A stretch of 54,501 nt of DNA from Clostridia bacterium BRH_c25 (GTDB lineage: Bacteria; Bacillota_A; Clostridia; Lutisporales; Lutisporaceae). The stretch is from positions 1 to 54,501 of the forward strand of contig LOES01000037.1 of assembly GCA_001515955.1 (NCBI GenBank). The letters are read 5' to 3'. A program made the translations under genes and the position numbers. The notes below the pieces were generated by a model. The model searched no databases. It was given only the letters and a program-made list of their open reading frames with translations, and was not told the origin of the DNA. Shown one piece after another: positions 1 through 54,501 of the stretch. Each line of letters starts with the position of its first letter. The first letter of the stretch is position 1.

Positions 1-104
1 GCGTTAGACTTTTCTTTGGCGTAGTTCCTTAGTACCATCAAGATTTGTATATTATTCCGTGCTATACATGGCTGCTCGATTGCCGCTACTTTGTCATTTG
101 CCTC

Positions 105-141
105 TGCAGCACCCCATCGAGTAATTCAATGAGGTGCTGCA
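105..141 (+). terminator. hairpin downstream of panB
   Basis: A 9-bp perfect inverted repeat (TGCAGCACC at 105-113, GGTGCTGCA at 133-141) is followed on the plus strand by TTTTATAT. The T-run is on the plus side, so it fits a terminator for a plus-strand gene lying left of the window better than one for the panB operon, although the stem could serve both. Nothing else is recognisable in 1-152. Confidence 0.5.
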
Positions 142-152
142 TTTTATATCAA

Positions 153-1004
153 TTATTCAAATTCTTTAAACATCTTTTCAAAGTCCTCAATACTGTCCTT
201 AACATGATATACATGCTTATCCTCAGGGAATCTTTCATTCTTTACATCATCCACATATTCTTTAAATGCATTTGTAATTACTTCTGCAACATTGGCATAT
301 TTCTTAACAAATTTCGGTGTAAAGGCCTGGAACATGCCCAGCATATCGCCGCAAATAATCAATTGCCCGTCACAGGGAAGCCCTGCACCGATAGAATATA
401 CGGGAATACTTAATTTATTACTGATAAACCCTGTTAACTCCGGTGGTACAGCTTCTAATAATAATGCTCCCGCCCCTGCTTCCTGGATCTGAATAGCATC
501 TGCAATCAGTTCTCTGGCACTTGCAACGTCTCTTCCCTGTGCCTTAAATCCACCCTGCTGCCCTGAGCTCTGGGGTGTTAAGCCTATATGCCCGAATACA
601 ACTATTCCGGCATCGCTTATTGCCTTAATCCTGCTGAGTACTCTTCTGCCACCTTCCAGCTTTATTGCGTCCATATCTGCCTCTTTTAAAAAGCGGCAGG
701 CATTCACTACTGCATCTTCATCAGATACCTGATATGAACCGAAGGGCATATCACCTATGGTAAATGTATTTGGTGCACCTCTCCTTACTGCCTGACAGTG
801 TGAAATACAATCCTCCATTGTTACCGGAACAGTTCCCTGATAGCCCAATACTACCATTCCCAAGGAATCTCCAACAAGGATCATATCCAGGCCCGCTTGC
901 TCCGCAAACGAAGCCATGGGAAAATCATATGCTGTAATCCAGGATGCTTTCTCGCTCTTTTTTTTCATTTCTACCAAATCAAGAATTGTCTTTTTCTTTG
1001 CCAT
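153..1004 (-). CDS. panB: PanB-type ketopantoate hydroxymethyltransferase
   Basis: A 283-residue protein of the 3-methyl-2-oxobutanoate hydroxymethyltransferase family (PEP mutase/isocitrate lyase-type TIM barrel), of normal family length. The family moves a hydroxymethyl group from 5,10-methylene-tetrahydrofolate to a 2-keto acid. Expected active-site elements are present: GDSLGMVVLG (Asp), GDMPFGSY (Asp), IKLEGG (Lys/Glu), GHIGLTPQS, and the catalytic Glu in LEAVPPE. Start is set by an AGGAGAG site. It is the last gene of an operon, 11 bp after the BCCT gene, and there is no panC or panD nearby, which argues against a purely biosynthetic role. It could work on another keto acid or in the retro direction, feeding C1 units to folate. 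Family call is firm; physiological role is inferred. Confidence 0.85.
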   Translation of the reverse strand: MAKKKTILDLVEMKKKSEKASWITAYDFPMASFAEQAGLDMILVGDSLGMVVLGYQGTVPVTMEDCISHCQAVRRGAPNTFTIGDMPFGSYQVSDEDAVVNACRFLKEADMDAIKLEGGRRVLSRIKAISDAGIVVFGHIGLTPQSSGQQGGFKAQGRDVASARELIADAIQIQEAGAGALLLEAVPPELTGFISNKLSIPVYSIGAGLPCDGQLIICGDMLGMFQAFTPKFVKKYANVAEVITNAFKEYVDDVKNERFPEDKHVYHVKDSIEDFEKMFKEFE

Positions 1005-1015
1005 TTTGCTCTCTC

Positions 1016-2578
1016 CTATTTTCTAATATTATTTATCCATGCTTTATCCTGATTCATCATTTTTATTGCAGCATAAACTGTTATGAATTGAACAAACATG
1101 ATCGGGAAGCCCATGAGGCCTGAAACAACCTCCAGTGGAGCCAATCCCCCTATTCTCATAAGTAACAATGCAATAGCTGAAATCATAATGGCTGTAATAA
1201 GACGTACTTTTTGAGAAGGTTCGGATTTGCTCATGTCATCGGTACTTGCATAAGCTGCAATAGAATATGTCGTAGAATCAAGAGTTGTAATCAAGAAAAT
1301 CATTGTCAGTATGGTAAATATCGCCATGACAACATTAGGAATCGGCAGCGAGGCAAGGACTTCACCAATGGCGACCATTGATCCTCCGCCATTTTTCACA
1401 ATATCAATTACAGGAACAGCACCGCTTAAATATTGATGCATGCTGAGTCCTCCAAGAATACCTGTTGCCAGCCATGAAATCATCAATGGTGCAAAGAAAT
1501 AGGTCAGTATCATCTCTTTTATTGTTCTGCCCTTTGAAACTGTAGCTGCAAAGACACTGTGCAGCAGAGCCCATGTAGCGCAATAAGCAAACCAGAATAC
1601 CGTATATCTCTGAACTCCGTCTGCCGCTCCTGTTCTTAAAGAGTCACTATAAAATGAGATGTCTATGTAATTTTTAAAAAGGAATCCCAGACTGTCTGTG
1701 AAGTGGTTAAGTATGAATACCGATGGTCCTATCAGCATAATAAGTATGGCAAATGCACCTGCAAGATACATATTGAACACACTCAGATTTTTTATGCCTT
1801 TCTCTATACCCAGGTATGCACTGGCTGTAAAGCATATTATCCAGATGATAGTTATTATTAAAGTTAAAGTAAAGTTAACCTGCAAACCGAACATTTTAGA
1901 TAAAAGCGTTGTAACAATCGGTGTCCCCAGACCCAGAGTAACGGATGCACCTGCTACTATACTGACAAGGAATAGAATATCCAGGAACTTTCCACCCAAA
2001 CCATCGGTAAATTTATCTCCGAAAATACAACGGCATGCCTCAGATATTCTTAGCAGCGGCCTCTTTCGGACATGGAGTACATAGCCCATAGCCGGTGCCG
2101 ACATTACGAAAATTGCAAAGGTCTGCAGGCTCCAAAGAAACATACCGTAAGGATTTCCCCACATCAGTGCTTCTTTTGACAGGGGTTCAAGACCGAAGGG
2201 CGGATCTATGGCAACAGAAGCCCACTGCATCATTCCTGTACGCATAATGGTTGACCCAAGCCCCATTGCTATAAGGATAGAGGCATACTGGAACAAGCTG
2301 AATTGAGGTTTGTCATCCGGGTTGCCCAATACAACCTTTCCGTATTTGGAGTATGCAATAAAGAACCCTGCTCCGACAAGAATAATCGAGTACCAGATAT
2401 ACAGCCATCCGAAATTATCGACTATAACATCAAAAATACTATTGAGAAACGCTATTGATGAAGTCTCATTCATTGCAAAAGGTATACTGAAAGCAACAAG
2501 AACAATCAAAGATGGTATTAATATCTTATAGTCTATTAGAGTATTTTTTACTGAGTCATCCTTATTCAGTTTAAGCAT
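1016..2578 (-). CDS. BCCT family transporter
   Basis: A 520-residue membrane protein with about 12 hydrophobic segments, matching the betaine/carnitine/choline transporter family in length and layout (DYKILIPSL at the N-terminus, SVFAATVSKGRTIKEM after TM8). BCCT proteins take up or exchange quaternary ammonium and related zwitterionic solutes. The usual substrate-site motifs are altered: the glycine stretch reads GLGSTIMRTGMMQWA, and the aromatic YWAWW-type motif is replaced by VFWFAYCATWALL, keeping only some aromatics. The ligand may therefore differ from glycine betaine. The gene lies between the M24 gene (25 bp upstream) and panB, so it is probably the uptake system of this operon. Start is preceded by GGGGG. 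Confidence 0.88.
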   Translation of the reverse strand: MLKLNKDDSVKNTLIDYKILIPSLIVLVAFSIPFAMNETSSIAFLNSIFDVIVDNFGWLYIWYSIILVGAGFFIAYSKYGKVVLGNPDDKPQFSLFQYASILIAMGLGSTIMRTGMMQWASVAIDPPFGLEPLSKEALMWGNPYGMFLWSLQTFAIFVMSAPAMGYVLHVRKRPLLRISEACRCIFGDKFTDGLGGKFLDILFLVSIVAGASVTLGLGTPIVTTLLSKMFGLQVNFTLTLIITIIWIICFTASAYLGIEKGIKNLSVFNMYLAGAFAILIMLIGPSVFILNHFTDSLGFLFKNYIDISFYSDSLRTGAADGVQRYTVFWFAYCATWALLHSVFAATVSKGRTIKEMILTYFFAPLMISWLATGILGGLSMHQYLSGAVPVIDIVKNGGGSMVAIGEVLASLPIPNVVMAIFTILTMIFLITTLDSTTYSIAAYASTDDMSKSEPSQKVRLITAIMISAIALLLMRIGGLAPLEVVSGLMGFPIMFVQFITVYAAIKMMNQDKAWINNIRK

Positions 2579-2603
2579 TATTAATCCCCCTTTTTATTTT
2601 TTT

Positions 2604-3791
2604 CTACTTCGCCTTTGGCTCCATAGGAAAATCTATCAATACTTCACCGCGGTCCTTTCCGACAACAGAAGCATTTGTCACCAGATAATCACCTTTTCCA
2701 CTGCCGACCAGCCATGACAGGATATGGAACACCATACCTTCTTTGAGTACAAGATCACTGTAACGCCGCAGGCCGACCACCATGCTCCCGCCGACCCATC
2801 CGGGAGGGAATCCGATACCGACCATATAGCCGCAGTGATGGCGCGTATAATGTGAGAGTCCTGCCGCATCCACTACCTTCTGCCACTCTTCATATACATC
2901 GGCGGCTCTGTTGCCCTCTTTGAGGCTGCCGATCACCGAGTTAAAGGCGTCAATACATACCTTTGAAATCTCCATAGTACCTTTTGGCATATCTCCCAGG
3001 AAGAACATTCTGCCCATGGGAGCATGATAATGCTTGGCAGCTCCGCTCATCTCAATAAACAAGCGGTCTCCTTTTTCAAGCTTTCTGTCACTCCAGGTTA
3101 CATGCTCCATTCCCAGAGTTGGAGTGGAGCGGACAAAGGGCTGGAATCCCGGAGGGTCTCCCCCCGCAAGGCACATGGCCTTGTATATTTCAGCTGCAAT
3201 TTCATTTTCTCTTACACCTGCATCAAATGTGTTTGCAGCAGCTTCCATCATCTTTGTGGAAACCTTTGCAGCCTTCCTGACATACTCCATTTCAAAGGGA
3301 GACTTTACCGTTCTCAGCTTGTCTATCTCATCTGAAAAATCGTTCCATACAGCCTTATCAAGCCCGGAATAGATTCTCTGACTGTTTTCAAGAGGAGCAA
3401 ACATAGTTCGCTTCTCCATTCCCAGGCGGCCCTTATCCAGCCCCATCTCCTTGATTTCACGGACGACATGGTCTGCAGCGTTTTCATGATCCAAATATCC
3501 CACGAACTTGGCATTCTTCAGCATCGCTCCGACTGATACACTTTCCATCTGACGTATTACCAGACGCATTTCCTGTTCCTTCGGGACTACCAGTATGTGC
3601 GGAGCAAAGTAGCCGAAATGGTCAAGTCCGGTAAGGTAATAGATGTTTTCAGGGCTGGTTATAATGCAAGCATCCAGGCTGTTTTTCTCCATTGCTTTAC
3701 GAACATTCTCTACTCTTATACTTAGTTCACTAATTGGGAAAGGATTAACTCCACTCATTGGAAATGAATCAGGCTCGTAATCATTACTCAT
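2604..3791 (-). CDS. M24-family creatinase/ectoine-hydrolase-like enzyme
   Basis: A 395-residue protein with an N-terminal creatinase-type domain (about 1-165, with SPENIYYLTG at 46-55) and a pita-bread M24 domain (about 166-395). The five metal ligands of true M24 aminopeptidases are not retained: the Asp-Asp region reads EMSGAAKHYHAPMGR (E247, H256), and the last Glu position reads VTNASVV. Loss of metal ligands is typical of creatinase and ectoine hydrolase (DoeA), and HHCGYMVGIGFPPGW (318-332) resembles the GYxIGxGYPP segment of DoeA-type proteins. A C-N hydrolase on a cyclic amidine or guanidino compound is a better guess than a peptidase. The ATG at 3791 is preferred over the 36-nt longer frame because AGGAGG lies just upstream. 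Confidence 0.75.
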   Translation of the reverse strand: MSNDYEPDSFPMSGVNPFPISELSIRVENVRKAMEKNSLDACIITSPENIYYLTGLDHFGYFAPHILVVPKEQEMRLVIRQMESVSVGAMLKNAKFVGYLDHENAADHVVREIKEMGLDKGRLGMEKRTMFAPLENSQRIYSGLDKAVWNDFSDEIDKLRTVKSPFEMEYVRKAAKVSTKMMEAAANTFDAGVRENEIAAEIYKAMCLAGGDPPGFQPFVRSTPTLGMEHVTWSDRKLEKGDRLFIEMSGAAKHYHAPMGRMFFLGDMPKGTMEISKVCIDAFNSVIGSLKEGNRAADVYEEWQKVVDAAGLSHYTRHHCGYMVGIGFPPGWVGGSMVVGLRRYSDLVLKEGMVFHILSWLVGSGKGDYLVTNASVVGKDRGEVLIDFPMEPKAK

Positions 3792-3894
3792 TACTAATAA
3801 CACACCTCCTGTTTTGAATACCCTCACACAAGGTTATTTTTAATAGCTCTTAAATACACTCCCCCTTTTTAATATGAATTCCTGACTGTGTGAA

Positions 3895-5481
3895 TTATCC
3901 CAGGCACAACTCCTTTTCAACTCTTTTTGCAGACTTTGTTATGCATAATCCACCCAAGCCTGTGCATCTGAATTCTCTTGGCATTAATAGTCCGACATCC
4001 ATCATGGCCTTTATAGTTTCATCCAGTGGTATGAAGGGGTCAAAGCCATTCAGTACCATATTGGCAGAGAGAATTCCATTTACAGCTGCCATCGGGTTTC
4101 TGCCTACACAGGGTACATTCCCGACACCTGCTACAGGATCACATATAAGCCCGAGTATATTCTGTATTGCCAGGGAAGCAGCAGCAAATCCCTCTTCAAC
4201 ACTTCCACCCAGCAGCTGAACGATTCCTGCTGCCGACATACTGCCGGCGGCACCATTCTCCGCCTGACAGCCACATACCTCAGCTGCAAAAGTGGCTTGA
4301 TGGTCAATGAATACTCCAATAATTCCTGAAGCCAGCAGTGCTTTAGCCGTATCTTCATCTGATAGGCCCATCTGATCCCCAACAGCAACAATTGCACCCG
4401 GGAGAACCCCGCAAGAACCACCGGTGGGTGCTGCGACGACTTTTCCCCTGCAGATGTCATACTCCATGATACCGGTTGCCCATACCATCACCTTGTTCAA
4501 CATTCCCATATCTATCATTCTGGCATTCTCTTTTTTCATATTTCTGTCAATGGTCCCTGCTTTTGACGGCAAGAAGCCTCTCTTTTCAAAATTGCCTTCG
4601 ATTGCCTTCAATGCAGATTCTCTCATAACCCTTACAATGCGGGCCATCATTTCAACTATTTCATTCCTGCTTTTTCCACTGATTGCTTCTTCGTAATCAC
4701 ATGCCAGCTCCCAAAGAGTACTGTTTTTTGTTTTGTTATACTCCAACGCTTCTGCAGCATTCATGAAAGGTACTTTGTCTACTATTCTCTTTACTACGGG
4801 TAAAACAGGTTTTATGTGCTTTACGAGTATTACTCCCGGTAAATTCTTAAATTGTCCCAGAAGCTCATCAGATATTTCCGTATCTAATTTGATATCTATC
4901 AGGTACCTATTAATCTCTTGGCTTTTTTCTATTCTGGCTTCGAAATTTAAATTGGTCTTTCCAAGCAACATCTTTATTTCTTCCAAGGTTTCAGGCTCTT
5001 CTGTTATAACAAGGACATCAATACAATCACCTTTTAAGGATACTGGGAATGCACCATATTTCGTTATCTCAAACATTCCTCCACCGGTTGAAGCTGATTC
5101 TATACTTATTTTCCTGCCGCTTTTGCCTTTAAGGTTTATTCTGGCGAAATTGGGATGTATATCTCCTTCTATGCTTTCGATCTTAAAATCTACTTTTACG
5201 TTCTTTTCCTCTGCAGTTTTAAGAGACTGTTTAATTTTTTCATCAGATATGTCAATGCCTAATATGCCGCCCACAAACCCATAGTTGGAACCCTGAGCTA
5301 TATAGGTTGCAGCATATGATCCATTCCGGTCGAATTTGATTTCAATTTCTTCTACTTCGTCATCCAGCAGCATATTCGCTACTTTTCCTATACGTGCCGG
5401 CCCGGCGGTATGGGAGCTTGATGGTCCTATCATAATAGGGCCGAAAACCTCGTTGAAAATACTACATGGTTTTTTGTTCAC
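3895..5481 (-). CDS. single-chain Fe-S L-serine dehydratase with ACT-like domain
   Basis: A 528-residue protein fusing the beta and alpha parts of iron-sulfur L-serine ammonia-lyase (serine to pyruvate plus ammonia). Residues 1-140 form the beta domain with GPSSSHTAGP (19-28). Residues about 150-225 look like an ACT domain, as in the separate SdaAB subunit. The catalytic alpha part (about 245-528) carries APTGGSCGVLPG and candidate [4Fe-4S] ligands C405 (GCQAE), C447 (CDPVAG) and C458 (VPC). It is longer than E. coli SdaA (about 454), fitting the additional ACT region. A second, two-subunit enzyme is encoded at 13602-15278, so this copy probably serves the operon and may act on serine or another beta-hydroxy amino acid released by it. 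Confidence 0.88.
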   Translation of the reverse strand: MNKKPCSIFNEVFGPIMIGPSSSHTAGPARIGKVANMLLDDEVEEIEIKFDRNGSYAATYIAQGSNYGFVGGILGIDISDEKIKQSLKTAEEKNVKVDFKIESIEGDIHPNFARINLKGKSGRKISIESASTGGGMFEITKYGAFPVSLKGDCIDVLVITEEPETLEEIKMLLGKTNLNFEARIEKSQEINRYLIDIKLDTEISDELLGQFKNLPGVILVKHIKPVLPVVKRIVDKVPFMNAAEALEYNKTKNSTLWELACDYEEAISGKSRNEIVEMMARIVRVMRESALKAIEGNFEKRGFLPSKAGTIDRNMKKENARMIDMGMLNKVMVWATGIMEYDICRGKVVAAPTGGSCGVLPGAIVAVGDQMGLSDEDTAKALLASGIIGVFIDHQATFAAEVCGCQAENGAAGSMSAAGIVQLLGGSVEEGFAAASLAIQNILGLICDPVAGVGNVPCVGRNPMAAVNGILSANMVLNGFDPFIPLDETIKAMMDVGLLMPREFRCTGLGGLCITKSAKRVEKELCLG

Positions 5482-5526
5482 CTTATCCCACCCCTTATAT
5501 CAATTTTTTGTGAAATATCAGTGCCT

Positions 5527-6792
5527 TTACTGTTCGTATCCGCACCAGTCCAGTATGGTACATGCAATGATCTTGGTCGTCTCAATCAACTTTTCTACGT
5601 CCACATATTCATTTGCTTTATGGGCTGTCCCTCCGGGTCCCGGTCCAAATACTACCGCAGGTGTGTTCCCATATCTGATCAGGGCACCCGCATCGGTACC
5701 CCATGGGGTTCCAACTATATTGGGGTCATCATTTTTGACATACTTATAATTATCAGCTATTGTTTTTACCAAAGCATGTTCTTTATCAACACTGCCTGAA
5801 TTCAAGCAGAAGCCATACCATTCTATTTGCGGCATATGCTCTTTTAACCAACCGTCTTCCCTTGCAGCCCCATATACTGCATTTTCCAGTTCTCTCCGTG
5901 CTTCCGATATCTCCTCATCGGGAGAAAAGCTCATTCTTCCTTCTATAATTACTTCATCCGGCACGCTTGTGGGAAATATTCCGCCTTTTATTATTCCGAT
6001 ATTAACACTGAATGGAGCAGGATGATGCTTATACAGCTCATGCTTTATTTCTTTTATCCTTTTTGCCTCAAATTCATTAAGTTTTTGTACTATCATGCTT
6101 GCTTTGTTTATTGCATTTACGCCTAAATAGGAGGTTGCTCCATGGGCCGCCAAGCCCTTTATGATGATTCTGAACCACGTGACCCCCATTGAAACCGGGC
6201 ACAGCTGCATATCCGTCGGTTCGGGGACAATTGCTCCGTCGGCCTTGTAGCCTCTGCTGATTGCTGATAAGGTTCCTGCTCCTCCGGTTTCTTCCCCTAT
6301 CACACTTTCTATGATTACATCTCCATTAAGCTGTATCCCCGAATCCATGATTGCTTTTACCGCCATCACGTTGGCAATAATACCGCCCTTCATATCACAA
6401 GCCCCACGTCCGTATATTTTTCCATCTTCCAGTTTCCCGCTCCAGGGGCTGTCATTCCAGTCATTGTCTCCCCCAGGTACGACATCTATATGTCCATTTA
6501 AAAGGATAGACCTTCCACCGCCTTTTCCTTTTAATGTTCCTGCCACATTTGGGCTGCCCTTATAATCCTCCCTTGCTGCAAGAAAATCAGGGTTGATTTT
6601 CATATCCTCTGTTGACGGTTCCCACATATCCACATCAAAGGATAGCTTTTTAAGAATGCTTGAAAAATACATTTGTGCATCTTTTTCCTCTCCCAATACA
6701 CTTGGGTATCTTATGATTTCCTGCGTGTTTACAATAATTTCGTTTCTGTTCTTTTCTATCATTTTTAACACTTTATATTTTGCGTTATCCAT
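5527..6792 (-). CDS. M20-family amidohydrolase (ArgE/DapE/ACY1 type)
   Basis: A 421-residue zinc hydrolase of the M20 deacylase/dipeptidase family. Metal-site residues are all visible: HIDVV (H101, D103), GRGACDMKGG (D133), the catalytic Glu pair in GEETGG (E167/E168), the IVPEPTD Glu (E191) and a C-terminal GTAHKANEYV (H391). H217 in AAHGATS matches the dimerisation-domain His. The family removes acyl groups from N-acyl amino acids or splits dipeptides. Following an M24 hydrolase, the arrangement recalls ectoine breakdown, where DoeA opens the ring and DoeB deacetylates the product, though no other doe gene is here. The ATG at 6792 is preferred over the longer frame because AAGGAG lies 8 nt upstream. 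Confidence 0.85.
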   Translation of the reverse strand: MDNAKYKVLKMIEKNRNEIIVNTQEIIRYPSVLGEEKDAQMYFSSILKKLSFDVDMWEPSTEDMKINPDFLAAREDYKGSPNVAGTLKGKGGGRSILLNGHIDVVPGGDNDWNDSPWSGKLEDGKIYGRGACDMKGGIIANVMAVKAIMDSGIQLNGDVIIESVIGEETGGAGTLSAISRGYKADGAIVPEPTDMQLCPVSMGVTWFRIIIKGLAAHGATSYLGVNAINKASMIVQKLNEFEAKRIKEIKHELYKHHPAPFSVNIGIIKGGIFPTSVPDEVIIEGRMSFSPDEEISEARRELENAVYGAAREDGWLKEHMPQIEWYGFCLNSGSVDKEHALVKTIADNYKYVKNDDPNIVGTPWGTDAGALIRYGNTPAVVFGPGPGGTAHKANEYVDVEKLIETTKIIACTILDWCGYEQ

Positions 6793-6915
6793 GTCATTCA
6801 CTCCTTTTTTAATACTTGCTGCAGTCAACTTTATCATGCAGCCCTTTGGCCTTGCAACAAATTATTAAAGCAAAATTAAAGAGTTGATGAAATAACTCGA
6901 ACAAGTATTTAAAAG

Positions 6916-7854
6916 CTATGGTCTTGGAATTGAAAGGTCTTCTCTATAGTTGTTGAATACTGGTTGATATGGACTTCTGTCACACCACTCTTTTGCAATT
7001 GCTGCGAATCTCACTTTTTCTTTCACCAGGAAGTTAAGGTAGCTTGGATCTCTCCAGGAATTATATAATTCACTCTCACTCTTTCCAGGCTCAAACTTGA
7101 AGTAAACCGGGCCACATATTCTGGCAATCTCATCCGCTTCTATATTTCTTTGGTGGCCTCCCATGGAGTCAACTATACTCATATAAACATCCATTGGCAT
7201 ATCTACTACGCTTCTGATTGAAGCAAGCATTGCAAGGGATAAATCGGCCAGAGGGTTAAAGCTGTCTGCCCCCAGGTCTGACAGCAGTTTTGCCCCAACT
7301 GCATTAGCATGGCCGGCAAAAACTGACACCTTGAACTTAACCTCCTTAGGAATCACACCCTCTTTTCTCATTTGATCCACCAGATACAATAATCCCTCAT
7401 CACAAATCAAGAATCCTCTGATTCCTGCTTCTATACACCGGTCCAGCTCTTTAAGCCACATATATAAATTGTCCTGCCCTCTTATTCTCATTCCGGATAC
7501 ATATCCTTCAGACGTAGTATATTGCCTTCCCAGGTCCCACCCTCTGCTTGGCACCGGATTAAGCATTACTTCTATCTTGTTTTCCGCACCTATCTGAGCA
7601 TAATATTTTAGTTCCTCAAACTCCAAGAAAGCTGATCCACCAACAGTACCAATGATCCTGTGGATTGGCAGCTTCTTTTTTTCAGATTCTTTTATTAATA
7701 CTTCAAAGTTTTCTGCATTTTCTATTCCCGCAATCTCCATCCTGTAGTGTGCACCGCCCTCAAAGGTTACCTTGGAAGAAGGCAAATCGTGTCTGTCTTT
7801 TAACGGGAAATTTGTTTTCTCCGTTATGAATTTTTCAATATTCTGTATTGACAT
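6916..7854 (-). CDS. putative TIM-barrel protein resembling peptidase U32
   Basis: A 312-residue soluble protein, first gene of the operon. The pattern of short strands ending in Gly or Asp (RGFLICDEGLL, KFKVSVFAGHANAVGAKLLSDLGADSFNPLADLSLAML) suggests a TIM barrel of the type found in U32-family proteins. That assignment is by eye and weak. No Cys-rich Fe-S motif of U32 hydroxylases is visible. It could be a lyase, isomerase or aldolase acting on the imported compound. It is separated from the M20 gene by about 120 bp and preceded by a GGGGG ribosome site. The long intergenic region upstream carries IclR-type palindromes. Function unknown. Confidence 0.5.
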   Translation of the reverse strand: MSIQNIEKFITEKTNFPLKDRHDLPSSKVTFEGGAHYRMEIAGIENAENFEVLIKESEKKKLPIHRIIGTVGGSAFLEFEELKYYAQIGAENKIEVMLNPVPSRGWDLGRQYTTSEGYVSGMRIRGQDNLYMWLKELDRCIEAGIRGFLICDEGLLYLVDQMRKEGVIPKEVKFKVSVFAGHANAVGAKLLSDLGADSFNPLADLSLAMLASIRSVVDMPMDVYMSIVDSMGGHQRNIEADEIARICGPVYFKFEPGKSESELYNSWRDPSYLNFLVKEKVRFAAIAKEWCDRSPYQPVFNNYREDLSIPRP

Positions 7855-7980
7855 ATAAAAACCCCCATTTTTTAGTATTTAATACTTATATGTAAAACCT
7901 TAAGCTTTGCCAAGAGTTTAGAATGGCTAGAACAAATTTACCCCCTTTCGAATGTAATCGCTCCACAACCTTCCAACAAC

Positions 7981-8009
7981 ATTTTATAATATTCTGAAAA
8001 AAAAGGCAA
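7981..8009 (-). promoter_or_regulatory. candidate promoter of the U32-to-panB operon
   Basis: On the minus strand TTGCCT (8004-8009) and TAAAAT (7981-7986) are separated by 17 nt, giving a start about 120 nt before the first gene. A second candidate, TTGGCT (8151-8156) and TAGAAT (8127-8132) with an 18-nt spacer, lies between and partly inside the palindromes at 8116-8134 and 8157-8172. I cannot tell which is used. Otherwise 7855-8180 is AT-rich and without an ORF. Confidence 0.4.
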
Positions 8010-8115
8010 TATATTTTTCTATATTTAGCAACTACTTTCTATATATTAGATTTTATTAGTTTCATTCTTGGTTATAATGCAAATTCTCTTTAAATCCTTA
8101 CTGTGATCACACCAC

Positions 8116-8134
8116 AATAGAATATGATTCTATT
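8116..8134. promoter_or_regulatory. IclR-type operator palindrome 1
   Basis: A perfect dyad, AATAGAAT-ATG-ATTCTATT. The same half-site recurs at 8157-8172, 8231-8247 and 9069-9083, and all four surround the operon and the iclR gene. Binding by the neighbouring IclR protein is inferred. Confidence 0.55.
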
Positions 8135-8156
8135 TCGCTCTGCCAGATTCAGCCAA

Positions 8157-8172
8157 ATAGAACATTGTCTAT
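8157..8172. promoter_or_regulatory. IclR-type operator palindrome 2
   Basis: ATAGA-ACATTG-TCTAT, sharing the AATAGAA half-site with the palindrome centred about 40 bp away, roughly four helical turns. It abuts the -35 of the upstream candidate promoter. Confidence 0.45.
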
Positions 8173-8181
8173 TCAATGGAA

Positions 8182-8213
8182 CAAAAAACAGATTAAGCTT
8201 AACTTAATCTGTT
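8182..8213 (-). terminator. rho-independent terminator of iclR
   Basis: Read on the minus strand: an 11-bp perfect stem (AACAGATTAAG / CTTAATCTGTT, 8187-8197 with 8203-8213) and a 5-nt loop, followed by TTTTTTG. It lies 31 bp after the iclR stop codon. Confidence 0.8.
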
Positions 8214-8230
8214 CAGTAATATTCATCATT

Positions 8231-8247
8231 ATAGAATTTTGTTCTAT
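8231..8247. promoter_or_regulatory. IclR-type palindrome 3 at the iclR 3' end
   Basis: ATAGAA-TTTTG-TTCTAT overlaps the last codons and stop of iclR. It has the same half-site as the promoter-proximal palindromes and may be an auxiliary site. Confidence 0.35.
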
Positions 8248-9056
8248 CCCTCTATTAGTTCGTTATTATATCCCAAGTAAGTAGATAATGCACTGCTTGC
8301 CATCTCCAAATCCTTTTTAATATTCATTATTTTCGTGAAGTTCAAGCGCATACTGGGGCCACTTACACTAATAGCTGCTATAACCTCATTTTTATAGTTT
8401 CTGACAGGCATAGCAATACACGATAATCCGGGGTAATACTCCTGGTCATCTATACTATAACCCTGCTCCTTTACTTTTCCCAATTGGGCAATTAAATCCT
8501 CCAATGAAGTAATGGTATTAGGCGTGCAGCTTTCCAGCCGGCCATCTCCAAATATTTTAATCAACTCTTCCCTATCCAGCTCTGAAATAATCGCTTTCCC
8601 CATAGCAGTAGCATGTAACGGCTCCCGTGTTCCGATGGGAACATTGGCTACCAGTGTTGATTTGGGATCTATTCTGGAAATGATAACAACATTGTTATCC
8701 ACTCTGACTCCTAAATTTACTGTCTCCTCATATTTATTGCAAAGATTTTGAAGCACGTCCTTATTCAGGTTGGATAAATTCCTTTGCTGGGGAATATTAT
8801 TGCCTATCTCAAAGAACTTCCAGCTCAAACGGTACTTTGTGCTTTCAGAACACTTTTCAACATAGTTGTAAGCCATAAGTGTGTCTAATATTCTATGTAT
8901 TGTACTCTTTCCAATACCTAGTATACTGTCTAACTCACTTATCCCCAATCCTACCCCCTCTTTGTGCATAACCTCGATTATTTCCAGTGCTTTCTCAAGT
9001 GTTTGTACCGGATATTTGGGTTTGTGAGTCTCAAGTGCCTTTCCCAACAATATCAT
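8244..9056 (-). CDS. IclR family transcriptional regulator
   Basis: A 270-residue regulator. The N-terminal winged helix-turn-helix (about 15-80) includes VQTLEKALEIIEVM and LDSILGIGKSTIHRILDTL. The effector domain (about 90-265) has the family signature ATAMGKAII and, near the C-terminus, PGLSCIAMPVRNYKNEVIAAISVSG. Family members typically bind a small catabolite and repress or activate a nearby pathway. The gene lies directly upstream of the operon on the same strand but is cut off from it by its own terminator. It has its own promoter with a palindrome in the leader, so autoregulation and control of the adjacent operon are likely. Start ATG is 8 nt after AAAGG. Confidence 0.92.
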   Translation of the reverse strand: MILLGKALETHKPKYPVQTLEKALEIIEVMHKEGVGLGISELDSILGIGKSTIHRILDTLMAYNYVEKCSESTKYRLSWKFFEIGNNIPQQRNLSNLNKDVLQNLCNKYEETVNLGVRVDNNVVIISRIDPKSTLVANVPIGTREPLHATAMGKAIISELDREELIKIFGDGRLESCTPNTITSLEDLIAQLGKVKEQGYSIDDQEYYPGLSCIAMPVRNYKNEVIAAISVSGPSMRLNFTKIMNIKKDLEMASSALSTYLGYNNELIEG

Positions 9057-9068
9057 TCTCCCATCCTT

Positions 9069-9083
9069 TTCTATATACTAGAA
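9069..9083. promoter_or_regulatory. palindrome in the iclR leader
   Basis: TTCTA-TATAC-TAGAA lies between the candidate iclR promoter and its start codon. Its half-site matches those at 8116-8247, consistent with autoregulation. Confidence 0.45.
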
Positions 9084-9105
9084 TATCATTTTCATTAATA
9101 ATAAC

Positions 9106-9133
9106 ATTATAGCATATTAAATTCAACACTCAA
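9106..9133 (-). promoter_or_regulatory. candidate iclR promoter
   Basis: On the minus strand TTGAGT (9128-9133), a 16-nt spacer and a perfect TATAAT (9106-9111), with a transcript start expected near 9099. The rest of 9057-9193 shows nothing else clear. Confidence 0.5.
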
Positions 9134-9193
9134 TATCGAATCCGGGGTCTTCATACCCGGCAAATATCCTCAAGCTTCTTTTCTCTTACAGCA

Positions 9194-12100
9194 TTAATTC
9201 AAGCTGTAGATATCTGAGAACTCTAAATGTATTTTTTCTACATTGACATTGTTCTGTGGTTTGTTTTCTTCTTTTATAAGAACATCACTCTCAAGCACGG
9301 TTTTTACCGGAATTTCTATTATAAACTCTGTCCCTTTACCATGCTCACTCTGAACGCAAATACTTCCTCCATGCATTTCCACTATGGATTTAACCAGGGA
9401 AAGTCCTATACCACTACCTTCCTGGGCCCTGTTGAGAGACTTATCTACTTGCCTGAACCGATCAAAGATTATATCCAGCTTTTCCTCGGGAATACCTATA
9501 CCAGTGTCCTTTACAGATATAATAATCCTTTCTCCCTTGTCAAACATGCTGACATTTATACTACCGCCCTCATTGGTAAATTTGACGGCATTTGACAGGA
9601 GATTCAGTACAATTCGTTCAATATTGTCCGGATCACAGGCAATTACTTTCTCTTCCACATCGGTATCAAATATCAAATCAATGGATTTTGCCTTAATGAA
9701 TTCTGATACCGATAATGTAATATTTTCTACTATGTTCACTATGTTGTGATTTTGCATCTTGACTTCAAAAAACCCTGAATCAATTTTTGTGATATCAATT
9801 AAATTGTTTATAAGCCTCAACTGCCTGAAACAATTCTGCTTCATTATGCCCGTGTACTTTTTGATGCTATTGTCTATTCCATTTTTGGAATTGCTTTTCA
9901 TCATGGATTCCAGGAATTGCAGAGTGCTCATTATAACATTCAGTGGGGTACGAAGCTCATGGGACAGGTTGCTGAAAAAGTCATTTTTCATGCCGTCAAA
10001 TACCTTTGCTTGCTCTAAAAGCCTTTTAGTCCGTGCATTATCCTCCTGAAGCTGCTCCGACAGCTTCCTGAAGGTGATATCTCTCAAAATCACAAGCTGT
10101 GCATTTTCTCCCTCGAAGCAAATAGGCATGGCCATAATTTCAACATAAATTACAGAGCCGTCGGCACGGATTATCTTATCCTCCATTGGTATTGCTCCGT
10201 TGTCTTGATTCTGCAGATATTGCTCCTGCATGTTAATAAGTTGTGATTCGTTTATATCCAGGTACTTCCCTATAGGCTTTCCCATAAGATGCTCAACACT
10301 TTTTGCCTGAAGTAAATTTAAGCCTTCAGCATTTGAAAATTGTATAATATCTTCTTTTAGAATGAAAACAGCAAAGGGTGATAATTCTACCAGCTTCTCA
10401 TAGCGGTCCCTGCTCTTCTGTAAATTTTCCTCAGCTTCCTTGCGTGCCGTAATATCAATAAAAGAGATTACCACACCTTTGATAATATTTTCATTTGTAC
10501 GATATGGAGCATATTTCAGCAAATACCACTTATTAGTTGTACTCTGCACCTCGTGTTCAAAAGGTACAAGAGTGCTCATCACATTCCTTGCCTGCTCGGT
10601 CAGATGCTCATTTTTCAAGTTGCATGAAATATGGTTTATCGGACGGCCGATATCCGACTCTATAAGGTTCACTTCCCCGGTTACTGCCGGTGTGAATTTC
10701 CTCACACACAGGTTTGAATCAAGGAATATAGTACCTATTGTCGTGCTGTTTAAAAAGTTCGTCATATCGTTGTTCACCTCTGCCAGTTCCTGTATCTTAT
10801 ACTGATATTGGGTGTTCACAACGATTAGTTCCTGATTGACGGATTGAAGCTCTTCATTTGTGCTGTGCAGTTCTTCATTGGAAACCAACAGCTCTTCATT
10901 AGCAGATTGTATTTCTTCGCTTGAGGTTTCGATTTCCTCAATGGATGTTTGAAGGCTCTCTTTCGTATACTGAAGCTCTTGCTCAAGGTCTGTTATACGC
11001 TCGTGCAATTTGCCTACAGTATCATAATTCTCGATATAATCTCCCTGGGAGACACTGCTTCTGATTTCTTCGAACAGCACAAGAGCTAATGTACCATTCT
11101 TTTTGGTAAGCAGAGGCTTGACAACCAGGTTGATATTGACAACCTCTTCCCCAAGCTTGACTTTGATATTTGTATAGGTAACTGTCTTTTTCTCTTTTTT
11201 CACCTTGTTTAATGCAGTTCCCAGAGCTGTAGACAGTTCCTTCGGGACCATTTTTTGAATGTCATAATAGGCCCTTCCTCTCGGGACCTTTAAAAATTTA
11301 TCGGCATCACCACAAACCTGCACCAGCTCACCATTCTCATCAACTACAACACTGGGCGGCAGACATTCCTCTATCAGCTTTGCACAAATATCATCCATTT
11401 CCCAACTATTCCTTACCCTATGTGTAAAATAATCATCAGCCCTTTTTTGTGGAACTACCTTCATTCCTGTAGATATAATGGAAACGTCATCTATCAGTGG
11501 ACGTTTTTTAGTCTCTCTGCACTTAAAAATCTTCCATTTTGCATCCACTGTTGAAAAATAGCTGCCAAGCTCGCCTGTTGTTTCGCTGGTGCCTAAGAAC
11601 ATAAAGCCATTGGTTTCAAGTGCAAACTGGAACGTTGACAGAATTCTGGTCTGAAGCACCGGTTGAAAGTAAATCAACAGATTTCTGCAGCTTAAAAGGT
11701 CTATCTTAAAAAACGGCGGATTGCTTATCAAATTGTGGAAAGAAAAAATGACCATTTCACGGATGGTTTTTGATATCTGATAACCGTCTTTCTTCTTTAT
11801 AAAATAACGGTTCAATCTTTCAAGGGATACATCACAGAAGATACTGTCGGGATAAAACCCTTCACTTGCGTATTCAATCGCATTATTGTCAATATCGGTA
11901 GCAAATATTTTTATATTTATATTCTTATGAGTAATGTCCATATATTCCTTAAATAATATTGCCAGTGAATATGCCTCTTCACCCGTTGAGCATCCTGCGA
12001 CCCAAATCCTGATAGTAGACTTGTCCGGCTTGCCGGTGAATATTTCGGGAATAATTTTATTTCTGATAACATTAAATGCCTCTTCATCCCTGAAGAACCT

Positions 12101-13006
12101 TGTTACTCCTATCAGTAAGCTATTGTATAAACGTTCTACTTCCTCGGGATTATCCCTTAATAGCTCAAGATATATATCCGGGTCTTGTATTTGATTTATC
12201 CTCATACGTCTGTCTATGCAACGCAAAACCGTACTCTGCTTATAAAGGTTAAAATCGATTGAATACCGCTTCTTTATGATATCGTATATGGTCATTAATG
12301 TATCCGGGCTTTCATCCTCTTTGGGTTTCTCAATAGCCTTTGTATCTATTAATGAAGGTTGTCCCGTATACTTCCGCAATTCATCAGGCATGAACTGCGG
12401 AGCCATTATATAGTCGCAAATATTCGTTGCTATTACACTTTTAGGCATACCGTTGAATTTAGCCGTCATCTCGTCCTGTGCCACTACAATGCCGCCAGCT
12501 TCTTTTATAGCCCTGCATCCACGGGTACCGTCACTCCCTGTACCTGAAAGTATGATAGCTATGGATTTCTCACCTGCGTTTATTGCAAGGGACTCTAAGA
12601 AGGTGTCTATTGCAAGGTTGATCCTCTGAATCGGCTCCTGGTCACTGAGTAAGAACTGTCCTTCCGAAATGACTACATTATACTTGGGAGGATTCAGATA
12701 AATGCATCCCGGGTTAATCTGCATTCCGTTCTGTATCTGATATACCTTCATTTTAGTATGCTTTGACAAGAGTTCAGGCATAAAGCTTTTATAATCCGGA
12801 GACAGATGCTGGATTACAACAAATGTCAAATTATCAGCCAGTGGCATATTTGCAAAAAATTGTTCAAGAGCTTCAAGCCCTCCGGCAGAAGCCCCCATAC
12901 CCACAATATAGAAATTATTTATCTGCTTGTTAGAGATTGACGATTCATTTTCTTCTATTCCAGCCTTTGCGCTTTTCCCCTCATCACATTCATTCTTCTT
13001 ATTCAT
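9194..13006 (-). CDS. CheB-CheR-PAS hybrid sensor histidine kinase
   Basis: A 1270-residue multidomain protein. Order: CheB methylesterase without receiver (about 30-220; GMGASAGGLEALEQFF with catalytic Ser, VVIQHLSPD, LSGTGSDGTRG), CheR methyltransferase (about 240-500; WVAGCSTGEEAYSLA, LLSCRNLLIYF), a long coiled coil (SSEEIQSANEELLVSNEEL), two PAS domains, HisKA with the phospho-accepting His in FFSNLSHELRTPL, and HATPase_c with GIGIPEEKLD and GSGIGLSLVKSIVEMHGG. There are no membrane segments, so it is cytoplasmic. It contains no receiver and no response regulator or chemotaxis gene lies near, so its partner is elsewhere. CheB-CheR-kinase fusions are known but their signals are mostly not. 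Start is preceded by AGGGGG. Confidence 0.9.
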   Translation of the reverse strand: MNKKNECDEGKSAKAGIEENESSISNKQINNFYIVGMGASAGGLEALEQFFANMPLADNLTFVVIQHLSPDYKSFMPELLSKHTKMKVYQIQNGMQINPGCIYLNPPKYNVVISEGQFLLSDQEPIQRINLAIDTFLESLAINAGEKSIAIILSGTGSDGTRGCRAIKEAGGIVVAQDEMTAKFNGMPKSVIATNICDYIMAPQFMPDELRKYTGQPSLIDTKAIEKPKEDESPDTLMTIYDIIKKRYSIDFNLYKQSTVLRCIDRRMRINQIQDPDIYLELLRDNPEEVERLYNSLLIGVTRFFRDEEAFNVIRNKIIPEIFTGKPDKSTIRIWVAGCSTGEEAYSLAILFKEYMDITHKNINIKIFATDIDNNAIEYASEGFYPDSIFCDVSLERLNRYFIKKKDGYQISKTIREMVIFSFHNLISNPPFFKIDLLSCRNLLIYFQPVLQTRILSTFQFALETNGFMFLGTSETTGELGSYFSTVDAKWKIFKCRETKKRPLIDDVSIISTGMKVVPQKRADDYFTHRVRNSWEMDDICAKLIEECLPPSVVVDENGELVQVCGDADKFLKVPRGRAYYDIQKMVPKELSTALGTALNKVKKEKKTVTYTNIKVKLGEEVVNINLVVKPLLTKKNGTLALVLFEEIRSSVSQGDYIENYDTVGKLHERITDLEQELQYTKESLQTSIEEIETSSEEIQSANEELLVSNEELHSTNEELQSVNQELIVVNTQYQYKIQELAEVNNDMTNFLNSTTIGTIFLDSNLCVRKFTPAVTGEVNLIESDIGRPINHISCNLKNEHLTEQARNVMSTLVPFEHEVQSTTNKWYLLKYAPYRTNENIIKGVVISFIDITARKEAEENLQKSRDRYEKLVELSPFAVFILKEDIIQFSNAEGLNLLQAKSVEHLMGKPIGKYLDINESQLINMQEQYLQNQDNGAIPMEDKIIRADGSVIYVEIMAMPICFEGENAQLVILRDITFRKLSEQLQEDNARTKRLLEQAKVFDGMKNDFFSNLSHELRTPLNVIMSTLQFLESMMKSNSKNGIDNSIKKYTGIMKQNCFRQLRLINNLIDITKIDSGFFEVKMQNHNIVNIVENITLSVSEFIKAKSIDLIFDTDVEEKVIACDPDNIERIVLNLLSNAVKFTNEGGSINVSMFDKGERIIISVKDTGIGIPEEKLDIIFDRFRQVDKSLNRAQEGSGIGLSLVKSIVEMHGGSICVQSEHGKGTEFIIEIPVKTVLESDVLIKEENKPQNNVNVEKIHLEFSDIYSLN

Positions 13007-13184
13007 TTGTGTTTCCCCCTAGATTGTGGATGTGCTCATAAGAATAAATCATACTTAATTTATATATAATTACTTACATAATATTTCCAATTAATTTTAA
13101 CCTACCAATGCTGATTATATCAGAATTTATCCAATATTTAAACATTTTATGAATATTTTTCTATATGAGTAAGTATAAGCATTA

Positions 13185-13221
13185 TTAATACACTTTTATG
13201 GAAACCGTTAAAGTGTATTAA
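13185..13221. promoter_or_regulatory. 12-bp inverted repeat upstream of the hybrid kinase
   Basis: TTAATACACTTT and AAAGTGTATTAA form perfect arms around a 13-nt loop, with no T-run on either side. Its position about 180 bp upstream of the kinase start suits an operator or leader structure. The remainder of 13007-13259 is AT-rich and without an ORF. Confidence 0.35.
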
Positions 13222-13259
13222 GCTTGTAAACCTGCTTGAGGGATATCTATAAATAGTGC

Positions 13260-13303
13260 AAAAAATAAAGGTGGTCTATTTTGTTTCCAAAATAAACCAC
13301 CTT
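13260..13303 (-). terminator. rho-independent terminator downstream of sdaAA
   Basis: Minus strand: a 16-bp stem with one mismatch (13288-13303 with 13268-13283), a GAAA loop, then TATTTTTTG. It is about 300 bp after the sdaAA stop and directly follows a 19-codon open remnant (13302-13361), so it may originally have belonged to a small gene now lost. Confidence 0.75.
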
Positions 13304-13308
13304 ATAAA

Positions 13309-13507
13309 ACAAGCTCTAATTCAACGGGTACACCATTTGAATCTACCAAGTATTGTTTACCTCATTCCTTTTTCAAACCAAAATCTTGTCAAACAAACTC
13401 TAAACTAATTTTACTAACTACACCGACAAACTGACTAGAATAGAAAACTCAAACCAAACGGATCGTAATTTACCAGGGAGTTACATATTAGTTGAATTAG
13501 AGCCTGT
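13309..13507. repeat. 199-bp segment bounded by 17-bp inverted repeats
   Basis: ACAAGCTCTAATTCAAC (13309-13325) and its reverse complement with one mismatch (13491-13507) bound an otherwise non-coding segment. On the minus strand the left end reads as the in-frame tail GKQYLVDSNGVPVELELVL followed by TAA, with an upstream in-frame TGA. This reminds me of small antitoxin-like proteins, but it is too short to assign. It could be a degraded small gene or a miniature mobile-element remnant; no target-site duplication was identified. Confidence 0.4.
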
Positions 13508-13601
13508 CAGAAAGATTTGCTACATCCTTTCGATGTATTCATCCTTCTTAACTCTATTATACCACAATAAATCAATAATGCAATGGAAATTTTCAGAATA
13601 T

Positions 13602-14486
13602 TTAATTTTTACCGAAAATACGCTCATGGATCTGCTTTCCCGTGGGTGTTGATGCCAAGCCTCCGGTGCCGGTCTCTCTAAGCTCGCAAGGAAGGGATCT
13701 TCCCACCTTCAGCATGGCTTCCACCACTTCGTCAAAAGGAATGATGCTTGTGATGCCTGCCAATGCCAAATCTGCAGAGATAAGAGCATTCGCCGTCCCA
13801 ATGGCATTTCTCTTGATGCAGGGTGCCTCAACCAGTCCTGCAATGGGATCGCACACCAAGCCCAGAACGTTCTTTATGGCCATTGCTGCCGCATCCAAAG
13901 CCTGTGCAGGTGTTCCTCCCAGCATCTCGACAATGGCCGCTGCCGCCATTGCCGCCGCTGCGCCGGTTTCTGCCTGGCAGCCTCCTTCAGCACCCGCAAC
14001 AGTAGCGTTTCTGGTAATCAAATACCCCACGGCCGCCGCTGTAAATAAGGCATTGACTATATCCCCGTCATTTTTTCCAAACCGCTCGGCCGTTGTTATG
14101 ATCGACCCCGGCAAAATTCCGCTGGATCCGGCTGTCGGTGCCGCAACAATCTGCCCCATGGCGGCATTGACCTCCAGTACAGCCATGGCAGCCGCTACTG
14201 CCTTGTTCATATCCTGTCCGGCAACCGTCCGGTCTTTTTCATAATAATGTCTGAGCTTTTTTGCATCTCCTCCGGTCAAACCGCTAACGGAACGGATGTC
14301 TTCAGTCAAGCCTCTTTCTACAGCTTTCTTCATGACCTCCAGGTTTTTCTTCATTTCATTTATGATCAGATCCTTATTCCTCTGGGATACATGAACCTCT
14401 CGTACCAGCATCATTTCAAATATCCTGACATTGCTCTTATTGCATATACTCAAGAGCTCCGAACCACTTGTAAAGTTTATACTCAT
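13602..14486 (-). CDS. sdaAA: L-serine dehydratase, Fe-S dependent, alpha subunit
   Basis: A 294-residue catalytic subunit of the two-component L-serine ammonia-lyase. It carries APTAGSSGILPG and candidate [4Fe-4S] ligands C170 (GGCQAE), C212 (CDPIAG) and C223 (APC), with a conserved TGTGGLASTPTG end. It works with SdaAB, encoded just upstream, to turn serine into pyruvate and ammonia. Unlike most sdaAB-sdaAA pairs the two genes are 123 bp apart, with a strong terminator-like hairpin between them. The ATG at 14486 is preferred over a GTG six bases upstream because GAGG is 9 nt before it. Confidence 0.93.
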   Translation of the reverse strand: MSINFTSGSELLSICNKSNVRIFEMMLVREVHVSQRNKDLIINEMKKNLEVMKKAVERGLTEDIRSVSGLTGGDAKKLRHYYEKDRTVAGQDMNKAVAAAMAVLEVNAAMGQIVAAPTAGSSGILPGSIITTAERFGKNDGDIVNALFTAAAVGYLITRNATVAGAEGGCQAETGAAAAMAAAAIVEMLGGTPAQALDAAAMAIKNVLGLVCDPIAGLVEAPCIKRNAIGTANALISADLALAGITSIIPFDEVVEAMLKVGRSLPCELRETGTGGLASTPTGKQIHERIFGKN

Positions 14487-14563
14487 CTGCACCTTCCTCT
14501 TTCCCTATAACGAGTAGGGGCATATATTCCACATTAATTTGTCATGCCCCGTCAACGAGTTTC

Positions 14564-14611
14564 AAAAAAGGCTTCCTTGACTGTTAAAACGCTTTAATGG
14601 AAGCCTTTTTT
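14564..14611 (-). terminator. bidirectional terminator-like hairpin between sdaAB and sdaAA
   Basis: A 13-bp perfect inverted repeat, AAAAAAGGCTTCC (14564-14576) and GGAAGCCTTTTTT (14599-14611), around a 22-nt loop that holds a smaller dyad (TTAAAACGCTTTAA). It overlaps the sdaAB stop codon and has six T on the minus strand. In this position it should reduce read-through from sdaAB into sdaAA. Confidence 0.8.
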
Positions 14612-15278
14612 ATAATGCTTCTATTAGATATACATCTTGAATTTCATCACCTAAAGCCCTGACCTGGGCAATAGCTTTTTTTGAAATATCATTGTCGGTT
14701 TCAATAATCATGAAGGCATCCTGGCCCTTAGTCTGTCTGAAAACCCGCATGAATGCTATATTGATATTGAATTGAACCATAAGACTGGTCACTTCTGCTA
14801 TAACCCCCGGCCGGTCAATATGACGGATAACCAGAGTAGGATACTCACCGGTAAACTCTACATTCAATCCGTTAATCTGTATCACCCGGATATTGCCGCC
14901 CCCGATGGAGCAGCCCACCACTTCCGTTCTCTTGCCGCCGCTGCCGGTTATCAGCATTTTTACAGTATTGGGATGAGGCGGGTCGGCATCATCAACTACA
15001 AATTCATAGTCCAAACCTGAAGCCCTGGCATAGTCCAAGGATTTGCCAAGATTGGGGTCATCAGGCTCCATGTCCATTATCCCTGCCAATAACGCCCGAT
15101 CGGTGCCATGACCCTTGTAAGTCTTGGCAAAAGAACCGTAAAGCACAAAGGTAACCCTTTTCACATCATTTCCACTTATTCTTCTTGCTACCTTTCCCAG
15201 TCTGGCCGCTCCGGCGGTGTGGGAGCTTGAGGGCCCGACCATCCTCGGCCCGATAATATCAAATACGCTATAATCCAT
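14610..15278 (-). CDS. sdaAB: L-serine dehydratase, Fe-S dependent, beta subunit
   Basis: A 222-residue regulatory subunit with the N-terminal signature GPRMVGPSSSHTAGAARLGK (residues 10-29) and a C-terminal ACT domain (about 148-222; YPTLVIRHIDRPGVIAEVTSLM). In family members with an ACT domain, this part regulates the catalytic subunit. Length is normal. It precedes sdaAA on the same strand, and AAGGAG gives a clear start. It is transcribed away from the sugar ABC operon across a 499-bp intergenic region. Confidence 0.93.
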   Translation of the reverse strand: MDYSVFDIIGPRMVGPSSSHTAGAARLGKVARRISGNDVKRVTFVLYGSFAKTYKGHGTDRALLAGIMDMEPDDPNLGKSLDYARASGLDYEFVVDDADPPHPNTVKMLITGSGGKRTEVVGCSIGGGNIRVIQINGLNVEFTGEYPTLVIRHIDRPGVIAEVTSLMVQFNINIAFMRVFRQTKGQDAFMIIETDNDISKKAIAQVRALGDEIQDVYLIEAL

Positions 15279-15448
15279 TTTAGCTTACTCCTTAAAATAT
15301 AAACAAATTGTTAATTATATTATATACCTATAATAACCAAAAGTGGACAAGATAATTACTGTAATTCCCAGAAATCCGCACTGCTAATATCAGGGCTTTG
15401 AACTTGACACCTATCCATGAACATTTTTTTATATGTTTCCTTAATTTC

Positions 15449-15476
15449 TTGACAGGAAAAGGTTTTCCCATATAAT
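15449..15476 (+). promoter_or_regulatory. strong promoter of the sugar ABC operon with internal dyad
   Basis: TTGACA (15449-15454), a 16-nt spacer and TATAAT (15471-15476) match the sigma-A consensus exactly. The spacer is filled by GGAAAAGGTTTTCC (15455-15468), a dyad suited to a LacI-type repressor. The transcript would have a leader of about 295 nt. The rest of 15279-15777 contains no ORF except as noted for the CGCG sites. Confidence 0.7.
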
Positions 15477-15570
15477 AAACATTAAAGACATACGTATATA
15501 TATCGCCTCATTTCACTTATTCAACACGAATAATCTGCTTTAAAGCTTTTATTATATCCAATATCTATAT

Positions 15571-15617
15571 ATTTCGCGAAAAACATTTTATATTCTTAAT
15601 TCAGATTTCGCGTAAAT
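15571..15617. promoter_or_regulatory. twin CGCG-centred sites in the ABC operon leader
   Basis: TTTCGCGAAA (15572-15581) is a perfect palindrome. A related ATTTCGCGTAAAT begins 34 bp further on at 15605, about three helical turns away. Central-CG dyads are typical LacI-family targets, and the operon encodes a LacI protein. Confidence 0.45.
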
Positions 15618-15777
15618 GTTTCCTTGGTTGTTATTGAATTCGCACTTTGCCCAATGTAAATACTTTTATGCGTTCAATCTATCATATTTAATTATTCTTA
15701 AAGTCTATTAAAAAGAAGAGGAGGTGGGAGTAACCTACAGCAAATCCTTATCAAAAAATGTAAATGGAGGGGTCGAA

Positions 15778-17082
15778 ATGTTCACAAGAAAAAGAAGTGT
15801 ATTAAGCCTCATCGTCTGTTTTGTCATGCTTTTCACACTGCTGACAGGATGCAGTCAGAATGCTCCTGCACCTACCCAACCAGCTGCCGCAGAGCCTGAA
15901 AAGGTTGAACCGGTTACTCTTGTCTGGTCTTATTGGGGTGACCCGTGGGAAATTGAAATCAATAAGAAGATTGCAGCAAAATATGAAGAGACACATCAGA
16001 ATATTAAGATCGAACAGCAGTATGCACCTTGGAGCAGCTACTTTGAAAAATTGGAAACCCAATGGGCAGGTGGCACTTCTCCGGATGTAATGTTCCTTAC
16101 AAATGTGCCCTCTTATGCGGAAAAAGGCGTTCTTGCAGACATGGGTACCTTGACAAAAGAAAACAATTACAATATGGATGACTACTACCCGGAATCGTTG
16201 AAGCTCTTTCAGTATGAAGGCAAGCTTTACGGCGTACCAAGAGATAATGATACAAAGGTTCTTTTCTATAACAAGAAATTATTCGATGATGCCAAGCTTC
16301 CTTATCCCGATAAATCCCTTACATGGGATAGCTTGATCACTACGGCATCACAGCTTACAAAAAGGGATGGAACCGGCAGAGCCAGCCAGTACGGCCTCGC
16401 TTTTGACCCGAACACGTGGTTCCTATACATATGGATGAATAATGCGCAATTCCTGGATGACTATGACAAACCTACAAAAGTACTCTTTGAAGATCCGAAA
16501 GCCATTGAAGCACTGCAGAATATGGGAGATCTGATCAATAAGCACAAATGCGCTCCGTCCTATGAATTAATCAAGGATTCCTCGCAGATTTCCCAGATGT
16601 TCATGGCAAACCAGATTGCCATGGTCGTAGGCAACCATGCGTTAATCCCAAGCTTCATCCAAACAAAGGACTTGAGCTGGGATGTTGCCTATCTTCCGAC
16701 AATGAACGGCAATCCCAAGAAGAACATCATGGGTGGCGCAGGCTACACCATGTCTTCAATGTCCAGGCATCCTAAGGAAGCCTATGAATTCTGGGCATAT
16801 GTTACCGGCCCTGAAGCACAAAAAATGTTCGTGGACTCCAAGCTCATCGTTCCTGCAAACAAAGCTGTATTGAACTCTGATGAATTCCTGAAGCAGAGCT
16901 ACAACGCACAGGTATTCGTAGATGAAACAGCCGAAGGACAGAGTTATCCTACAACTTCAAAATTCAGTCAGCTGTGGATGACCTCAAATCAGTATTTCGA
17001 AGGAATATGGACCGGAGAGAAGCGTGCAGACGCGGTGGTTAAAGAAGCAATGCCCGAATTGACAAAAATCATAACAGAGTAA
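15778..17082 (+). CDS. sugar ABC transporter solute-binding lipoprotein (family 1)
   Basis: A 434-residue extracellular binding protein. A Lys/Arg-rich N-terminus, a hydrophobic stretch and the lipobox FTLLTGC mark a lipoprotein. The body resembles MalE/UgpB-type proteins (VTLVWSYWGDPWEIEINKKI, PDVMFLTNVPSYAEKGVLADM, FMANQIAMVVGNHA). It delivers a sugar or sugar derivative to the permeases at 18014-19782. The ATG at 15778, 5 nt after GGAGGGG, is preferred over an upstream GTG that would give a non-signal extension. First gene of the operon; it is followed by an 11-bp-stem hairpin that may stabilise its message. Confidence 0.92.
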   Translation: MFTRKRSVLSLIVCFVMLFTLLTGCSQNAPAPTQPAAAEPEKVEPVTLVWSYWGDPWEIEINKKIAAKYEETHQNIKIEQQYAPWSSYFEKLETQWAGGTSPDVMFLTNVPSYAEKGVLADMGTLTKENNYNMDDYYPESLKLFQYEGKLYGVPRDNDTKVLFYNKKLFDDAKLPYPDKSLTWDSLITTASQLTKRDGTGRASQYGLAFDPNTWFLYIWMNNAQFLDDYDKPTKVLFEDPKAIEALQNMGDLINKHKCAPSYELIKDSSQISQMFMANQIAMVVGNHALIPSFIQTKDLSWDVAYLPTMNGNPKKNIMGGAGYTMSSMSRHPKEAYEFWAYVTGPEAQKMFVDSKLIVPANKAVLNSDEFLKQSYNAQVFVDETAEGQSYPTTSKFSQLWMTSNQYFEGIWTGEKRADAVVKEAMPELTKIITE

Positions 17083-17092
17083 AAACAACTGC

Positions 17093-17123
17093 AGTATGCC
17101 GGGGGCTGATCTCCCGGCATACT
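17093..17123 (+). other. intercistronic hairpin after the binding-protein gene
   Basis: An 11-bp GC-rich stem, AGTATGCCGGG (17093-17103) and CCCGGCATACT (17113-17123), with no T-run. Such stems after the first gene commonly protect the upstream message from 3' decay, keeping binding protein in excess over the permeases. Confidence 0.65.
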
Positions 17124-17145
17124 ACAACATCAGGAGGAATATCCC

Positions 17146-17994
17146 ATGAGGATTTTTGATACGCATATCCATTTTCCGGCAGGCTTTTTTTCAGGCAATG
17201 GATTGGATACAAACACATGCTTCAGAAGCTTGGATGCTTTGGCAGATCAGTGCAGCAAGCTCAATATTGAGAAGGCTTGCTTGATTGGCGGTCCGGGAAT
17301 GCTGAACGACTGGGTACTGAAAGCCATTCACAAATTTCCTGATCTCTTTGTAGGCCTGGCCTACTTGAATGTAGATGAGGAAAAAGCTGAAGCCGTATCC
17401 AGGTACCGTGAGCAAGGCTTTAAAGGCTTGAAATTCATATTACCCCATAAGAATTATGATGATCCATCCTATTACGGCATATATGCCCAAGCCGAAGCAG
17501 AAGGCATGATAAGCCTTTTCCATACGGGAATAATCGGTGGCTCTTTTGACTTTTTAGAAATGTCCGGTCAACCGGATGACAAAATTATTTCAAAATGCAG
17601 AAAAAGTGAGCAGGCAATAAAAACCTTTAAAACCTCATCTCTTTTTATGCAGCCCCTTACCCTGGATACGATATCCATGCAATATCCCGAGCTGAAAATA
17701 ATAGGTGCCCATATGGGTTATGGCTTGTACGATACAGCATGTGCCGTGGCCAGATGGCGGCGAAACGTCTGGTTCGACATCTCCGGAGGTGATGTTGTCC
17801 GGAGGCATATTCTGAAGGGTGCCTATATTAAGCGGGAAATAAATGTCGGGAAGCTGACCTTTGGAACCGACTCAAGCCTGAAGGAAATGGAAAGAGAAGT
17901 CCACGGCTGGCTTACAGCCTTTAAGGACATCGGATTGAGCCCGGAAGAAACCGATGCCATTCTATATGAGAACGCCTCTCATATTTTTAAATAA
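17146..17994 (+). CDS. amidohydrolase-2 family metal-dependent hydrolase
   Basis: A 282-residue TIM-barrel hydrolase. It has the DTHIHF metal motif at the N-terminus, LFHTG and IGAHMG in the middle and FGTDSS with the catalytic Asp near the end (residues about 245-250). The family includes decarboxylases, lactonases and amide hydrolases. Its place inside a sugar ABC operon, between the binding protein and the permeases, is unusual. It might open a lactone or remove a substituent from the imported glycoside. Length is at the short end for the family but nothing appears missing. AGGAGGA lies 7 nt before the ATG. Confidence 0.78.
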   Translation: MRIFDTHIHFPAGFFSGNGLDTNTCFRSLDALADQCSKLNIEKACLIGGPGMLNDWVLKAIHKFPDLFVGLAYLNVDEEKAEAVSRYREQGFKGLKFILPHKNYDDPSYYGIYAQAEAEGMISLFHTGIIGGSFDFLEMSGQPDDKIISKCRKSEQAIKTFKTSSLFMQPLTLDTISMQYPELKIIGAHMGYGLYDTACAVARWRRNVWFDISGGDVVRRHILKGAYIKREINVGKLTFGTDSSLKEMEREVHGWLTAFKDIGLSPEETDAILYENASHIFK

Positions 17995-18013
17995 TTTAAA
18001 ATAGGAGATCGCT

Positions 18014-18904
18014 ATGTTGAGAAAAAGCACATTAGCCAAAAAACAGCACAGGGCTGCCTTACTTTTTCTTATGCCGCATTTTATCGGCTTTTTCGTTTTT
18101 GTTATTTTAAGTATCGCAGCAACCTTTGTCATCAGTTTTTATGACTGGAACATGATTAATCCGGCCAAATTTGTCGGTGCAGATAATTATGTCAAGCTTT
18201 TTACAAATGATTCCATCGCTGTAAAAACAGGCATCAATACACTGGTCTATACCTTCTTCACAGTTATTTTCATCGTTGCCTTTTCACTGCTGGCTGCATT
18301 GGGCTTGAGCAAGGATATAAAAGGAACCGTTTTCTTCCGGACCGTCTATTTCCTGCCTGCAGTTGCCTCTTTGGTGGCGGTTTCCCTTGTCTGGCTGTTC
18401 ATTTATAATACAGACCACGGCCTTCTCAACCATGTATTGCGCTTTATCGGCATTGTACATCCTCCGGCCTGGCTTTCCAGCAGTAAATGGTCATTGTCCG
18501 CTGTTATTATAATGAGTGTCTGGGGACAAATCGGCTTTTTTATGATTATTTTTATAGCCGGCCTGAAGAATATACCAAGAGAACTATATGAAGCTGCCCG
18601 GATCGACGGAGCAAACTCATGGCAGTCCTTCTGGAGAATTACACTTCCCCTGCTCAGTCCGACTACTTTTTTTGTTGTCATCATGTGCATCATCAATTCC
18701 TTCCAGGTATTCGAGCAGGCTTTTATCATGACACAGGGGGGGCCCAATTTCAGTACGACAACAGCCGTCTTATACATATACAATACCGGCTTTAAGTTTC
18801 ACAAAATGGGCTATGCAAGTTCCATCGGATGGGTATTATTCCTTTGCATTTTTGTCGTAACACTGATTCAAATGCGGCTCCAAAAGAAATGGGTCCACTA
18901 TTAA
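18014..18904 (+). CDS. sugar ABC transporter permease, MalF type
   Basis: A 296-residue inner-membrane protein with six predicted membrane segments. It carries the EAA loop ELYEAARIDGANSWQSFWRI (residues about 193-212), which docks the ATPase. It pairs with the MalG-type permease 38 bp downstream. No ATPase gene is in the operon, so a shared MsmK-like ATPase elsewhere is expected, as is common in Firmicutes. Confidence 0.93.
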   Translation: MLRKSTLAKKQHRAALLFLMPHFIGFFVFVILSIAATFVISFYDWNMINPAKFVGADNYVKLFTNDSIAVKTGINTLVYTFFTVIFIVAFSLLAALGLSKDIKGTVFFRTVYFLPAVASLVAVSLVWLFIYNTDHGLLNHVLRFIGIVHPPAWLSSSKWSLSAVIIMSVWGQIGFFMIIFIAGLKNIPRELYEAARIDGANSWQSFWRITLPLLSPTTFFVVIMCIINSFQVFEQAFIMTQGGPNFSTTTAVLYIYNTGFKFHKMGYASSIGWVLFLCIFVVTLIQMRLQKKWVHY

Positions 18905-18942
18905 CAATCTGAAGAATAAGAAGAAATGAGTGATGCTTTATC

Positions 18943-19782
18943 ATGAAGAAAGTGAAATGGAATACAGCCTTGTCAAAATCCTATATAACCATACTGCTGA
19001 CCTTGGGCGGCATTATTATGATAACGCCTTTTATCTGGATGCTTCTGACTTCCTTCAAATCTCTTGAAGAGACCTTCTCTCTGGATTTGAAGTTTCTTCC
19101 GGAGCATTTCATAGTGGAGAATTATGCAAAGGTATGGGAGGTTCTTCCCTTCGGAAGCTTCTTCCTCAACAGCATTATTGTATCTGTCTGTGTTGTCATC
19201 GGCCAGCTGTTCTTATGCTCTCTTGCGGCTTATGCCTTTGCCAGACTGGATTTCCCCGGTAGGGATGCGCTGTTCCTTTTATACCTGGCGGCACTTATGA
19301 TTCCGTCCCAGGTAACCCTGGTCCCCAATTATCTGATTATAAAACAGCTGCATCTGGTGGATAAACTGGGCGGGGTTATTCTCCCACAGTTATTCAGCGT
19401 CTTCGGTACCTTTCTGCTCCGGCAGTTCTTCCTGACTATACCCAAGGAATTGGAGGAAGCTGCGGTGATTGACGGATGCGGCTTTTTCAGGACATATCTG
19501 ACAATCATTCTTCCTATGGCGAAGCCCGCCATGACTACCCTGGGGCTTTTCGGCTTCATGTTTTCATGGAACAATTTTCTCTGGCCCCTGATAGTGTTGA
19601 ACTCAACAAGCAAATATACCGTCCCCCTCGGACTGCTGAGCTTTCAAGGGCAGTTCACGACAAACTGGCCTATTATGATGGCTGCAGCTTGTCAGGCCAT
19701 GATTCCGATTGTTCTCATATTTTTATTCGCACAGAAATATTTTGTTGAAGGCATATCCATGACCGGCATGGGTGGGAGATAG
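18943..19782 (+). CDS. sugar ABC transporter permease, MalG type
   Basis: A 279-residue inner-membrane protein with six membrane segments and an EAA loop (ELEEAAVIDGCGFFRTYLTI, residues about 169-188). It is the second permease half of the importer. The ribosome site is weak. It is followed 17 bp later by the GH4 gene, indicating one transcript. Confidence 0.93.
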   Translation: MKKVKWNTALSKSYITILLTLGGIIMITPFIWMLLTSFKSLEETFSLDLKFLPEHFIVENYAKVWEVLPFGSFFLNSIIVSVCVVIGQLFLCSLAAYAFARLDFPGRDALFLLYLAALMIPSQVTLVPNYLIIKQLHLVDKLGGVILPQLFSVFGTFLLRQFFLTIPKELEEAAVIDGCGFFRTYLTIILPMAKPAMTTLGLFGFMFSWNNFLWPLIVLNSTSKYTVPLGLLSFQGQFTTNWPIMMAAACQAMIPIVLIFLFAQKYFVEGISMTGMGGR

Positions 19783-19799
19783 GAAAGGAAGGTGTTTTC

Positions 19800-21152
19800 A
19801 TGAAGCTTGCTTTAATAGGCGGAGGAGGAGTCAGATCGGTATACTTTGTAAAGTCCCTGTTGAAAAGAAATGAAAAAATCGGTCTGACGGAATTGACTCT
19901 GATGGATAATGACAAGGAGAAGCTTGAAATCTACGGGAATCTATGCAGAGAAGCTGCAAAACAAATGGGTTCACCGATAAAAATAAATTTAACGGCAAAT
20001 ATTGAAGAAACGGTAGACAAGGCCTCTTATATCGTGACAACAATACGGGTGGGCAAGGAGCATTCAAGAGTTTTGGATGAACGTACTGCCTTGAAGCATA
20101 ATGTGCTTGGTCAGGAGACTACCGGCCCCGGGGGTTTTTCCATGGCACTGAGAACGATACCTGTACTTTTGGATTACTGCAGGATCATAAAAGAAAGAAA
20201 TCCTGAAGCATGGATATTTAACTTTTCAAATCCCTCAGGCCTGGTAACTGAAGCACTTCGGGCAAATAGCTTTGACCGGGTCATCGGAATATGCGATTCT
20301 CCCAATGATACAAAGCTTCAGCTTGCAGCCGCCTTGAATATCGATCATACCAAGCTGGACACACAATTCTACGGGCTAAATCATCTTTCCTGGATGAATA
20401 AAGCGATATTTAACGGTATTGATATACTTCCGGATATCATTCACAACAGGGAGCTTTTAAGCAAGGTAAAGGCACTCTGTGTATTCGACCCGGGATTGAT
20501 CGAATTATTGGAGGTAATACCCAATGAGTATTTGTATTACTACTACCATAGGGAAAAGGCCTTGGAAAACATAACTTCATCACAATTTACCAGAGGAGAA
20601 GCCATTGAGAAGATCAACAGCGACATGCTGGAAGCTCTGAAAAAAACAGACATTGATAAAAATCCCCGGGAAGCCTTGGATGTGTATTACCGGTTCAGCA
20701 GTAAAAGAATGAACAGTTATATGAATATTGAGACTGCAGATACGCAGGAAAACCAAACCGTCACGGAAGAGACGGACGGCTATGCAGGTGTTGCCCTTGA
20801 TTTTATTGAAGCCCTGCAGGGTGGTGAAAAAAAGAACCTGGTACTATCCGTTCCCAATGAAGGACACATATACGGTATGGATTATAACGATGTCGTCGAA
20901 ATTACTTGTGAAGTATCAAAGGACGGAATCCGTCCCTTCGAAATCGGAAGCATACCGGAAGCCATGCTGCTTCTGATGAAGCAAGTCAAGCTGTATGAGA
21001 AGCTGACCATTTCCGCTATTATAAACAGGTCCCGGAGGGATGCTTATAAAGCATTGACCGTTCATCCATTGGTATGTTCCTATTCCTTGGCCAAGGAACT
21101 GGTTGATGCGTACCTTGAAATCAACAAAGATTATGTCGGTATCTGGAAGTAG
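19800..21152 (+). CDS. GH4 family NAD-dependent glycosidase
   Basis: A 450-residue glycoside hydrolase family 4 protein. An N-terminal NAD site (LALIGGGGVRSVYF) is followed by the family block ALKHNVLGQETTGPGGF, a metal-site Cys in GICDSP and His in GLNHLSW. GH4 enzymes cleave glycosides by an NAD- and Mn-dependent redox-elimination route. The Cys motif CDSP is nearer to the phospho-glycosidase types (CDMP, CNVP) than to the alpha-galactosidase or alpha-glucuronidase types (CHS, CHG). Phospho-glycosidases normally follow a PTS, but here uptake is by ABC, so the substrate may be phosphorylated inside by the PfkB kinase or be unphosphorylated. Confidence 0.88.
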   Translation: MKLALIGGGGVRSVYFVKSLLKRNEKIGLTELTLMDNDKEKLEIYGNLCREAAKQMGSPIKINLTANIEETVDKASYIVTTIRVGKEHSRVLDERTALKHNVLGQETTGPGGFSMALRTIPVLLDYCRIIKERNPEAWIFNFSNPSGLVTEALRANSFDRVIGICDSPNDTKLQLAAALNIDHTKLDTQFYGLNHLSWMNKAIFNGIDILPDIIHNRELLSKVKALCVFDPGLIELLEVIPNEYLYYYYHREKALENITSSQFTRGEAIEKINSDMLEALKKTDIDKNPREALDVYYRFSSKRMNSYMNIETADTQENQTVTEETDGYAGVALDFIEALQGGEKKNLVLSVPNEGHIYGMDYNDVVEITCEVSKDGIRPFEIGSIPEAMLLLMKQVKLYEKLTISAIINRSRRDAYKALTVHPLVCSYSLAKELVDAYLEINKDYVGIWK

Positions 21153-21163
21153 GAGGGAGTGCA

Positions 21164-22162
21164 GTGAAATACACTATCAAGGATGTTGCCCGCAAATGCG
21201 GCGTTTCCATAGCCACCGTGTCCCGGGTATTGAATGGCAGCAAGCCGGTGAGCAAGGAGCTTGCCGAGAAAGTGATGAAAGCGGTTAACGAAGCACACTA
21301 CAAGCCGAATTCCATTGCCCGGAGCCTTATTCTGAAAAAAACCAATCTGTTGGGCGTGGTCATCCCCAATGTCTCACAGCCCTTTCACGGGCTGGCACTT
21401 TCGGGAATTGAAGAGATTGCATCACAGAATGGTTACAATGTCATCATATGCAATGTCTTTGACAGCCTGGAGAAGGAATTGAAATATTTTAAAATATTGG
21501 AGGAGAAGCAGGTGGACGGCATCATCCTGATGCACGAAAGCACCAGCAGCGAGGTCATCAATTTTATTGAAGAGACCCATATTCCCATTGTTTTAGCCAG
21601 TGTCCTGATAGAAGGAGTCCACTTGCCCTCGGTAAAAATAGATGATTTTAAGGCCTCCTATGATGCAGTCAAATATCTGATTGACAGCGGTCATCGCAAT
21701 ATTGCCATGATATGCGGCAAGGAAATCACTGCAGGGGATTATAGAAGCAAAGGGTATTATAAAGCCCTTACGGATTGCGGACTGCATATAAATCCTCAAT
21801 ATATGAAGGAAGGGAGCTTTACTGTGCGAAGCGGCTATGAAATCATGAAGCAGTTTCTCAAGCTGAAGCCGCTGCCTACAGCTTTGTTTGCAGCAAATGA
21901 TGAAATGGCTATCGGAGCCATAAACTGTATCCTGGACCATGGTCTGAATGTCCCCAGGGATATTTCCGTAGTGGGGTTTGACGGCATTGAATGGTCTTCG
22001 ATATACCGTCCCAGACTGACAACCATTCAACAGCCCATTAAGCGTATCGGTATGGAAGCGGCTAAGCTGCTGGTAAGAATACTAAACAGCGGGAATTGTG
22101 ATATAAGTGATATAACTTTGGATTATCAGCTTATAGTAAGAGAAAGCAGTATGAGTCGATAG
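21164..22162 (+). CDS. LacI family regulator of the sugar ABC operon
   Basis: A 332-residue repressor. It has an N-terminal LacI helix-turn-helix (TIKDVARKCGVSIATVSRVL) with hinge (HYKPNSIARSL), then a periplasmic-binding-protein-like effector domain ending in SVVGFDGIEWSSIYRPRLTT. It starts at a GTG (21164), with AGGAGG 7 nt upstream and no alternative ATG. The gene is inside the operon it probably controls. The dyads at 15455-15468 and 15571-15617 are its likely operators. Confidence 0.93.
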   Translation: MKYTIKDVARKCGVSIATVSRVLNGSKPVSKELAEKVMKAVNEAHYKPNSIARSLILKKTNLLGVVIPNVSQPFHGLALSGIEEIASQNGYNVIICNVFDSLEKELKYFKILEEKQVDGIILMHESTSSEVINFIEETHIPIVLASVLIEGVHLPSVKIDDFKASYDAVKYLIDSGHRNIAMICGKEITAGDYRSKGYYKALTDCGLHINPQYMKEGSFTVRSGYEIMKQFLKLKPLPTALFAANDEMAIGAINCILDHGLNVPRDISVVGFDGIEWSSIYRPRLTTIQQPIKRIGMEAAKLLVRILNSGNCDISDITLDYQLIVRESSMSR

Positions 22163-22190
22163 AAGCAGTTTTATAGATGAGGTGGAACAG

Positions 22191-23111
22191 ATGAAAAAGT
22201 TTGATGTTATTGTTGTGGGAGACGCCAATCCGGATTTGATTTTTACCGGCTTTGACAGGCTTCCGGCTATGGGTCAGGAGATTTTTACAAAGGGCCTGTT
22301 TTTGAATATCGGCGGGGGTGCCGCCTTATGTGCTGCGGGTCTGGCAAAGCTTGGGTTGAAGGTACGGTTGATTGCTGCTGTCGGTAATGATTTTTATGGT
22401 GATTTTATTGTTTCGGAGCTCCAGAAGCTAGGGATTGATACAACATTGATTCTCAGGTCAACAAGAAACAATACCGGACTGACGGTTGCCCTGACAGACA
22501 GTAATGAAAGGGCTTTTATAACCTATAAGGGCGCAAACGGAGAGATACTGCTCGAAGATATCGATCCGGAAATTATCAAGGACGCCCGGCATGTTCATAT
22601 ATTAGGCTATTGCAAAGAGACCCATGGCAACTTTAAAGCATTGGTGGAAAAAGCAAAAGCCTCAGGATTAAGCGTTTCCTTTGATGTGGGCTGGGACTCA
22701 ACCCAGGAGTGGGATAAAAGGATCTTTGAACTGCTGTCCCTGGTAGATATTTTTATGCCCAATGAAATTGAGGCTTTAAGCTATACCATGAGTAAAAGTG
22801 CCGAAGCCGCATTAGAGATATTGTCAAAGTATGTACCCACCGCAGCAATCAAATTAGGCAGCAGGGGAAGCATCGGGAAAAGAAATGGCGTTGTTGCGAG
22901 AAGACCGCCTTTTAAAATAGATACTGTCGATACCACAGGTGCCGGTGACTCCTTCAATGCAGGGTTTATATACAGCTACATAAATAATTTTTCTATTGAT
23001 GACTCCCTTTTATGGGGCAATGCCTGCGGTGCGCTGTCAACAACATCCTTTGGGGGCAATACGGCTTTCCCAAGCTTGAATGAATTGAAAGCTTTTATCG
23101 GAAAAAAATAA
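22191..23111 (+). CDS. PfkB family carbohydrate kinase
   Basis: A 306-residue ribokinase-like sugar kinase. It has the N-terminal GGGAALCAAGLAKLG signature and the C-terminal anion-hole motif DTTGAGDSFNAGF with catalytic Asp. The family phosphorylates furanoses, ketohexoses, 2-keto-3-deoxygluconate or nucleosides, and the exact substrate cannot be read here. As the last gene of an operon containing a GH4 enzyme but no PTS, it may phosphorylate the imported sugar or the aglycone product. The ATG at 22191 with GAGGTGG 5 nt upstream is preferred over the GTG at 22182. A terminator follows. Confidence 0.85.
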   Translation: MKKFDVIVVGDANPDLIFTGFDRLPAMGQEIFTKGLFLNIGGGAALCAAGLAKLGLKVRLIAAVGNDFYGDFIVSELQKLGIDTTLILRSTRNNTGLTVALTDSNERAFITYKGANGEILLEDIDPEIIKDARHVHILGYCKETHGNFKALVEKAKASGLSVSFDVGWDSTQEWDKRIFELLSLVDIFMPNEIEALSYTMSKSAEAALEILSKYVPTAAIKLGSRGSIGKRNGVVARRPPFKIDTVDTTGAGDSFNAGFIYSYINNFSIDDSLLWGNACGALSTTSFGGNTAFPSLNELKAFIGKK

Positions 23112-23115
23112 AATT

Positions 23116-23159
23116 GGAGCAGGCATGTAAGTATATTTAGTCTATTACATATCTGCTCC
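23116..23159 (+). terminator. terminator of the sugar ABC operon
   Basis: Stem GGAGCAG/CTGCTCC plus ATGTAA/TTACAT with a 2-nt internal mismatch and a 14-nt loop, followed by a T-rich TTAGTTTGTCTTTT. It separates the operon from the convergent chromate transporter genes. Confidence 0.7.
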
Positions 23160-23208
23160 TTAGTTTGTCTTTTATATATAATTATGCAGAAGATACCCTG
23201 ACCTTTAA

Positions 23209-23736
23209 TCAGGAAAACAGCATTACTCCCATTATTCCCGACAATGCTACGGCCAGTATCGGGTGAAGCTTGAACTTCAAAAGGGCTGCGAAAATAACTA
23301 TGGCTATTCCAATACTTTTAATATCCAGTAAGGCCACCTTACCTACGGAAAAGACCGAGGATCCGATAAGCACTATTACGGTGGGCCTTATCCCCTTGAA
23401 TAACGCTTTGAGAAGTCTGTTATCCTTGAATTTGAAGAAATACTTGCCTGCCAGAGCAGATAGTATTGTGCATACCAGGATAACACCCAAGGTACCTGCC
23501 AATGAGCCCCAGAAGCCTGCTATCTTATAGCCTGCAAAGGTGGAGGAATTTACAGCTATAGGTCCCGGCGTCATCTCCGCAATTGCGATTATGTCTATGA
23601 ATTCCTGCGGGGTCAGCCACTTATGTATATCTATTATTTCTGTCTGTATAAAGGGTATCATGGCATAACCGCCGCCGAAGGTAAAGGCCCCGATCCTAAG
23701 GAATGTAAGGAATATATCAATTATCAGTTTCAGCAT
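23209..23736 (-). CDS. chromate transporter, single CHR domain (second half)
   Basis: A 175-residue membrane protein with one CHR domain: LRIGAFTFGGGYAMIPFIQ near the N-terminus, and EFIDIIAIAEMTPGPIAVNSSTFAGYK. Short-chain CHR proteins usually occur as pairs that together equal one long ChrA and export chromate or a related anion. The start overlaps the end of the partner gene by 20 nt, implying translational coupling. Confidence 0.88.
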   Translation of the reverse strand: MLKLIIDIFLTFLRIGAFTFGGGYAMIPFIQTEIIDIHKWLTPQEFIDIIAIAEMTPGPIAVNSSTFAGYKIAGFWGSLAGTLGVILVCTILSALAGKYFFKFKDNRLLKALFKGIRPTVIVLIGSSVFSVGKVALLDIKSIGIAIVIFAALLKFKLHPILAVALSGIMGVMLFS

Positions 23737-24289
23737 TGCTTCTACCTCCCCAGTATTCGGTAATAATGCCTATAATTCCTGAAGCTGTGATTATAATAAT
23801 GGGGTGCAGCTTGAATATAAGAAGCACCGTCGCAAGAAGTCCCATAGCTATATTGAACCCGGATATCCCTACCTTCTTACCCAACTTGATGACGGCAAAA
23901 GCCATAAGAGAAGCCACTGCAGGACGTACCCCCCTAAAAATCAGCTCAGTCGCCTTGTACTTTGCAAACTGTGCAAAAAATACTGCTATTACAAGTATTA
24001 TTACAAAGGATGGCAGCACCGCCCCCAACACAGCAGCCAGAACACCGGGAATGCCAAACAACTTGTACCCAAGTATGGATGCGGTATTTACCGCCAGAAC
24101 ACCTGGCAGTGATTGAGCAATTGCTATTATATCAAGAAATTCTTCATCCGATGACCATTTCTTTCTACTGCATATCTCCTCCTGAATAAGAGGAACCATT
24201 GCATAACCCCCACCTATGGTAAAAGCACCTATCTTAAAGAACACCATAAAAAGCTCAAAAAGTTTCCCCACTAAAAATACCTCCAACAA
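23717..24289 (-). CDS. chromate transporter, single CHR domain (first half)
   Basis: A 190-residue membrane protein with one CHR domain (FFKIGAFTIGGGYAMVPLIQ; EFLDIIAIAQSLPGVLAVNTAS). It forms a pair with the overlapping downstream gene. It begins 6 bp after the Lrp-type regulator, so the three genes are one transcript. The natural substrate in an anaerobe need not be chromate. Confidence 0.88.
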   Translation of the reverse strand: MLEVFLVGKLFELFMVFFKIGAFTIGGGYAMVPLIQEEICSRKKWSSDEEFLDIIAIAQSLPGVLAVNTASILGYKLFGIPGVLAAVLGAVLPSFVIILVIAVFFAQFAKYKATELIFRGVRPAVASLMAFAVIKLGKKVGISGFNIAMGLLATVLLIFKLHPIIIITASGIIGIITEYWGGRSNAETDN

Positions 24290-24295
24290 TTTTAA

Positions 24296-24754
24296 TCATA
24301 CTCTGATGCCTTTCCTGGTCTTTATTCTTGATACTATAAGATTACTTTCAATACTAACAATCCCAGGCATCACATATATCTCTTCACGTAAGAATTTTTC
24401 CAGATCATCATTCAATTCCATAACTGCGTGAACATGCAGCTTGGAGGAGCCTGTCATCTGGTAAATATCTGTCACCTGCTCCTTGGCAGCCAATTCAGCT
24501 GCTGTTTGATAGAAGCATTTAGGTTCAACCTCTATATCAAAGAACGCCGATACTGTTCGTCCGACCTTTTGAGGATTTATAATTATACTATACTGCTCTA
24601 TTATGCCTTCCTTTTCCATAGCATCTATACGACTTTTTACTGCGACTCGCGACAAATTTACACTTTTTCCGATATCAATATATGACATTCTTGAATTTTG
24701 AGACAACAACCCCAGTATTTGCTGGTCTATCTCATCCATATTCTTAAATTTCAC
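24296..24754 (-). CDS. Lrp/AsnC family transcriptional regulator
   Basis: A 152-residue regulator. It has an N-terminal helix-turn-helix (MDEIDQQILGLLSQNSRMSY, then IGKSVNLSRVAVKSRIDAME) and a C-terminal ligand-binding domain (about 70-150; DIYQMTGSSKLHVHAVMELND). The frame is open 70 codons further upstream, but that extension is hydrophobic and unlike the family. The GTG at 24754, with AGAGGG about 8 nt before it, gives the usual length. It precedes the chromate transporter pair and probably controls it. Lrp proteins normally sense amino acids, so this pairing is of some interest. Confidence 0.85.
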   Translation of the reverse strand: MKFKNMDEIDQQILGLLSQNSRMSYIDIGKSVNLSRVAVKSRIDAMEKEGIIEQYSIIINPQKVGRTVSAFFDIEVEPKCFYQTAAELAAKEQVTDIYQMTGSSKLHVHAVMELNDDLEKFLREEIYVMPGIVSIESNLIVSRIKTRKGIRV

Positions 24755-25060
24755 CGACACACCCTCTTTCTTATTTGGAATATTTGTGCTGTTTATAAAA
24801 TTATTCATTAGTGTACATAGGGTAACATTTGACTTGCACTTTTTTATTATAACACTTATTATACTAACAATAGTGAAAATACTTGCTTTCATAATGTAGT
24901 TTATTCCAATGAATTTCTTCATTATACTTTCATTATGTAATGATTGTCCAAAATATGAATACATTTGTTAACCCACGGCGCACACAGACCCGCTTCAAAC
25001 CCTTATATTTGTAGGGCTCCGACCGCTATGATGCATCATATTATTTTGCCTGTTCACAGT

Positions 25061-25089
25061 TTGACATTTAGTTATGCTTATGCTACTTT
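25061..25089 (+). promoter_or_regulatory. candidate promoter of the peptide ABC operon
   Basis: TTGACA (25061-25066), a 17-nt spacer and an extended -10 TGCTACTTT (-10 at 25084-25089). It predicts a start near 25096 and a leader of about 240 nt. The region from 24755 to 25060 shows no ORF I would support. Confidence 0.5.
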
Positions 25090-25166
25090 ATTATAAAATA
25101 TCAGTGGAGTATTATTTGTAAAAATTCATTTTTATGCATGTGCAGCATAGTGAAGGATGTCAAACC

Positions 25167-25198
25167 ACCTCCACATGAATAGCTATTCATGTGGAGGT
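25167..25198 (+). terminator. perfect 16-bp hairpin in the dpp leader (possible attenuator)
   Basis: ACCTCCACATGAATAG is followed directly by its exact reverse complement, then ATTTTCATAGCTTTTTAG. No gene ends here on the plus strand, so the structure sits inside the leader of the dpp operon. GTGGAG at 25104-25109, upstream in the leader, could pair with the 5' arm and prevent the hairpin. Confidence 0.55.
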
Positions 25199-25288
25199 AT
25201 TTTCATAGCTTTTTAGTTGTCAAAATTTTGTACATATTCAATTTTTATAATAAAAAGCGAATTATATGTCAAAGGAGGTGTGTAAAGG

Positions 25289-25318
25289 TTCATATCTTTT
25301 ATATAGATATAATATGAA
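25289..25318 (+). promoter_or_regulatory. nested hairpin beside the dppB ribosome binding site
   Basis: TTCATAT (25289-25295) pairs with ATATGAA (25312-25318), and ATATCT with AGATAT inside it. An AAAGGAGGTG Shine-Dalgarno-like sequence at 25271-25280 precedes it but serves no visible ORF; the site used by dppB is AAAGGTGG at 25323-25330. Confidence 0.35.
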
Positions 25319-25336
25319 TAGTAAAGGTGGGATATT

Positions 25337-26278
25337 TTGTTAAATTACTTTTTAAAACGTCTCTTACAACTTATCCCCGTTCTGGTTGGAGTATCCATCG
25401 TTGTATTCTTAATGATTTACCTGATACCGGGAGATGCTGCGGAGGTTATTGGAGGTCCTACTGCCACAGCGGAAGAAATCACTAATATAAGAGTCAAGCT
25501 TGGATTGGACAGGCCTATGCACGAACAGTACTTCAGATACATATCCGGTGTACTGAAGGGTGACCTGGGATACTCATTTCAGACGGGTCAGGCAGTATCA
25601 GAGGCTATTGAAACAAGATATGCAAATACTTTTAGTCTTGCAATCTTCAGTGTATTGATTGCAGCAGTTATAGGAGTATGTGCAGGAATAATAGCAGCAA
25701 TAAAGCAGAACTCATGGTTCGACTATCTGAGTATGTCCATTGCTACACTGGGGATATCCGCCCCTACCTTCTGGATAGGCCTGCTGCTGATTATAGTGTT
25801 TTGTGTAAAGCTTAAAGTACTCAATATATCGGGTTTCAATGGTCAGATTTGGACAAGAGAAGGTTTCGTAACCATGATACTTCCGGCGGCAACCCTTGGT
25901 TTCAATTCCGCTGCAATGATAGCAAGGATGACCCGCTCCTCAGTGCTTGAAATCATTCATCAGGATTATATACATACTGCAAGAGCCAAAGGTCTTAATG
26001 AAAGAATAGTTGTACTGAAGCATGCTCTGAAAAATGCATTGATTCCTATAGTTACAGTCATCGGAGTAAACTTCGGCGCGCTTTTGGGCGGAACGGTGGT
26101 GGTTGAGTCGGTATTCGCAATTAATGGTATAGGAAGGCTGATGGTTCAGGCAATAAACGCAAGAGATTTTCCTATGGTACAGGGCACAGTATTGGTAGTG
26201 GCAAGCACATTTGTTCTTATTAACCTGCTGACCGACATACTATATGCCGTGATAGACCCCAGGATATCCTACAAGTAA
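25337..26278 (+). CDS. dppB: peptide/nickel-type ABC permease (DppB)
   Basis: A 313-residue inner-membrane permease. The N-terminal LNYFLKRLLQLIPVLVGVSI and the cytoplasmic loop with HTARAKGLNERIVVLKHALKNALIP are diagnostic of the DppB/OppB/NikB group. It begins at TTG with AAAGGTGG 6 nt upstream. First gene of a six-gene operon encoding a complete importer. The solute could be a di- or oligopeptide or another small compound. Confidence 0.92.
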   Translation: MLNYFLKRLLQLIPVLVGVSIVVFLMIYLIPGDAAEVIGGPTATAEEITNIRVKLGLDRPMHEQYFRYISGVLKGDLGYSFQTGQAVSEAIETRYANTFSLAIFSVLIAAVIGVCAGIIAAIKQNSWFDYLSMSIATLGISAPTFWIGLLLIIVFCVKLKVLNISGFNGQIWTREGFVTMILPAATLGFNSAAMIARMTRSSVLEIIHQDYIHTARAKGLNERIVVLKHALKNALIPIVTVIGVNFGALLGGTVVVESVFAINGIGRLMVQAINARDFPMVQGTVLVVASTFVLINLLTDILYAVIDPRISYK

Positions 26279-26292
26279 TGGAGGTGTGATAT

Positions 26293-27195
26293 ATGAGTGA
26301 ATGCGGCACCGAACCAGTTGAAAAAAGCGCTGTCCCCAAATATGATGCAAGAAACCCGCTGCTGGAGCTGTGGAAAAGGATAAAAAGAAGCAGAATGGCC
26401 ATGGCAGGCCTTGTAATAATAACCTTAGTAATAGTTGTAGCTATTCTCGCTCCTATTATTTCACCTTACGACCCTTACAAGCAGAATCTGAGCATCAGGC
26501 TTGCAAAGATCGGAGCCCCCGGTCATATACTTGGTACCGATGAGTATGGAAGAGACCTTTTAAGCAGGCTCATATACGGGGCCAGAATTTCTTTAATGGT
26601 AGGATTTTCTTCCGTAGGCTTCGGTCTCATTTTCGGAGTGGTCCTGGGGCTTTCAGCAGGTTATTATCAAAAGCTGGACGGTATCATCATGAGAATAATA
26701 GATATACTGCTTGCCTTTCCGGGGGTATTGCTCGCTCTGGCAATAATATCCATACTCGGCCCCGGCATAATAAATGTGATAATTGCAATAGGCATATGGT
26801 CTGTCCCTACCTTGGCCCGGGTTGTCAGAAGCACCGTTCTCTATATCAAGGAGCTGGACTATGTGACAGCTGCAAAGGCCCTTGGGGAGACAGACCTGAA
26901 TATAATATTCCGGGAGATACTCCCCAACTGCATATCACCGATAATAGTATATGCCACCATGAGATTGGCTACAGCGATACTGTCGGCAGCAACTCTGAGT
27001 TTTTTGGGACTGGGAGCCCAGCCCCCTTCAGCCGAATGGGGCGCCATGACAGCTACCGGGAGAAACTTCATATACCAGGCTCCGCACCTTACCCTGATAC
27101 CCGGATTTGCCATCATAATTGTGGTTTTCGGCTTCAATTCCATTGGGGATGGTCTTAGAGATGCTCTGGACCCCAATCTTAAAAACACGATGTAA
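26293..27195 (+). CDS. dppC: peptide/nickel-type ABC permease (DppC)
   Basis: A 300-residue inner-membrane permease with a typical OppC-type N-terminal segment (LWKRIKRSRMAMAGLVIITL), GTDEYGRDLLSRLIYGARISL, and the EAA-like loop YVTAAKALGETDLNIIFREI. It starts 15 bp after dppB and forms the second half of the channel. Confidence 0.92.
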   Translation: MSECGTEPVEKSAVPKYDARNPLLELWKRIKRSRMAMAGLVIITLVIVVAILAPIISPYDPYKQNLSIRLAKIGAPGHILGTDEYGRDLLSRLIYGARISLMVGFSSVGFGLIFGVVLGLSAGYYQKLDGIIMRIIDILLAFPGVLLALAIISILGPGIINVIIAIGIWSVPTLARVVRSTVLYIKELDYVTAAKALGETDLNIIFREILPNCISPIIVYATMRLATAILSAATLSFLGLGAQPPSAEWGAMTATGRNFIYQAPHLTLIPGFAIIIVVFGFNSIGDGLRDALDPNLKNTM

Positions 27196-27251
27196 CATAA
27201 CATTAAATTGTTATTTGCTTATAATTTGAAGAAATGAGGAGGAAGGAAAAA

Positions 27252-28808
27252 ATGAAAAAGAGAGTTTTAGCAACATTACTAGTGTTTGTTCTTATGGCCT
27301 CAGTATTGACAGGCTGCGGAACTTCAAGCACATCAGGAGAAGCAAAGGATCAGCCCCAGGAGGTTAAGGAACAAAAGCTCACCTACGTCTCTATGACCGA
27401 TGCTGTGGGGGTATCTCCAATACTCACCAATGACTCCGCGTCCAGCAATGTACTGCGAAGCATCTATGAGACACTGTTTATGAAGGACCCGAATACTGGG
27501 GATATCATGCCCCTGCTTGCAGATTCTTATACAAATCCTGATATAAACACATGGATAATCAAGTTAAAGCAGGATATAAAATTCCAGGACGGCTCGACCT
27601 TTACCTCGGAAGCAGTCAAATACACATTTGAAAAAATACTTGATCCAAAAACCGCATCACCCAGGGCGAGTCTGTTAAAGTCTGTTGATACTATAGAAAC
27701 CCCTGACGAATATACTGTAATACTTCATACTAAAGAGCCCTACGGAATAATGCTTACGGCACTTGCCCATGACAATCTTTGCATAGTGAATCCGGCAGCA
27801 GACAAAGCAGGGGATATAAACAGGAATGCCGCAAATGCCGGCACCGGTCCCTATATATTCAAGGAATGGGTATCAGGAGACCATATAGAGCTTGTAAAGA
27901 ATGAAAACTATTGGCAGGGCACACCCAAGTTCGACAGCGTAATATACAAGGTTGTTCCTGAAATGGCTACGGCAGTTACAATGGTAGAAAACGGCGAAGC
28001 TGATTTCATGGTGAATGTGCCTCCGGAGCACCTGGACAGATTGAAGAATAACTCCGACATCACAGTTACTCAGATTCAAGGAAACCCGACAAGATATGTG
28101 GGCTTCAACTTTGAGAAAGAGCCCTTTGACAATGTGAAGGTGCGACAAGCCATATCCTATGCTCTCGACAGGGATTCATACATCGGCACATTAAACGGAC
28201 TTGCTTATAAATCCAGAGGTATAATAGGGCCGAAGCTTATAGGCTATAATGAGGAAATTGAGGGACACGGATATGATTATGACCTGGACAAGGCAAAGCA
28301 GCTTCTCTCCGAGGCAGGCTTCCCCAATGGCTTCAATACAACACTGACCGTTGGAAATACCGATGTTTACATGAAAATTGCTCCCTTTGTACAGGCTCAG
28401 CTTAAGGAAATAGGTATCAATGTAGAGCTTAATGTTATAGACTGGGCATCCTTCCTTGCTTTCGTCAAAGCCGGAAAGCAGGACATGTATCTTAACGGAT
28501 GGATGAATGTAACCGGAGATGGAGAAGAATTGCTTTATCCCATGTTCTATTCAACAAACATAGGCGCTTCCAACTACGCAAGATATAACAAGCCCGATAT
28601 GGATGAGCTTATTTTGAAGACAAGGGTTACTGTAGATCAGGATGAAAGATTAGGCTACCTTAGAGAAGCCAATATAAAATTCACTGACGATGTGGCCTGG
28701 ATACCATTATTCCACGAAAGTGTAGTTCTGGCTGCAAGAAAGGATATAAAGGAGATTGCCTTTGAGGCAAACGGAGAATTCAGACTTACTAAAGCTTACA
28801 GAGAATAG
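27252..28808 (+). CDS. dppA: peptide ABC transporter solute-binding lipoprotein (family 5)
   Basis: A 518-residue extracellular lipoprotein with signal peptide and lipobox SVLTGC (Cys at about residue 22). The body carries family-5 features: DGSTFTSEAVKYTFEKILDP, NAGTGPYIFKEW, and VRQAISYALDRDSYI. It captures peptides or similar ligands for DppBC. The ATG at 27252 follows GAGGAGGAAGG; the upstream ATG at 27234 would spoil the signal peptide. Having the binding protein third, after the permeases, is less common than first. Confidence 0.92.
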   Translation: MKKRVLATLLVFVLMASVLTGCGTSSTSGEAKDQPQEVKEQKLTYVSMTDAVGVSPILTNDSASSNVLRSIYETLFMKDPNTGDIMPLLADSYTNPDINTWIIKLKQDIKFQDGSTFTSEAVKYTFEKILDPKTASPRASLLKSVDTIETPDEYTVILHTKEPYGIMLTALAHDNLCIVNPAADKAGDINRNAANAGTGPYIFKEWVSGDHIELVKNENYWQGTPKFDSVIYKVVPEMATAVTMVENGEADFMVNVPPEHLDRLKNNSDITVTQIQGNPTRYVGFNFEKEPFDNVKVRQAISYALDRDSYIGTLNGLAYKSRGIIGPKLIGYNEEIEGHGYDYDLDKAKQLLSEAGFPNGFNTTLTVGNTDVYMKIAPFVQAQLKEIGINVELNVIDWASFLAFVKAGKQDMYLNGWMNVTGDGEELLYPMFYSTNIGASNYARYNKPDMDELILKTRVTVDQDERLGYLREANIKFTDDVAWIPLFHESVVLAARKDIKEIAFEANGEFRLTKAYRE

Positions 28809-28819
28809 GTGATGTTATT

Positions 28820-29797
28820 ATGAGTGAACTCCTTGAAGTAAGGGATTTGAAAACATATTTTTATACCGTAGACGGAGTGTTACCTGCAGTAGACGGTATA
28901 AGCTTCTCAATAGGAAAGGGAGAAACTCTGGGAATAGTAGGTGAGTCGGGCAGTGGCAAAAGTGTTACTGCCCGGTCCATAATGCGGCTTATACCCGATC
29001 CTCCCGGTAAAATAGAAGAAGGCTCCATACTTTTTAATGGTGAAGATATACTTACCAAGAAAGAACAGGATATGCAAAAAATCAGGGGCAACAAAATAGC
29101 TATGATATTCCAGGACCCCATGACCTCCCTCAATCCTCTGTTCACAATAGGCAACCAGATAATGGAGTCGATAATTCTTCATCAGAAATCCTCCAAAAAG
29201 GAAGCTCTGGAAAAAGCAATTGAGATGCTGAAGCTTGTCGGTATCCCTTCCCCAGAAAAGAGAATAAATGATTTCCCTCACCAGATGAGCGGAGGCATGA
29301 GGCAGAGGGTCATGATAGCCATGGCCCTGTCCTGCCAGCCTGATCTGCTCATAGCGGATGAGCCTACCACAGCGCTGGATGTTACTATTCAGGCTCAGAT
29401 CCTTGAGCTTATATCGGATATAAAGGAAAAATTCAATATGTCGGTTATGTTAATAACCCATGACCTGGGAGTAGTTGCCGGTGTGGCGGATAAAGTAATC
29501 GTCATGTATGCAGGTAAAATAATGGAATATGGAGATATCAAAAGTCTCTTCTCTTCACCCTTGCATCCTTATACCAGGGGACTGATGGATTCAATACCAA
29601 AAATAGACAGCGAGGAAAGAAGACTGAAATCCATTGCAGGCACTCTTCCAAACCTCATGGAGCATTTTACGGGCTGCAGGTTTGCTTCAAGGTGCGGTGC
29701 AGTAAAGAGCTTATGCCGTATAAAGGAGCCTTCACTGGTTGATATGGACGGACAGTCGGTCCGGTGCTTCTTATACTCAGAGGGGGAGCGTGATTAG
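28820..29797 (+). CDS. dppD: peptide ABC transporter ATPase (DppD)
   Basis: A 325-residue cytoplasmic ATPase: Walker A GESGSGKS, signature [15 protein letters not shown], Walker [14 protein letters not shown] and switch His ITHDLG. The C-terminal oligopeptide-ABC domain has the Cys cluster ([14 protein letters not shown]) that in relatives can hold an Fe-S centre. It ends immediately before dppF (TAG then ATG). Confidence 0.94.
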
Positions 29798-30763
29798 ATG
29801 GAATATTTGCTCCAAGTGGAAGATTTGAAAAAATACTTCCCTATAAAAAAAGGTTTCTTTTCAAAAACAGTGAATTATGTGAAAGCCGTTGATGGAGTAT
29901 CCTTTAATGTGAGGCAGGGAGAGACTCTTGGTCTGGTTGGGGAGTCCGGCTGTGGGAAATCTACAATCGGCAGGACAATTCTGAGGCTGTATGAACCCAC
30001 CTCGGGTAAAATAATCGTCGACGGTCAGGATTTTACAAGCCTGGACAGGGAAGCTCTGAGAAGAAAAAGAAAGGATATGCAGATAATATTCCAGGACCCC
30101 TATGCATCTCTGAATCCGAGACTTACAGCAGGGGAAATCATCGGCAGGGCTATAGATGTACATAAAATCGCCAAGGGTAAGGAAAGACAGGAAATTATAT
30201 TTAATCTTCTTAATGAAGTGGGGCTAAACAGCCAGCATTATTATAGATATCCCAACGAGTTCAGCGGAGGACAGAGGCAGAGAATCGGAATTGCAAGGGC
30301 TCTTGCCTGCAATCCCAAGCTCATCATATGCGACGAAGCTGTGTCGGCATTGGATGTATCAATACAATCCCAGATAATAAATCTGCTTCAGGATATACAG
30401 GAAAAATTCAATCTGACTTATATATTCATAGCTCATAATATGGCTGTGGAAAAACACATAAGTGATACTATTGCAGTCATGTACCTCGGTAAAATAGTTG
30501 AAATGGCTTCCAAGACCGAATTGTTCAAGGATCCCATGCATCCTTATACGATAGCACTTCTTTCAGCGATACCGGCTCCTGATCCGGAGGTAAAGCGTAC
30601 TCGTGTAAAGCTTGTAGGCGATGTGCCCAGCCCTATAGACCTTCCAAAGGGCTGCAGATTTTGCAAAAGATGTCCGCAAAAAACCTCTGTATGTGAAGAG
30701 TCTGAACCAGAACTGACAGATATCGGCAATGGTCACTTTGTGGCCTGTCATAATAGGAGATGA
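29798..30763 (+). CDS. dppF: peptide ABC transporter ATPase (DppF)
   Basis: A 321-residue ATPase, partner of DppD: Walker A GESGCGKS, signature [15 protein letters not shown], Walker [14 protein letters not shown]. In this Walker B the common DEP is DEA, a usual DppF variant. The switch region reads IAHNMAV, with Asn in place of the usual Asp after His. The C-terminal Cys cluster ([14 protein letters not shown]) is present. It is directly abutted to dppD. Confidence 0.93.
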
Positions 30764-30768
30764 TAAAA

Positions 30769-31581
30769 ATGAATACAACAGATATAATGAACCTTGCCCT
30801 TGAAATGTCCGGCTTCCGTCATATACCGGATGACTCGGAAATATACATTGAAGGCAGCAGCCTCAAAAAAGTCTTGTTCGGCATTGACATTAGCAATTCC
30901 GACGTATATATGGCCAAAACCTTGGGCTATGACGCTGTCATAGCCCATCATCCCCTGGCATCTTCGACTAAGGGGTTTAATGTGTTTAAAGATAACATAA
31001 ACATCCTGGTGGAAGCCGGGGTACCTGAAGAGTCGGCGGAAAAGGCTGTTGCAGATAAGTATGACTCCCTTAGAATAGCAGCCGGCTCAAAAAACTATGA
31101 CGATGTCGTATCAGTAGCAAAGCTTCTTGCCATGCCCTTGATGAATATCCACCAGCCTCTTGATGAAATAGGAAGAAAGCTGATGCAGGATGCGGTTGAT
31201 ACTGTTATAAACAAAAATCCGGAAGCAACATTATCCGATGTTGTTGAAGGCTTATACTGCATTCCTGATTTTAAGCGGGCAAGGACGAAAATTGAAATAT
31301 TAGCAGGTGATGACTGCAGTAAAGCAGGAAAAACACTGGTCTCCCACGGAGCCTACACAAATGGCGGATACGACATTGCAAATACCTGCTTCGAAGCAGG
31401 TATAAACACAGTAATATATATCCACATTGCTTATCCGGATTATGTGAGATTGAAGAGAGAAAAAAAGGGTAATCTTATTGTAACCGGTCATATTGCCAGC
31501 GATTGTGCAGGCATAAATCCTTTCATCGACAGACTCAGATCTGAAGGTATTGATGTTACGGGGATTAATGGAATAATTTAA
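30769..31581 (+). CDS. NIF3/DUF34-like metal-binding protein
   Basis: A 270-residue protein whose N-terminal part resembles the NIF3 family (VLFGIDISNSDVYMAKTLGYDAVIAHHPLA, given here only as the region about 34-63). HHP is the typical first metal motif, and VTGHIASD near the C-terminus fits the second. NIF3 proteins bind two metal ions; some have been called GTP cyclohydrolase I type 2, but the family's activity is largely unsettled. Being the last gene of a peptide ABC operon suggests a hydrolytic role on the imported solute. The ATG at 30769, 9 nt after AGGAG, is preferred over the one at 30760, which overlaps the dppF stop. Confidence 0.65.
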   Translation: MNTTDIMNLALEMSGFRHIPDDSEIYIEGSSLKKVLFGIDISNSDVYMAKTLGYDAVIAHHPLASSTKGFNVFKDNINILVEAGVPEESAEKAVADKYDSLRIAAGSKNYDDVVSVAKLLAMPLMNIHQPLDEIGRKLMQDAVDTVINKNPEATLSDVVEGLYCIPDFKRARTKIEILAGDDCSKAGKTLVSHGAYTNGGYDIANTCFEAGINTVIYIHIAYPDYVRLKREKKGNLIVTGHIASDCAGINPFIDRLRSEGIDVTGINGII

Positions 31582-31594
31582 GTAAATACAAAGA

Positions 31595-31635
31595 GAGGCT
31601 GTGTCTTTAGTGTAAACTGAAGACACAGCCTCTTT
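31595..31635. terminator. bidirectional terminator between the dpp operon and nagA
   Basis: A 13-bp perfect stem, GAGGCTGTGTCTT (31595-31607) and AAGACACAGCCTC (31620-31632). It is followed by TTTAATATT on the plus strand and TCTTTGTATTT on the minus strand, and so serves both convergent operons. Confidence 0.85.
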
Positions 31636-31653
31636 AATATTCATCTACTGCAG

Positions 31654-32832
31654 CTAGAATACCTCTACGCCCGCAAAAATAACTTTCTTGATGGTTATAT
31701 TGTCATCAAATAAAACGATATCAGCATCCATGCCTGGAGCAATACTTCCCTTATGGTCTTGAATATTCATAATGCGGGCCGGATTCTGTGACATCATCTT
31801 GACAGTACTGCAGATATCAACCTTCGCGTTTTTATACATGACACGAATCAATCTATCGGCAGTGGCGACACTTCCTGCAAAGGCACTCCTATTCACAAGC
31901 TTCGCGACACCATCCTCAATAATAACAGGCTGTCCGTTTTTCAAGCTTCCTAAAATCGATTCGCCATCAGGCATGCCGGCACCGCGCATAGAATCAGTAA
32001 CCAGTGCAATACGGTCACAGCCCTTTAATTTACAAATCATCTGCAGCAGCTCTGTTGGCAAGTGACAACCGTCAGCAATTATTTCCACATCCATATCATC
32101 TATTATATAGCCGCTTTCCACAACTCCCAAATGGCGGAAACCACCCTTTCTGACTATGGTGGACATGGCAGAGTAGAAATGAGTAAGCAGCGAATATCCA
32201 TGCTTAAAAGCTTCGGTAACCTGATAATATTCAGCATCGGAATGGCCGATTGAAGCCACAATACCCTTCTCCTTCAAGTAGTCGCCCATCTCCAGTGCTC
32301 CGTCAAGCTCGACAGCCACCGACCAGCGTACAACTGCCCTGTCTGCATATTCTAAAATCTTCTTATATTCATCCCTATTCGGATTCTTAATATATTGGGG
32401 ATCCTGCGCTCCCCGCTGCTCCATACTGAAATATGGACCTTCCAGATGGAGACCTAGCAAATAAGGGCCATTTTTAATCTGCATTTGAGCTGTTTTAAAG
32501 TTGTCAATGGTCTGAAACAGTTCCTCCAGGGTGCTTGTCAGTGTAGTAGGAACAATGGTGGTTGTACCATGCTCCAAATGTTTGCGGGCAGCACCTAAAA
32601 TGCATTCCACACTACCATCCATAAAATCATGGCCACCGGCACCATGGGTGTGGATATCTATAAACCCAGGAGAAACAAATAAATCTCCTGCTTCAATCAA
32701 CTTGGCATCCTTGAAGTTAGGGCAGACACCTATATGAACACCGGCAATCTTCCCATCATCAACCTCAACATAACCATTGACAAGGCCCTGGGAAGTGATG
32801 ATTTTTTTACCTGTAATGATGGTCTTTTTCAT
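31654..32832 (-). CDS. nagA: N-acetylglucosamine-6-phosphate deacetylase
   Basis: A 392-residue amidohydrolase-superfamily deacetylase that removes acetate from GlcNAc-6-phosphate. Motifs: DIHTHGAGGHDFMDG (metal His pair at 61 and 63), LHLEGPYFS (metal Glu), SIGHSDA and VTDSMRGAGMPDG with the catalytic Asp. The ATG at 32832 is chosen because GGAGG stands 5 nt before it. It is the last gene of the LacI/TRAP operon. A 9-bp stem-loop (32848-32887) lies between nagB and nagA just ahead of the ribosome site. Confidence 0.92.
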   Translation of the reverse strand: MKKTIITGKKIITSQGLVNGYVEVDDGKIAGVHIGVCPNFKDAKLIEAGDLFVSPGFIDIHTHGAGGHDFMDGSVECILGAARKHLEHGTTTIVPTTLTSTLEELFQTIDNFKTAQMQIKNGPYLLGLHLEGPYFSMEQRGAQDPQYIKNPNRDEYKKILEYADRAVVRWSVAVELDGALEMGDYLKEKGIVASIGHSDAEYYQVTEAFKHGYSLLTHFYSAMSTIVRKGGFRHLGVVESGYIIDDMDVEIIADGCHLPTELLQMICKLKGCDRIALVTDSMRGAGMPDGESILGSLKNGQPVIIEDGVAKLVNRSAFAGSVATADRLIRVMYKNAKVDICSTVKMMSQNPARIMNIQDHKGSIAPGMDADIVLFDDNITIKKVIFAGVEVF

Positions 32833-32847
32833 GAACTCCTCCATTCC

Positions 32848-32887
32848 TCAAGAGTGTGAGAATAATCATCACTCTTTCCACTCTTGA
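32848..32887 (-). other. stem-loop between nagB and nagA
   Basis: TCAAGAGTG (32848-32856) and CACTCTTGA (32879-32887) form a 9-bp stem around 22 nt, ending a few bases before the nagA ribosome binding site. It has no T-run and may mark RNA processing or modulate nagA translation. Confidence 0.45.
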
Positions 32888-32926
32888 AATTTCGACTTTC
32901 TGTTCTCACTGAAGCTCATAATTGCA

Positions 32927-33691
32927 TTACAGCTCTGTGGCTGCATACTTATCAAGGTAGAGTGTAGCATTTTTGTGAGTTCTCAAAATAGTTGCAGGGT
33001 GTTTGGTAGAAACGGGCTCATTCAAGGTATCGCGAACAGCGTTTGCTTTGCTGCTGCAAGGTACAACGCAGAAAACCCTCTCAGCTCTAAGAATAGCAGG
33101 AATGGTAACGGTCATTGCCATTCCCGGTACATCCTCAAGTTTCTCAAAACAGCCGTCATTAACTTGCTGCAAACGGGAGGTCTCTTCCAATACAACTGAT
33201 TTAATCAGCTTTTTATCATTAAAATCCGCTACACTGGGATCATTAAACGCAATATGACCATTTTCACCTATGCCTATAAACGCAACATCTGCCGGGTGTG
33301 TTTTTAGAATCTCGTTATATCTGGCAAGTTCATCCTCAACACTAGGATTCTCACAATTGATTAAAAGAAGCTGCTTCATGGATACAAGGTCAAAAATATG
33401 TCTCTTTAAATAGTTGGCAAACCGCTGAGGAGCTTCGCCATTTATTCCTATATAATCATCCAACTGCATTGCGTTGATTTTTTCCCAAGGCAAATCTTTT
33501 TCTTGAATAAGTGACCCCAGGATATCATCTTGGGAGGGAGCAGCTGCAAAAATAATGTTAATTTCCTCCTTGACCTTGCCAAGTTCACGCAGATATTCCG
33601 CTGCCTCGGCAGCTGCATTTGCCCCCATTTCACTGCGGGTTTCAAATATTTTTATATTTAGTTTATCAACTTTTTTTTCAATGTAGGTCAA
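32927..33691 (-). CDS. nagB: glucosamine-6-phosphate deaminase family protein
   Basis: A 254-residue protein of the NagB/6-phosphogluconolactonase fold. It has INAMQLDDYIGI (catalytic Asp region), IGIGENGHIAFNDP (catalytic His), and HPATILRTHKN near the end. NagB converts glucosamine-6-phosphate to fructose-6-phosphate and ammonia. The phosphate-loop region reads FAAAPSQDDILGSL rather than the common LPTGSTP, a variant seen in NagB-like proteins, so the substrate may differ somewhat. It begins at TTG, 8 nt after GAGGAG. It is coupled with nagA downstream and the SIS gene upstream. Confidence 0.85.
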   Translation of the reverse strand: MTYIEKKVDKLNIKIFETRSEMGANAAAEAAEYLRELGKVKEEINIIFAAAPSQDDILGSLIQEKDLPWEKINAMQLDDYIGINGEAPQRFANYLKRHIFDLVSMKQLLLINCENPSVEDELARYNEILKTHPADVAFIGIGENGHIAFNDPSVADFNDKKLIKSVVLEETSRLQQVNDGCFEKLEDVPGMAMTVTIPAILRAERVFCVVPCSSKANAVRDTLNEPVSTKHPATILRTHKNATLYLDKYAATEL

Positions 33692-33711
33692 ATAAATCTC
33701 TCCTCAATTAA

Positions 33712-34470
33712 TTATAGATGTTTTACTCTGCTTGCATATTTATCTTCCCAAGCCTTGTTTGCCTCGTCACCTCCAGGAAGGTTTGCACTCATCCATACAG
33801 GAGGAGTTACTCCACGTTCTACAAGCAGCTTTATTGTTTCAATAACAAGACAGTTAACGGAGAAAGAGTTGCAAAACGTGGATGTTGGAGCAATTTTTTG
33901 GGCAAAGCCATCGATATCTACTGCTGCATCTCCATAGGGCAGATTGCTGTCAACCCAAACGTCAGCCAATTCATAGAGGTTTTTATTCGAGGAATGTCTT
34001 GCTTTTGCGCCGGCAGGTACACTGTCGCCAAAGACGCTGCCGGTAACAGCAATAATTTTCATACCGCGCTTCTTAGCCTCAAGAGCTGCATCAATAGTCA
34101 TGGCATTGATTCCGTAAGCGTTGGCAATAATGATTACTTCCCCGGGCTTTAAGCCAATTTTGTAGGAATCAAATACTGCTTTTGCATACCCCTCGGTGCG
34201 CTCAATAATGTTGCTCCTTTTCGCACCGTGCACCAGATTGATGCCAGCGTCAAGAATTGAATTTATTGGAGCCAGACCCCCTGCTCTCCACAAAAGCTCT
34301 TCAGCTGCCATGCAAGAATGTCCGCCTGTACCGATAATATGAATCAGCTCATCGCGCATAATGGCATCTGCCATCAATTCCGCTGCCTTTTTAATATTTT
34401 CCTCGCCGGCTTCAATCTTATTAAGTATGTCAATGATGGTTTCTTTATACTGTCTAATTTCCTTGCTCAT
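33712..34470 (-). CDS. SIS domain protein (UPF0309-like)
   Basis: A 252-residue sugar-isomerase-fold protein. The phosphosugar-binding region reads LIHIIGTGGHSCMAAEELLWRAGGLAP (about residues 42-68, similar to the UPF0309 group), followed by VIIIANAYGIN and IIAVTGSVFGDS. SIS proteins bind phospho-sugars and include isomerases and the MurNAc-6-phosphate etherase MurQ. This one is shorter than MurQ and its reaction is unknown. It overlaps dctQ by 17 nt and precedes nagB, so it probably turns the TRAP-imported compound into a NagA or NagB substrate. Confidence 0.75.
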   Translation of the reverse strand: MSKEIRQYKETIIDILNKIEAGEENIKKAAELMADAIMRDELIHIIGTGGHSCMAAEELLWRAGGLAPINSILDAGINLVHGAKRSNIIERTEGYAKAVFDSYKIGLKPGEVIIIANAYGINAMTIDAALEAKKRGMKIIAVTGSVFGDSVPAGAKARHSSNKNLYELADVWVDSNLPYGDAAVDIDGFAQKIAPTSTFCNSFSVNCLVIETIKLLVERGVTPPVWMSANLPGGDEANKAWEDKYASRVKHL

Positions 34471-34942
34471 TTCTTGTAACCCCCTTCAACAAATTAGAAA
34501 TTCTTTCAATCAAGAATAAGATAGAGAAGAATGCAAAAACAGGTAATGCATAGAATGAATAACCCATTTTCCAGCCCAGAGTAGTAAACCGCATATTCAT
34601 CTTAGCAGCCGCTGACTCAAGCCCGTAGAAAAATAATATTCCCATAAGAATCAGTATGGCTATACTATTAAATATGTGCAGGATCCTCTTACTCTTAGGA
34701 GGAAGCTTGTTTATAACCAAGTCAACTATCAAATGGTCGTTGCGGTGAACCATTACCGCTGCACCTAAAAACATTGTCCAGCTTGCAAGCAGTGTACTGA
34801 ACTCCACTGTCCATAAAAGTGAAAAATTAAATATTCCTCGGCAGATGATTTCAACAATACTAACTGCAAAAATCAAGAAGAATAAAGTTGCTGACAAACT
34901 GCTTAAAATATTATCAAGCTTGTCAAGAAATTTCTTATACAT
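34454..34942 (-). CDS. dctQ: TRAP transporter small permease (DctQ)
   Basis: A 162-residue membrane protein with four predicted helices. It has the DctQ pattern (FSLLWTVEFSTLLASWTMFLG, MVHRNDHLIVD). It is the small subunit of a tripartite sodium-driven importer whose large subunit is 3 bp upstream, and its 3' end overlaps the SIS gene. The order DctP-DctM-DctQ is the reverse of the usual P-Q-M. Confidence 0.9.
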   Translation of the reverse strand: MYKKFLDKLDNILSSLSATLFFLIFAVSIVEIICRGIFNFSLLWTVEFSTLLASWTMFLGAAVMVHRNDHLIVDLVINKLPPKSKRILHIFNSIAILILMGILFFYGLESAAAKMNMRFTTLGWKMGYSFYALPVFAFFSILFLIERISNLLKGVTRNEQGN

Positions 34943-34945
34943 AAA

Positions 34946-36229
34946 TTAACCTCCCATTAACATGTTTGGAATTGCTGTCACTAAGGATGGAACATACGTA
35001 ACTATGAAAATTACAACAATAAACGCAATTATATAGTTTCTTACCGCATGGGTCAATTTCCCAAAGGGCACGCCGGAAATCTTGGTTTCCACATAAAGCA
35101 GAGCCCCTACAGGCGGTGTAATCAGACCAATCATCAAGTTTACGACAACAATAACACCAAAGTGGATGGGGTCAATTCCCATGCTGGTAGCAACAGGCAT
35201 CAAAACAGGCATGAGTATGGTTATAGCAGGAATTGCATCCATTAGCATACCAACTATAAGAAGGAGAATATTCATTGCAAGAAGGAAAACCTCCGGAGAA
35301 AGATTCGTACGATGAATGAGGTCAAGCAGTACAGCCGGAATTTCCTCGACTGCAATAAACCATGAAAAAATACCTACGACACCGAACAGAACCATTAGAG
35401 AAGATGCAAAAGAAGTCGCCTTCTTAAATGCTTCAATTAGTTTCTTTAATGTAATAGTTTTATAAAAAAATACACCGATTACAAGAATATAAGCTGACGC
35501 CAAAATAGCAACCTCAGTAATTGTAACAAAACCAGTAATAACACCTAATAAAATTATAATAGGAGCGATAAGCGCCAATAAAGCATCTCGAAATAGCACC
35601 TTGAATTCTGCAAAAGACTTCTTGGTTTTTACAACTTTAATATCCTGCTTGCGAAGCTCTACTGCAGTTACTATAACCAATGCAGCAGTAAGCATAATAC
35701 CCGGCACCACGCCACCCAACAACAGCCTTCCCGTTGACAAATTCGACAGCATAGCTAAAAATACCATAGGTATGCTGGGAGGTATGATAGGTCCAAGAAC
35801 AGCAGCACAACAGTTGACTGCTGCGGAAAAGTCTTCGGGATATCCTTCTTTTTTCATTTCCGGAATCAGCACAGATGATACCGCACTGCAGTCTGCAGGA
35901 GCGGAACCGGAAATGCTGGCTAAAAGCATGTTGACAAAAATTGCAGCATAGGCTAGCCCGCCTTTAAAGCTTCCCACAAAAAACTGGGTTAAGCGGATGA
36001 CTCTTTGAGTCATACCGGAAACGTTCATTAGTTCACCTACTAGCATAAAAAAAGGAATTGCAAGTAATGAATAACCGCTGATGCCATTTACCATACTTGT
36101 AGAGACAAGGTTTAAGGGTGCATTCCCACTAGCTATAAGATATACGGAAGATGCTAGACCCATAGATACAAAAATCTCCACTCCCAAAAACATAAACAAA
36201 AACATTAGCAGGAATAGTACTAGAATCAT
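34946..36229 (-). CDS. dctM: TRAP transporter large permease (DctM)
   Basis: A 427-residue membrane protein with about 12 helices. It has conserved DctM segments: SGYSLLAIPFFMLVGELM, SISGSAPADCSAVSSVLIPEM, PPSIPMVFLAML, and ITPPVGALLYV near the C-terminus. It couples sodium influx to uptake of the ligand delivered by DctP. Confidence 0.93.
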   Translation of the reverse strand: MILVLFLLMFLFMFLGVEIFVSMGLASSVYLIASGNAPLNLVSTSMVNGISGYSLLAIPFFMLVGELMNVSGMTQRVIRLTQFFVGSFKGGLAYAAIFVNMLLASISGSAPADCSAVSSVLIPEMKKEGYPEDFSAAVNCCAAVLGPIIPPSIPMVFLAMLSNLSTGRLLLGGVVPGIMLTAALVIVTAVELRKQDIKVVKTKKSFAEFKVLFRDALLALIAPIIILLGVITGFVTITEVAILASAYILVIGVFFYKTITLKKLIEAFKKATSFASSLMVLFGVVGIFSWFIAVEEIPAVLLDLIHRTNLSPEVFLLAMNILLLIVGMLMDAIPAITILMPVLMPVATSMGIDPIHFGVIVVVNLMIGLITPPVGALLYVETKISGVPFGKLTHAVRNYIIAFIVVIFIVTYVPSLVTAIPNMLMGG

Positions 36230-36247
36230 ATAACCTCCTAAAATGAC

Positions 36248-36294
36248 TGTACCCCTTGTTAAAAACAGCTGTACCTATTAATAACAAGGGTACA
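36248..36294 (-). other. intercistronic hairpin after dctP
   Basis: TGTACCCCTTGTTA (36248-36261) and TAACAAGGGTACA (36282-36294) pair over 13 bp with one bulged base. It lies between dctP and dctM with no T-run, and probably stabilises the dctP message. Confidence 0.6.
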
Positions 36295-36321
36295 GGAATC
36301 GGTAGTCTGGATTCACTTTAA

Positions 36322-37377
36322 TTATTTGCCTTCTTTGTAATCCTTTACAACTTTATAAGCTCCAGTAGCCCATGCTCTGCCTTCAGCGTCAAATTGTTCA
36401 TAGATGGCATCACCGAGCTTTGCTCTGATAGAATCCAGGTCTGTTTCAACATAGTTCATTTCTCCCTTGAGAAATTCAAAGGTTTCGCTGATATTTTTGT
36501 TTGTAAGCTCCGTCTCAATTTCACCAGCCTCAGAAGCTGCTTCAGCAAGAGCTTTTTTCTGATTGTCACTCATCTGGTCCCATATCTTTTCACTGATGTA
36601 ATAGGCGCCGATGTCACGGATATAGTCAGTCTTCATCAAATATTTCTGAACCTCAAAGAAGCTCTTGTTCTTTACAGTAAGGAATCCATTTTCCTGCGCA
36701 TCAGCAGTGCCTTGACGAAGTGCCATGTACAAATCGTTGAAAGGGATTACAATAGGTTCTGCTCCCAGTGCCTTCATAGTCTGCTGTACAACAGCTATTT
36801 CAGCAGTCCTAACCTTTAGACCCTTGAAATCGTCAGCTGTTTTTATAGCTTTGTTGGCTGAAAGCTGACGAGCTTCAGTTTCACCCTTAACCATAAAGGC
36901 ACGAACCTGAGTAGCTTCTGCCGCTTCATCAAACCAAACCTTTGCAGCGTCGGAATTCATGAAGCCTTCCAACTGTTCATAGCTATCCCAAATGAAAGGT
37001 GCAGCAGTAATGTTGAGCTTTGCAGCTCCTTCCAGCATGCCATAGCAAGATATTCTGTCGTGCATCATATCAACAGTTCCGCTGGTCATACCCGGAAGCA
37101 TGTCAGTCAATCCACCGAGGGCGCTGTTATTAAACAGTTTGATCTTAAGTGTACCCTTGCTTTTCTCTTCTACCAGTTTGATAAATTCCTTGACCGCAAA
37201 AGTTGCAGGATCATTGTCATCACGAATAGTCCCGAGCTTCAACTCAAAGGTCTTCTCAGTTCCTTCACCAGAACCTGTTTTAGAAGTATCTGCGGTTGTT
37301 CCAGGACTAGTGCCACAGGCTGCGAGCAATGATACGCAGATTGCCAGAACCAAAACCAGTGCTAAAGATTTTTTCAT
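36322..37377 (-). CDS. dctP: TRAP transporter solute-binding lipoprotein (DctP)
   Basis: A 351-residue extracellular protein with signal peptide and lipobox SLLAAC (Cys at residue 21). Conserved P-type features include FKGLKVRTAEIAVVQQTMKA, where the Arg normally binds the ligand carboxylate, and GTADAQENG. The ligand is therefore probably a carboxylate. With NagA, NagB and a SIS protein in the same operon, an acidic amino sugar is the reasonable guess. It is the first gene after the LacI regulator. Confidence 0.92.
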   Translation of the reverse strand: MKKSLALVLVLAICVSLLAACGTSPGTTADTSKTGSGEGTEKTFELKLGTIRDDNDPATFAVKEFIKLVEEKSKGTLKIKLFNNSALGGLTDMLPGMTSGTVDMMHDRISCYGMLEGAAKLNITAAPFIWDSYEQLEGFMNSDAAKVWFDEAAEATQVRAFMVKGETEARQLSANKAIKTADDFKGLKVRTAEIAVVQQTMKALGAEPIVIPFNDLYMALRQGTADAQENGFLTVKNKSFFEVQKYLMKTDYIRDIGAYYISEKIWDQMSDNQKKALAEAASEAGEIETELTNKNISETFEFLKGEMNYVETDLDSIRAKLGDAIYEQFDAEGRAWATGAYKVVKDYKEGK

Positions 37378-37420
37378 TAAAATTCCCCCAATTCCTTATT
37401 TTATTTGATTTTTATATGGA

Positions 37421-38458
37421 CTAAACAGACTCTCTGATAATCAGCTTGGGTTCCAAAACTATAGCAATGTTACCCCTGTTAGGGTCGTTTATGCTGCCTA
37501 TCAGAATTTCTGCTGCCATCGCACCTAATTCATAGGTAGACTGCTCTATCGTGGTAAGTGAAGGTGCTATCATATAGGAAAAGCTGATATTGTCAAATCC
37601 TATTACACCCACATCCTCGGGAACATGATAGCCGCTGTCCTGAAGCTTTTTGATTACTCCAATTGCTGTAATATCATTGATGCAGAAAATTGCATTTGGC
37701 AGATCTCCCTGTGATATCATTTCCTGTACAAGGTTGATGCCATTTTGATAATCAAACATTTCAACAGAGCTTTGAATCTCATTTTCTGCAATCTTGATAT
37801 ATTTTTCATTTGGAGTAATATTATAACGAGCAAGTGCTTTTTTGTAACCTTCATATACCTGTTTACGGCTAGGGCGAGTCATGGGAGAGGAAATGAAGCC
37901 AATATTTTTGTATCCCTTTTGTATTAAAAACTCAGTTGCCATGAATCCGCCTTTGCTGTAATTAAAGCCCACCTTGTTGCACTCAAGGTCAATCTGTTGC
38001 TCAAAAGCCACCACCTTAGTACCGGTATCAATCAGTCTTTTTATATGATCATAACTGTCACAGATAGAAACAATAATTACGCCGATACAATCACTTTCCA
38101 ATAGTTGATTTGCTATTTTCACTTCCAGCATTCTGTTGTTGCGGGAATTATAAAATACCATGTCCATTCCACCAGCCTGCAAAGCGCTCTCAAGTCCTGT
38201 AACTAATGATGCATAGTAAGGATTGATGATGTCGGGGGAAATGACTGCAATCTTATTGCCCGCAACCTTTCTTTCACCACTTACTGTATTGTGCTGCTTT
38301 TCATATCCCAATTCCTTCGCAATATCTAGTACCTGTTTCTTTGTTTTATCTGTAAACTTGTACGATGAACTATTCAGAATCTTAGAAACTGTAGAAACCG
38401 ATACGCCTGCCACTTTTGCTACATCATAGACCGTAACATTTCCGTGCTTTTTGTTCAC
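37421..38458 (-). CDS. LacI family regulator of the TRAP/nag operon
   Basis: A 345-residue repressor. It has an N-terminal HTH (TVYDVAKVAGVSVSTVSKIL) and a sugar-binding effector domain (KIAVISPDIINPYYASLVTG through GVIGFDNISFSYMIAPSLTT). It starts at GTG, with AAGGAG upstream; an overlapping ATG is followed at once by TGA. It is 43 bp from dctP on the same strand, so it is part of the operon. Two identical 15-bp repeats bracket the promoter ahead of it. Confidence 0.93.
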   Translation of the reverse strand: MNKKHGNVTVYDVAKVAGVSVSTVSKILNSSSYKFTDKTKKQVLDIAKELGYEKQHNTVSGERKVAGNKIAVISPDIINPYYASLVTGLESALQAGGMDMVFYNSRNNRMLEVKIANQLLESDCIGVIIVSICDSYDHIKRLIDTGTKVVAFEQQIDLECNKVGFNYSKGGFMATEFLIQKGYKNIGFISSPMTRPSRKQVYEGYKKALARYNITPNEKYIKIAENEIQSSVEMFDYQNGINLVQEMISQGDLPNAIFCINDITAIGVIKKLQDSGYHVPEDVGVIGFDNISFSYMIAPSLTTIEQSTYELGAMAAEILIGSINDPNRGNIAIVLEPKLIIRESV

Positions 38459-38482
38459 ATAAATCTCCTTCCCATTTATAAT

Positions 38483-38497
38483 ATTTCATTTTGTTTC
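38483..38497. promoter_or_regulatory. operator-like repeat, leader copy
   Basis: ATTTCATTTTGTTTC, identical to the sequence at 38600-38614, lies about 60 bp downstream of the -10 in the leader of the lacI/TRAP operon. Confidence 0.5.
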
Positions 38498-38557
38498 ATA
38501 ATTTTAATGCCAATATACATGAAATAAATATAAATATATGCAATTATCTATATTATT

Positions 38558-38586
38558 ATAGTATATTTTACGGAAAACGAAGTCAA
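38558..38586 (-). promoter_or_regulatory. promoter of the lacI/TRAP/nag operon
   Basis: On the minus strand TTGACT (38581-38586), a 17-nt spacer and TACTAT (38558-38563). It lies between the two 15-bp repeats. The rest of 38459-38736 has no ORF. Confidence 0.6.
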
Positions 38587-38599
38587 CTGATATGTAATT

Positions 38600-38614
38600 A
38601 TTTCATTTTGTTTC
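38600..38614. promoter_or_regulatory. operator-like repeat, upstream copy
   Basis: ATTTCATTTTGTTTC, the second exact copy, begins 14 bp upstream of the -35 and 117 bp from the leader copy. The pair fits LacI-type looping repression. Confidence 0.5.
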
Positions 38615-38736
38615 TTTGATCTATTTTTTAGCAAAGCCTATAGCACCAAACTGAATTCGTTCTGCAATTGATTTTTGTCTCCCAGTTGTCCACCTACTCC
38701 CCCCTTTTTTAATTATTGAAGATCCTCCATATAATT

Positions 38737-38772
38737 AGTGAACTCGTTCAGCTAAAGCTGAACGAGTTCACT
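38737..38772 (-). terminator. 16-bp perfect hairpin at the araC-type gene end
   Basis: AGTGAACTCGTTCAGC (38737-38752), a 4-nt loop and its exact complement (38757-38772), overlapping the TGA of the AraC-type gene. The following minus-strand bases (AATTATATGG) are only weakly T-rich, so it may be a terminator or a stabilising 3' structure. Confidence 0.6.
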
Positions 38773-39628
38773 TTACCAAGGCTCTATAAAACTGCTTTGG
38801 TGTAACTCCATACTCATTTTTAAAGGCTCTGAAAAAATTGGAATAATCCCCAAATCCACACTGCTTGTAAACTTCAATTATGGGAGTTTCTTTAATTATA
38901 AGCTCCTTTGCTTCAATGAGTTTCTTTTGTACTATATATCTGTGTATAGTAGTCCCAGTATGCTTTTTAAACTCCCTTGAGAGATGAAACTTGCTAAGAT
39001 AAAAATGTTCAGAGAGCTTATCGATTGTAATGTCTTCTTCAATATGATTATTTATATACTCTATCATCCCATCAATTAGATTGCTCTTTTTTATATCATC
39101 ATCTAAACGTACTGCTTCATTAAAAGCCAGATTGTTTAGATGTACCATAATTTCCATAATATAAGCTTTATAAAGAAGTTCTCTCCCCATGCCTTTGTAA
39201 TATTCGAGTCCAAGGAGCTTACCAAGCAGTACTTTTATATTCTTACTCAGCTCTATATCTCCTCTTAAAACATTTTTTCTATTAGGCCCTTCAAAGCAAA
39301 GGGACAAATCCGTTTTTTTAGTGGAAAGCTCCTTCAAAAATGCTCTGTTTATCCATAGCACAATCCTTTCATATCTTGGATCCTTATTATTTAAAACTGC
39401 CTGATGCAGTTCTTTCGAGTTCATTAAGACTATATCTCCAGGTTTTAAATAATAGGATTTACCCTCTATAAGATATGTTACATCTCCCGAAATAAAAAGA
39501 TAGCATTCATAAAAATCATGGTGATGAAGACTTATGCTGACGAGATCGGTATTTAAGTAGTGGAATATTTCATAATCACTTGAAAGCATATATTGGCGGG
39601 TTAAATATTCGTGAGTTTTACTTTTCAA
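38768..39628 (-). CDS. AraC family regulator with cupin domain
   Basis: A 286-residue regulator. It has an N-terminal cupin-like sensor (about 20-110; LHHHDFYECYLFISGDVTYLIEGKSYYLKPGDIVL region) and a C-terminal AraC double HTH (about 190-286; IDKLSEHFYLSKFHLSREFKKH and QCGFGDYSNFFRAFKNEYGVTPKQF). It is divergent from the SDR gene and likely activates it and possibly the minus-strand sugar-acid genes. TTG at 39628, 8 nt after GGAAGG, is preferred over the GTG at 39637 that touches the ribosome site. Confidence 0.88.
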   Translation of the reverse strand: MKSKTHEYLTRQYMLSSDYEIFHYLNTDLVSISLHHHDFYECYLFISGDVTYLIEGKSYYLKPGDIVLMNSKELHQAVLNNKDPRYERIVLWINRAFLKELSTKKTDLSLCFEGPNRKNVLRGDIELSKNIKVLLGKLLGLEYYKGMGRELLYKAYIMEIMVHLNNLAFNEAVRLDDDIKKSNLIDGMIEYINNHIEEDITIDKLSEHFYLSKFHLSREFKKHTGTTIHRYIVQKKLIEAKELIIKETPIIEVYKQCGFGDYSNFFRAFKNEYGVTPKQFYRALVK

Positions 39629-39685
39629 TCGAAACACCTTCCGTTAAGTTTTTTTAAATATATGATATTTCACATGAGCAAGCTT

Positions 39686-39739
39686 TGCAAGTCTTGCAGC
39701 AAAAATAACATATTTATTTGCTTTTAATGCTGCTATAAT
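39686..39739 (+). promoter_or_regulatory. activator-type promoter of the SDR gene
   Basis: TATAAT at 39734-39739 has no recognisable -35 at 17 nt. Upstream is a dyad TGCAAG-T-CTTGCA (39686-39698), a possible AraC-type site. The arrangement suits activator-dependent transcription. Confidence 0.4.
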
Positions 39740-39811
39740 TAAAGCATTCAATATGTATATTAATGGAATACGAGGAACTCTTGAAAAGACCAACAAAGGA
39801 GAGAAGTAAAA

Positions 39812-40691
39812 ATGAAGATGCCTTTTATAGTAGATTTAAGTAATAAAGTAGTAGTAGTGACAGGCGGTACAGGAGTACTGGGAAGCTCTTGGGTAGATGC
39901 ACTTACAGAATGTGGGGCAAAGGTAGGCAGAATGTGGGGCAAAGGTAGCAATACTTGGTAGAGATTTAGCACTTGCTGAAAAGATGGCTGCAGATGTTGT
40001 AGCTAATGGTAAAATTGCGATAGGTGTTGAAGCCAATGTGCTTGATAAAGCAAGCCTTAAAAAAGCTCACAAAGCTGTATTATCAAAATTTGGTCCTTGC
40101 GATATACTTATAAATGGAGCAGGTGGAAATCATCCAAAAGGAACAACAACAAAGGAATATTTATATACTGAAGATTTGGAGAGTGAAAATAAAGACCTTA
40201 TTACCTTCTTTGACCTTGATAAGCAAGGAATAAGATCTGTATTTGACCTTAACTTTCTTGGAATTTTACTATCTTCACAAGAGTTTTCAAAGGATATGAT
40301 TGGAAAAAAAGGTTGCAGCATAGTAAATGTTTCATCAATGAATGCTTTTACCCCTCTTACTAAAATACCTGCGTATTCAGGTGCAAAAGCTGCAGTATCA
40401 AATTTTACTCAGTGGCTGGCAGTTCATTTTTCAAAAGTGGGTATAAGAGTAAATGCCATAGCACCAGGCTTCTTTCTAACAAAGCAAAATGCAGCTATGC
40501 TGAAAAATGCCGACGGCAGTCTTACTGAACGTTCCCACAAAATATTAAACAGCACCCCCATGGGCAGATTCGGCAAACCCGAAGAGCTTATAGGAGTAAT
40601 TCTATTCCTGGTAAATGAAGATGCTTCAAGCTTTATAAATGGCGTAGTTCTCCCAATTGATGGCGGTTTTTCAGCATATTCAGGAGTTTAA
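39812..40691 (+). pseudogene. mannonate-oxidoreductase-like SDR, frameshifted by a 22-bp tandem duplication
   Basis: An NAD(P)-dependent short-chain dehydrogenase close to D-mannonate oxidoreductase (fructuronate reductase) of Firmicutes. The first frame starts at 39812 after AAAGGAGAG and has the nucleotide motif VVVTGGTGVLGSS. It then runs into TAG at 39959 after 49 codons. The rest continues in another frame to 40691, with INGAGGNHPKG, the catalytic S/Y/K set (NVSSMNAF, YSGAKAA) and the C-terminal PIDGGFSAYSGV. A 21-nt sequence at 39906-39926 recurs exactly at 39928-39948 (period 22); removing one copy restores a 285-residue protein reading ECGAKVAILGRDLALAEKM across the joint. It is either a recent inactivation, a reversible slipped-strand switch, or a sequencing artefact. 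Confidence 0.9.
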
Positions 40692-40764
40692 CATATGTTA
40701 ATATAGCTAATAATTATGTAAATAAAAAATACTGCATTATATCTTATTCAAACTCTCTTTCATC

Positions 40765-42045
40765 TTATACGAACTTGCTCTTTTCAGCCCACAATCCTAA
40801 AGCCGGATTGCTTATATAGAAAATTTCTTCTCCATTATCCAGAGTATTGAAGCCATCTTTAAGCTTTTCAGGATTATACAACTTATATGCCTCCTGCAAA
40901 GGTAGATACCCAAAGCTTACTCCTTCAACTTCTTCTTTTGTCAACTTTTCTACAGCATATGTAATAGAGAACCTGTCATCGGAGGAACCGTGAATGAGGT
41001 GTGCGGCCACCGACAGATTTCCTCGAAGGTCTTTATTTTCCTTAACCAGCTTAAGGATCTTCTTCCTTCCTACATAACCATACTTTTTTATCAGTTCGTC
41101 ATTCCTGACATCTTCCCCAAACTTCCTTACGCCCGGTGCCAATACAATAATATCTCCACCATCAGCGATGGCCATCCTGGTCCTGTAGATAGACTTGTTT
41201 CCCAGCCATGTACTCTTGAATTCCTTTTCATCAAGATATACCACTACCTTCTTTAAAGGGCTATCAACAAAGGTCAGGTTCTTTTTCTGGCTAAGCTCCA
41301 CTGCCTCTTCAAAAAGCTTTCTCTGCCTTCCTATGAAAAGCCCATGGATGGATACCTTTCCCTCTTCTGCTGTGGTGACTGTCAAAACATACATCAATGG
41401 AATATTCTTAATAAAGTTCTCCTCAGCATAATCAAATACCTTTCTTACAGGAGTGGCACCTCTTCCCATGATTCTTTCCATACCATAGAAAGCACCCAGC
41501 ATATGAGACTTGTTGATCATGCTGCTCCCGCCACAACCCACAAATATATTTTTGCTGTAGTTAGCCATTCCCACCACCTCATGGGGAACAACCTGTCCTA
41601 TGGAGATTATAAGGTCATAGGTTTTGTCCAACAGACGTTTGTTTACTTCCACATCAATTGGATCTTCAACCAGCCCTTCTGATGTGCTGCTTACGTATTC
41701 ACCCGGGACCTCACCTATCTTTACAACATCATTTCTCCAATTGTGCACCACCATGCAGTCCATAGGCACACCTTCTCCGAAGAATCCCTCCCACTCCTGG
41801 CGACTCATAGGTTCATGAGTTCCAAGAGCCGGCATTATTTCTACCTTGCAGCTGTCCTTCAGCATTTCATAATACATTGCTGTAATTTTTCCTGCACCCG
41901 AATGCATCCTTGTAAAATCAGGGGGCAGAAGTAGAACCTTCTTGAGCTGGGGTTTCTTATTACTGATTGACTGCTCAAGAGCTTTTAACAGCTCATTATC
42001 ACTTATTACCGCTTCGCCAGCTGCTTTAGTTATAACCGTACTCAT
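40765..42045 (-). CDS. LarA-type nickel-dependent 2-hydroxyacid racemase/epimerase
   Basis: A 426-residue LarA-superfamily protein. Candidate active-site residues are H77 (LGTHEPM), H155 (VVPHEVVG), K165 (YSKNIF) and H181 (INKSHM). The spacings from H155 to K165 to H181 equal those of H174, K184 and H200 in lactate racemase, where the Lys holds the nickel-pincer nucleotide. Family members racemise lactate, malate or 2-hydroxyglutarate, or epimerise sugar acids such as gluconate to mannonate. Beside a mannonate-oxidoreductase-like SDR, a sugar-acid 2-epimerase is the best guess. The larB, larC and larE cofactor genes are not in this window. It is 17 bp downstream of gnd. Confidence 0.82.
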   Translation of the reverse strand: MSTVITKAAGEAVISDNELLKALEQSISNKKPQLKKVLLLPPDFTRMHSGAGKITAMYYEMLKDSCKVEIMPALGTHEPMSRQEWEGFFGEGVPMDCMVVHNWRNDVVKIGEVPGEYVSSTSEGLVEDPIDVEVNKRLLDKTYDLIISIGQVVPHEVVGMANYSKNIFVGCGGSSMINKSHMLGAFYGMERIMGRGATPVRKVFDYAEENFIKNIPLMYVLTVTTAEEGKVSIHGLFIGRQRKLFEEAVELSQKKNLTFVDSPLKKVVVYLDEKEFKSTWLGNKSIYRTRMAIADGGDIIVLAPGVRKFGEDVRNDELIKKYGYVGRKKILKLVKENKDLRGNLSVAAHLIHGSSDDRFSITYAVEKLTKEEVEGVSFGYLPLQEAYKLYNPEKLKDGFNTLDNGEEIFYISNPALGLWAEKSKFV

Positions 42046-42061
42046 AAATTCACCTCATTTC

Positions 42062-43468
42062 TTAAAACCATTTAAAGTGGAAAATCCCTTCCATGTCAAC
42101 TCTCTCGTAGGTATGGGCACCGAAGTAATCTCTCTGTGCCTGCAGCAGATTAGCCGGGAGGAATTCACTGCGGTAACTGTCAAAATACGCCAGTGCACTC
42201 AAAAATGCCGGTGTCGGAAGTCCATATCTGACAGCAGTACAGACCACTTCCCTCCATGCACTCTGGTAGCTTTCAAGGATGTCCTTAAAATATGGGTCCA
42301 GCATCAGATTTGCAAGCTCAGTATTATTATCATAGGCTTCCTTTATCCTTTGTAGGAACTGCGCCCTTATTATGCATCCTCCCCTGAAAATCATAGCTAT
42401 GCTACCATAATTCAGGCTCCAGCCGTATTCCCTTGCAGCTGCCTTCATAAGGGCAAAACCCTGAGCATAGGAGCAAATTTTGCTTGCGTACAATGCCTTC
42501 CTTACGGCTTCTATCAATTCTTCCCTGTCTCCTTCAAAAGTCAGTGTCGTAGAACCTTTTAATATCTTGCTTGCTGCAGCACGTTCACTCTTTATGGCCG
42601 AGATACATCGTGCAAATACCGCCTCAGTAATTGTTGGAGTAGAAATACCAAGATCCAGCGCACTCTGGCTGGTCCACTTTCCTGTGCCCTTCTGCCCTGC
42701 AGTATCAAGTATGACATCAATCATAGGCTTGCCAGTTTCCGGGTCATACTTAGTAAAGATGTCCTGTGTAATATCTATCAGATAGCTATCCAATTCACCC
42801 TTGTTCCACTCCGCAAATACCTCATGCAGCTCCTCCGCAGAAAGACCCAATATATTCCTTAAAAGTAAATATGCTTCGCATATTAACTGCATATCACCAT
42901 ATTCTATACCGTTATGCACCATCTTGACATAATGCCCTGCACCATCGGTACCGATATAAGTACAGCAGGGTTCACCCTCAACCTTTGCGGATATAGCGGT
43001 AAGTATAGGCTCTACCAGCCTGTAGGCATCTTCCTGTCCTCCCGGCATGATGGCAGGTCCTTTAAGCGCACCTTCCTCTCCTCCCGAGACACCGGTTCCG
43101 ATAAATCTGTATCCTTCTTTCTCCAGTTCCTTGTTTCTTCTGACAGTGTCCACAAAGAAAGAGTTTCCTCCATCAATTAATATATCACCTTTGGATATGT
43201 ACGACTTAAGCTGCTCTATTGTATCATCAACCGGCTTGCCGGCCTTAACCATTATAATTATTTTTCTGGGTGTTTCAAGGGAATTGACAAACTCTTCAAT
43301 AGAGTATGTCCCCACAAGGTTTTTGCCCTGTGCTTTTCTCACCATTCCCTCAGTCTTTTCCCTGGAACGGTTGTAAACCGATACAGTAAAGCCTTTGCTC
43401 TCTATGTTTAGTGCCAGATTCTTACCCATTACGGCAAGTCCTATTACTCCTATTTGCTGTTTACTCAT
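42062..43468 (-). CDS. gnd: 6-phosphogluconate dehydrogenase, decarboxylating
   Basis: A 468-residue oxidoreductase matching full-length 6PGDH. It has an N-terminal Rossmann motif ([20 protein letters not shown]) with the NADP-type [31 protein letters not shown], the catalytic region [20 protein letters not shown], and the C-terminal AHTYERVD tail. It converts 6-phosphogluconate to ribulose-5-phosphate and CO2. It lies in the sugar-acid operon between the PfkB kinase and the LarA-type gene, so it may be an inducible copy used for gluconate-type growth. Confidence 0.93.
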
Positions 43469-43609
43469 ATTCCAATCTCCTCATAGAAATTTTTTTCCTG
43501 CTATACAACTCCGCAGCATTATGATTTCCTGATATAAAGTGGGCTTACTTCCCAGCCCTGGTGTCAGCCCATATAATAAGTCTGAGGTTATATTATCATG
43601 TTATTTGAT

Positions 43610-44683
43610 TCACCGTTTTACTCTTGCATTTCCTTGCCAGATGCTCCAGACTTGTTCTTCGTCACCAGGTTGAGCATAATCCGTAAGAAATGTCGTTGCC
43701 AACGCCCCGCTTGCCCAACCGAACTGAACCCATTTCTCCGGTTCCCAACCCTTTAGAATCGCGTAGAGCATGCCCCCGACAAAGCCATCCCCGCCTCCGA
43801 TACGATCAAGGACAGTAATTTCACGGGATTCCACTACATGCCAGTTCTCACCGTCCAGCATAATTGCACCCCACAAATGGCTGTTGGTGCTTATAACCTG
43901 GCGCAGCGTAGTTGCAAATACTGAAGCATTTGGAAATGCTTCCTTCACATGGCTGATCATAATTTTGAAGTTCTCGATTTTCGATGCAATATCCTTTCCT
44001 CCTGCTTCAGGACCTTCTATTCCAAAGCATAGCTGAAAGTCTTCTTCATTACCTACCAGAATGTCTGAAATACTTGCAATTTCAGTAAAAATGTCTCTAA
44101 GCTCTTTTTCCCTACCACTCCAGAATGATGCACGATAATTCAGATCAAATGAAATCCTCGTTCCATATTTCTTTGCATATCTCGCAAGTTCAAGACAGAA
44201 TGCGCTTGTTTCAGGCGAAAGTGCGGCTATTAATCCTGACAAATGCAAAATCTGAATGCCTTCCCTGCCAAAGATCCTTTCAAGGTCGAAGTCCTTGACA
44301 TTAAGGGTCTGGCCCACCTCACCGGCACGGTCGTTATGTACTCTGGGTCCTCGAGAGCCATAGCCGCTGTCTGCTATATTAAACTGGTGGCGATAGCCCC
44401 ATGGTCCTCCCTGTGGAACTTCCACACCCTCGTAATCCATATGCCGGCTTGCGAGATCGTTTTTGATAAACTTCGCAATCGGGCTGTCTTTCACAAATGC
44501 CGTCAGCACTTTAACAGGAAGTCCAAGATAGGAAGAAATGCTTGCCACGTTAGTTTCTGCACTTGTAGCCTGCATTGTAAAAGTACTGCTGCTGTGAACA
44601 GGCTGTCCGTTCACAGGTGTGATTCGCACGCCCATGCTCGTAGGTACAACCAAAGAATAGGCAAAATCTTTGTGTAATTCCAT
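43610..44683 (-). CDS. PfkB family kinase, 2-keto-3-deoxygluconate-kinase-like
   Basis: A 357-residue sugar kinase with ribokinase fold. The anion-hole motif reads DRIGGGDGFVGGM (common form DTTGAGD), as in 2-keto-3-deoxygluconate kinases. SFDLNYRASFW and ISDILVGNEEDF are also typical of that group. The expected reaction is phosphorylation of KDG or a related keto sugar acid. ATG at 44683 is chosen over the TTG at 44692, which lies only 3 nt from GGGGG. About 140 bp separate it from gnd, holding a weak GC-rich hairpin (about 43542-43574). Confidence 0.82.
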   Translation of the reverse strand: MELHKDFAYSLVVPTSMGVRITPVNGQPVHSSSTFTMQATSAETNVASISSYLGLPVKVLTAFVKDSPIAKFIKNDLASRHMDYEGVEVPQGGPWGYRHQFNIADSGYGSRGPRVHNDRAGEVGQTLNVKDFDLERIFGREGIQILHLSGLIAALSPETSAFCLELARYAKKYGTRISFDLNYRASFWSGREKELRDIFTEIASISDILVGNEEDFQLCFGIEGPEAGGKDIASKIENFKIMISHVKEAFPNASVFATTLRQVISTNSHLWGAIMLDGENWHVVESREITVLDRIGGGDGFVGGMLYAILKGWEPEKWVQFGWASGALATTFLTDYAQPGDEEQVWSIWQGNARVKR

Positions 44684-44775
44684 TTTTATCAAAGCCCCCT
44701 AACAATATTATTGATTTTTACTTTCTTTCTTTTATTTTTTTAAGTATATACTTCAACCCATATCCGAGAAAACTG

Positions 44776-45774
44776 CTATTTCATGTATTTGGGGCTGTAC
44801 TCTGCAGCGAGCCTTATAGCTTCCTCCATACTTACGGAGCTCGCTATTCCCTTGCCGGCAATATCAAAAGCTGTTCCATGATCAACTGACGTTCTTAAAA
44901 ACGGCATCCCTATAGTCAATGAAATCGTCTTCTCGAAATCTACAGTCTTGGTTGCTATATGCCCCTGGTCATGGTAGAGTGACAGCACTGCGTCGTATCT
45001 CCCTCTTAAAGCCTGATAGAATACCGAATCCGCAGGTATAGGCCCTACGACATTTATTCCTTTTACACGCGCTTCATATACAGCCGGCTCAACATCCGTT
45101 ACCTCTTCATCACCAAAAAGCCCATGTTCACCATTGTGCGGATTAAGCCCAGCAACTGCCAGAAGACCTTTCTCGAGCCCAAGATTTCTTAATGCACTCT
45201 CGCATCTCATAATATAATCGACAATCTTATCTTTTTTAACCAGGTCACATGCTTTTCTCAGTGAAACATGCCTTGTAAGAAAGAATACTCTCATATTGTG
45301 AACCTGAAACATTGTAAGCGGATCATTTGTGTTTGTCAGACCGGCGAGCATTTCCGTATGGCCTATATAGTTGATTTTTGCAGCTTTGATTGCTTCCTTA
45401 TTTATCGGAGCAGTGGCAATTGCATCAATTTTTTTTGCTTTCGTAAGCTCTACGGCCTTGACGATAAATTTGAAAGCAACAGCACCAGCTTGTTCCTGTA
45501 CCTTGCCATATTCCAGCATACTTGTATCGATATCTTCAAGGGATATGACATCTGCAATACCATATTCATATCTGGCTTCATCAGGTTCTCTTATAACGTT
45601 CATAATGAGCCCTGTTTTTACAAGCCCTTCAATTTTCTTTAAAACTGCTATATTTCCAATGACAAGTGGTTTGCAGACCTTAAAAATTTCTTCATTTTTT
45701 AGTGCTTTAAGAACGATTTCCGGGCCTATTCCAGCAGGATCCCCAAGTGTTATACCAATAACAGGTCTCTCCAT
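44776..45774 (-). CDS. PdxA-family dehydrogenase (PdxA2-like)
   Basis: A 332-residue NAD-dependent dehydrogenase of the 4-hydroxythreonine-4-phosphate dehydrogenase family. Motifs: [14 protein letters not shown] at the N-terminus, [24 protein letters not shown] and [27 protein letters not shown]. In sugar-acid clusters, PdxA2 proteins oxidise 4-phospho-D-threonate or erythronate to dihydroxyacetone phosphate, normally after a DUF1537 kinase that is absent here; the PfkB kinase might take that place. ATG at 45774 is preferred over a TTG at 45795 that overlaps the AGGAG site. It is the first gene of the sugar-acid operon. Confidence 0.85.
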
Positions 45775-45832
45775 TATGAGCACTCTCCTAATCAAAAATT
45801 ATATTACTCAAACGACTTGACTTCCTCCAATG

Positions 45833-46010
45833 TAATTATATATACAAATAATAACGTTGTTTTTTACAAATTTCACTACTTAAATTGCTGTTTAAATCGC
45901 AAATATTGCTATGTTTTTTAGGTGCACGGATATGCCCAACCAGGGCTAAGGCTAGCGGCATCCCCAGTAACATAAGAATAACCAAGCCAAAAAGTAAGAG
46001 TTTGTATAAC
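45833..46010 (-). other. hydrophobic ORF remnant, DctM-like
   Basis: Directly after the DUF554 stop, one minus-strand frame is open for 57 codons without a convincing start. It includes LLLFGLVILMLLGMPLALAL, which resembles the N-terminal helix of TRAP large permeases, followed by unrelated residues. It may be the stub of a lost transporter of the sugar-acid module, or a chance hydrophobic frame. Confidence 0.25.
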
Positions 46011-46012
46011 TA

Positions 46013-46729
46013 TTATAGATTCAAATAATTCCACAGATAGGACAATGGCATAACCAGAACCATGGCCGGAAGCATATTGGCTATTGGAATGCTTTTAATT
46101 TCATTGATTCTAAATCCGGTAGCCAGCATTATAATTCCTCCGCAGGCTGTAAAGTCTGCAATAATAATAGGATTTGTCAGCGGCATTATTACTATTGCCA
46201 TATAGTACAGTATCAGCAGTATCAAAAACTGGGGTATGCTTAGAATTGCAACCAAAAAACCCAATGAAGCACTGAATATCATAGAAGCAAACAAGTCTAA
46301 TAGTGCTTTGGTAATGAGTATGGTATGGTCACCTGTAATGCCGGCATGTAAAGCACCGTAGATACCTGTTCCGCTTGCGCAAAACAATACAGCAATGCTG
46401 ATAAATTTCTCCATAGAGAAGCTGTCTTTTGTGTCGCCGCTTTTACCCATGATTTTTTCCATTGGCACCTTTATTTTCTCTATTAAAGCAGCTATGCTTT
46501 TTTCAATATACAGCAGCTCACCTGCTACCGTGCCCAAAATGACAGACAGCACAACAGCCGGTAAGGTTTGTATCTTGATGATGGCCAGAATTCCCATGGA
46601 CATAGATATAAACCCAAATAACATTGGCAATGTTGTACGAAGGTTTTGCGGCAGCTTTTTACCCGCAAAATTGCCGATAATGGCTCCAATAGCAACCGCC
46701 AAGCTGTTGGCAATAATTCCTGTTGGCAT
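46013..46729 (-). CDS. DUF554 family membrane protein
   Basis: A 238-residue membrane protein with about seven helices. It opens with MPTGIIANSLAVAIGAIIGN and contains LGTVAGELLYIEKSI and FTACGGIIMLATGFRI, all characteristic of DUF554 (YdfK-like). The family's role is unknown; it may be a transporter. The ATG at 46729, 9 nt after AAAGGA, is preferred over one that abuts the ribosome site. It is downstream of the TAXI permease gene, separated by a 13-bp hairpin, so it may be the last gene of that operon. Confidence 0.85.
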   Translation of the reverse strand: MPTGIIANSLAVAIGAIIGNFAGKKLPQNLRTTLPMLFGFISMSMGILAIIKIQTLPAVVLSVILGTVAGELLYIEKSIAALIEKIKVPMEKIMGKSGDTKDSFSMEKFISIAVLFCASGTGIYGALHAGITGDHTILITKALLDLFASMIFSASLGFLVAILSIPQFLILLILYYMAIVIMPLTNPIIIADFTACGGIIMLATGFRINEIKSIPIANMLPAMVLVMPLSYLWNYLNL

Positions 46730-46757
46730 ATTTATCATTCCTTTTCATGAAATTAGA

Positions 46758-46793
46758 AGGGCAAAGTGTAAAATTACAGATACACTTTGCCCT
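46758..46793 (-). terminator. 13-bp hairpin between the TAXI permease and DUF554 genes
   Basis: AGGGCAAAGTGTA (46758-46770) and TACACTTTGCCCT (46781-46793), loop 10 nt. The minus-strand sequence after it (TCTAATTTC) is weak as a T-run, so partial termination or message stabilisation is likely. Confidence 0.55.
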
Positions 46794-46820
46794 ATCTGTT
46801 GCCCATATTTTGCAGACAGC

Positions 46821-48749
46821 CTAAATCTCTTTTGCCTGCTTGATTTTGTTTTTTCTGCTGTTTAATATAGTAATTATGAAAGTTGCAACACCGCAGGCCA
46901 GTCCTAAGAAGTCAAATATTCTGTTTCCCTGAATGAACATTAGAATAGCACTCGCAACAAAGGCAATACGCAGAATCACCGGTATTCTATTAATAAACCA
47001 ACCTGAGATTGCAATTGCCATCATAACGATAGCGATGGTTGTAAGTACTGCGATGTAAATGGTAGAACCCGCTGAGGACTCAATAATGAGTAGTGCAGGG
47101 TTATATACATATACGAATGGAATAATAAAACCCGATAGTCCCAACACAAAGGCCTGTAAACCGGTCTTGCCGGCGCTGGAGTTTGCTATACCGGCTGCAG
47201 CATAAGCTGAAATAGCTACAGGAGGTGTGATAAAGGACATAATTGCAAAATAGAATACAAACATATTGGCAGCTATCGGTGTAATACCCGCTTGAATCAG
47301 CGGAGGAACTCCAATTGTTGCAGCAATGATATATGCAGCGGTTGAAGGAAGCCCCATTCCCATGATTATACAAGCAAACATAATCATAAGCAGCATTAGG
47401 AACAAATTACCTCCGGAGAGCTTGAAAACAATGCTTGTGAACTTTACCCCTATTCCTGTCATACTTACAATCCCGATAACAATACCGGCACAGGCGCAGG
47501 CCATGGCAACCGGAATAGTTGTCTTAACCGCATTGACCAAAGACTCTTTTATCTCCAGTATTGGAAAGCGCTTTTCTTTAACAATGCATTTTATGCAGCC
47601 TACCACCAGCAGCACTGCAATAGCAAATATTGCGGAATAATTTGCAGAAAGCTTCAATCCCAATAAAGCTACAATCAGCATTACAATCGGAAGTGCGTAA
47701 TACCAGCCTTCCTTAATAACTTGTTTAAGCTTTGGCAGACTTTCTTTGGATTCAGCATCCAGCCCAAGCTTGTCTGCTTCAAGATAAACAGAAACCCCCA
47801 AGCTTAGATAGTAGAGAATCCCCGGAATAATTGCTGCTATAACTATATTTGCATAGGAGATTCCTGTAATATCTGCCATAACGAATGCAGCCGCACCCAT
47901 AACCGGAGGCAGCAGCTGACCGCCTGTGGAGGCAACTGCCTCTACAGCACCGGCAAAATCAGGCTTGTAACCTACCTTTTTCATTAGGGGAATGGTAAAT
48001 GTCCCTGTTGTGACAACATTGGCAACAGCACTGCCATTAATAGAACCCATAAGTGCGCTGGATACAACCGATGCCTCTGCGGGACCGCCCTTCATACGTC
48101 CTGTCAAAGCATATGCTATATCAATGAAGAATTTCCCCGCTCCAAACTTTTCAAGAAGCTCTCCAAATATAATGTATAGGGCAACAAAGGAAACAGATGC
48201 CCCAATAGTTGTACCAAAGATGCCCTCCATTGTCCATGTAATATAATTGGTTATATAAGGTATATCGTAGCCTTTATGGGCAATTATCTCAGGCATATGC
48301 GGTCCAAAAAGTGCATAGATCATAAAAATACCGGAAATGACCGTAAGGGCAAAACCGACTGTCCTGCGGGTAACATCCAGAACCAGTATAATAAGCACTA
48401 CACCCATAAGAATGTCAAGCTCACTGGCTCCGCCTATTCCACGCTTAAGCATAGCCTGTATAGAAGTGTTCATTAAAAAGTAAGTACCAACAATTAATGT
48501 AATAAATGCAACTAGTGCAAAAAGCACAGAATACTTTTTATTTTTTTCCAATCCGCCCTTAAACTGGTACAGGTAATACACAATAATAAGGAGAAATACA
48601 TGAAAAACTCTCTGCTGAATTACACTAATGGATGTGCTGTATGCGATATATATATGAAAAATTGATCCAATAAGAGACAGTGTTGTAATGATGAGCATTA
48701 TAAGCTTTGCTATGTTTTTTGCCGGAGCTTTTAGTGATTCCTTCTCCAT
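46821..48749 (-). CDS. TRAP transporter fused permease, TAXI type
   Basis: A 642-residue membrane protein combining the DctQ-like (about 1-170) and DctM-like (about 180-640) parts, as usual in TAXI-type TRAP systems. Landmarks are SFVALYIIFGELLEKFGAGKF, GGPAEASVVSSALMGSINGSAVANV, ASTGGQLLPPVMGAAAFVMA and SFITPPVAISAYAAAGIAN, each given as a short diagnostic stretch. It works with the TAXI binding protein encoded 63 bp upstream. TAXI ligands are poorly known. Confidence 0.93.
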   Translation of the reverse strand: MEKESLKAPAKNIAKLIMLIITTLSLIGSIFHIYIAYSTSISVIQQRVFHVFLLIIVYYLYQFKGGLEKNKKYSVLFALVAFITLIVGTYFLMNTSIQAMLKRGIGGASELDILMGVVLIILVLDVTRRTVGFALTVISGIFMIYALFGPHMPEIIAHKGYDIPYITNYITWTMEGIFGTTIGASVSFVALYIIFGELLEKFGAGKFFIDIAYALTGRMKGGPAEASVVSSALMGSINGSAVANVVTTGTFTIPLMKKVGYKPDFAGAVEAVASTGGQLLPPVMGAAAFVMADITGISYANIVIAAIIPGILYYLSLGVSVYLEADKLGLDAESKESLPKLKQVIKEGWYYALPIVMLIVALLGLKLSANYSAIFAIAVLLVVGCIKCIVKEKRFPILEIKESLVNAVKTTIPVAMACACAGIVIGIVSMTGIGVKFTSIVFKLSGGNLFLMLLMIMFACIIMGMGLPSTAAYIIAATIGVPPLIQAGITPIAANMFVFYFAIMSFITPPVAISAYAAAGIANSSAGKTGLQAFVLGLSGFIIPFVYVYNPALLIIESSAGSTIYIAVLTTIAIVMMAIAISGWFINRIPVILRIAFVASAILMFIQGNRIFDFLGLACGVATFIITILNSRKNKIKQAKEI

Positions 48750-48771
48750 ACAGTTTTCTCTCCTTTTAAAA

Positions 48772-48803
48772 AATGGGCAGGGCTGTTAACAACCCTCCCC
48801 ATT
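48772..48803 (-). terminator. partial terminator between TAXI binding protein and permease
   Basis: On the minus strand AATGGG-G-AGGG pairs with CCCT-G-CCCATT (one G-G mismatch), followed by six T (48768-48773). It ends just before the permease ribosome site and should lower permease expression relative to the binding protein. Confidence 0.6.
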
Positions 48804-48812
48804 CATTATAAC

Positions 48813-49859
48813 CTATTTCTTTAGTGAATCCGGAACGGTTATACCAATTTCCTCGAAATATTTAACAGCACCCGGGTGCAGAGGAATATCAATTTCCTCT
48901 AATGCAGTCTCAATATTAACTTGCTTTTCAACAGCGGCATTACTGCTGGCCCATTCAGCCCTGTTCTCCCAAATTGCCTTAACCATTTTGTAGATTTCAT
49001 CATCTGTGAAACCGGCATTAGTTGATGTGCACATGATAATTCTGGAACGTGGGATTACTACATCAACATCAATACCTGTATATGTGCCCGCAGGTACTGT
49101 ATACTTTGTGTATGCGGGATATGCCTTGTAGAAAGCATCATTTTCGATTGGGATAAACTTAGCCTTCATAGAGGTTGTCAGCTCTGTCATAGCTGCAGAC
49201 TTTAGAGGATGTGTTGCAATAAAGCCGTCTATCTTGCCATCCTTCAATGCACTTACAGCCTCAGACTCAGGCATAAACTGCGGCTTGATATCATCGTAGC
49301 TTAATCCGTAAATCTCCAGCAGAGCTCTTGCAGCCATCTCACCACCACTGCCTGCGGCTCCTACACCGATCGTTTTGCCCTTAAAGTCTTCAACAGAGTT
49401 AATAGGGCTGTTGGCAGAAGTAAACACCTGGAGATAGTTATAAATTGTAGAATAGAGTGCACGGATATCATCATAAGGGTTAGAAGCATAGTCAGCATTA
49501 CCATAATAAGCCATAGATGCAATCTCTGTCTGTGAAATCCCCCAACCCAGTTTTCCCTCATGAAGGTTTCTCAGATTTTCGATAGATGCGGCAGTTGCCT
49601 CACCTGTAGCTGCAAAGCCTTCAACATGATTTGTGATGGTTTCTGCCATCGCCACTCCCATTGGATAGAGAGCTCCTGCTGTACCGGCTGTACCTATTGT
49701 AAATCTCTTAACTGTGCCTGGTGAAGATGCAGCAGGATCGCCGGCTGATGAGGAATCCGGGGTACCGGAAGGAGCCGGTGTGGATGAACATGCTGTTAAC
49801 TGAGCTACTAAGCTTACTACCAACAACATGATGCAGGCAACTCTTAGATATTTTTTCAT
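48813..49859 (-). CDS. TAXI family TRAP solute-binding lipoprotein
   Basis: A 348-residue extracellular protein with signal peptide and lipobox QLTAC (Cys at residue 24). After a Ser/Pro-rich linker the mature domain starts with the TAXI hallmark FTIGTAGTAGALYPMGVAMA. DFKGKTIGVGAAGSGGEMAA and the C-terminal HPGAVKYFEEIGI are also typical. It presents an organic-acid-type ligand to the fused permease. It is 25 bp downstream of the AroA-like gene on the same strand. Confidence 0.93.
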   Translation of the reverse strand: MKKYLRVACIMLLVVSLVAQLTACSSTPAPSGTPDSSSAGDPAASSPGTVKRFTIGTAGTAGALYPMGVAMAETITNHVEGFAATGEATAASIENLRNLHEGKLGWGISQTEIASMAYYGNADYASNPYDDIRALYSTIYNYLQVFTSANSPINSVEDFKGKTIGVGAAGSGGEMAARALLEIYGLSYDDIKPQFMPESEAVSALKDGKIDGFIATHPLKSAAMTELTTSMKAKFIPIENDAFYKAYPAYTKYTVPAGTYTGIDVDVVIPRSRIIMCTSTNAGFTDDEIYKMVKAIWENRAEWASSNAAVEKQVNIETALEEIDIPLHPGAVKYFEEIGITVPDSLKK

Positions 49860-49884
49860 AATAACACCCTTTCTTATTTGGATT

Positions 49885-51183
49885 TTATTTTTCTGTTAGC
49901 CTTTTAACATTAGCACCAATGTTTGTCATTTCTTCATAGAAACGCGGGAATGAAACCCCGACAAACTCTGCGCTGTCAATAAGTGTACTTCCCTCTGCCG
50001 CCAAAGCAGCACAGGTGCATGCCATAACAATACGATGGTCATGATGTCCGTTAAGGTGTGTGCCCTTCAGGTCAGAGTGATAAATAGTCAGTGTTCCCTC
50101 TGTTTCTTCGAACTTACCACCCATCTTTGCAAGCTCCTCTACAATTGTTTTACAGCGGTCTGTTTCCTTTAGACGGCAGGCTTGGATATTCTTAAGGACC
50201 GTTTTACCTTCTGCCTTGCTTCCCAATACTGCAAGTGCAGGAATAGCATCCGGCATGTCCTTGCAGTCAATCTCAATGCCCTGTAGTTTATGTCCCCCTT
50301 CAACAATAACGCCATCTTTACCGTTGTTCAATACCTCAACCTTACCACCCATCTTATTAATTATGTCAACAAATACCTTTTCACCCTGGTGGTCATTAAT
50401 GTCCATGTTGAGCAGCCTGATTTTTGAATCTGTAATAGCTGCCGCTACCATAGGATATGTAGCGCCACACCAGTCAGATGGCACTGCCTTTGTAAATGAC
50501 TTGTATGTCTGTCCTCCCGGGATTATGAATTCTTCGAAGTTGTTATTGGTAATTTTGATACCTGCGGCATTGAGCCAATCAAGGGTCAAAGAGGCATAAG
50601 GCCTTTCACCCAGGTTTTCTACTAAAATACGAGTATCTCCCTGCAGGCTGGGGCAAGAAATAAGCAATCCGATAAGCCATTGAACATTCACACCTGGGAA
50701 GTGAACAGTATGTCCACCCTCAATGGGACCTTCTATAACCAATGGAGCAAGTTCATTATCTCTTGTAGATATTGCCTTACCGCCAAGCTCTCTTATTGCC
50801 TTCAGCAGCGGAGCTATCGGTCTGTAGCATATCTGGTAGTCCCCTGTAATAATTGACTTTCCATTAATCATGGAAGCTACTGTAGTCAGTATATAATATC
50901 CGGTTCCGGAGTTGCCAACATCCAATACCGCGGATGGTGATCTAAGGTCCATACCGATGCCCTCAATTATCCATTCATCATCACCGGAACAATCTATTTT
51001 AGCTCCAAGGGTTCTGCAGCAATCTATAATAGAATAGCTGTCAATACCCGGCATTGGATTGTAGATTCTTGTTTCGCCTTTTGCCAGAGTCCCAAGTACA
51101 ATACCACGTGCGGTACCGGATTTTGAACCGGGAATTCTGACTTCGCCCTGCAGCTGCTTCGTAGGTTCAATTAAATACATCAT
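49885..51183 (-). CDS. divergent EPSP-synthase-like carboxyvinyltransferase
   Basis: A 432-residue protein of the EPSP synthase/MurA fold, full length and unbroken. Compared by eye with E. coli AroA, it keeps K21, S22 and R26 (GSKSGTAR), R121 (YRPIAPL), Q168, D312 (MPDAIPALAVL), E340 and R343 (KETDR) and R384 (DHRIVMA). It lacks the Arg of the usual GTxMR motif (here GNSGTGYY), the Ser-Ser pair before Gln (NVQ), the Asn before KETDR (ACRLKETDR) and the C-terminal Lys of KTFPD (V410, GVSFPRF). Phosphate- and PEP-site residues thus survive partly while the shikimate-phosphate site is altered. No other aro gene is present. First gene of a LysR-controlled operon with a TAXI transporter, so a role on an imported compound is likely. 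Confidence 0.8.
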   Translation of the reverse strand: MMYLIEPTKQLQGEVRIPGSKSGTARGIVLGTLAKGETRIYNPMPGIDSYSIIDCCRTLGAKIDCSGDDEWIIEGIGMDLRSPSAVLDVGNSGTGYYILTTVASMINGKSIITGDYQICYRPIAPLLKAIRELGGKAISTRDNELAPLVIEGPIEGGHTVHFPGVNVQWLIGLLISCPSLQGDTRILVENLGERPYASLTLDWLNAAGIKITNNNFEEFIIPGGQTYKSFTKAVPSDWCGATYPMVAAAITDSKIRLLNMDINDHQGEKVFVDIINKMGGKVEVLNNGKDGVIVEGGHKLQGIEIDCKDMPDAIPALAVLGSKAEGKTVLKNIQACRLKETDRCKTIVEELAKMGGKFEETEGTLTIYHSDLKGTHLNGHHDHRIVMACTCAALAAEGSTLIDSAEFVGVSFPRFYEEMTNIGANVKRLTEK

Positions 51184-51228
51184 AACACTATCATCTCCTA
51201 ATACTTCGTTATTGTTATTACTATATAA

Positions 51229-51257
51229 AACATAACATTGCCATTGATATTTGTGAA
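51229..51257 (-). promoter_or_regulatory. promoter of the AroA-like/TAXI operon
   Basis: On the minus strand TTCACA (51252-51257), 17-nt spacer, TATGTT (51229-51234), with an expected start near 51222. It is weak in itself, as expected for a LysR-activated promoter. Confidence 0.5.
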
Positions 51258-51274
51258 ATAGTTATATATAATGG

Positions 51275-51297
51275 ATTTATAGTCATCGTCTATAAAT
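51275..51297. promoter_or_regulatory. LysR-type operator dyad
   Basis: ATTTATAG, seven bases, then CTATAAAT: a perfect 8-bp dyad containing the T-N11-A motif. Its centre is about 64 bp upstream of the predicted start of the AroA-like operon, the classical LysR recognition-site position, and just ahead of the lysR ribosome site. Confidence 0.65.
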
Positions 51298-51317
51298 TGC
51301 GAGGAGCGGTTTTGATT

Positions 51318-52235
51318 ATGAATATTAACCAGATACGGTATGTACTAAAAGCTGCCCAATGCAACAGCTTTTCCCGTGCGGCAGAAGAGCTGTTTGTCAC
51401 TCAACCTACACTTTCCCAGCAGATTAACAAGCTGGAGCAGGAGCTCAAGCTCACTCTGTTCGAGCGTACAACACGCTCTATCAAGTTAACTGCTGCCGGT
51501 AATGAATTTATTAAATATGCCCAAAGGATTGTAAATGAATGGACCTCCCTGGAGCACACTATGACCAGACATTTGAACCTGGAGAGCGGGAAAATAGTAC
51601 TGGGTGTTTTGCCCACACTAAGCAAACTGAACCTCACCACTCATATTGCCTCGTTCATGGATATTCATCCGGAGGCGGCCATTGAGCTTACCGAGGTATG
51701 GAGTGAGGAGTTGATTACCAAGCTATTATCTGATGAAATTGATATTGCAATTCTAAATCCCGTTTTTCCGATTGACCGTGATATTCTGAGCATGACGGAA
51801 TGTTACCCTATTGTTGAGGACAGTTTAATGCTTGTGGTTAATGCAAGCCACCCTCTTTCAAATTCCCCCTGTGTGGATCTGGATAGCGTAAAACAGCTAA
51901 AAATGATTATGCCATCAGAACATTCCAGTATCCGGAAAACTATCTCCATGGTTTTTGAGAAGAATAACATTAACCCGCTTATTGTTTGCGAGAGCTCCGG
52001 TGTAGATACCATGATAGGCCTGGTGGCTGATGGAATTGGTGTTACATTCTTAACCTCCAGAGTAGCAGAGAAATATAAGCATGACAATGTAAAGGCTGTT
52101 CCAATTCTCCCGCCGATCAAATGCCAGACCGCACTGGTTCTGTCCAAGTGCGCGCAGCACAATAAGATCACACTGGCTTTTAAAAACTTCATTCTGGACA
52201 ACTTTAATGTAAAGGAAAAAACTAAAAACCCCTGA
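51318..52235 (+). CDS. LysR family transcriptional regulator
   Basis: A 305-residue regulator. It has an N-terminal HTH (MNINQIRYVLKAAQCNSFSR, then AAEELFVTQPTLSQQINKLE) and a C-terminal periplasmic-binding-like effector domain (about 90-300; GKIVLGVLPTLSKLNL, LVADGIGVTFLTSRVAEKY). It is divergent from the AroA-like/TAXI operon across 134 bp and very likely controls it. The ATG at 51318 follows GAGGAG; the frame extends 7 codons upstream to a TTG without support. Confidence 0.93.
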   Translation: MNINQIRYVLKAAQCNSFSRAAEELFVTQPTLSQQINKLEQELKLTLFERTTRSIKLTAAGNEFIKYAQRIVNEWTSLEHTMTRHLNLESGKIVLGVLPTLSKLNLTTHIASFMDIHPEAAIELTEVWSEELITKLLSDEIDIAILNPVFPIDRDILSMTECYPIVEDSLMLVVNASHPLSNSPCVDLDSVKQLKMIMPSEHSSIRKTISMVFEKNNINPLIVCESSGVDTMIGLVADGIGVTFLTSRVAEKYKHDNVKAVPILPPIKCQTALVLSKCAQHNKITLAFKNFILDNFNVKEKTKNP

Positions 52236-52256
52236 AAAAATTTTCAGAGGTTTTTA
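52224..52256. terminator. bidirectional terminator between lysR and gatB
   Basis: AAAAACCCCTGAAAA and TTTTCAGAGGTTTTT form a stem with one mismatch that overlaps the lysR stop. It ends in T-runs on both strands, serving the convergent lysR and gat operons. Confidence 0.8.
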
Positions 52257-52300
52257 TATTAAGTTTACTTATACATCTGTCGCCCTCATTGCAATGATTC

Positions 52301-53740
52301 TCATCTTTGTTTCAGCTGCTCATCCAGAAGTGATTTGGCCACCTGTGGATTTGCTTTGCCTTTAGAGGCTTTCATTATTTGGCCCATCAAAAATCCGGCT
52401 GCCTGTGTTTTTCCGGCAATATAATCCGAAAGGGATTGAGGATTGCTGTCCAGAACACTTTTAATGATTCTTTCCAAATCCGCTGTATCACTGATCTGGT
52501 CAAGTCCTTTGATCTTTACTATCTCTTCAGCACCCTTGCCCGTATAAAACATTTCTTTGAACACTTCCTGACCGGCAGTAATACTTATCCTTCCCGCTGC
52601 GATCATTTCCGTCAGCTTGTAAAGTGCTTCAGGGTGAACCGGTATTTGGTCTGTTTCAAGCTCCTTTTCATTTAAAAACTTCAGCATGTTTCCCAAAATC
52701 CAGTTTGCTCCAATCTTTGGATTTGTACCATATGCTATCAAAGCTTCATAGTATTGGGAAAGTGCTTTATCCCCAATTATTATGTCAATCTCCTTTTCTT
52801 TAAGACCATAAAGCTCTTCAAAACGTTTCTTCTTTTCCATTGGCATTTCCGGCAGAGCTTGCTTGATCTCTTGTATTTGGATGTCATTAATTATGATTGG
52901 AACAAGATCAGGCTCCGGAAAGTATCTGTAATCATGTGCATCCTCTTTTGAACGCATGGGAACTGTTTTTCCTTTTGCGCTGTCCCATCGCCGTGTCTCC
53001 TGCTTTATTTTGTCTTCCTCTCCAAAAGTATAAAGCTCCTTTTGACGTTTTTCTTCCTTTTCAAGAGCCTTTTGCAGCTCCTTGAAGGAGTTCAGGTTCT
53101 TTAGCTCCACCCGGGTATTCAGTGTATCCTGACCCATTCTTCTAATGGAAATGTTTGCATCACACCGCAGAGAACCCTGCTCCATACGGCAGTCAGAAAT
53201 TTCACCATATTCAAGCATGGCTTTGAGTGTTCTGAGGAAGGTAATAGCTTCATCTACCGAGCGCAGGTCCGGTTCTGTAACTATTTCAATAAGTGGAACA
53301 CCGACGCGGTTATAGTCAATCAGTGAGCTCTCTTCATCCTCAAGATGTACCAGCTTTCCCGCATCCTCTTCCATATGGATCCGGTTCAATCTTACTCTGC
53401 GTTTTACCCCTTCCACCTCAATATCAACATACCCTCCCTTGCATATGGGAATATCATATTGAGAGGTCTGATATGCCTTTGGAAGGTCGGGATAAAAATA
53501 ATTCTTGCGGTCCATCTTATTCAGCTTGTTAATCTCACAGTTTAGTATTGTACCTGCCTTCATAGCCAGGTTTACCACCTCTTCATTAAGCACAGGCAAC
53601 GTTCCGGGAATTCCCAGACATATAGGGCAGGTATTTTCATTTGGTTTTGCACCGAATTCTGTGGAGCAGGAGCAGAATATTTTTGATTTGGTGTCCAGCT
53701 CTGCGTGTATTTCAAGTCCAATAATGGTTTCAAAGTCCAT
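52301..53740 (-). CDS. gatB: Asp/Glu-tRNA amidotransferase subunit B
   Basis: A 479-residue subunit of the GatCAB amidotransferase, which converts Glu-tRNA(Gln) and Asp-tRNA(Asn) to the amide forms. It opens with FETIIGLEIHAELDTKSKIF, has the zinc-type Cys set (CSCSTEF, CPICLG), DRKNYFYPDLPKAYQTSQYD, and the C-terminal YqeY-like tail (about 330-479). ATG at 53740, 8 nt after GGGAGG, is preferred over the one at 53746. It follows gatA by 17 bp on the same strand. Confidence 0.96.
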   Translation of the reverse strand: MDFETIIGLEIHAELDTKSKIFCSCSTEFGAKPNENTCPICLGIPGTLPVLNEEVVNLAMKAGTILNCEINKLNKMDRKNYFYPDLPKAYQTSQYDIPICKGGYVDIEVEGVKRRVRLNRIHMEEDAGKLVHLEDEESSLIDYNRVGVPLIEIVTEPDLRSVDEAITFLRTLKAMLEYGEISDCRMEQGSLRCDANISIRRMGQDTLNTRVELKNLNSFKELQKALEKEEKRQKELYTFGEEDKIKQETRRWDSAKGKTVPMRSKEDAHDYRYFPEPDLVPIIINDIQIQEIKQALPEMPMEKKKRFEELYGLKEKEIDIIIGDKALSQYYEALIAYGTNPKIGANWILGNMLKFLNEKELETDQIPVHPEALYKLTEMIAAGRISITAGQEVFKEMFYTGKGAEEIVKIKGLDQISDTADLERIIKSVLDSNPQSLSDYIAGKTQAAGFLMGQIMKASKGKANPQVAKSLLDEQLKQR

Positions 53741-53757
53741 TTTCATTTCCTCCCTTA

Positions 53758-54501
53758 CTAAAGCATAGGCTGCATAGCAATAAGCTTCAGCTCTTGTTCC
53801 AAAGCATAGGCTGCTTTGAAAATTTTGTCTTCTCCGTAATGAGGTCCGATAATCTGAAGGCCTATTGGCAGTCCGGTCTTACTAAAGCCGCAAGGCATGG
53901 AAAGAGCCGGAATTCCTGCCAGATTTATATTTATTGTATAAATATCAGCTAAATACATTTCAATTGGATCACTGCTTTTTTCACCTATCTTAAATGGTAA
54001 AACAGGTGAAGTAGGGCTTAGTATGAGATCATAGCTTTCAAAAACCTTGACAAATTGCTCCTTTATCTTCTTGCGGAGCTTCTGCGCCCGATTGTAGTAA
54101 GCATCATAATACCCGGAGGACAGGGCATAGGTACCCAGCATTATTCTTCTCTTTACCTCTTCTCCAAATCCCTCGCTCCTGCTTTTCTCCATAAGTTCGT
54201 CCAAATCTCCAAATTCTTCTGTTCTGAACCCGTATCGTATTCCATCGAACCTTGCAAGGTTTGAACTGGCTTCTGCTGAAGAAATTATATAGTAAGCAGA
54301 AAGTCCCTCTGCTGTAATCGGAAGGGATATGTCTTCCACAACAGCACCCAATGCTTTGAACTTTTCTATGCTTTCTTTGATGGAAGCAGCAATTTCCTCA
54401 TCCAGTCCCGATTGAAAGAATTCAACAGGAACAGCAATCCTCATGCCTTTGACACCCCCTTCAATGCAGCTCATATAAGCTTCAGTGATGGAATGCTTGA
54501 C
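53758..54501 (-). CDS. gatA: Asp/Glu-tRNA amidotransferase subunit A (partial, 5' end outside window)
   Basis: The last 247 or so codons of the amidase-signature subunit GatA; the frame stays open to the window edge (VKHSITEAYMSC), so the N-terminal half with the Ser-cisSer-Lys triad lies outside. Recognisable parts are MRIAVPVEFFQSGLDEEI, YYIISSAEASSNLARFDGIR, LILSPTSPVLPFKIGE and the C-terminal ALSMPCGFSKTGLPIGLQII. Complete GatA is about 485 residues. gatC is expected just upstream. Confidence 0.95.
   Translation of the reverse strand, partial: VKHSITEAYMSCIEGGVKGMRIAVPVEFFQSGLDEEIAASIKESIEKFKALGAVVEDISLPITAEGLSAYYIISSAEASSNLARFDGIRYGFRTEEFGDLDELMEKSRSEGFGEEVKRRIMLGTYALSSGYYDAYYNRAQKLRKKIKEQFVKVFESYDLILSPTSPVLPFKIGEKSSDPIEMYLADIYTININLAGIPALSMPCGFSKTGLPIGLQIIGPHYGEDKIFKAAYALEQELKLIAMQPML

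Follow-up and report, generated by a model that had tools for sequence, protein, structure and literature searches.

A seven-gene locus of Clostridia bacterium BRH_c25 may encode the breakdown of an ectoine-type solute that ends in an unusual pair of proteins, an unnamed U32-like orphan (U32L) and a PanB working opposite to its textbook direction. We regard this proposal as a whole as evenly balanced. It builds on the gene content of the locus, a conserved U32L–PanB pairing, its location among ectoine and C1 genes in related genomes, a shared palindrome, a separate PanB clade and the independence of this PanB from PanC. The window is the whole stretch of DNA analysed, 54,501 nucleotides of contig LOES01000037.1.

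An ORF check of the window placed all seven genes on the minus strand (Table 1). The six genes from U32L to panB are separated by gaps of 78, 45, 67, 25 and 11 bp, in agreement with a sequence-only reading of the window that had described six same-strand genes with short gaps. The iclR gene lies 389 bp from this block and is probably a separate transcript, because the gap holds a terminator-like hairpin with a T-run; across the terminator scan overall, sites were no more frequent than in shuffles. The reading was also right that the aminotransferase and dehydrogenase of the ectoine route are missing: Pfam and NCBIfam models revealed no transaminase or semialdehyde dehydrogenase among the six genes. 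The operon likewise has no EutB, glutamate-dehydrogenase-like (GDH-like) or folate C1 genes. A second L-serine dehydratase in the window, of the two-subunit kind, is encoded at 13602-15278.

Table 1 Features of the operon and its flanks
Feature	Position	Strand	Basis or remark
IclR-family regulator	8244-9056	-	PF01614 and PF09339; upstream of the six-gene block
Palindrome copy 2, overlapping the end of iclR	8231..8247		Motif scan
Terminator-like hairpin right after iclR	8186..8214	-	13-pair stem and T-run
Palindrome copy 3, imperfect, AATAGAACATTGTCTATT	8156..8173		Sequence
Perfect palindrome ATAGAAT-ATG-ATTCTAT, proposed IclR operator	8117..8133		0 mismatches to TAGAAYNNNRTTCTA
U32L, TIM-barrel protein	6916-7854	-	Unnamed family; PanB partner
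M20 ArgE/DapE-type deacylase	5527-6837	-	PF01546 and PF07687; NF005373 511.9 bits, cut-off 428
Fused beta-alpha Fe-S L-serine-dehydratase-like protein (SDH)	3895-5481	-	PF03313 and PF03315
M24 creatinase-fold hydrolase with EutD/DoeA-like active site	2604-3827	-	PF00557 and PF01321
BCCT transporter	1016-2578	-	PF02028 410.6 bits
PanB of the PVYSIGAG clade	153-1004	-	TIGR00222 321.9 bits, cut-off 207.55
Hairpin after panB, no T-run	106..140	-	Read from the sequence; absent from the terminator-scan list

Comparison with relatives supports the assignment of this locus as a putative catabolic operon for an ectoine- or hydroxyectoine-type solute. In those genomes the U32L–PanB pair is accompanied by EutD/DoeA, EutB, an M20 amidohydrolase and a GDH-like protein. 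In the DNA fetched for 13 genomes of the order, where several loci end at contig ends, neighbours included IclR (13/13), M20 amidohydrolase (12/13), GDH-like protein (12/13), DoeA (11/13) and EutB (5/13). Folate C1 genes occur in five of the 13 clusters: G003 and G007 carry Fhs, FchA and FolD upstream of PanB, G019 carries Fhs and FolD, G002 carries FolD, and in G042 Fhs and FolD lie at the opposite end of the cluster. EutB scored 416.9 bits in Geosporobacter (G001), above the NF005680 cut-off of 413, and 411.0 bits in G002, just under it. The relatives' DoeA proteins (431–503 bits) all fall under the cut-off of 613, and their M20 proteins reached 399.6 of 500 bits for CpsA and 282–286 of 550 for DoeB2. 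The position equivalent to Ser380 is Cys in all 21 of 21 GDH-like proteins.

Wide conservation of the exact six-gene set, which the sequence-only reading had suggested as a check, was not found: one other genome, G001, carries the set, reshuffled and with a different M24. Fused SDH proteins were detected at E 1e-100 in 16 of 393 genomes, with 82% identity to the window protein in G001 and 37–48% in the others, a rarity that led us to reject SDH as a widespread core. In eight fused-SDH loci examined, the DNA fetched contained neither U32L nor PanB; a close PanB lies elsewhere in the genomes of G027 and G059. In SDH itself, the Cys residues of the GCQ, CDP and PC motifs, presumably cluster ligands, align with the solved L-serine dehydratase 4rqo. 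The protein combines an alpha and a beta domain with three cluster Cys, as expected of an Fe-S L-serine dehydratase, and scores below the curated L-serine ammonia-lyase values (191.8 versus 345.1, and 207.4 versus 243.2).

The proposed parallel of M24 and M20 with DoeA/DoeB stood in one respect: the window M24 has an EutD-type fold and the residues found at M24 metal-ligand positions, and by predicted structure and sequence is nearest to EutD, with creatinase and prolidase more distant. Its YHAPMGR, where DoeA has YHAPMSR, lies in the region that we take to hold the metal-ligand residues. The parallel failed in others. The window M24 shares 26–30% identity with the cluster DoeA of relatives, lies far below the curated DoeA cut-offs (224 versus 575 and 174.1 versus 613 bits) and is a member of a large subfamily without a name, with about 51% identity to proteins of Anaerolineales and Thermodesulfobacteriota. 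No EutE- or DoeB2-type deacetylase is encoded in the operon, whose M20 is instead an NF005373 protein; DoeB2 was outside the best 25 of 51 families for it, the last of which scored 73.8 bits, against a DoeB2 cut-off of 550. The BCCT transporter reached 326.9 bits with TIGR00842, below the cut-off of 407.55.

A palindrome upstream of the window operon recurs in the same position at relatives' operons within the order. Perfect copies numbered 10 in 585 kb, all at most 400 bp upstream of cluster genes (0.0–0.3 expected by chance), a count that is not independent because the consensus, built on the window together with the cluster loci first examined, was scanned on the set it came from; control loci held one in 604 kb. 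The sites include those upstream of Fhs in G003 and of RidA-EutB-DoeA in G001, whose adjoining IclR is 84% identical to that of the window. At up to one mismatch the palindrome was missing from phylum loci L101, L103-L107, L109 and L113 and from G001's own M20-SDH-BCCT block; G019 has sites at two mismatches only. At three mismatches the window was not enriched (10 found versus 6.8 expected). The G058 piece (L003) starts at panB, and DNA upstream of that gene lies outside the scan. IclR is proposed to bind the TAGAAYNNNRTTCTA palindromes and would respond to the solute or to a compound formed early in its breakdown.

The palindrome bears on the nature of the solute, for which we lean slightly towards an ectoine type. 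The operon might instead degrade another solute, such as an N-acyl amino acid or a carnitine- or creatine-like compound, and have only its U32L–PanB end in common with the ectoine clusters. The distinct M24 subfamily points that way, as do BCCT and an ArgE/DapE-type M20 in place of the TRAP system and M20 amidohydrolase of relatives. Against it stand the EutD-like structure and DoeA-like motif of M24, the closer DoeA (431 bits to TIGR02993) in the equivalent M20-SDH-BCCT block of G001, and the palindrome common to the window and the G001 EutB-DoeA operon; we consider another solute somewhat unlikely.

We counted the U32L–PanB pairing by tblastn, because longest-ORF gene calling hid both genes in high-GC loci. 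The two genes stand side by side in the same orientation in 12 of 13 close-relative loci, a set that leaves out seven distant U32L (32–36%), and in 18 of 22 wider loci of the phylum, a set that leaves out G001. Such pairing is far beyond chance. The exception among the 13 is G001, where PanB belongs to the cluster and lies about 9 kb away; among the 22, no PanB was found in the DNA examined for L101, L102, L109 and L110. Divergent U32L (41–47%) form pairs with PanB also in loci without a visible amine pathway (L111, L112, L115-L120), and L115-L120 rule out a restriction of U32L to amine settings. SHMT is present in 31/31 U32L genomes, and we rejected the idea that the pair substitutes for it.

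The earlier label U32-like corresponds in U32L to a resemblance of its predicted structure (pLDDT 86.9) to the U32 protein 5d88 among many other, comparably close TIM barrels. No Pfam or NCBIfam model matched at E 0.001, hence no peptidase U32 model, and together with a single invariant Cys this sets U32L apart from the U32 peptidases. Homologues numbered 396 at E 0.001, 120 of them among the matches listed. We derived no function from the fold look-alikes CutC, RuBisCO-like proteins and class II aldolases. The U32L homologue P0052 and the M24 homologue P0124 (80%) are each listed with a longest contig of 272171 bases, a weak hint that was left uncounted.

The window PanB resembles canonical pantothenate PanB in passing the TIGR00222 equivalog score and in retaining the D-S, D, K-E, H and E motifs, which we take to be the catalytic residues; it differs in its separate clade, its PVYSIGAG signature and its lack of a tie to PanC. 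The clade comprises 26 rows with support of 100/97 in a tree that has the G001 protein twice, one copy shortened. PVYSIGAG in itself is no marker of pairing with U32L: 19 of 29 U32L-adjacent PanB rows bear it, as do six rows without U32L nearby. In six genomes a close PanB occurs where U32L is missing, and three of these genomes have PanC. Its neighbours are a FolT-family ECF component, a formate/nitrite transporter and an aminotransferase (2/6 each), and in four of the six it stands beside a folate-family or formate transporter or an aminotransferase. The second PanB locus of G058 (L067) has the order IlvD-Fhs-FchA-FolD-PanB.

In the pathway we propose, BCCT would import a zwitterionic ectoine- or hydroxyectoine-type solute, the EutD/DoeA-like M24 would open it and M20 would then remove the acyl group. 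SDH, filling the slot of the PLP-dependent EutB of relatives, would deaminate a beta-hydroxy amino acid, with 3-hydroxy-2,4-diaminobutanoate predicted to yield 4-amino-2-oxobutanoate. U32L would supply the PanB substrate; most likely it would replace the amino group at C4 by a hydroxy group, with 4-hydroxy-2-oxobutanoate (HOB) as the product. PanB would convert HOB and tetrahydrofolate (THF) to pyruvate and 5,10-methylene-THF, moving C4, and FolD, FchA and Fhs would oxidise the C1 unit to formate with a gain of ATP. The sequence-only reading had already combined hydrolysis, deacylation, a dehydratase and PanB with C1 units for a hydroxyectoine-like solute. The relatives' EutD/DoeA, EutB and M20 clusters and the shared palindrome fit that outline; its substrate and all its reactions, the direction and substrate of PanB included, we infer.

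HOB as the PanB substrate has slightly less than an even chance, and the amino-to-hydroxy step by U32L is doubtful, weakened because divergent U32L–PanB pairs occur without an amine pathway. PanB may instead use 4-amino-2-oxobutanoate directly, passing the aminomethyl group to THF with release of ammonia, while U32L, for example, hydrates or isomerises the keto acid. Those same pairs (L115-L120) and the altered motif of the PanB clade would fit such a scheme. It is at odds with the IlvD- and aminotransferase-linked loci, whose substrate is probably a hydroxy acid, and with the L066-L068 and L192-L197 stretches, in which U32L was not found, and we think it unlikely.

Whichever keto acid is used, we judge it probable that PanB works toward methylene-THF. 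The PanB reaction is reversible, and Fhs and FolD can operate toward methylene-THF in acetogenic anaerobes, which would allow PanB to run in its textbook direction, adding formate-derived folate C1 to a 2-oxo acid and passing the product to U32L. The hydrolases, ammonia-lyases and uptake systems, and elsewhere the formate/nitrite transporters, point to breakdown, and although a formate transporter might also import, we find the textbook direction quite improbable.

A role of this PanB in pantothenate synthesis can very probably be set aside. We assessed PanC co-occurrence in 31 genomes of relatives with U32L, many of them drafts, which makes single gene absences weak evidence. PanC is present in 12, all of which have another PanB away from U32L, and is missing from 19, all of which have a U32L-linked PanB; in one genome this PanB is a fragment at a contig end, and in another it lies about 9 kb away. 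Archaeal PPS was found in 0/31, and we rejected an archaeal-type route in the PanC-less genomes. We relied on adjacency and PanC presence and rejected the bit score of PanB as a way to recognise the biosynthetic type, because a high-scoring second PanB of G042 sits in a LarA-IlvD cluster. A housekeeping explanation, in which PanB serves pantothenate or clusters with folate genes owing to a folate-cleaving side activity, could call on the equivalog match, the intact motifs and the PanB-folK clustering described in the accessible part of PMC4814558, and is made very improbable by this distribution of PanC, PPS and separate PanB genes.

The operon shares with EutABCDE/DoeABCD, as far as the accessible parts of PMC13188858 and PMC5924519 describe them, zwitterion uptake, an EutD-fold hydrolase, a deacylase and a slot for a beta-hydroxy amino acid dehydratase; it differs in lacking a transaminase or semialdehyde dehydrogenase toward aspartate, in its Fe-S dehydratase, in ending with U32L and PanB, and in having IclR in place of EnuR. 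Putative ectoine clusters are known from Bacillota and Thermodesulfobacteriota, the latter mostly with two EutD and no EutE/Ssd (PMC13188858). They resemble ours in that EutD/EutB clusters occur in Gram-positive and in anaerobic bacteria, accompanied in some cases by BCCT or an amidohydrolase; the main text of that paper mentions no panB, ketopantoate, U32 or tetrahydrofolate. Counting against our proposal, the same source states that ectoine consumption by Gram-positive bacteria had not previously been demonstrated. Among the literature matches listed, from a search with most subscription journals outside it, we found no link of PanB or U32 to ectoine breakdown.

The usual annotation of PanB is vitamin B5 synthesis. 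An HOB pathway was reportedly engineered in E. coli (Bouzon 2017). According to the accessible part of PMC6966089, PanB in this pathway cleaves HOB and transfers the C1 unit to folate, the same cleavage as proposed here; that pathway is synthetic and HOB is termed non-natural, whereas the PanB clade that we propose is natural and carries a signature of its own. Tentatively, anaerobes may possess a natural HOB:tetrahydrofolate hydroxymethyltransferase pathway, in which a dedicated PanB clade turns C4 keto acids into pyruvate and folate-bound C1. The keto acids would derive from ectoines with the help of the new family U32L, from sugar acids through IlvD and from amino acids through an aminotransferase. 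If so, genomes with a PVYSIGAG-clade PanB may have been wrongly taken for partial pantothenate producers, a fermentative ectoine route would become testable, the unnamed U32L family would gain its first context, and engineers would gain natural enzymes for a one-carbon route that they had to build.

The operon claimed by the sequence-only reading is real: its six genes lie on the minus strand, separated from U32L to PanB by 78, 45, 67, 25 and 11 bp. Directly 3' of iclR lies a terminator-like hairpin, so this gene is likely transcribed on its own, apart from the six-gene operon. The family names given in that reading held for IclR, M20, the fused serine dehydratase (SDH), M24, BCCT and PanB; the U32-like label did not, as U32L matched no Pfam or NCBIfam model. 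At E 0.001, we found 396 U32L homologues; among the 120 listed, the few with a named organism came largely from Clostridia and other Bacillota, the rest being one member of Spirochaetes and one Deferrisoma. Mean column identity across 36 homologues was 70%, with one invariant Cys. The predicted structure is a TIM barrel (pLDDT 86.9) that resembles class II aldolases, CutC, RuBisCO-like proteins and a U32 protein (5d88) to about the same degree.

Features of the window, with the operon genes first
Feature	Position	Strand	Remarks
iclR	8244-9056	minus	upstream of six-gene block
U32L	6916-7854	minus	first of six genes after iclR
M20	5527-6837	minus	second of six
Fused SDH	3895-5481	minus	third of six
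M24	2604-3827	minus	fourth of six
BCCT	1016-2578	minus	fifth of six
PanB	153-1004	minus	last of six
1270-aa protein	9194-13006		directly upstream of iclR; CheB-like start, PAS/histidine-kinase end
Two-subunit Fe-S L-serine dehydratase	13602-15278		near the fused SDH; 368.1 bits for the alpha subunit (cut-off 243.2), beta subunit labelled by eye
Amino-sugar-like cluster	31654-38458		NagA/NagB-like genes, TRAP transporter, LacI-type regulator (labels by eye); sugar isomerase domain protein
Likely sugar-acid cluster	40765-45795		nickel-dependent putative hexonate epimerase (LarA kin), phosphogluconate dehydrogenase, sugar kinase, PdxA

With Geosporobacter ferrireducens (G001; U32L 88% and PanB 93% identical to the window's) as reference for relatives, U32L was present in 20 of 393 genomes of its order, 13 of them close (69-88%). 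A same-strand PanB lay ≤3.5 kb from U32L in 12 of these 13; in G001 it lies ~9 kb away, inside the same cluster. In the phylum sample, 19 of 398 genomes had U32L at E 1e-60, and PanB was near U32L in 18 of the 22 loci counted without G001, 16 of them at 31-170 bp and two (L115, L116) at 2-3 kb; loci L101, L102, L109 and L110 had no PanB near U32L. The pair is strongly conserved. Six loci (L111, L112, L117-L120) carry it in PanC-less genomes, with no catabolic neighbours visible in the stretches read. Distant U32L (32-36%) occurs at L042-L045 and L075-L077; the majority of these loci also carry genes labelled by eye as phosphonopyruvate-decarboxylase-like, HpcH-lyase-like or tartrate-dehydratase-like.

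The pair is separable from pantothenate synthesis. PanC occurs in 12 of the 31 genomes with U32L (7/13 and 5/18), many of them drafts (G001 is a complete chromosome), and all 12 also carry a PanB away from U32L. All 19 PanC-less genomes have the U32L-linked PanB, counting a contig-end fragment (G644) and the G001 gene 9 kb off. PPS, the archaeal pantothenate-route enzyme, was found in four archaeal controls and in 0/31 U32L genomes. The cluster PanB is very probably not a vitamin enzyme here. The window's PanB retains its catalytic motifs.

In a 56-row PanB tree, the window falls inside a 26-row clade (support 100/97) comprising exactly the rows with PVYSIGAG or PIYSIGAG. U32L lies next to PanB in 19 of the 26 and also in 10 rows that fall outside this clade and have other motifs; in a separate 10-row clade bearing a PTI motif, it does so in none. 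Close PanB (E 1e-110) occurred in 19 of 393 order genomes: the same 13 that have close U32L, and six in which U32L is absent. Four of these six have PVYSIGAG, and PanC is present in three of the six genomes; neighbours of their PanB include IclR (four), a FolT-family ECF component (two), a formate/nitrite transporter (two) and an aminotransferase (two), none of which was near the G046 gene. Of the other two of the six, the PanB of G101 (61% identical) has PVYGIGAG, and the signature was not found in G027, whose panB has an internal stop. Elsewhere in U32L genomes, PanB is joined to IlvD (L066, L067), once as IlvD-Fhs-FchA-FolD-PanB. The common thread of PanB loci is a 2-oxo acid source on one side and folate/formate genes on the other. 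At L192, a 420-aa protein without Pfam/NCBIfam match (8605-9867) adjoins a PanB that shares 88% identity with that of the window.

Around U32L, all 13 order genomes encode an IclR, 12 a GDH-like protein, 12 an M20 amidohydrolase, 11 DoeA and, within stretches read, several ending at contig ends, five EutB; whole or partial sets recur in L102-L108 and L113. Against one NCBIfam model (cut-off 413), EutB scored above in G001 (416.9) and just below in G002 (411.0), and both missed the cut-off of a second. DoeA (431-503 bits; cut-off 613) and M20 (399.6 against 500 for CpsA, 282-286 against 550 for DoeB2) fell below theirs, M20 passing only a broad amidohydrolase model; these names are therefore best matches, not proven functions. 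In G001, a block M20-SDH-BCCT-DoeA-IclR-PanB adjoins IclR-RidA-EutB-DoeA-TRAP-M20-U32L, and each slot is filled in both blocks, though by proteins of different build. Of the two versions, the window carries BCCT/M24/M20/SDH, together with U32L and PanB. Folate C1 genes accompany the cluster in 5/13 order genomes: upstream of PanB as formate-THF ligase, cyclohydrolase and FolD (G003, G007), ligase and FolD (G019) or FolD and three short ligase-like stretches (G002), and at the opposite cluster end as ligase and FolD (G042).

Three palindrome copies, one imperfect, lie in the 389-bp iclR-U32L gap of the window. Across 585 kb of cluster loci, TAGAAYNNNRTTCTA matched perfectly 10 times, each time ≤400 bp upstream of U32L, panB, Fhs or RidA, and eight of 10 one-mismatch sites were similarly placed; shuffles or Markov sequence predict 0.0-0.3 perfect and 8-9 one-mismatch sites, and the counts in 604 kb of other loci were 1 and 7, respectively. 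Among the 12 order genomes whose upstream DNA was scanned, 11 have a site with ≤1 mismatch; G019 has two, each at two mismatches. The G001 site precedes RidA-EutB-DoeA, downstream of an IclR 84% identical to the window's. Counting against this pattern, the M20-SDH-BCCT block of G001 has no site at ≤1 mismatch, among phylum loci scanned only L102 has one, and over the whole window at three mismatches the 10 sites found are no excess over the 6.8 expected. We infer that IclR binds this palindrome, its candidate operator.

An earlier EutABC proposal is described in PMC5924519, and EutD/EutB clusters of Bacillota in PMC13188858, whose available portions do not mention PanB. PanB appears as folate-cleaving or biosynthetic in PMC4814558 and PMC10949508, and in an engineered 4-hydroxy-2-oxobutanoate pathway termed non-natural in PMC6966089. 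PMC8224422 gives an aldolase variant of that chemistry; the available portions of all six contain no PanB-ectoine link. The best reading of the operon, to which we give about an even chance, is a folate-linked catabolic role.
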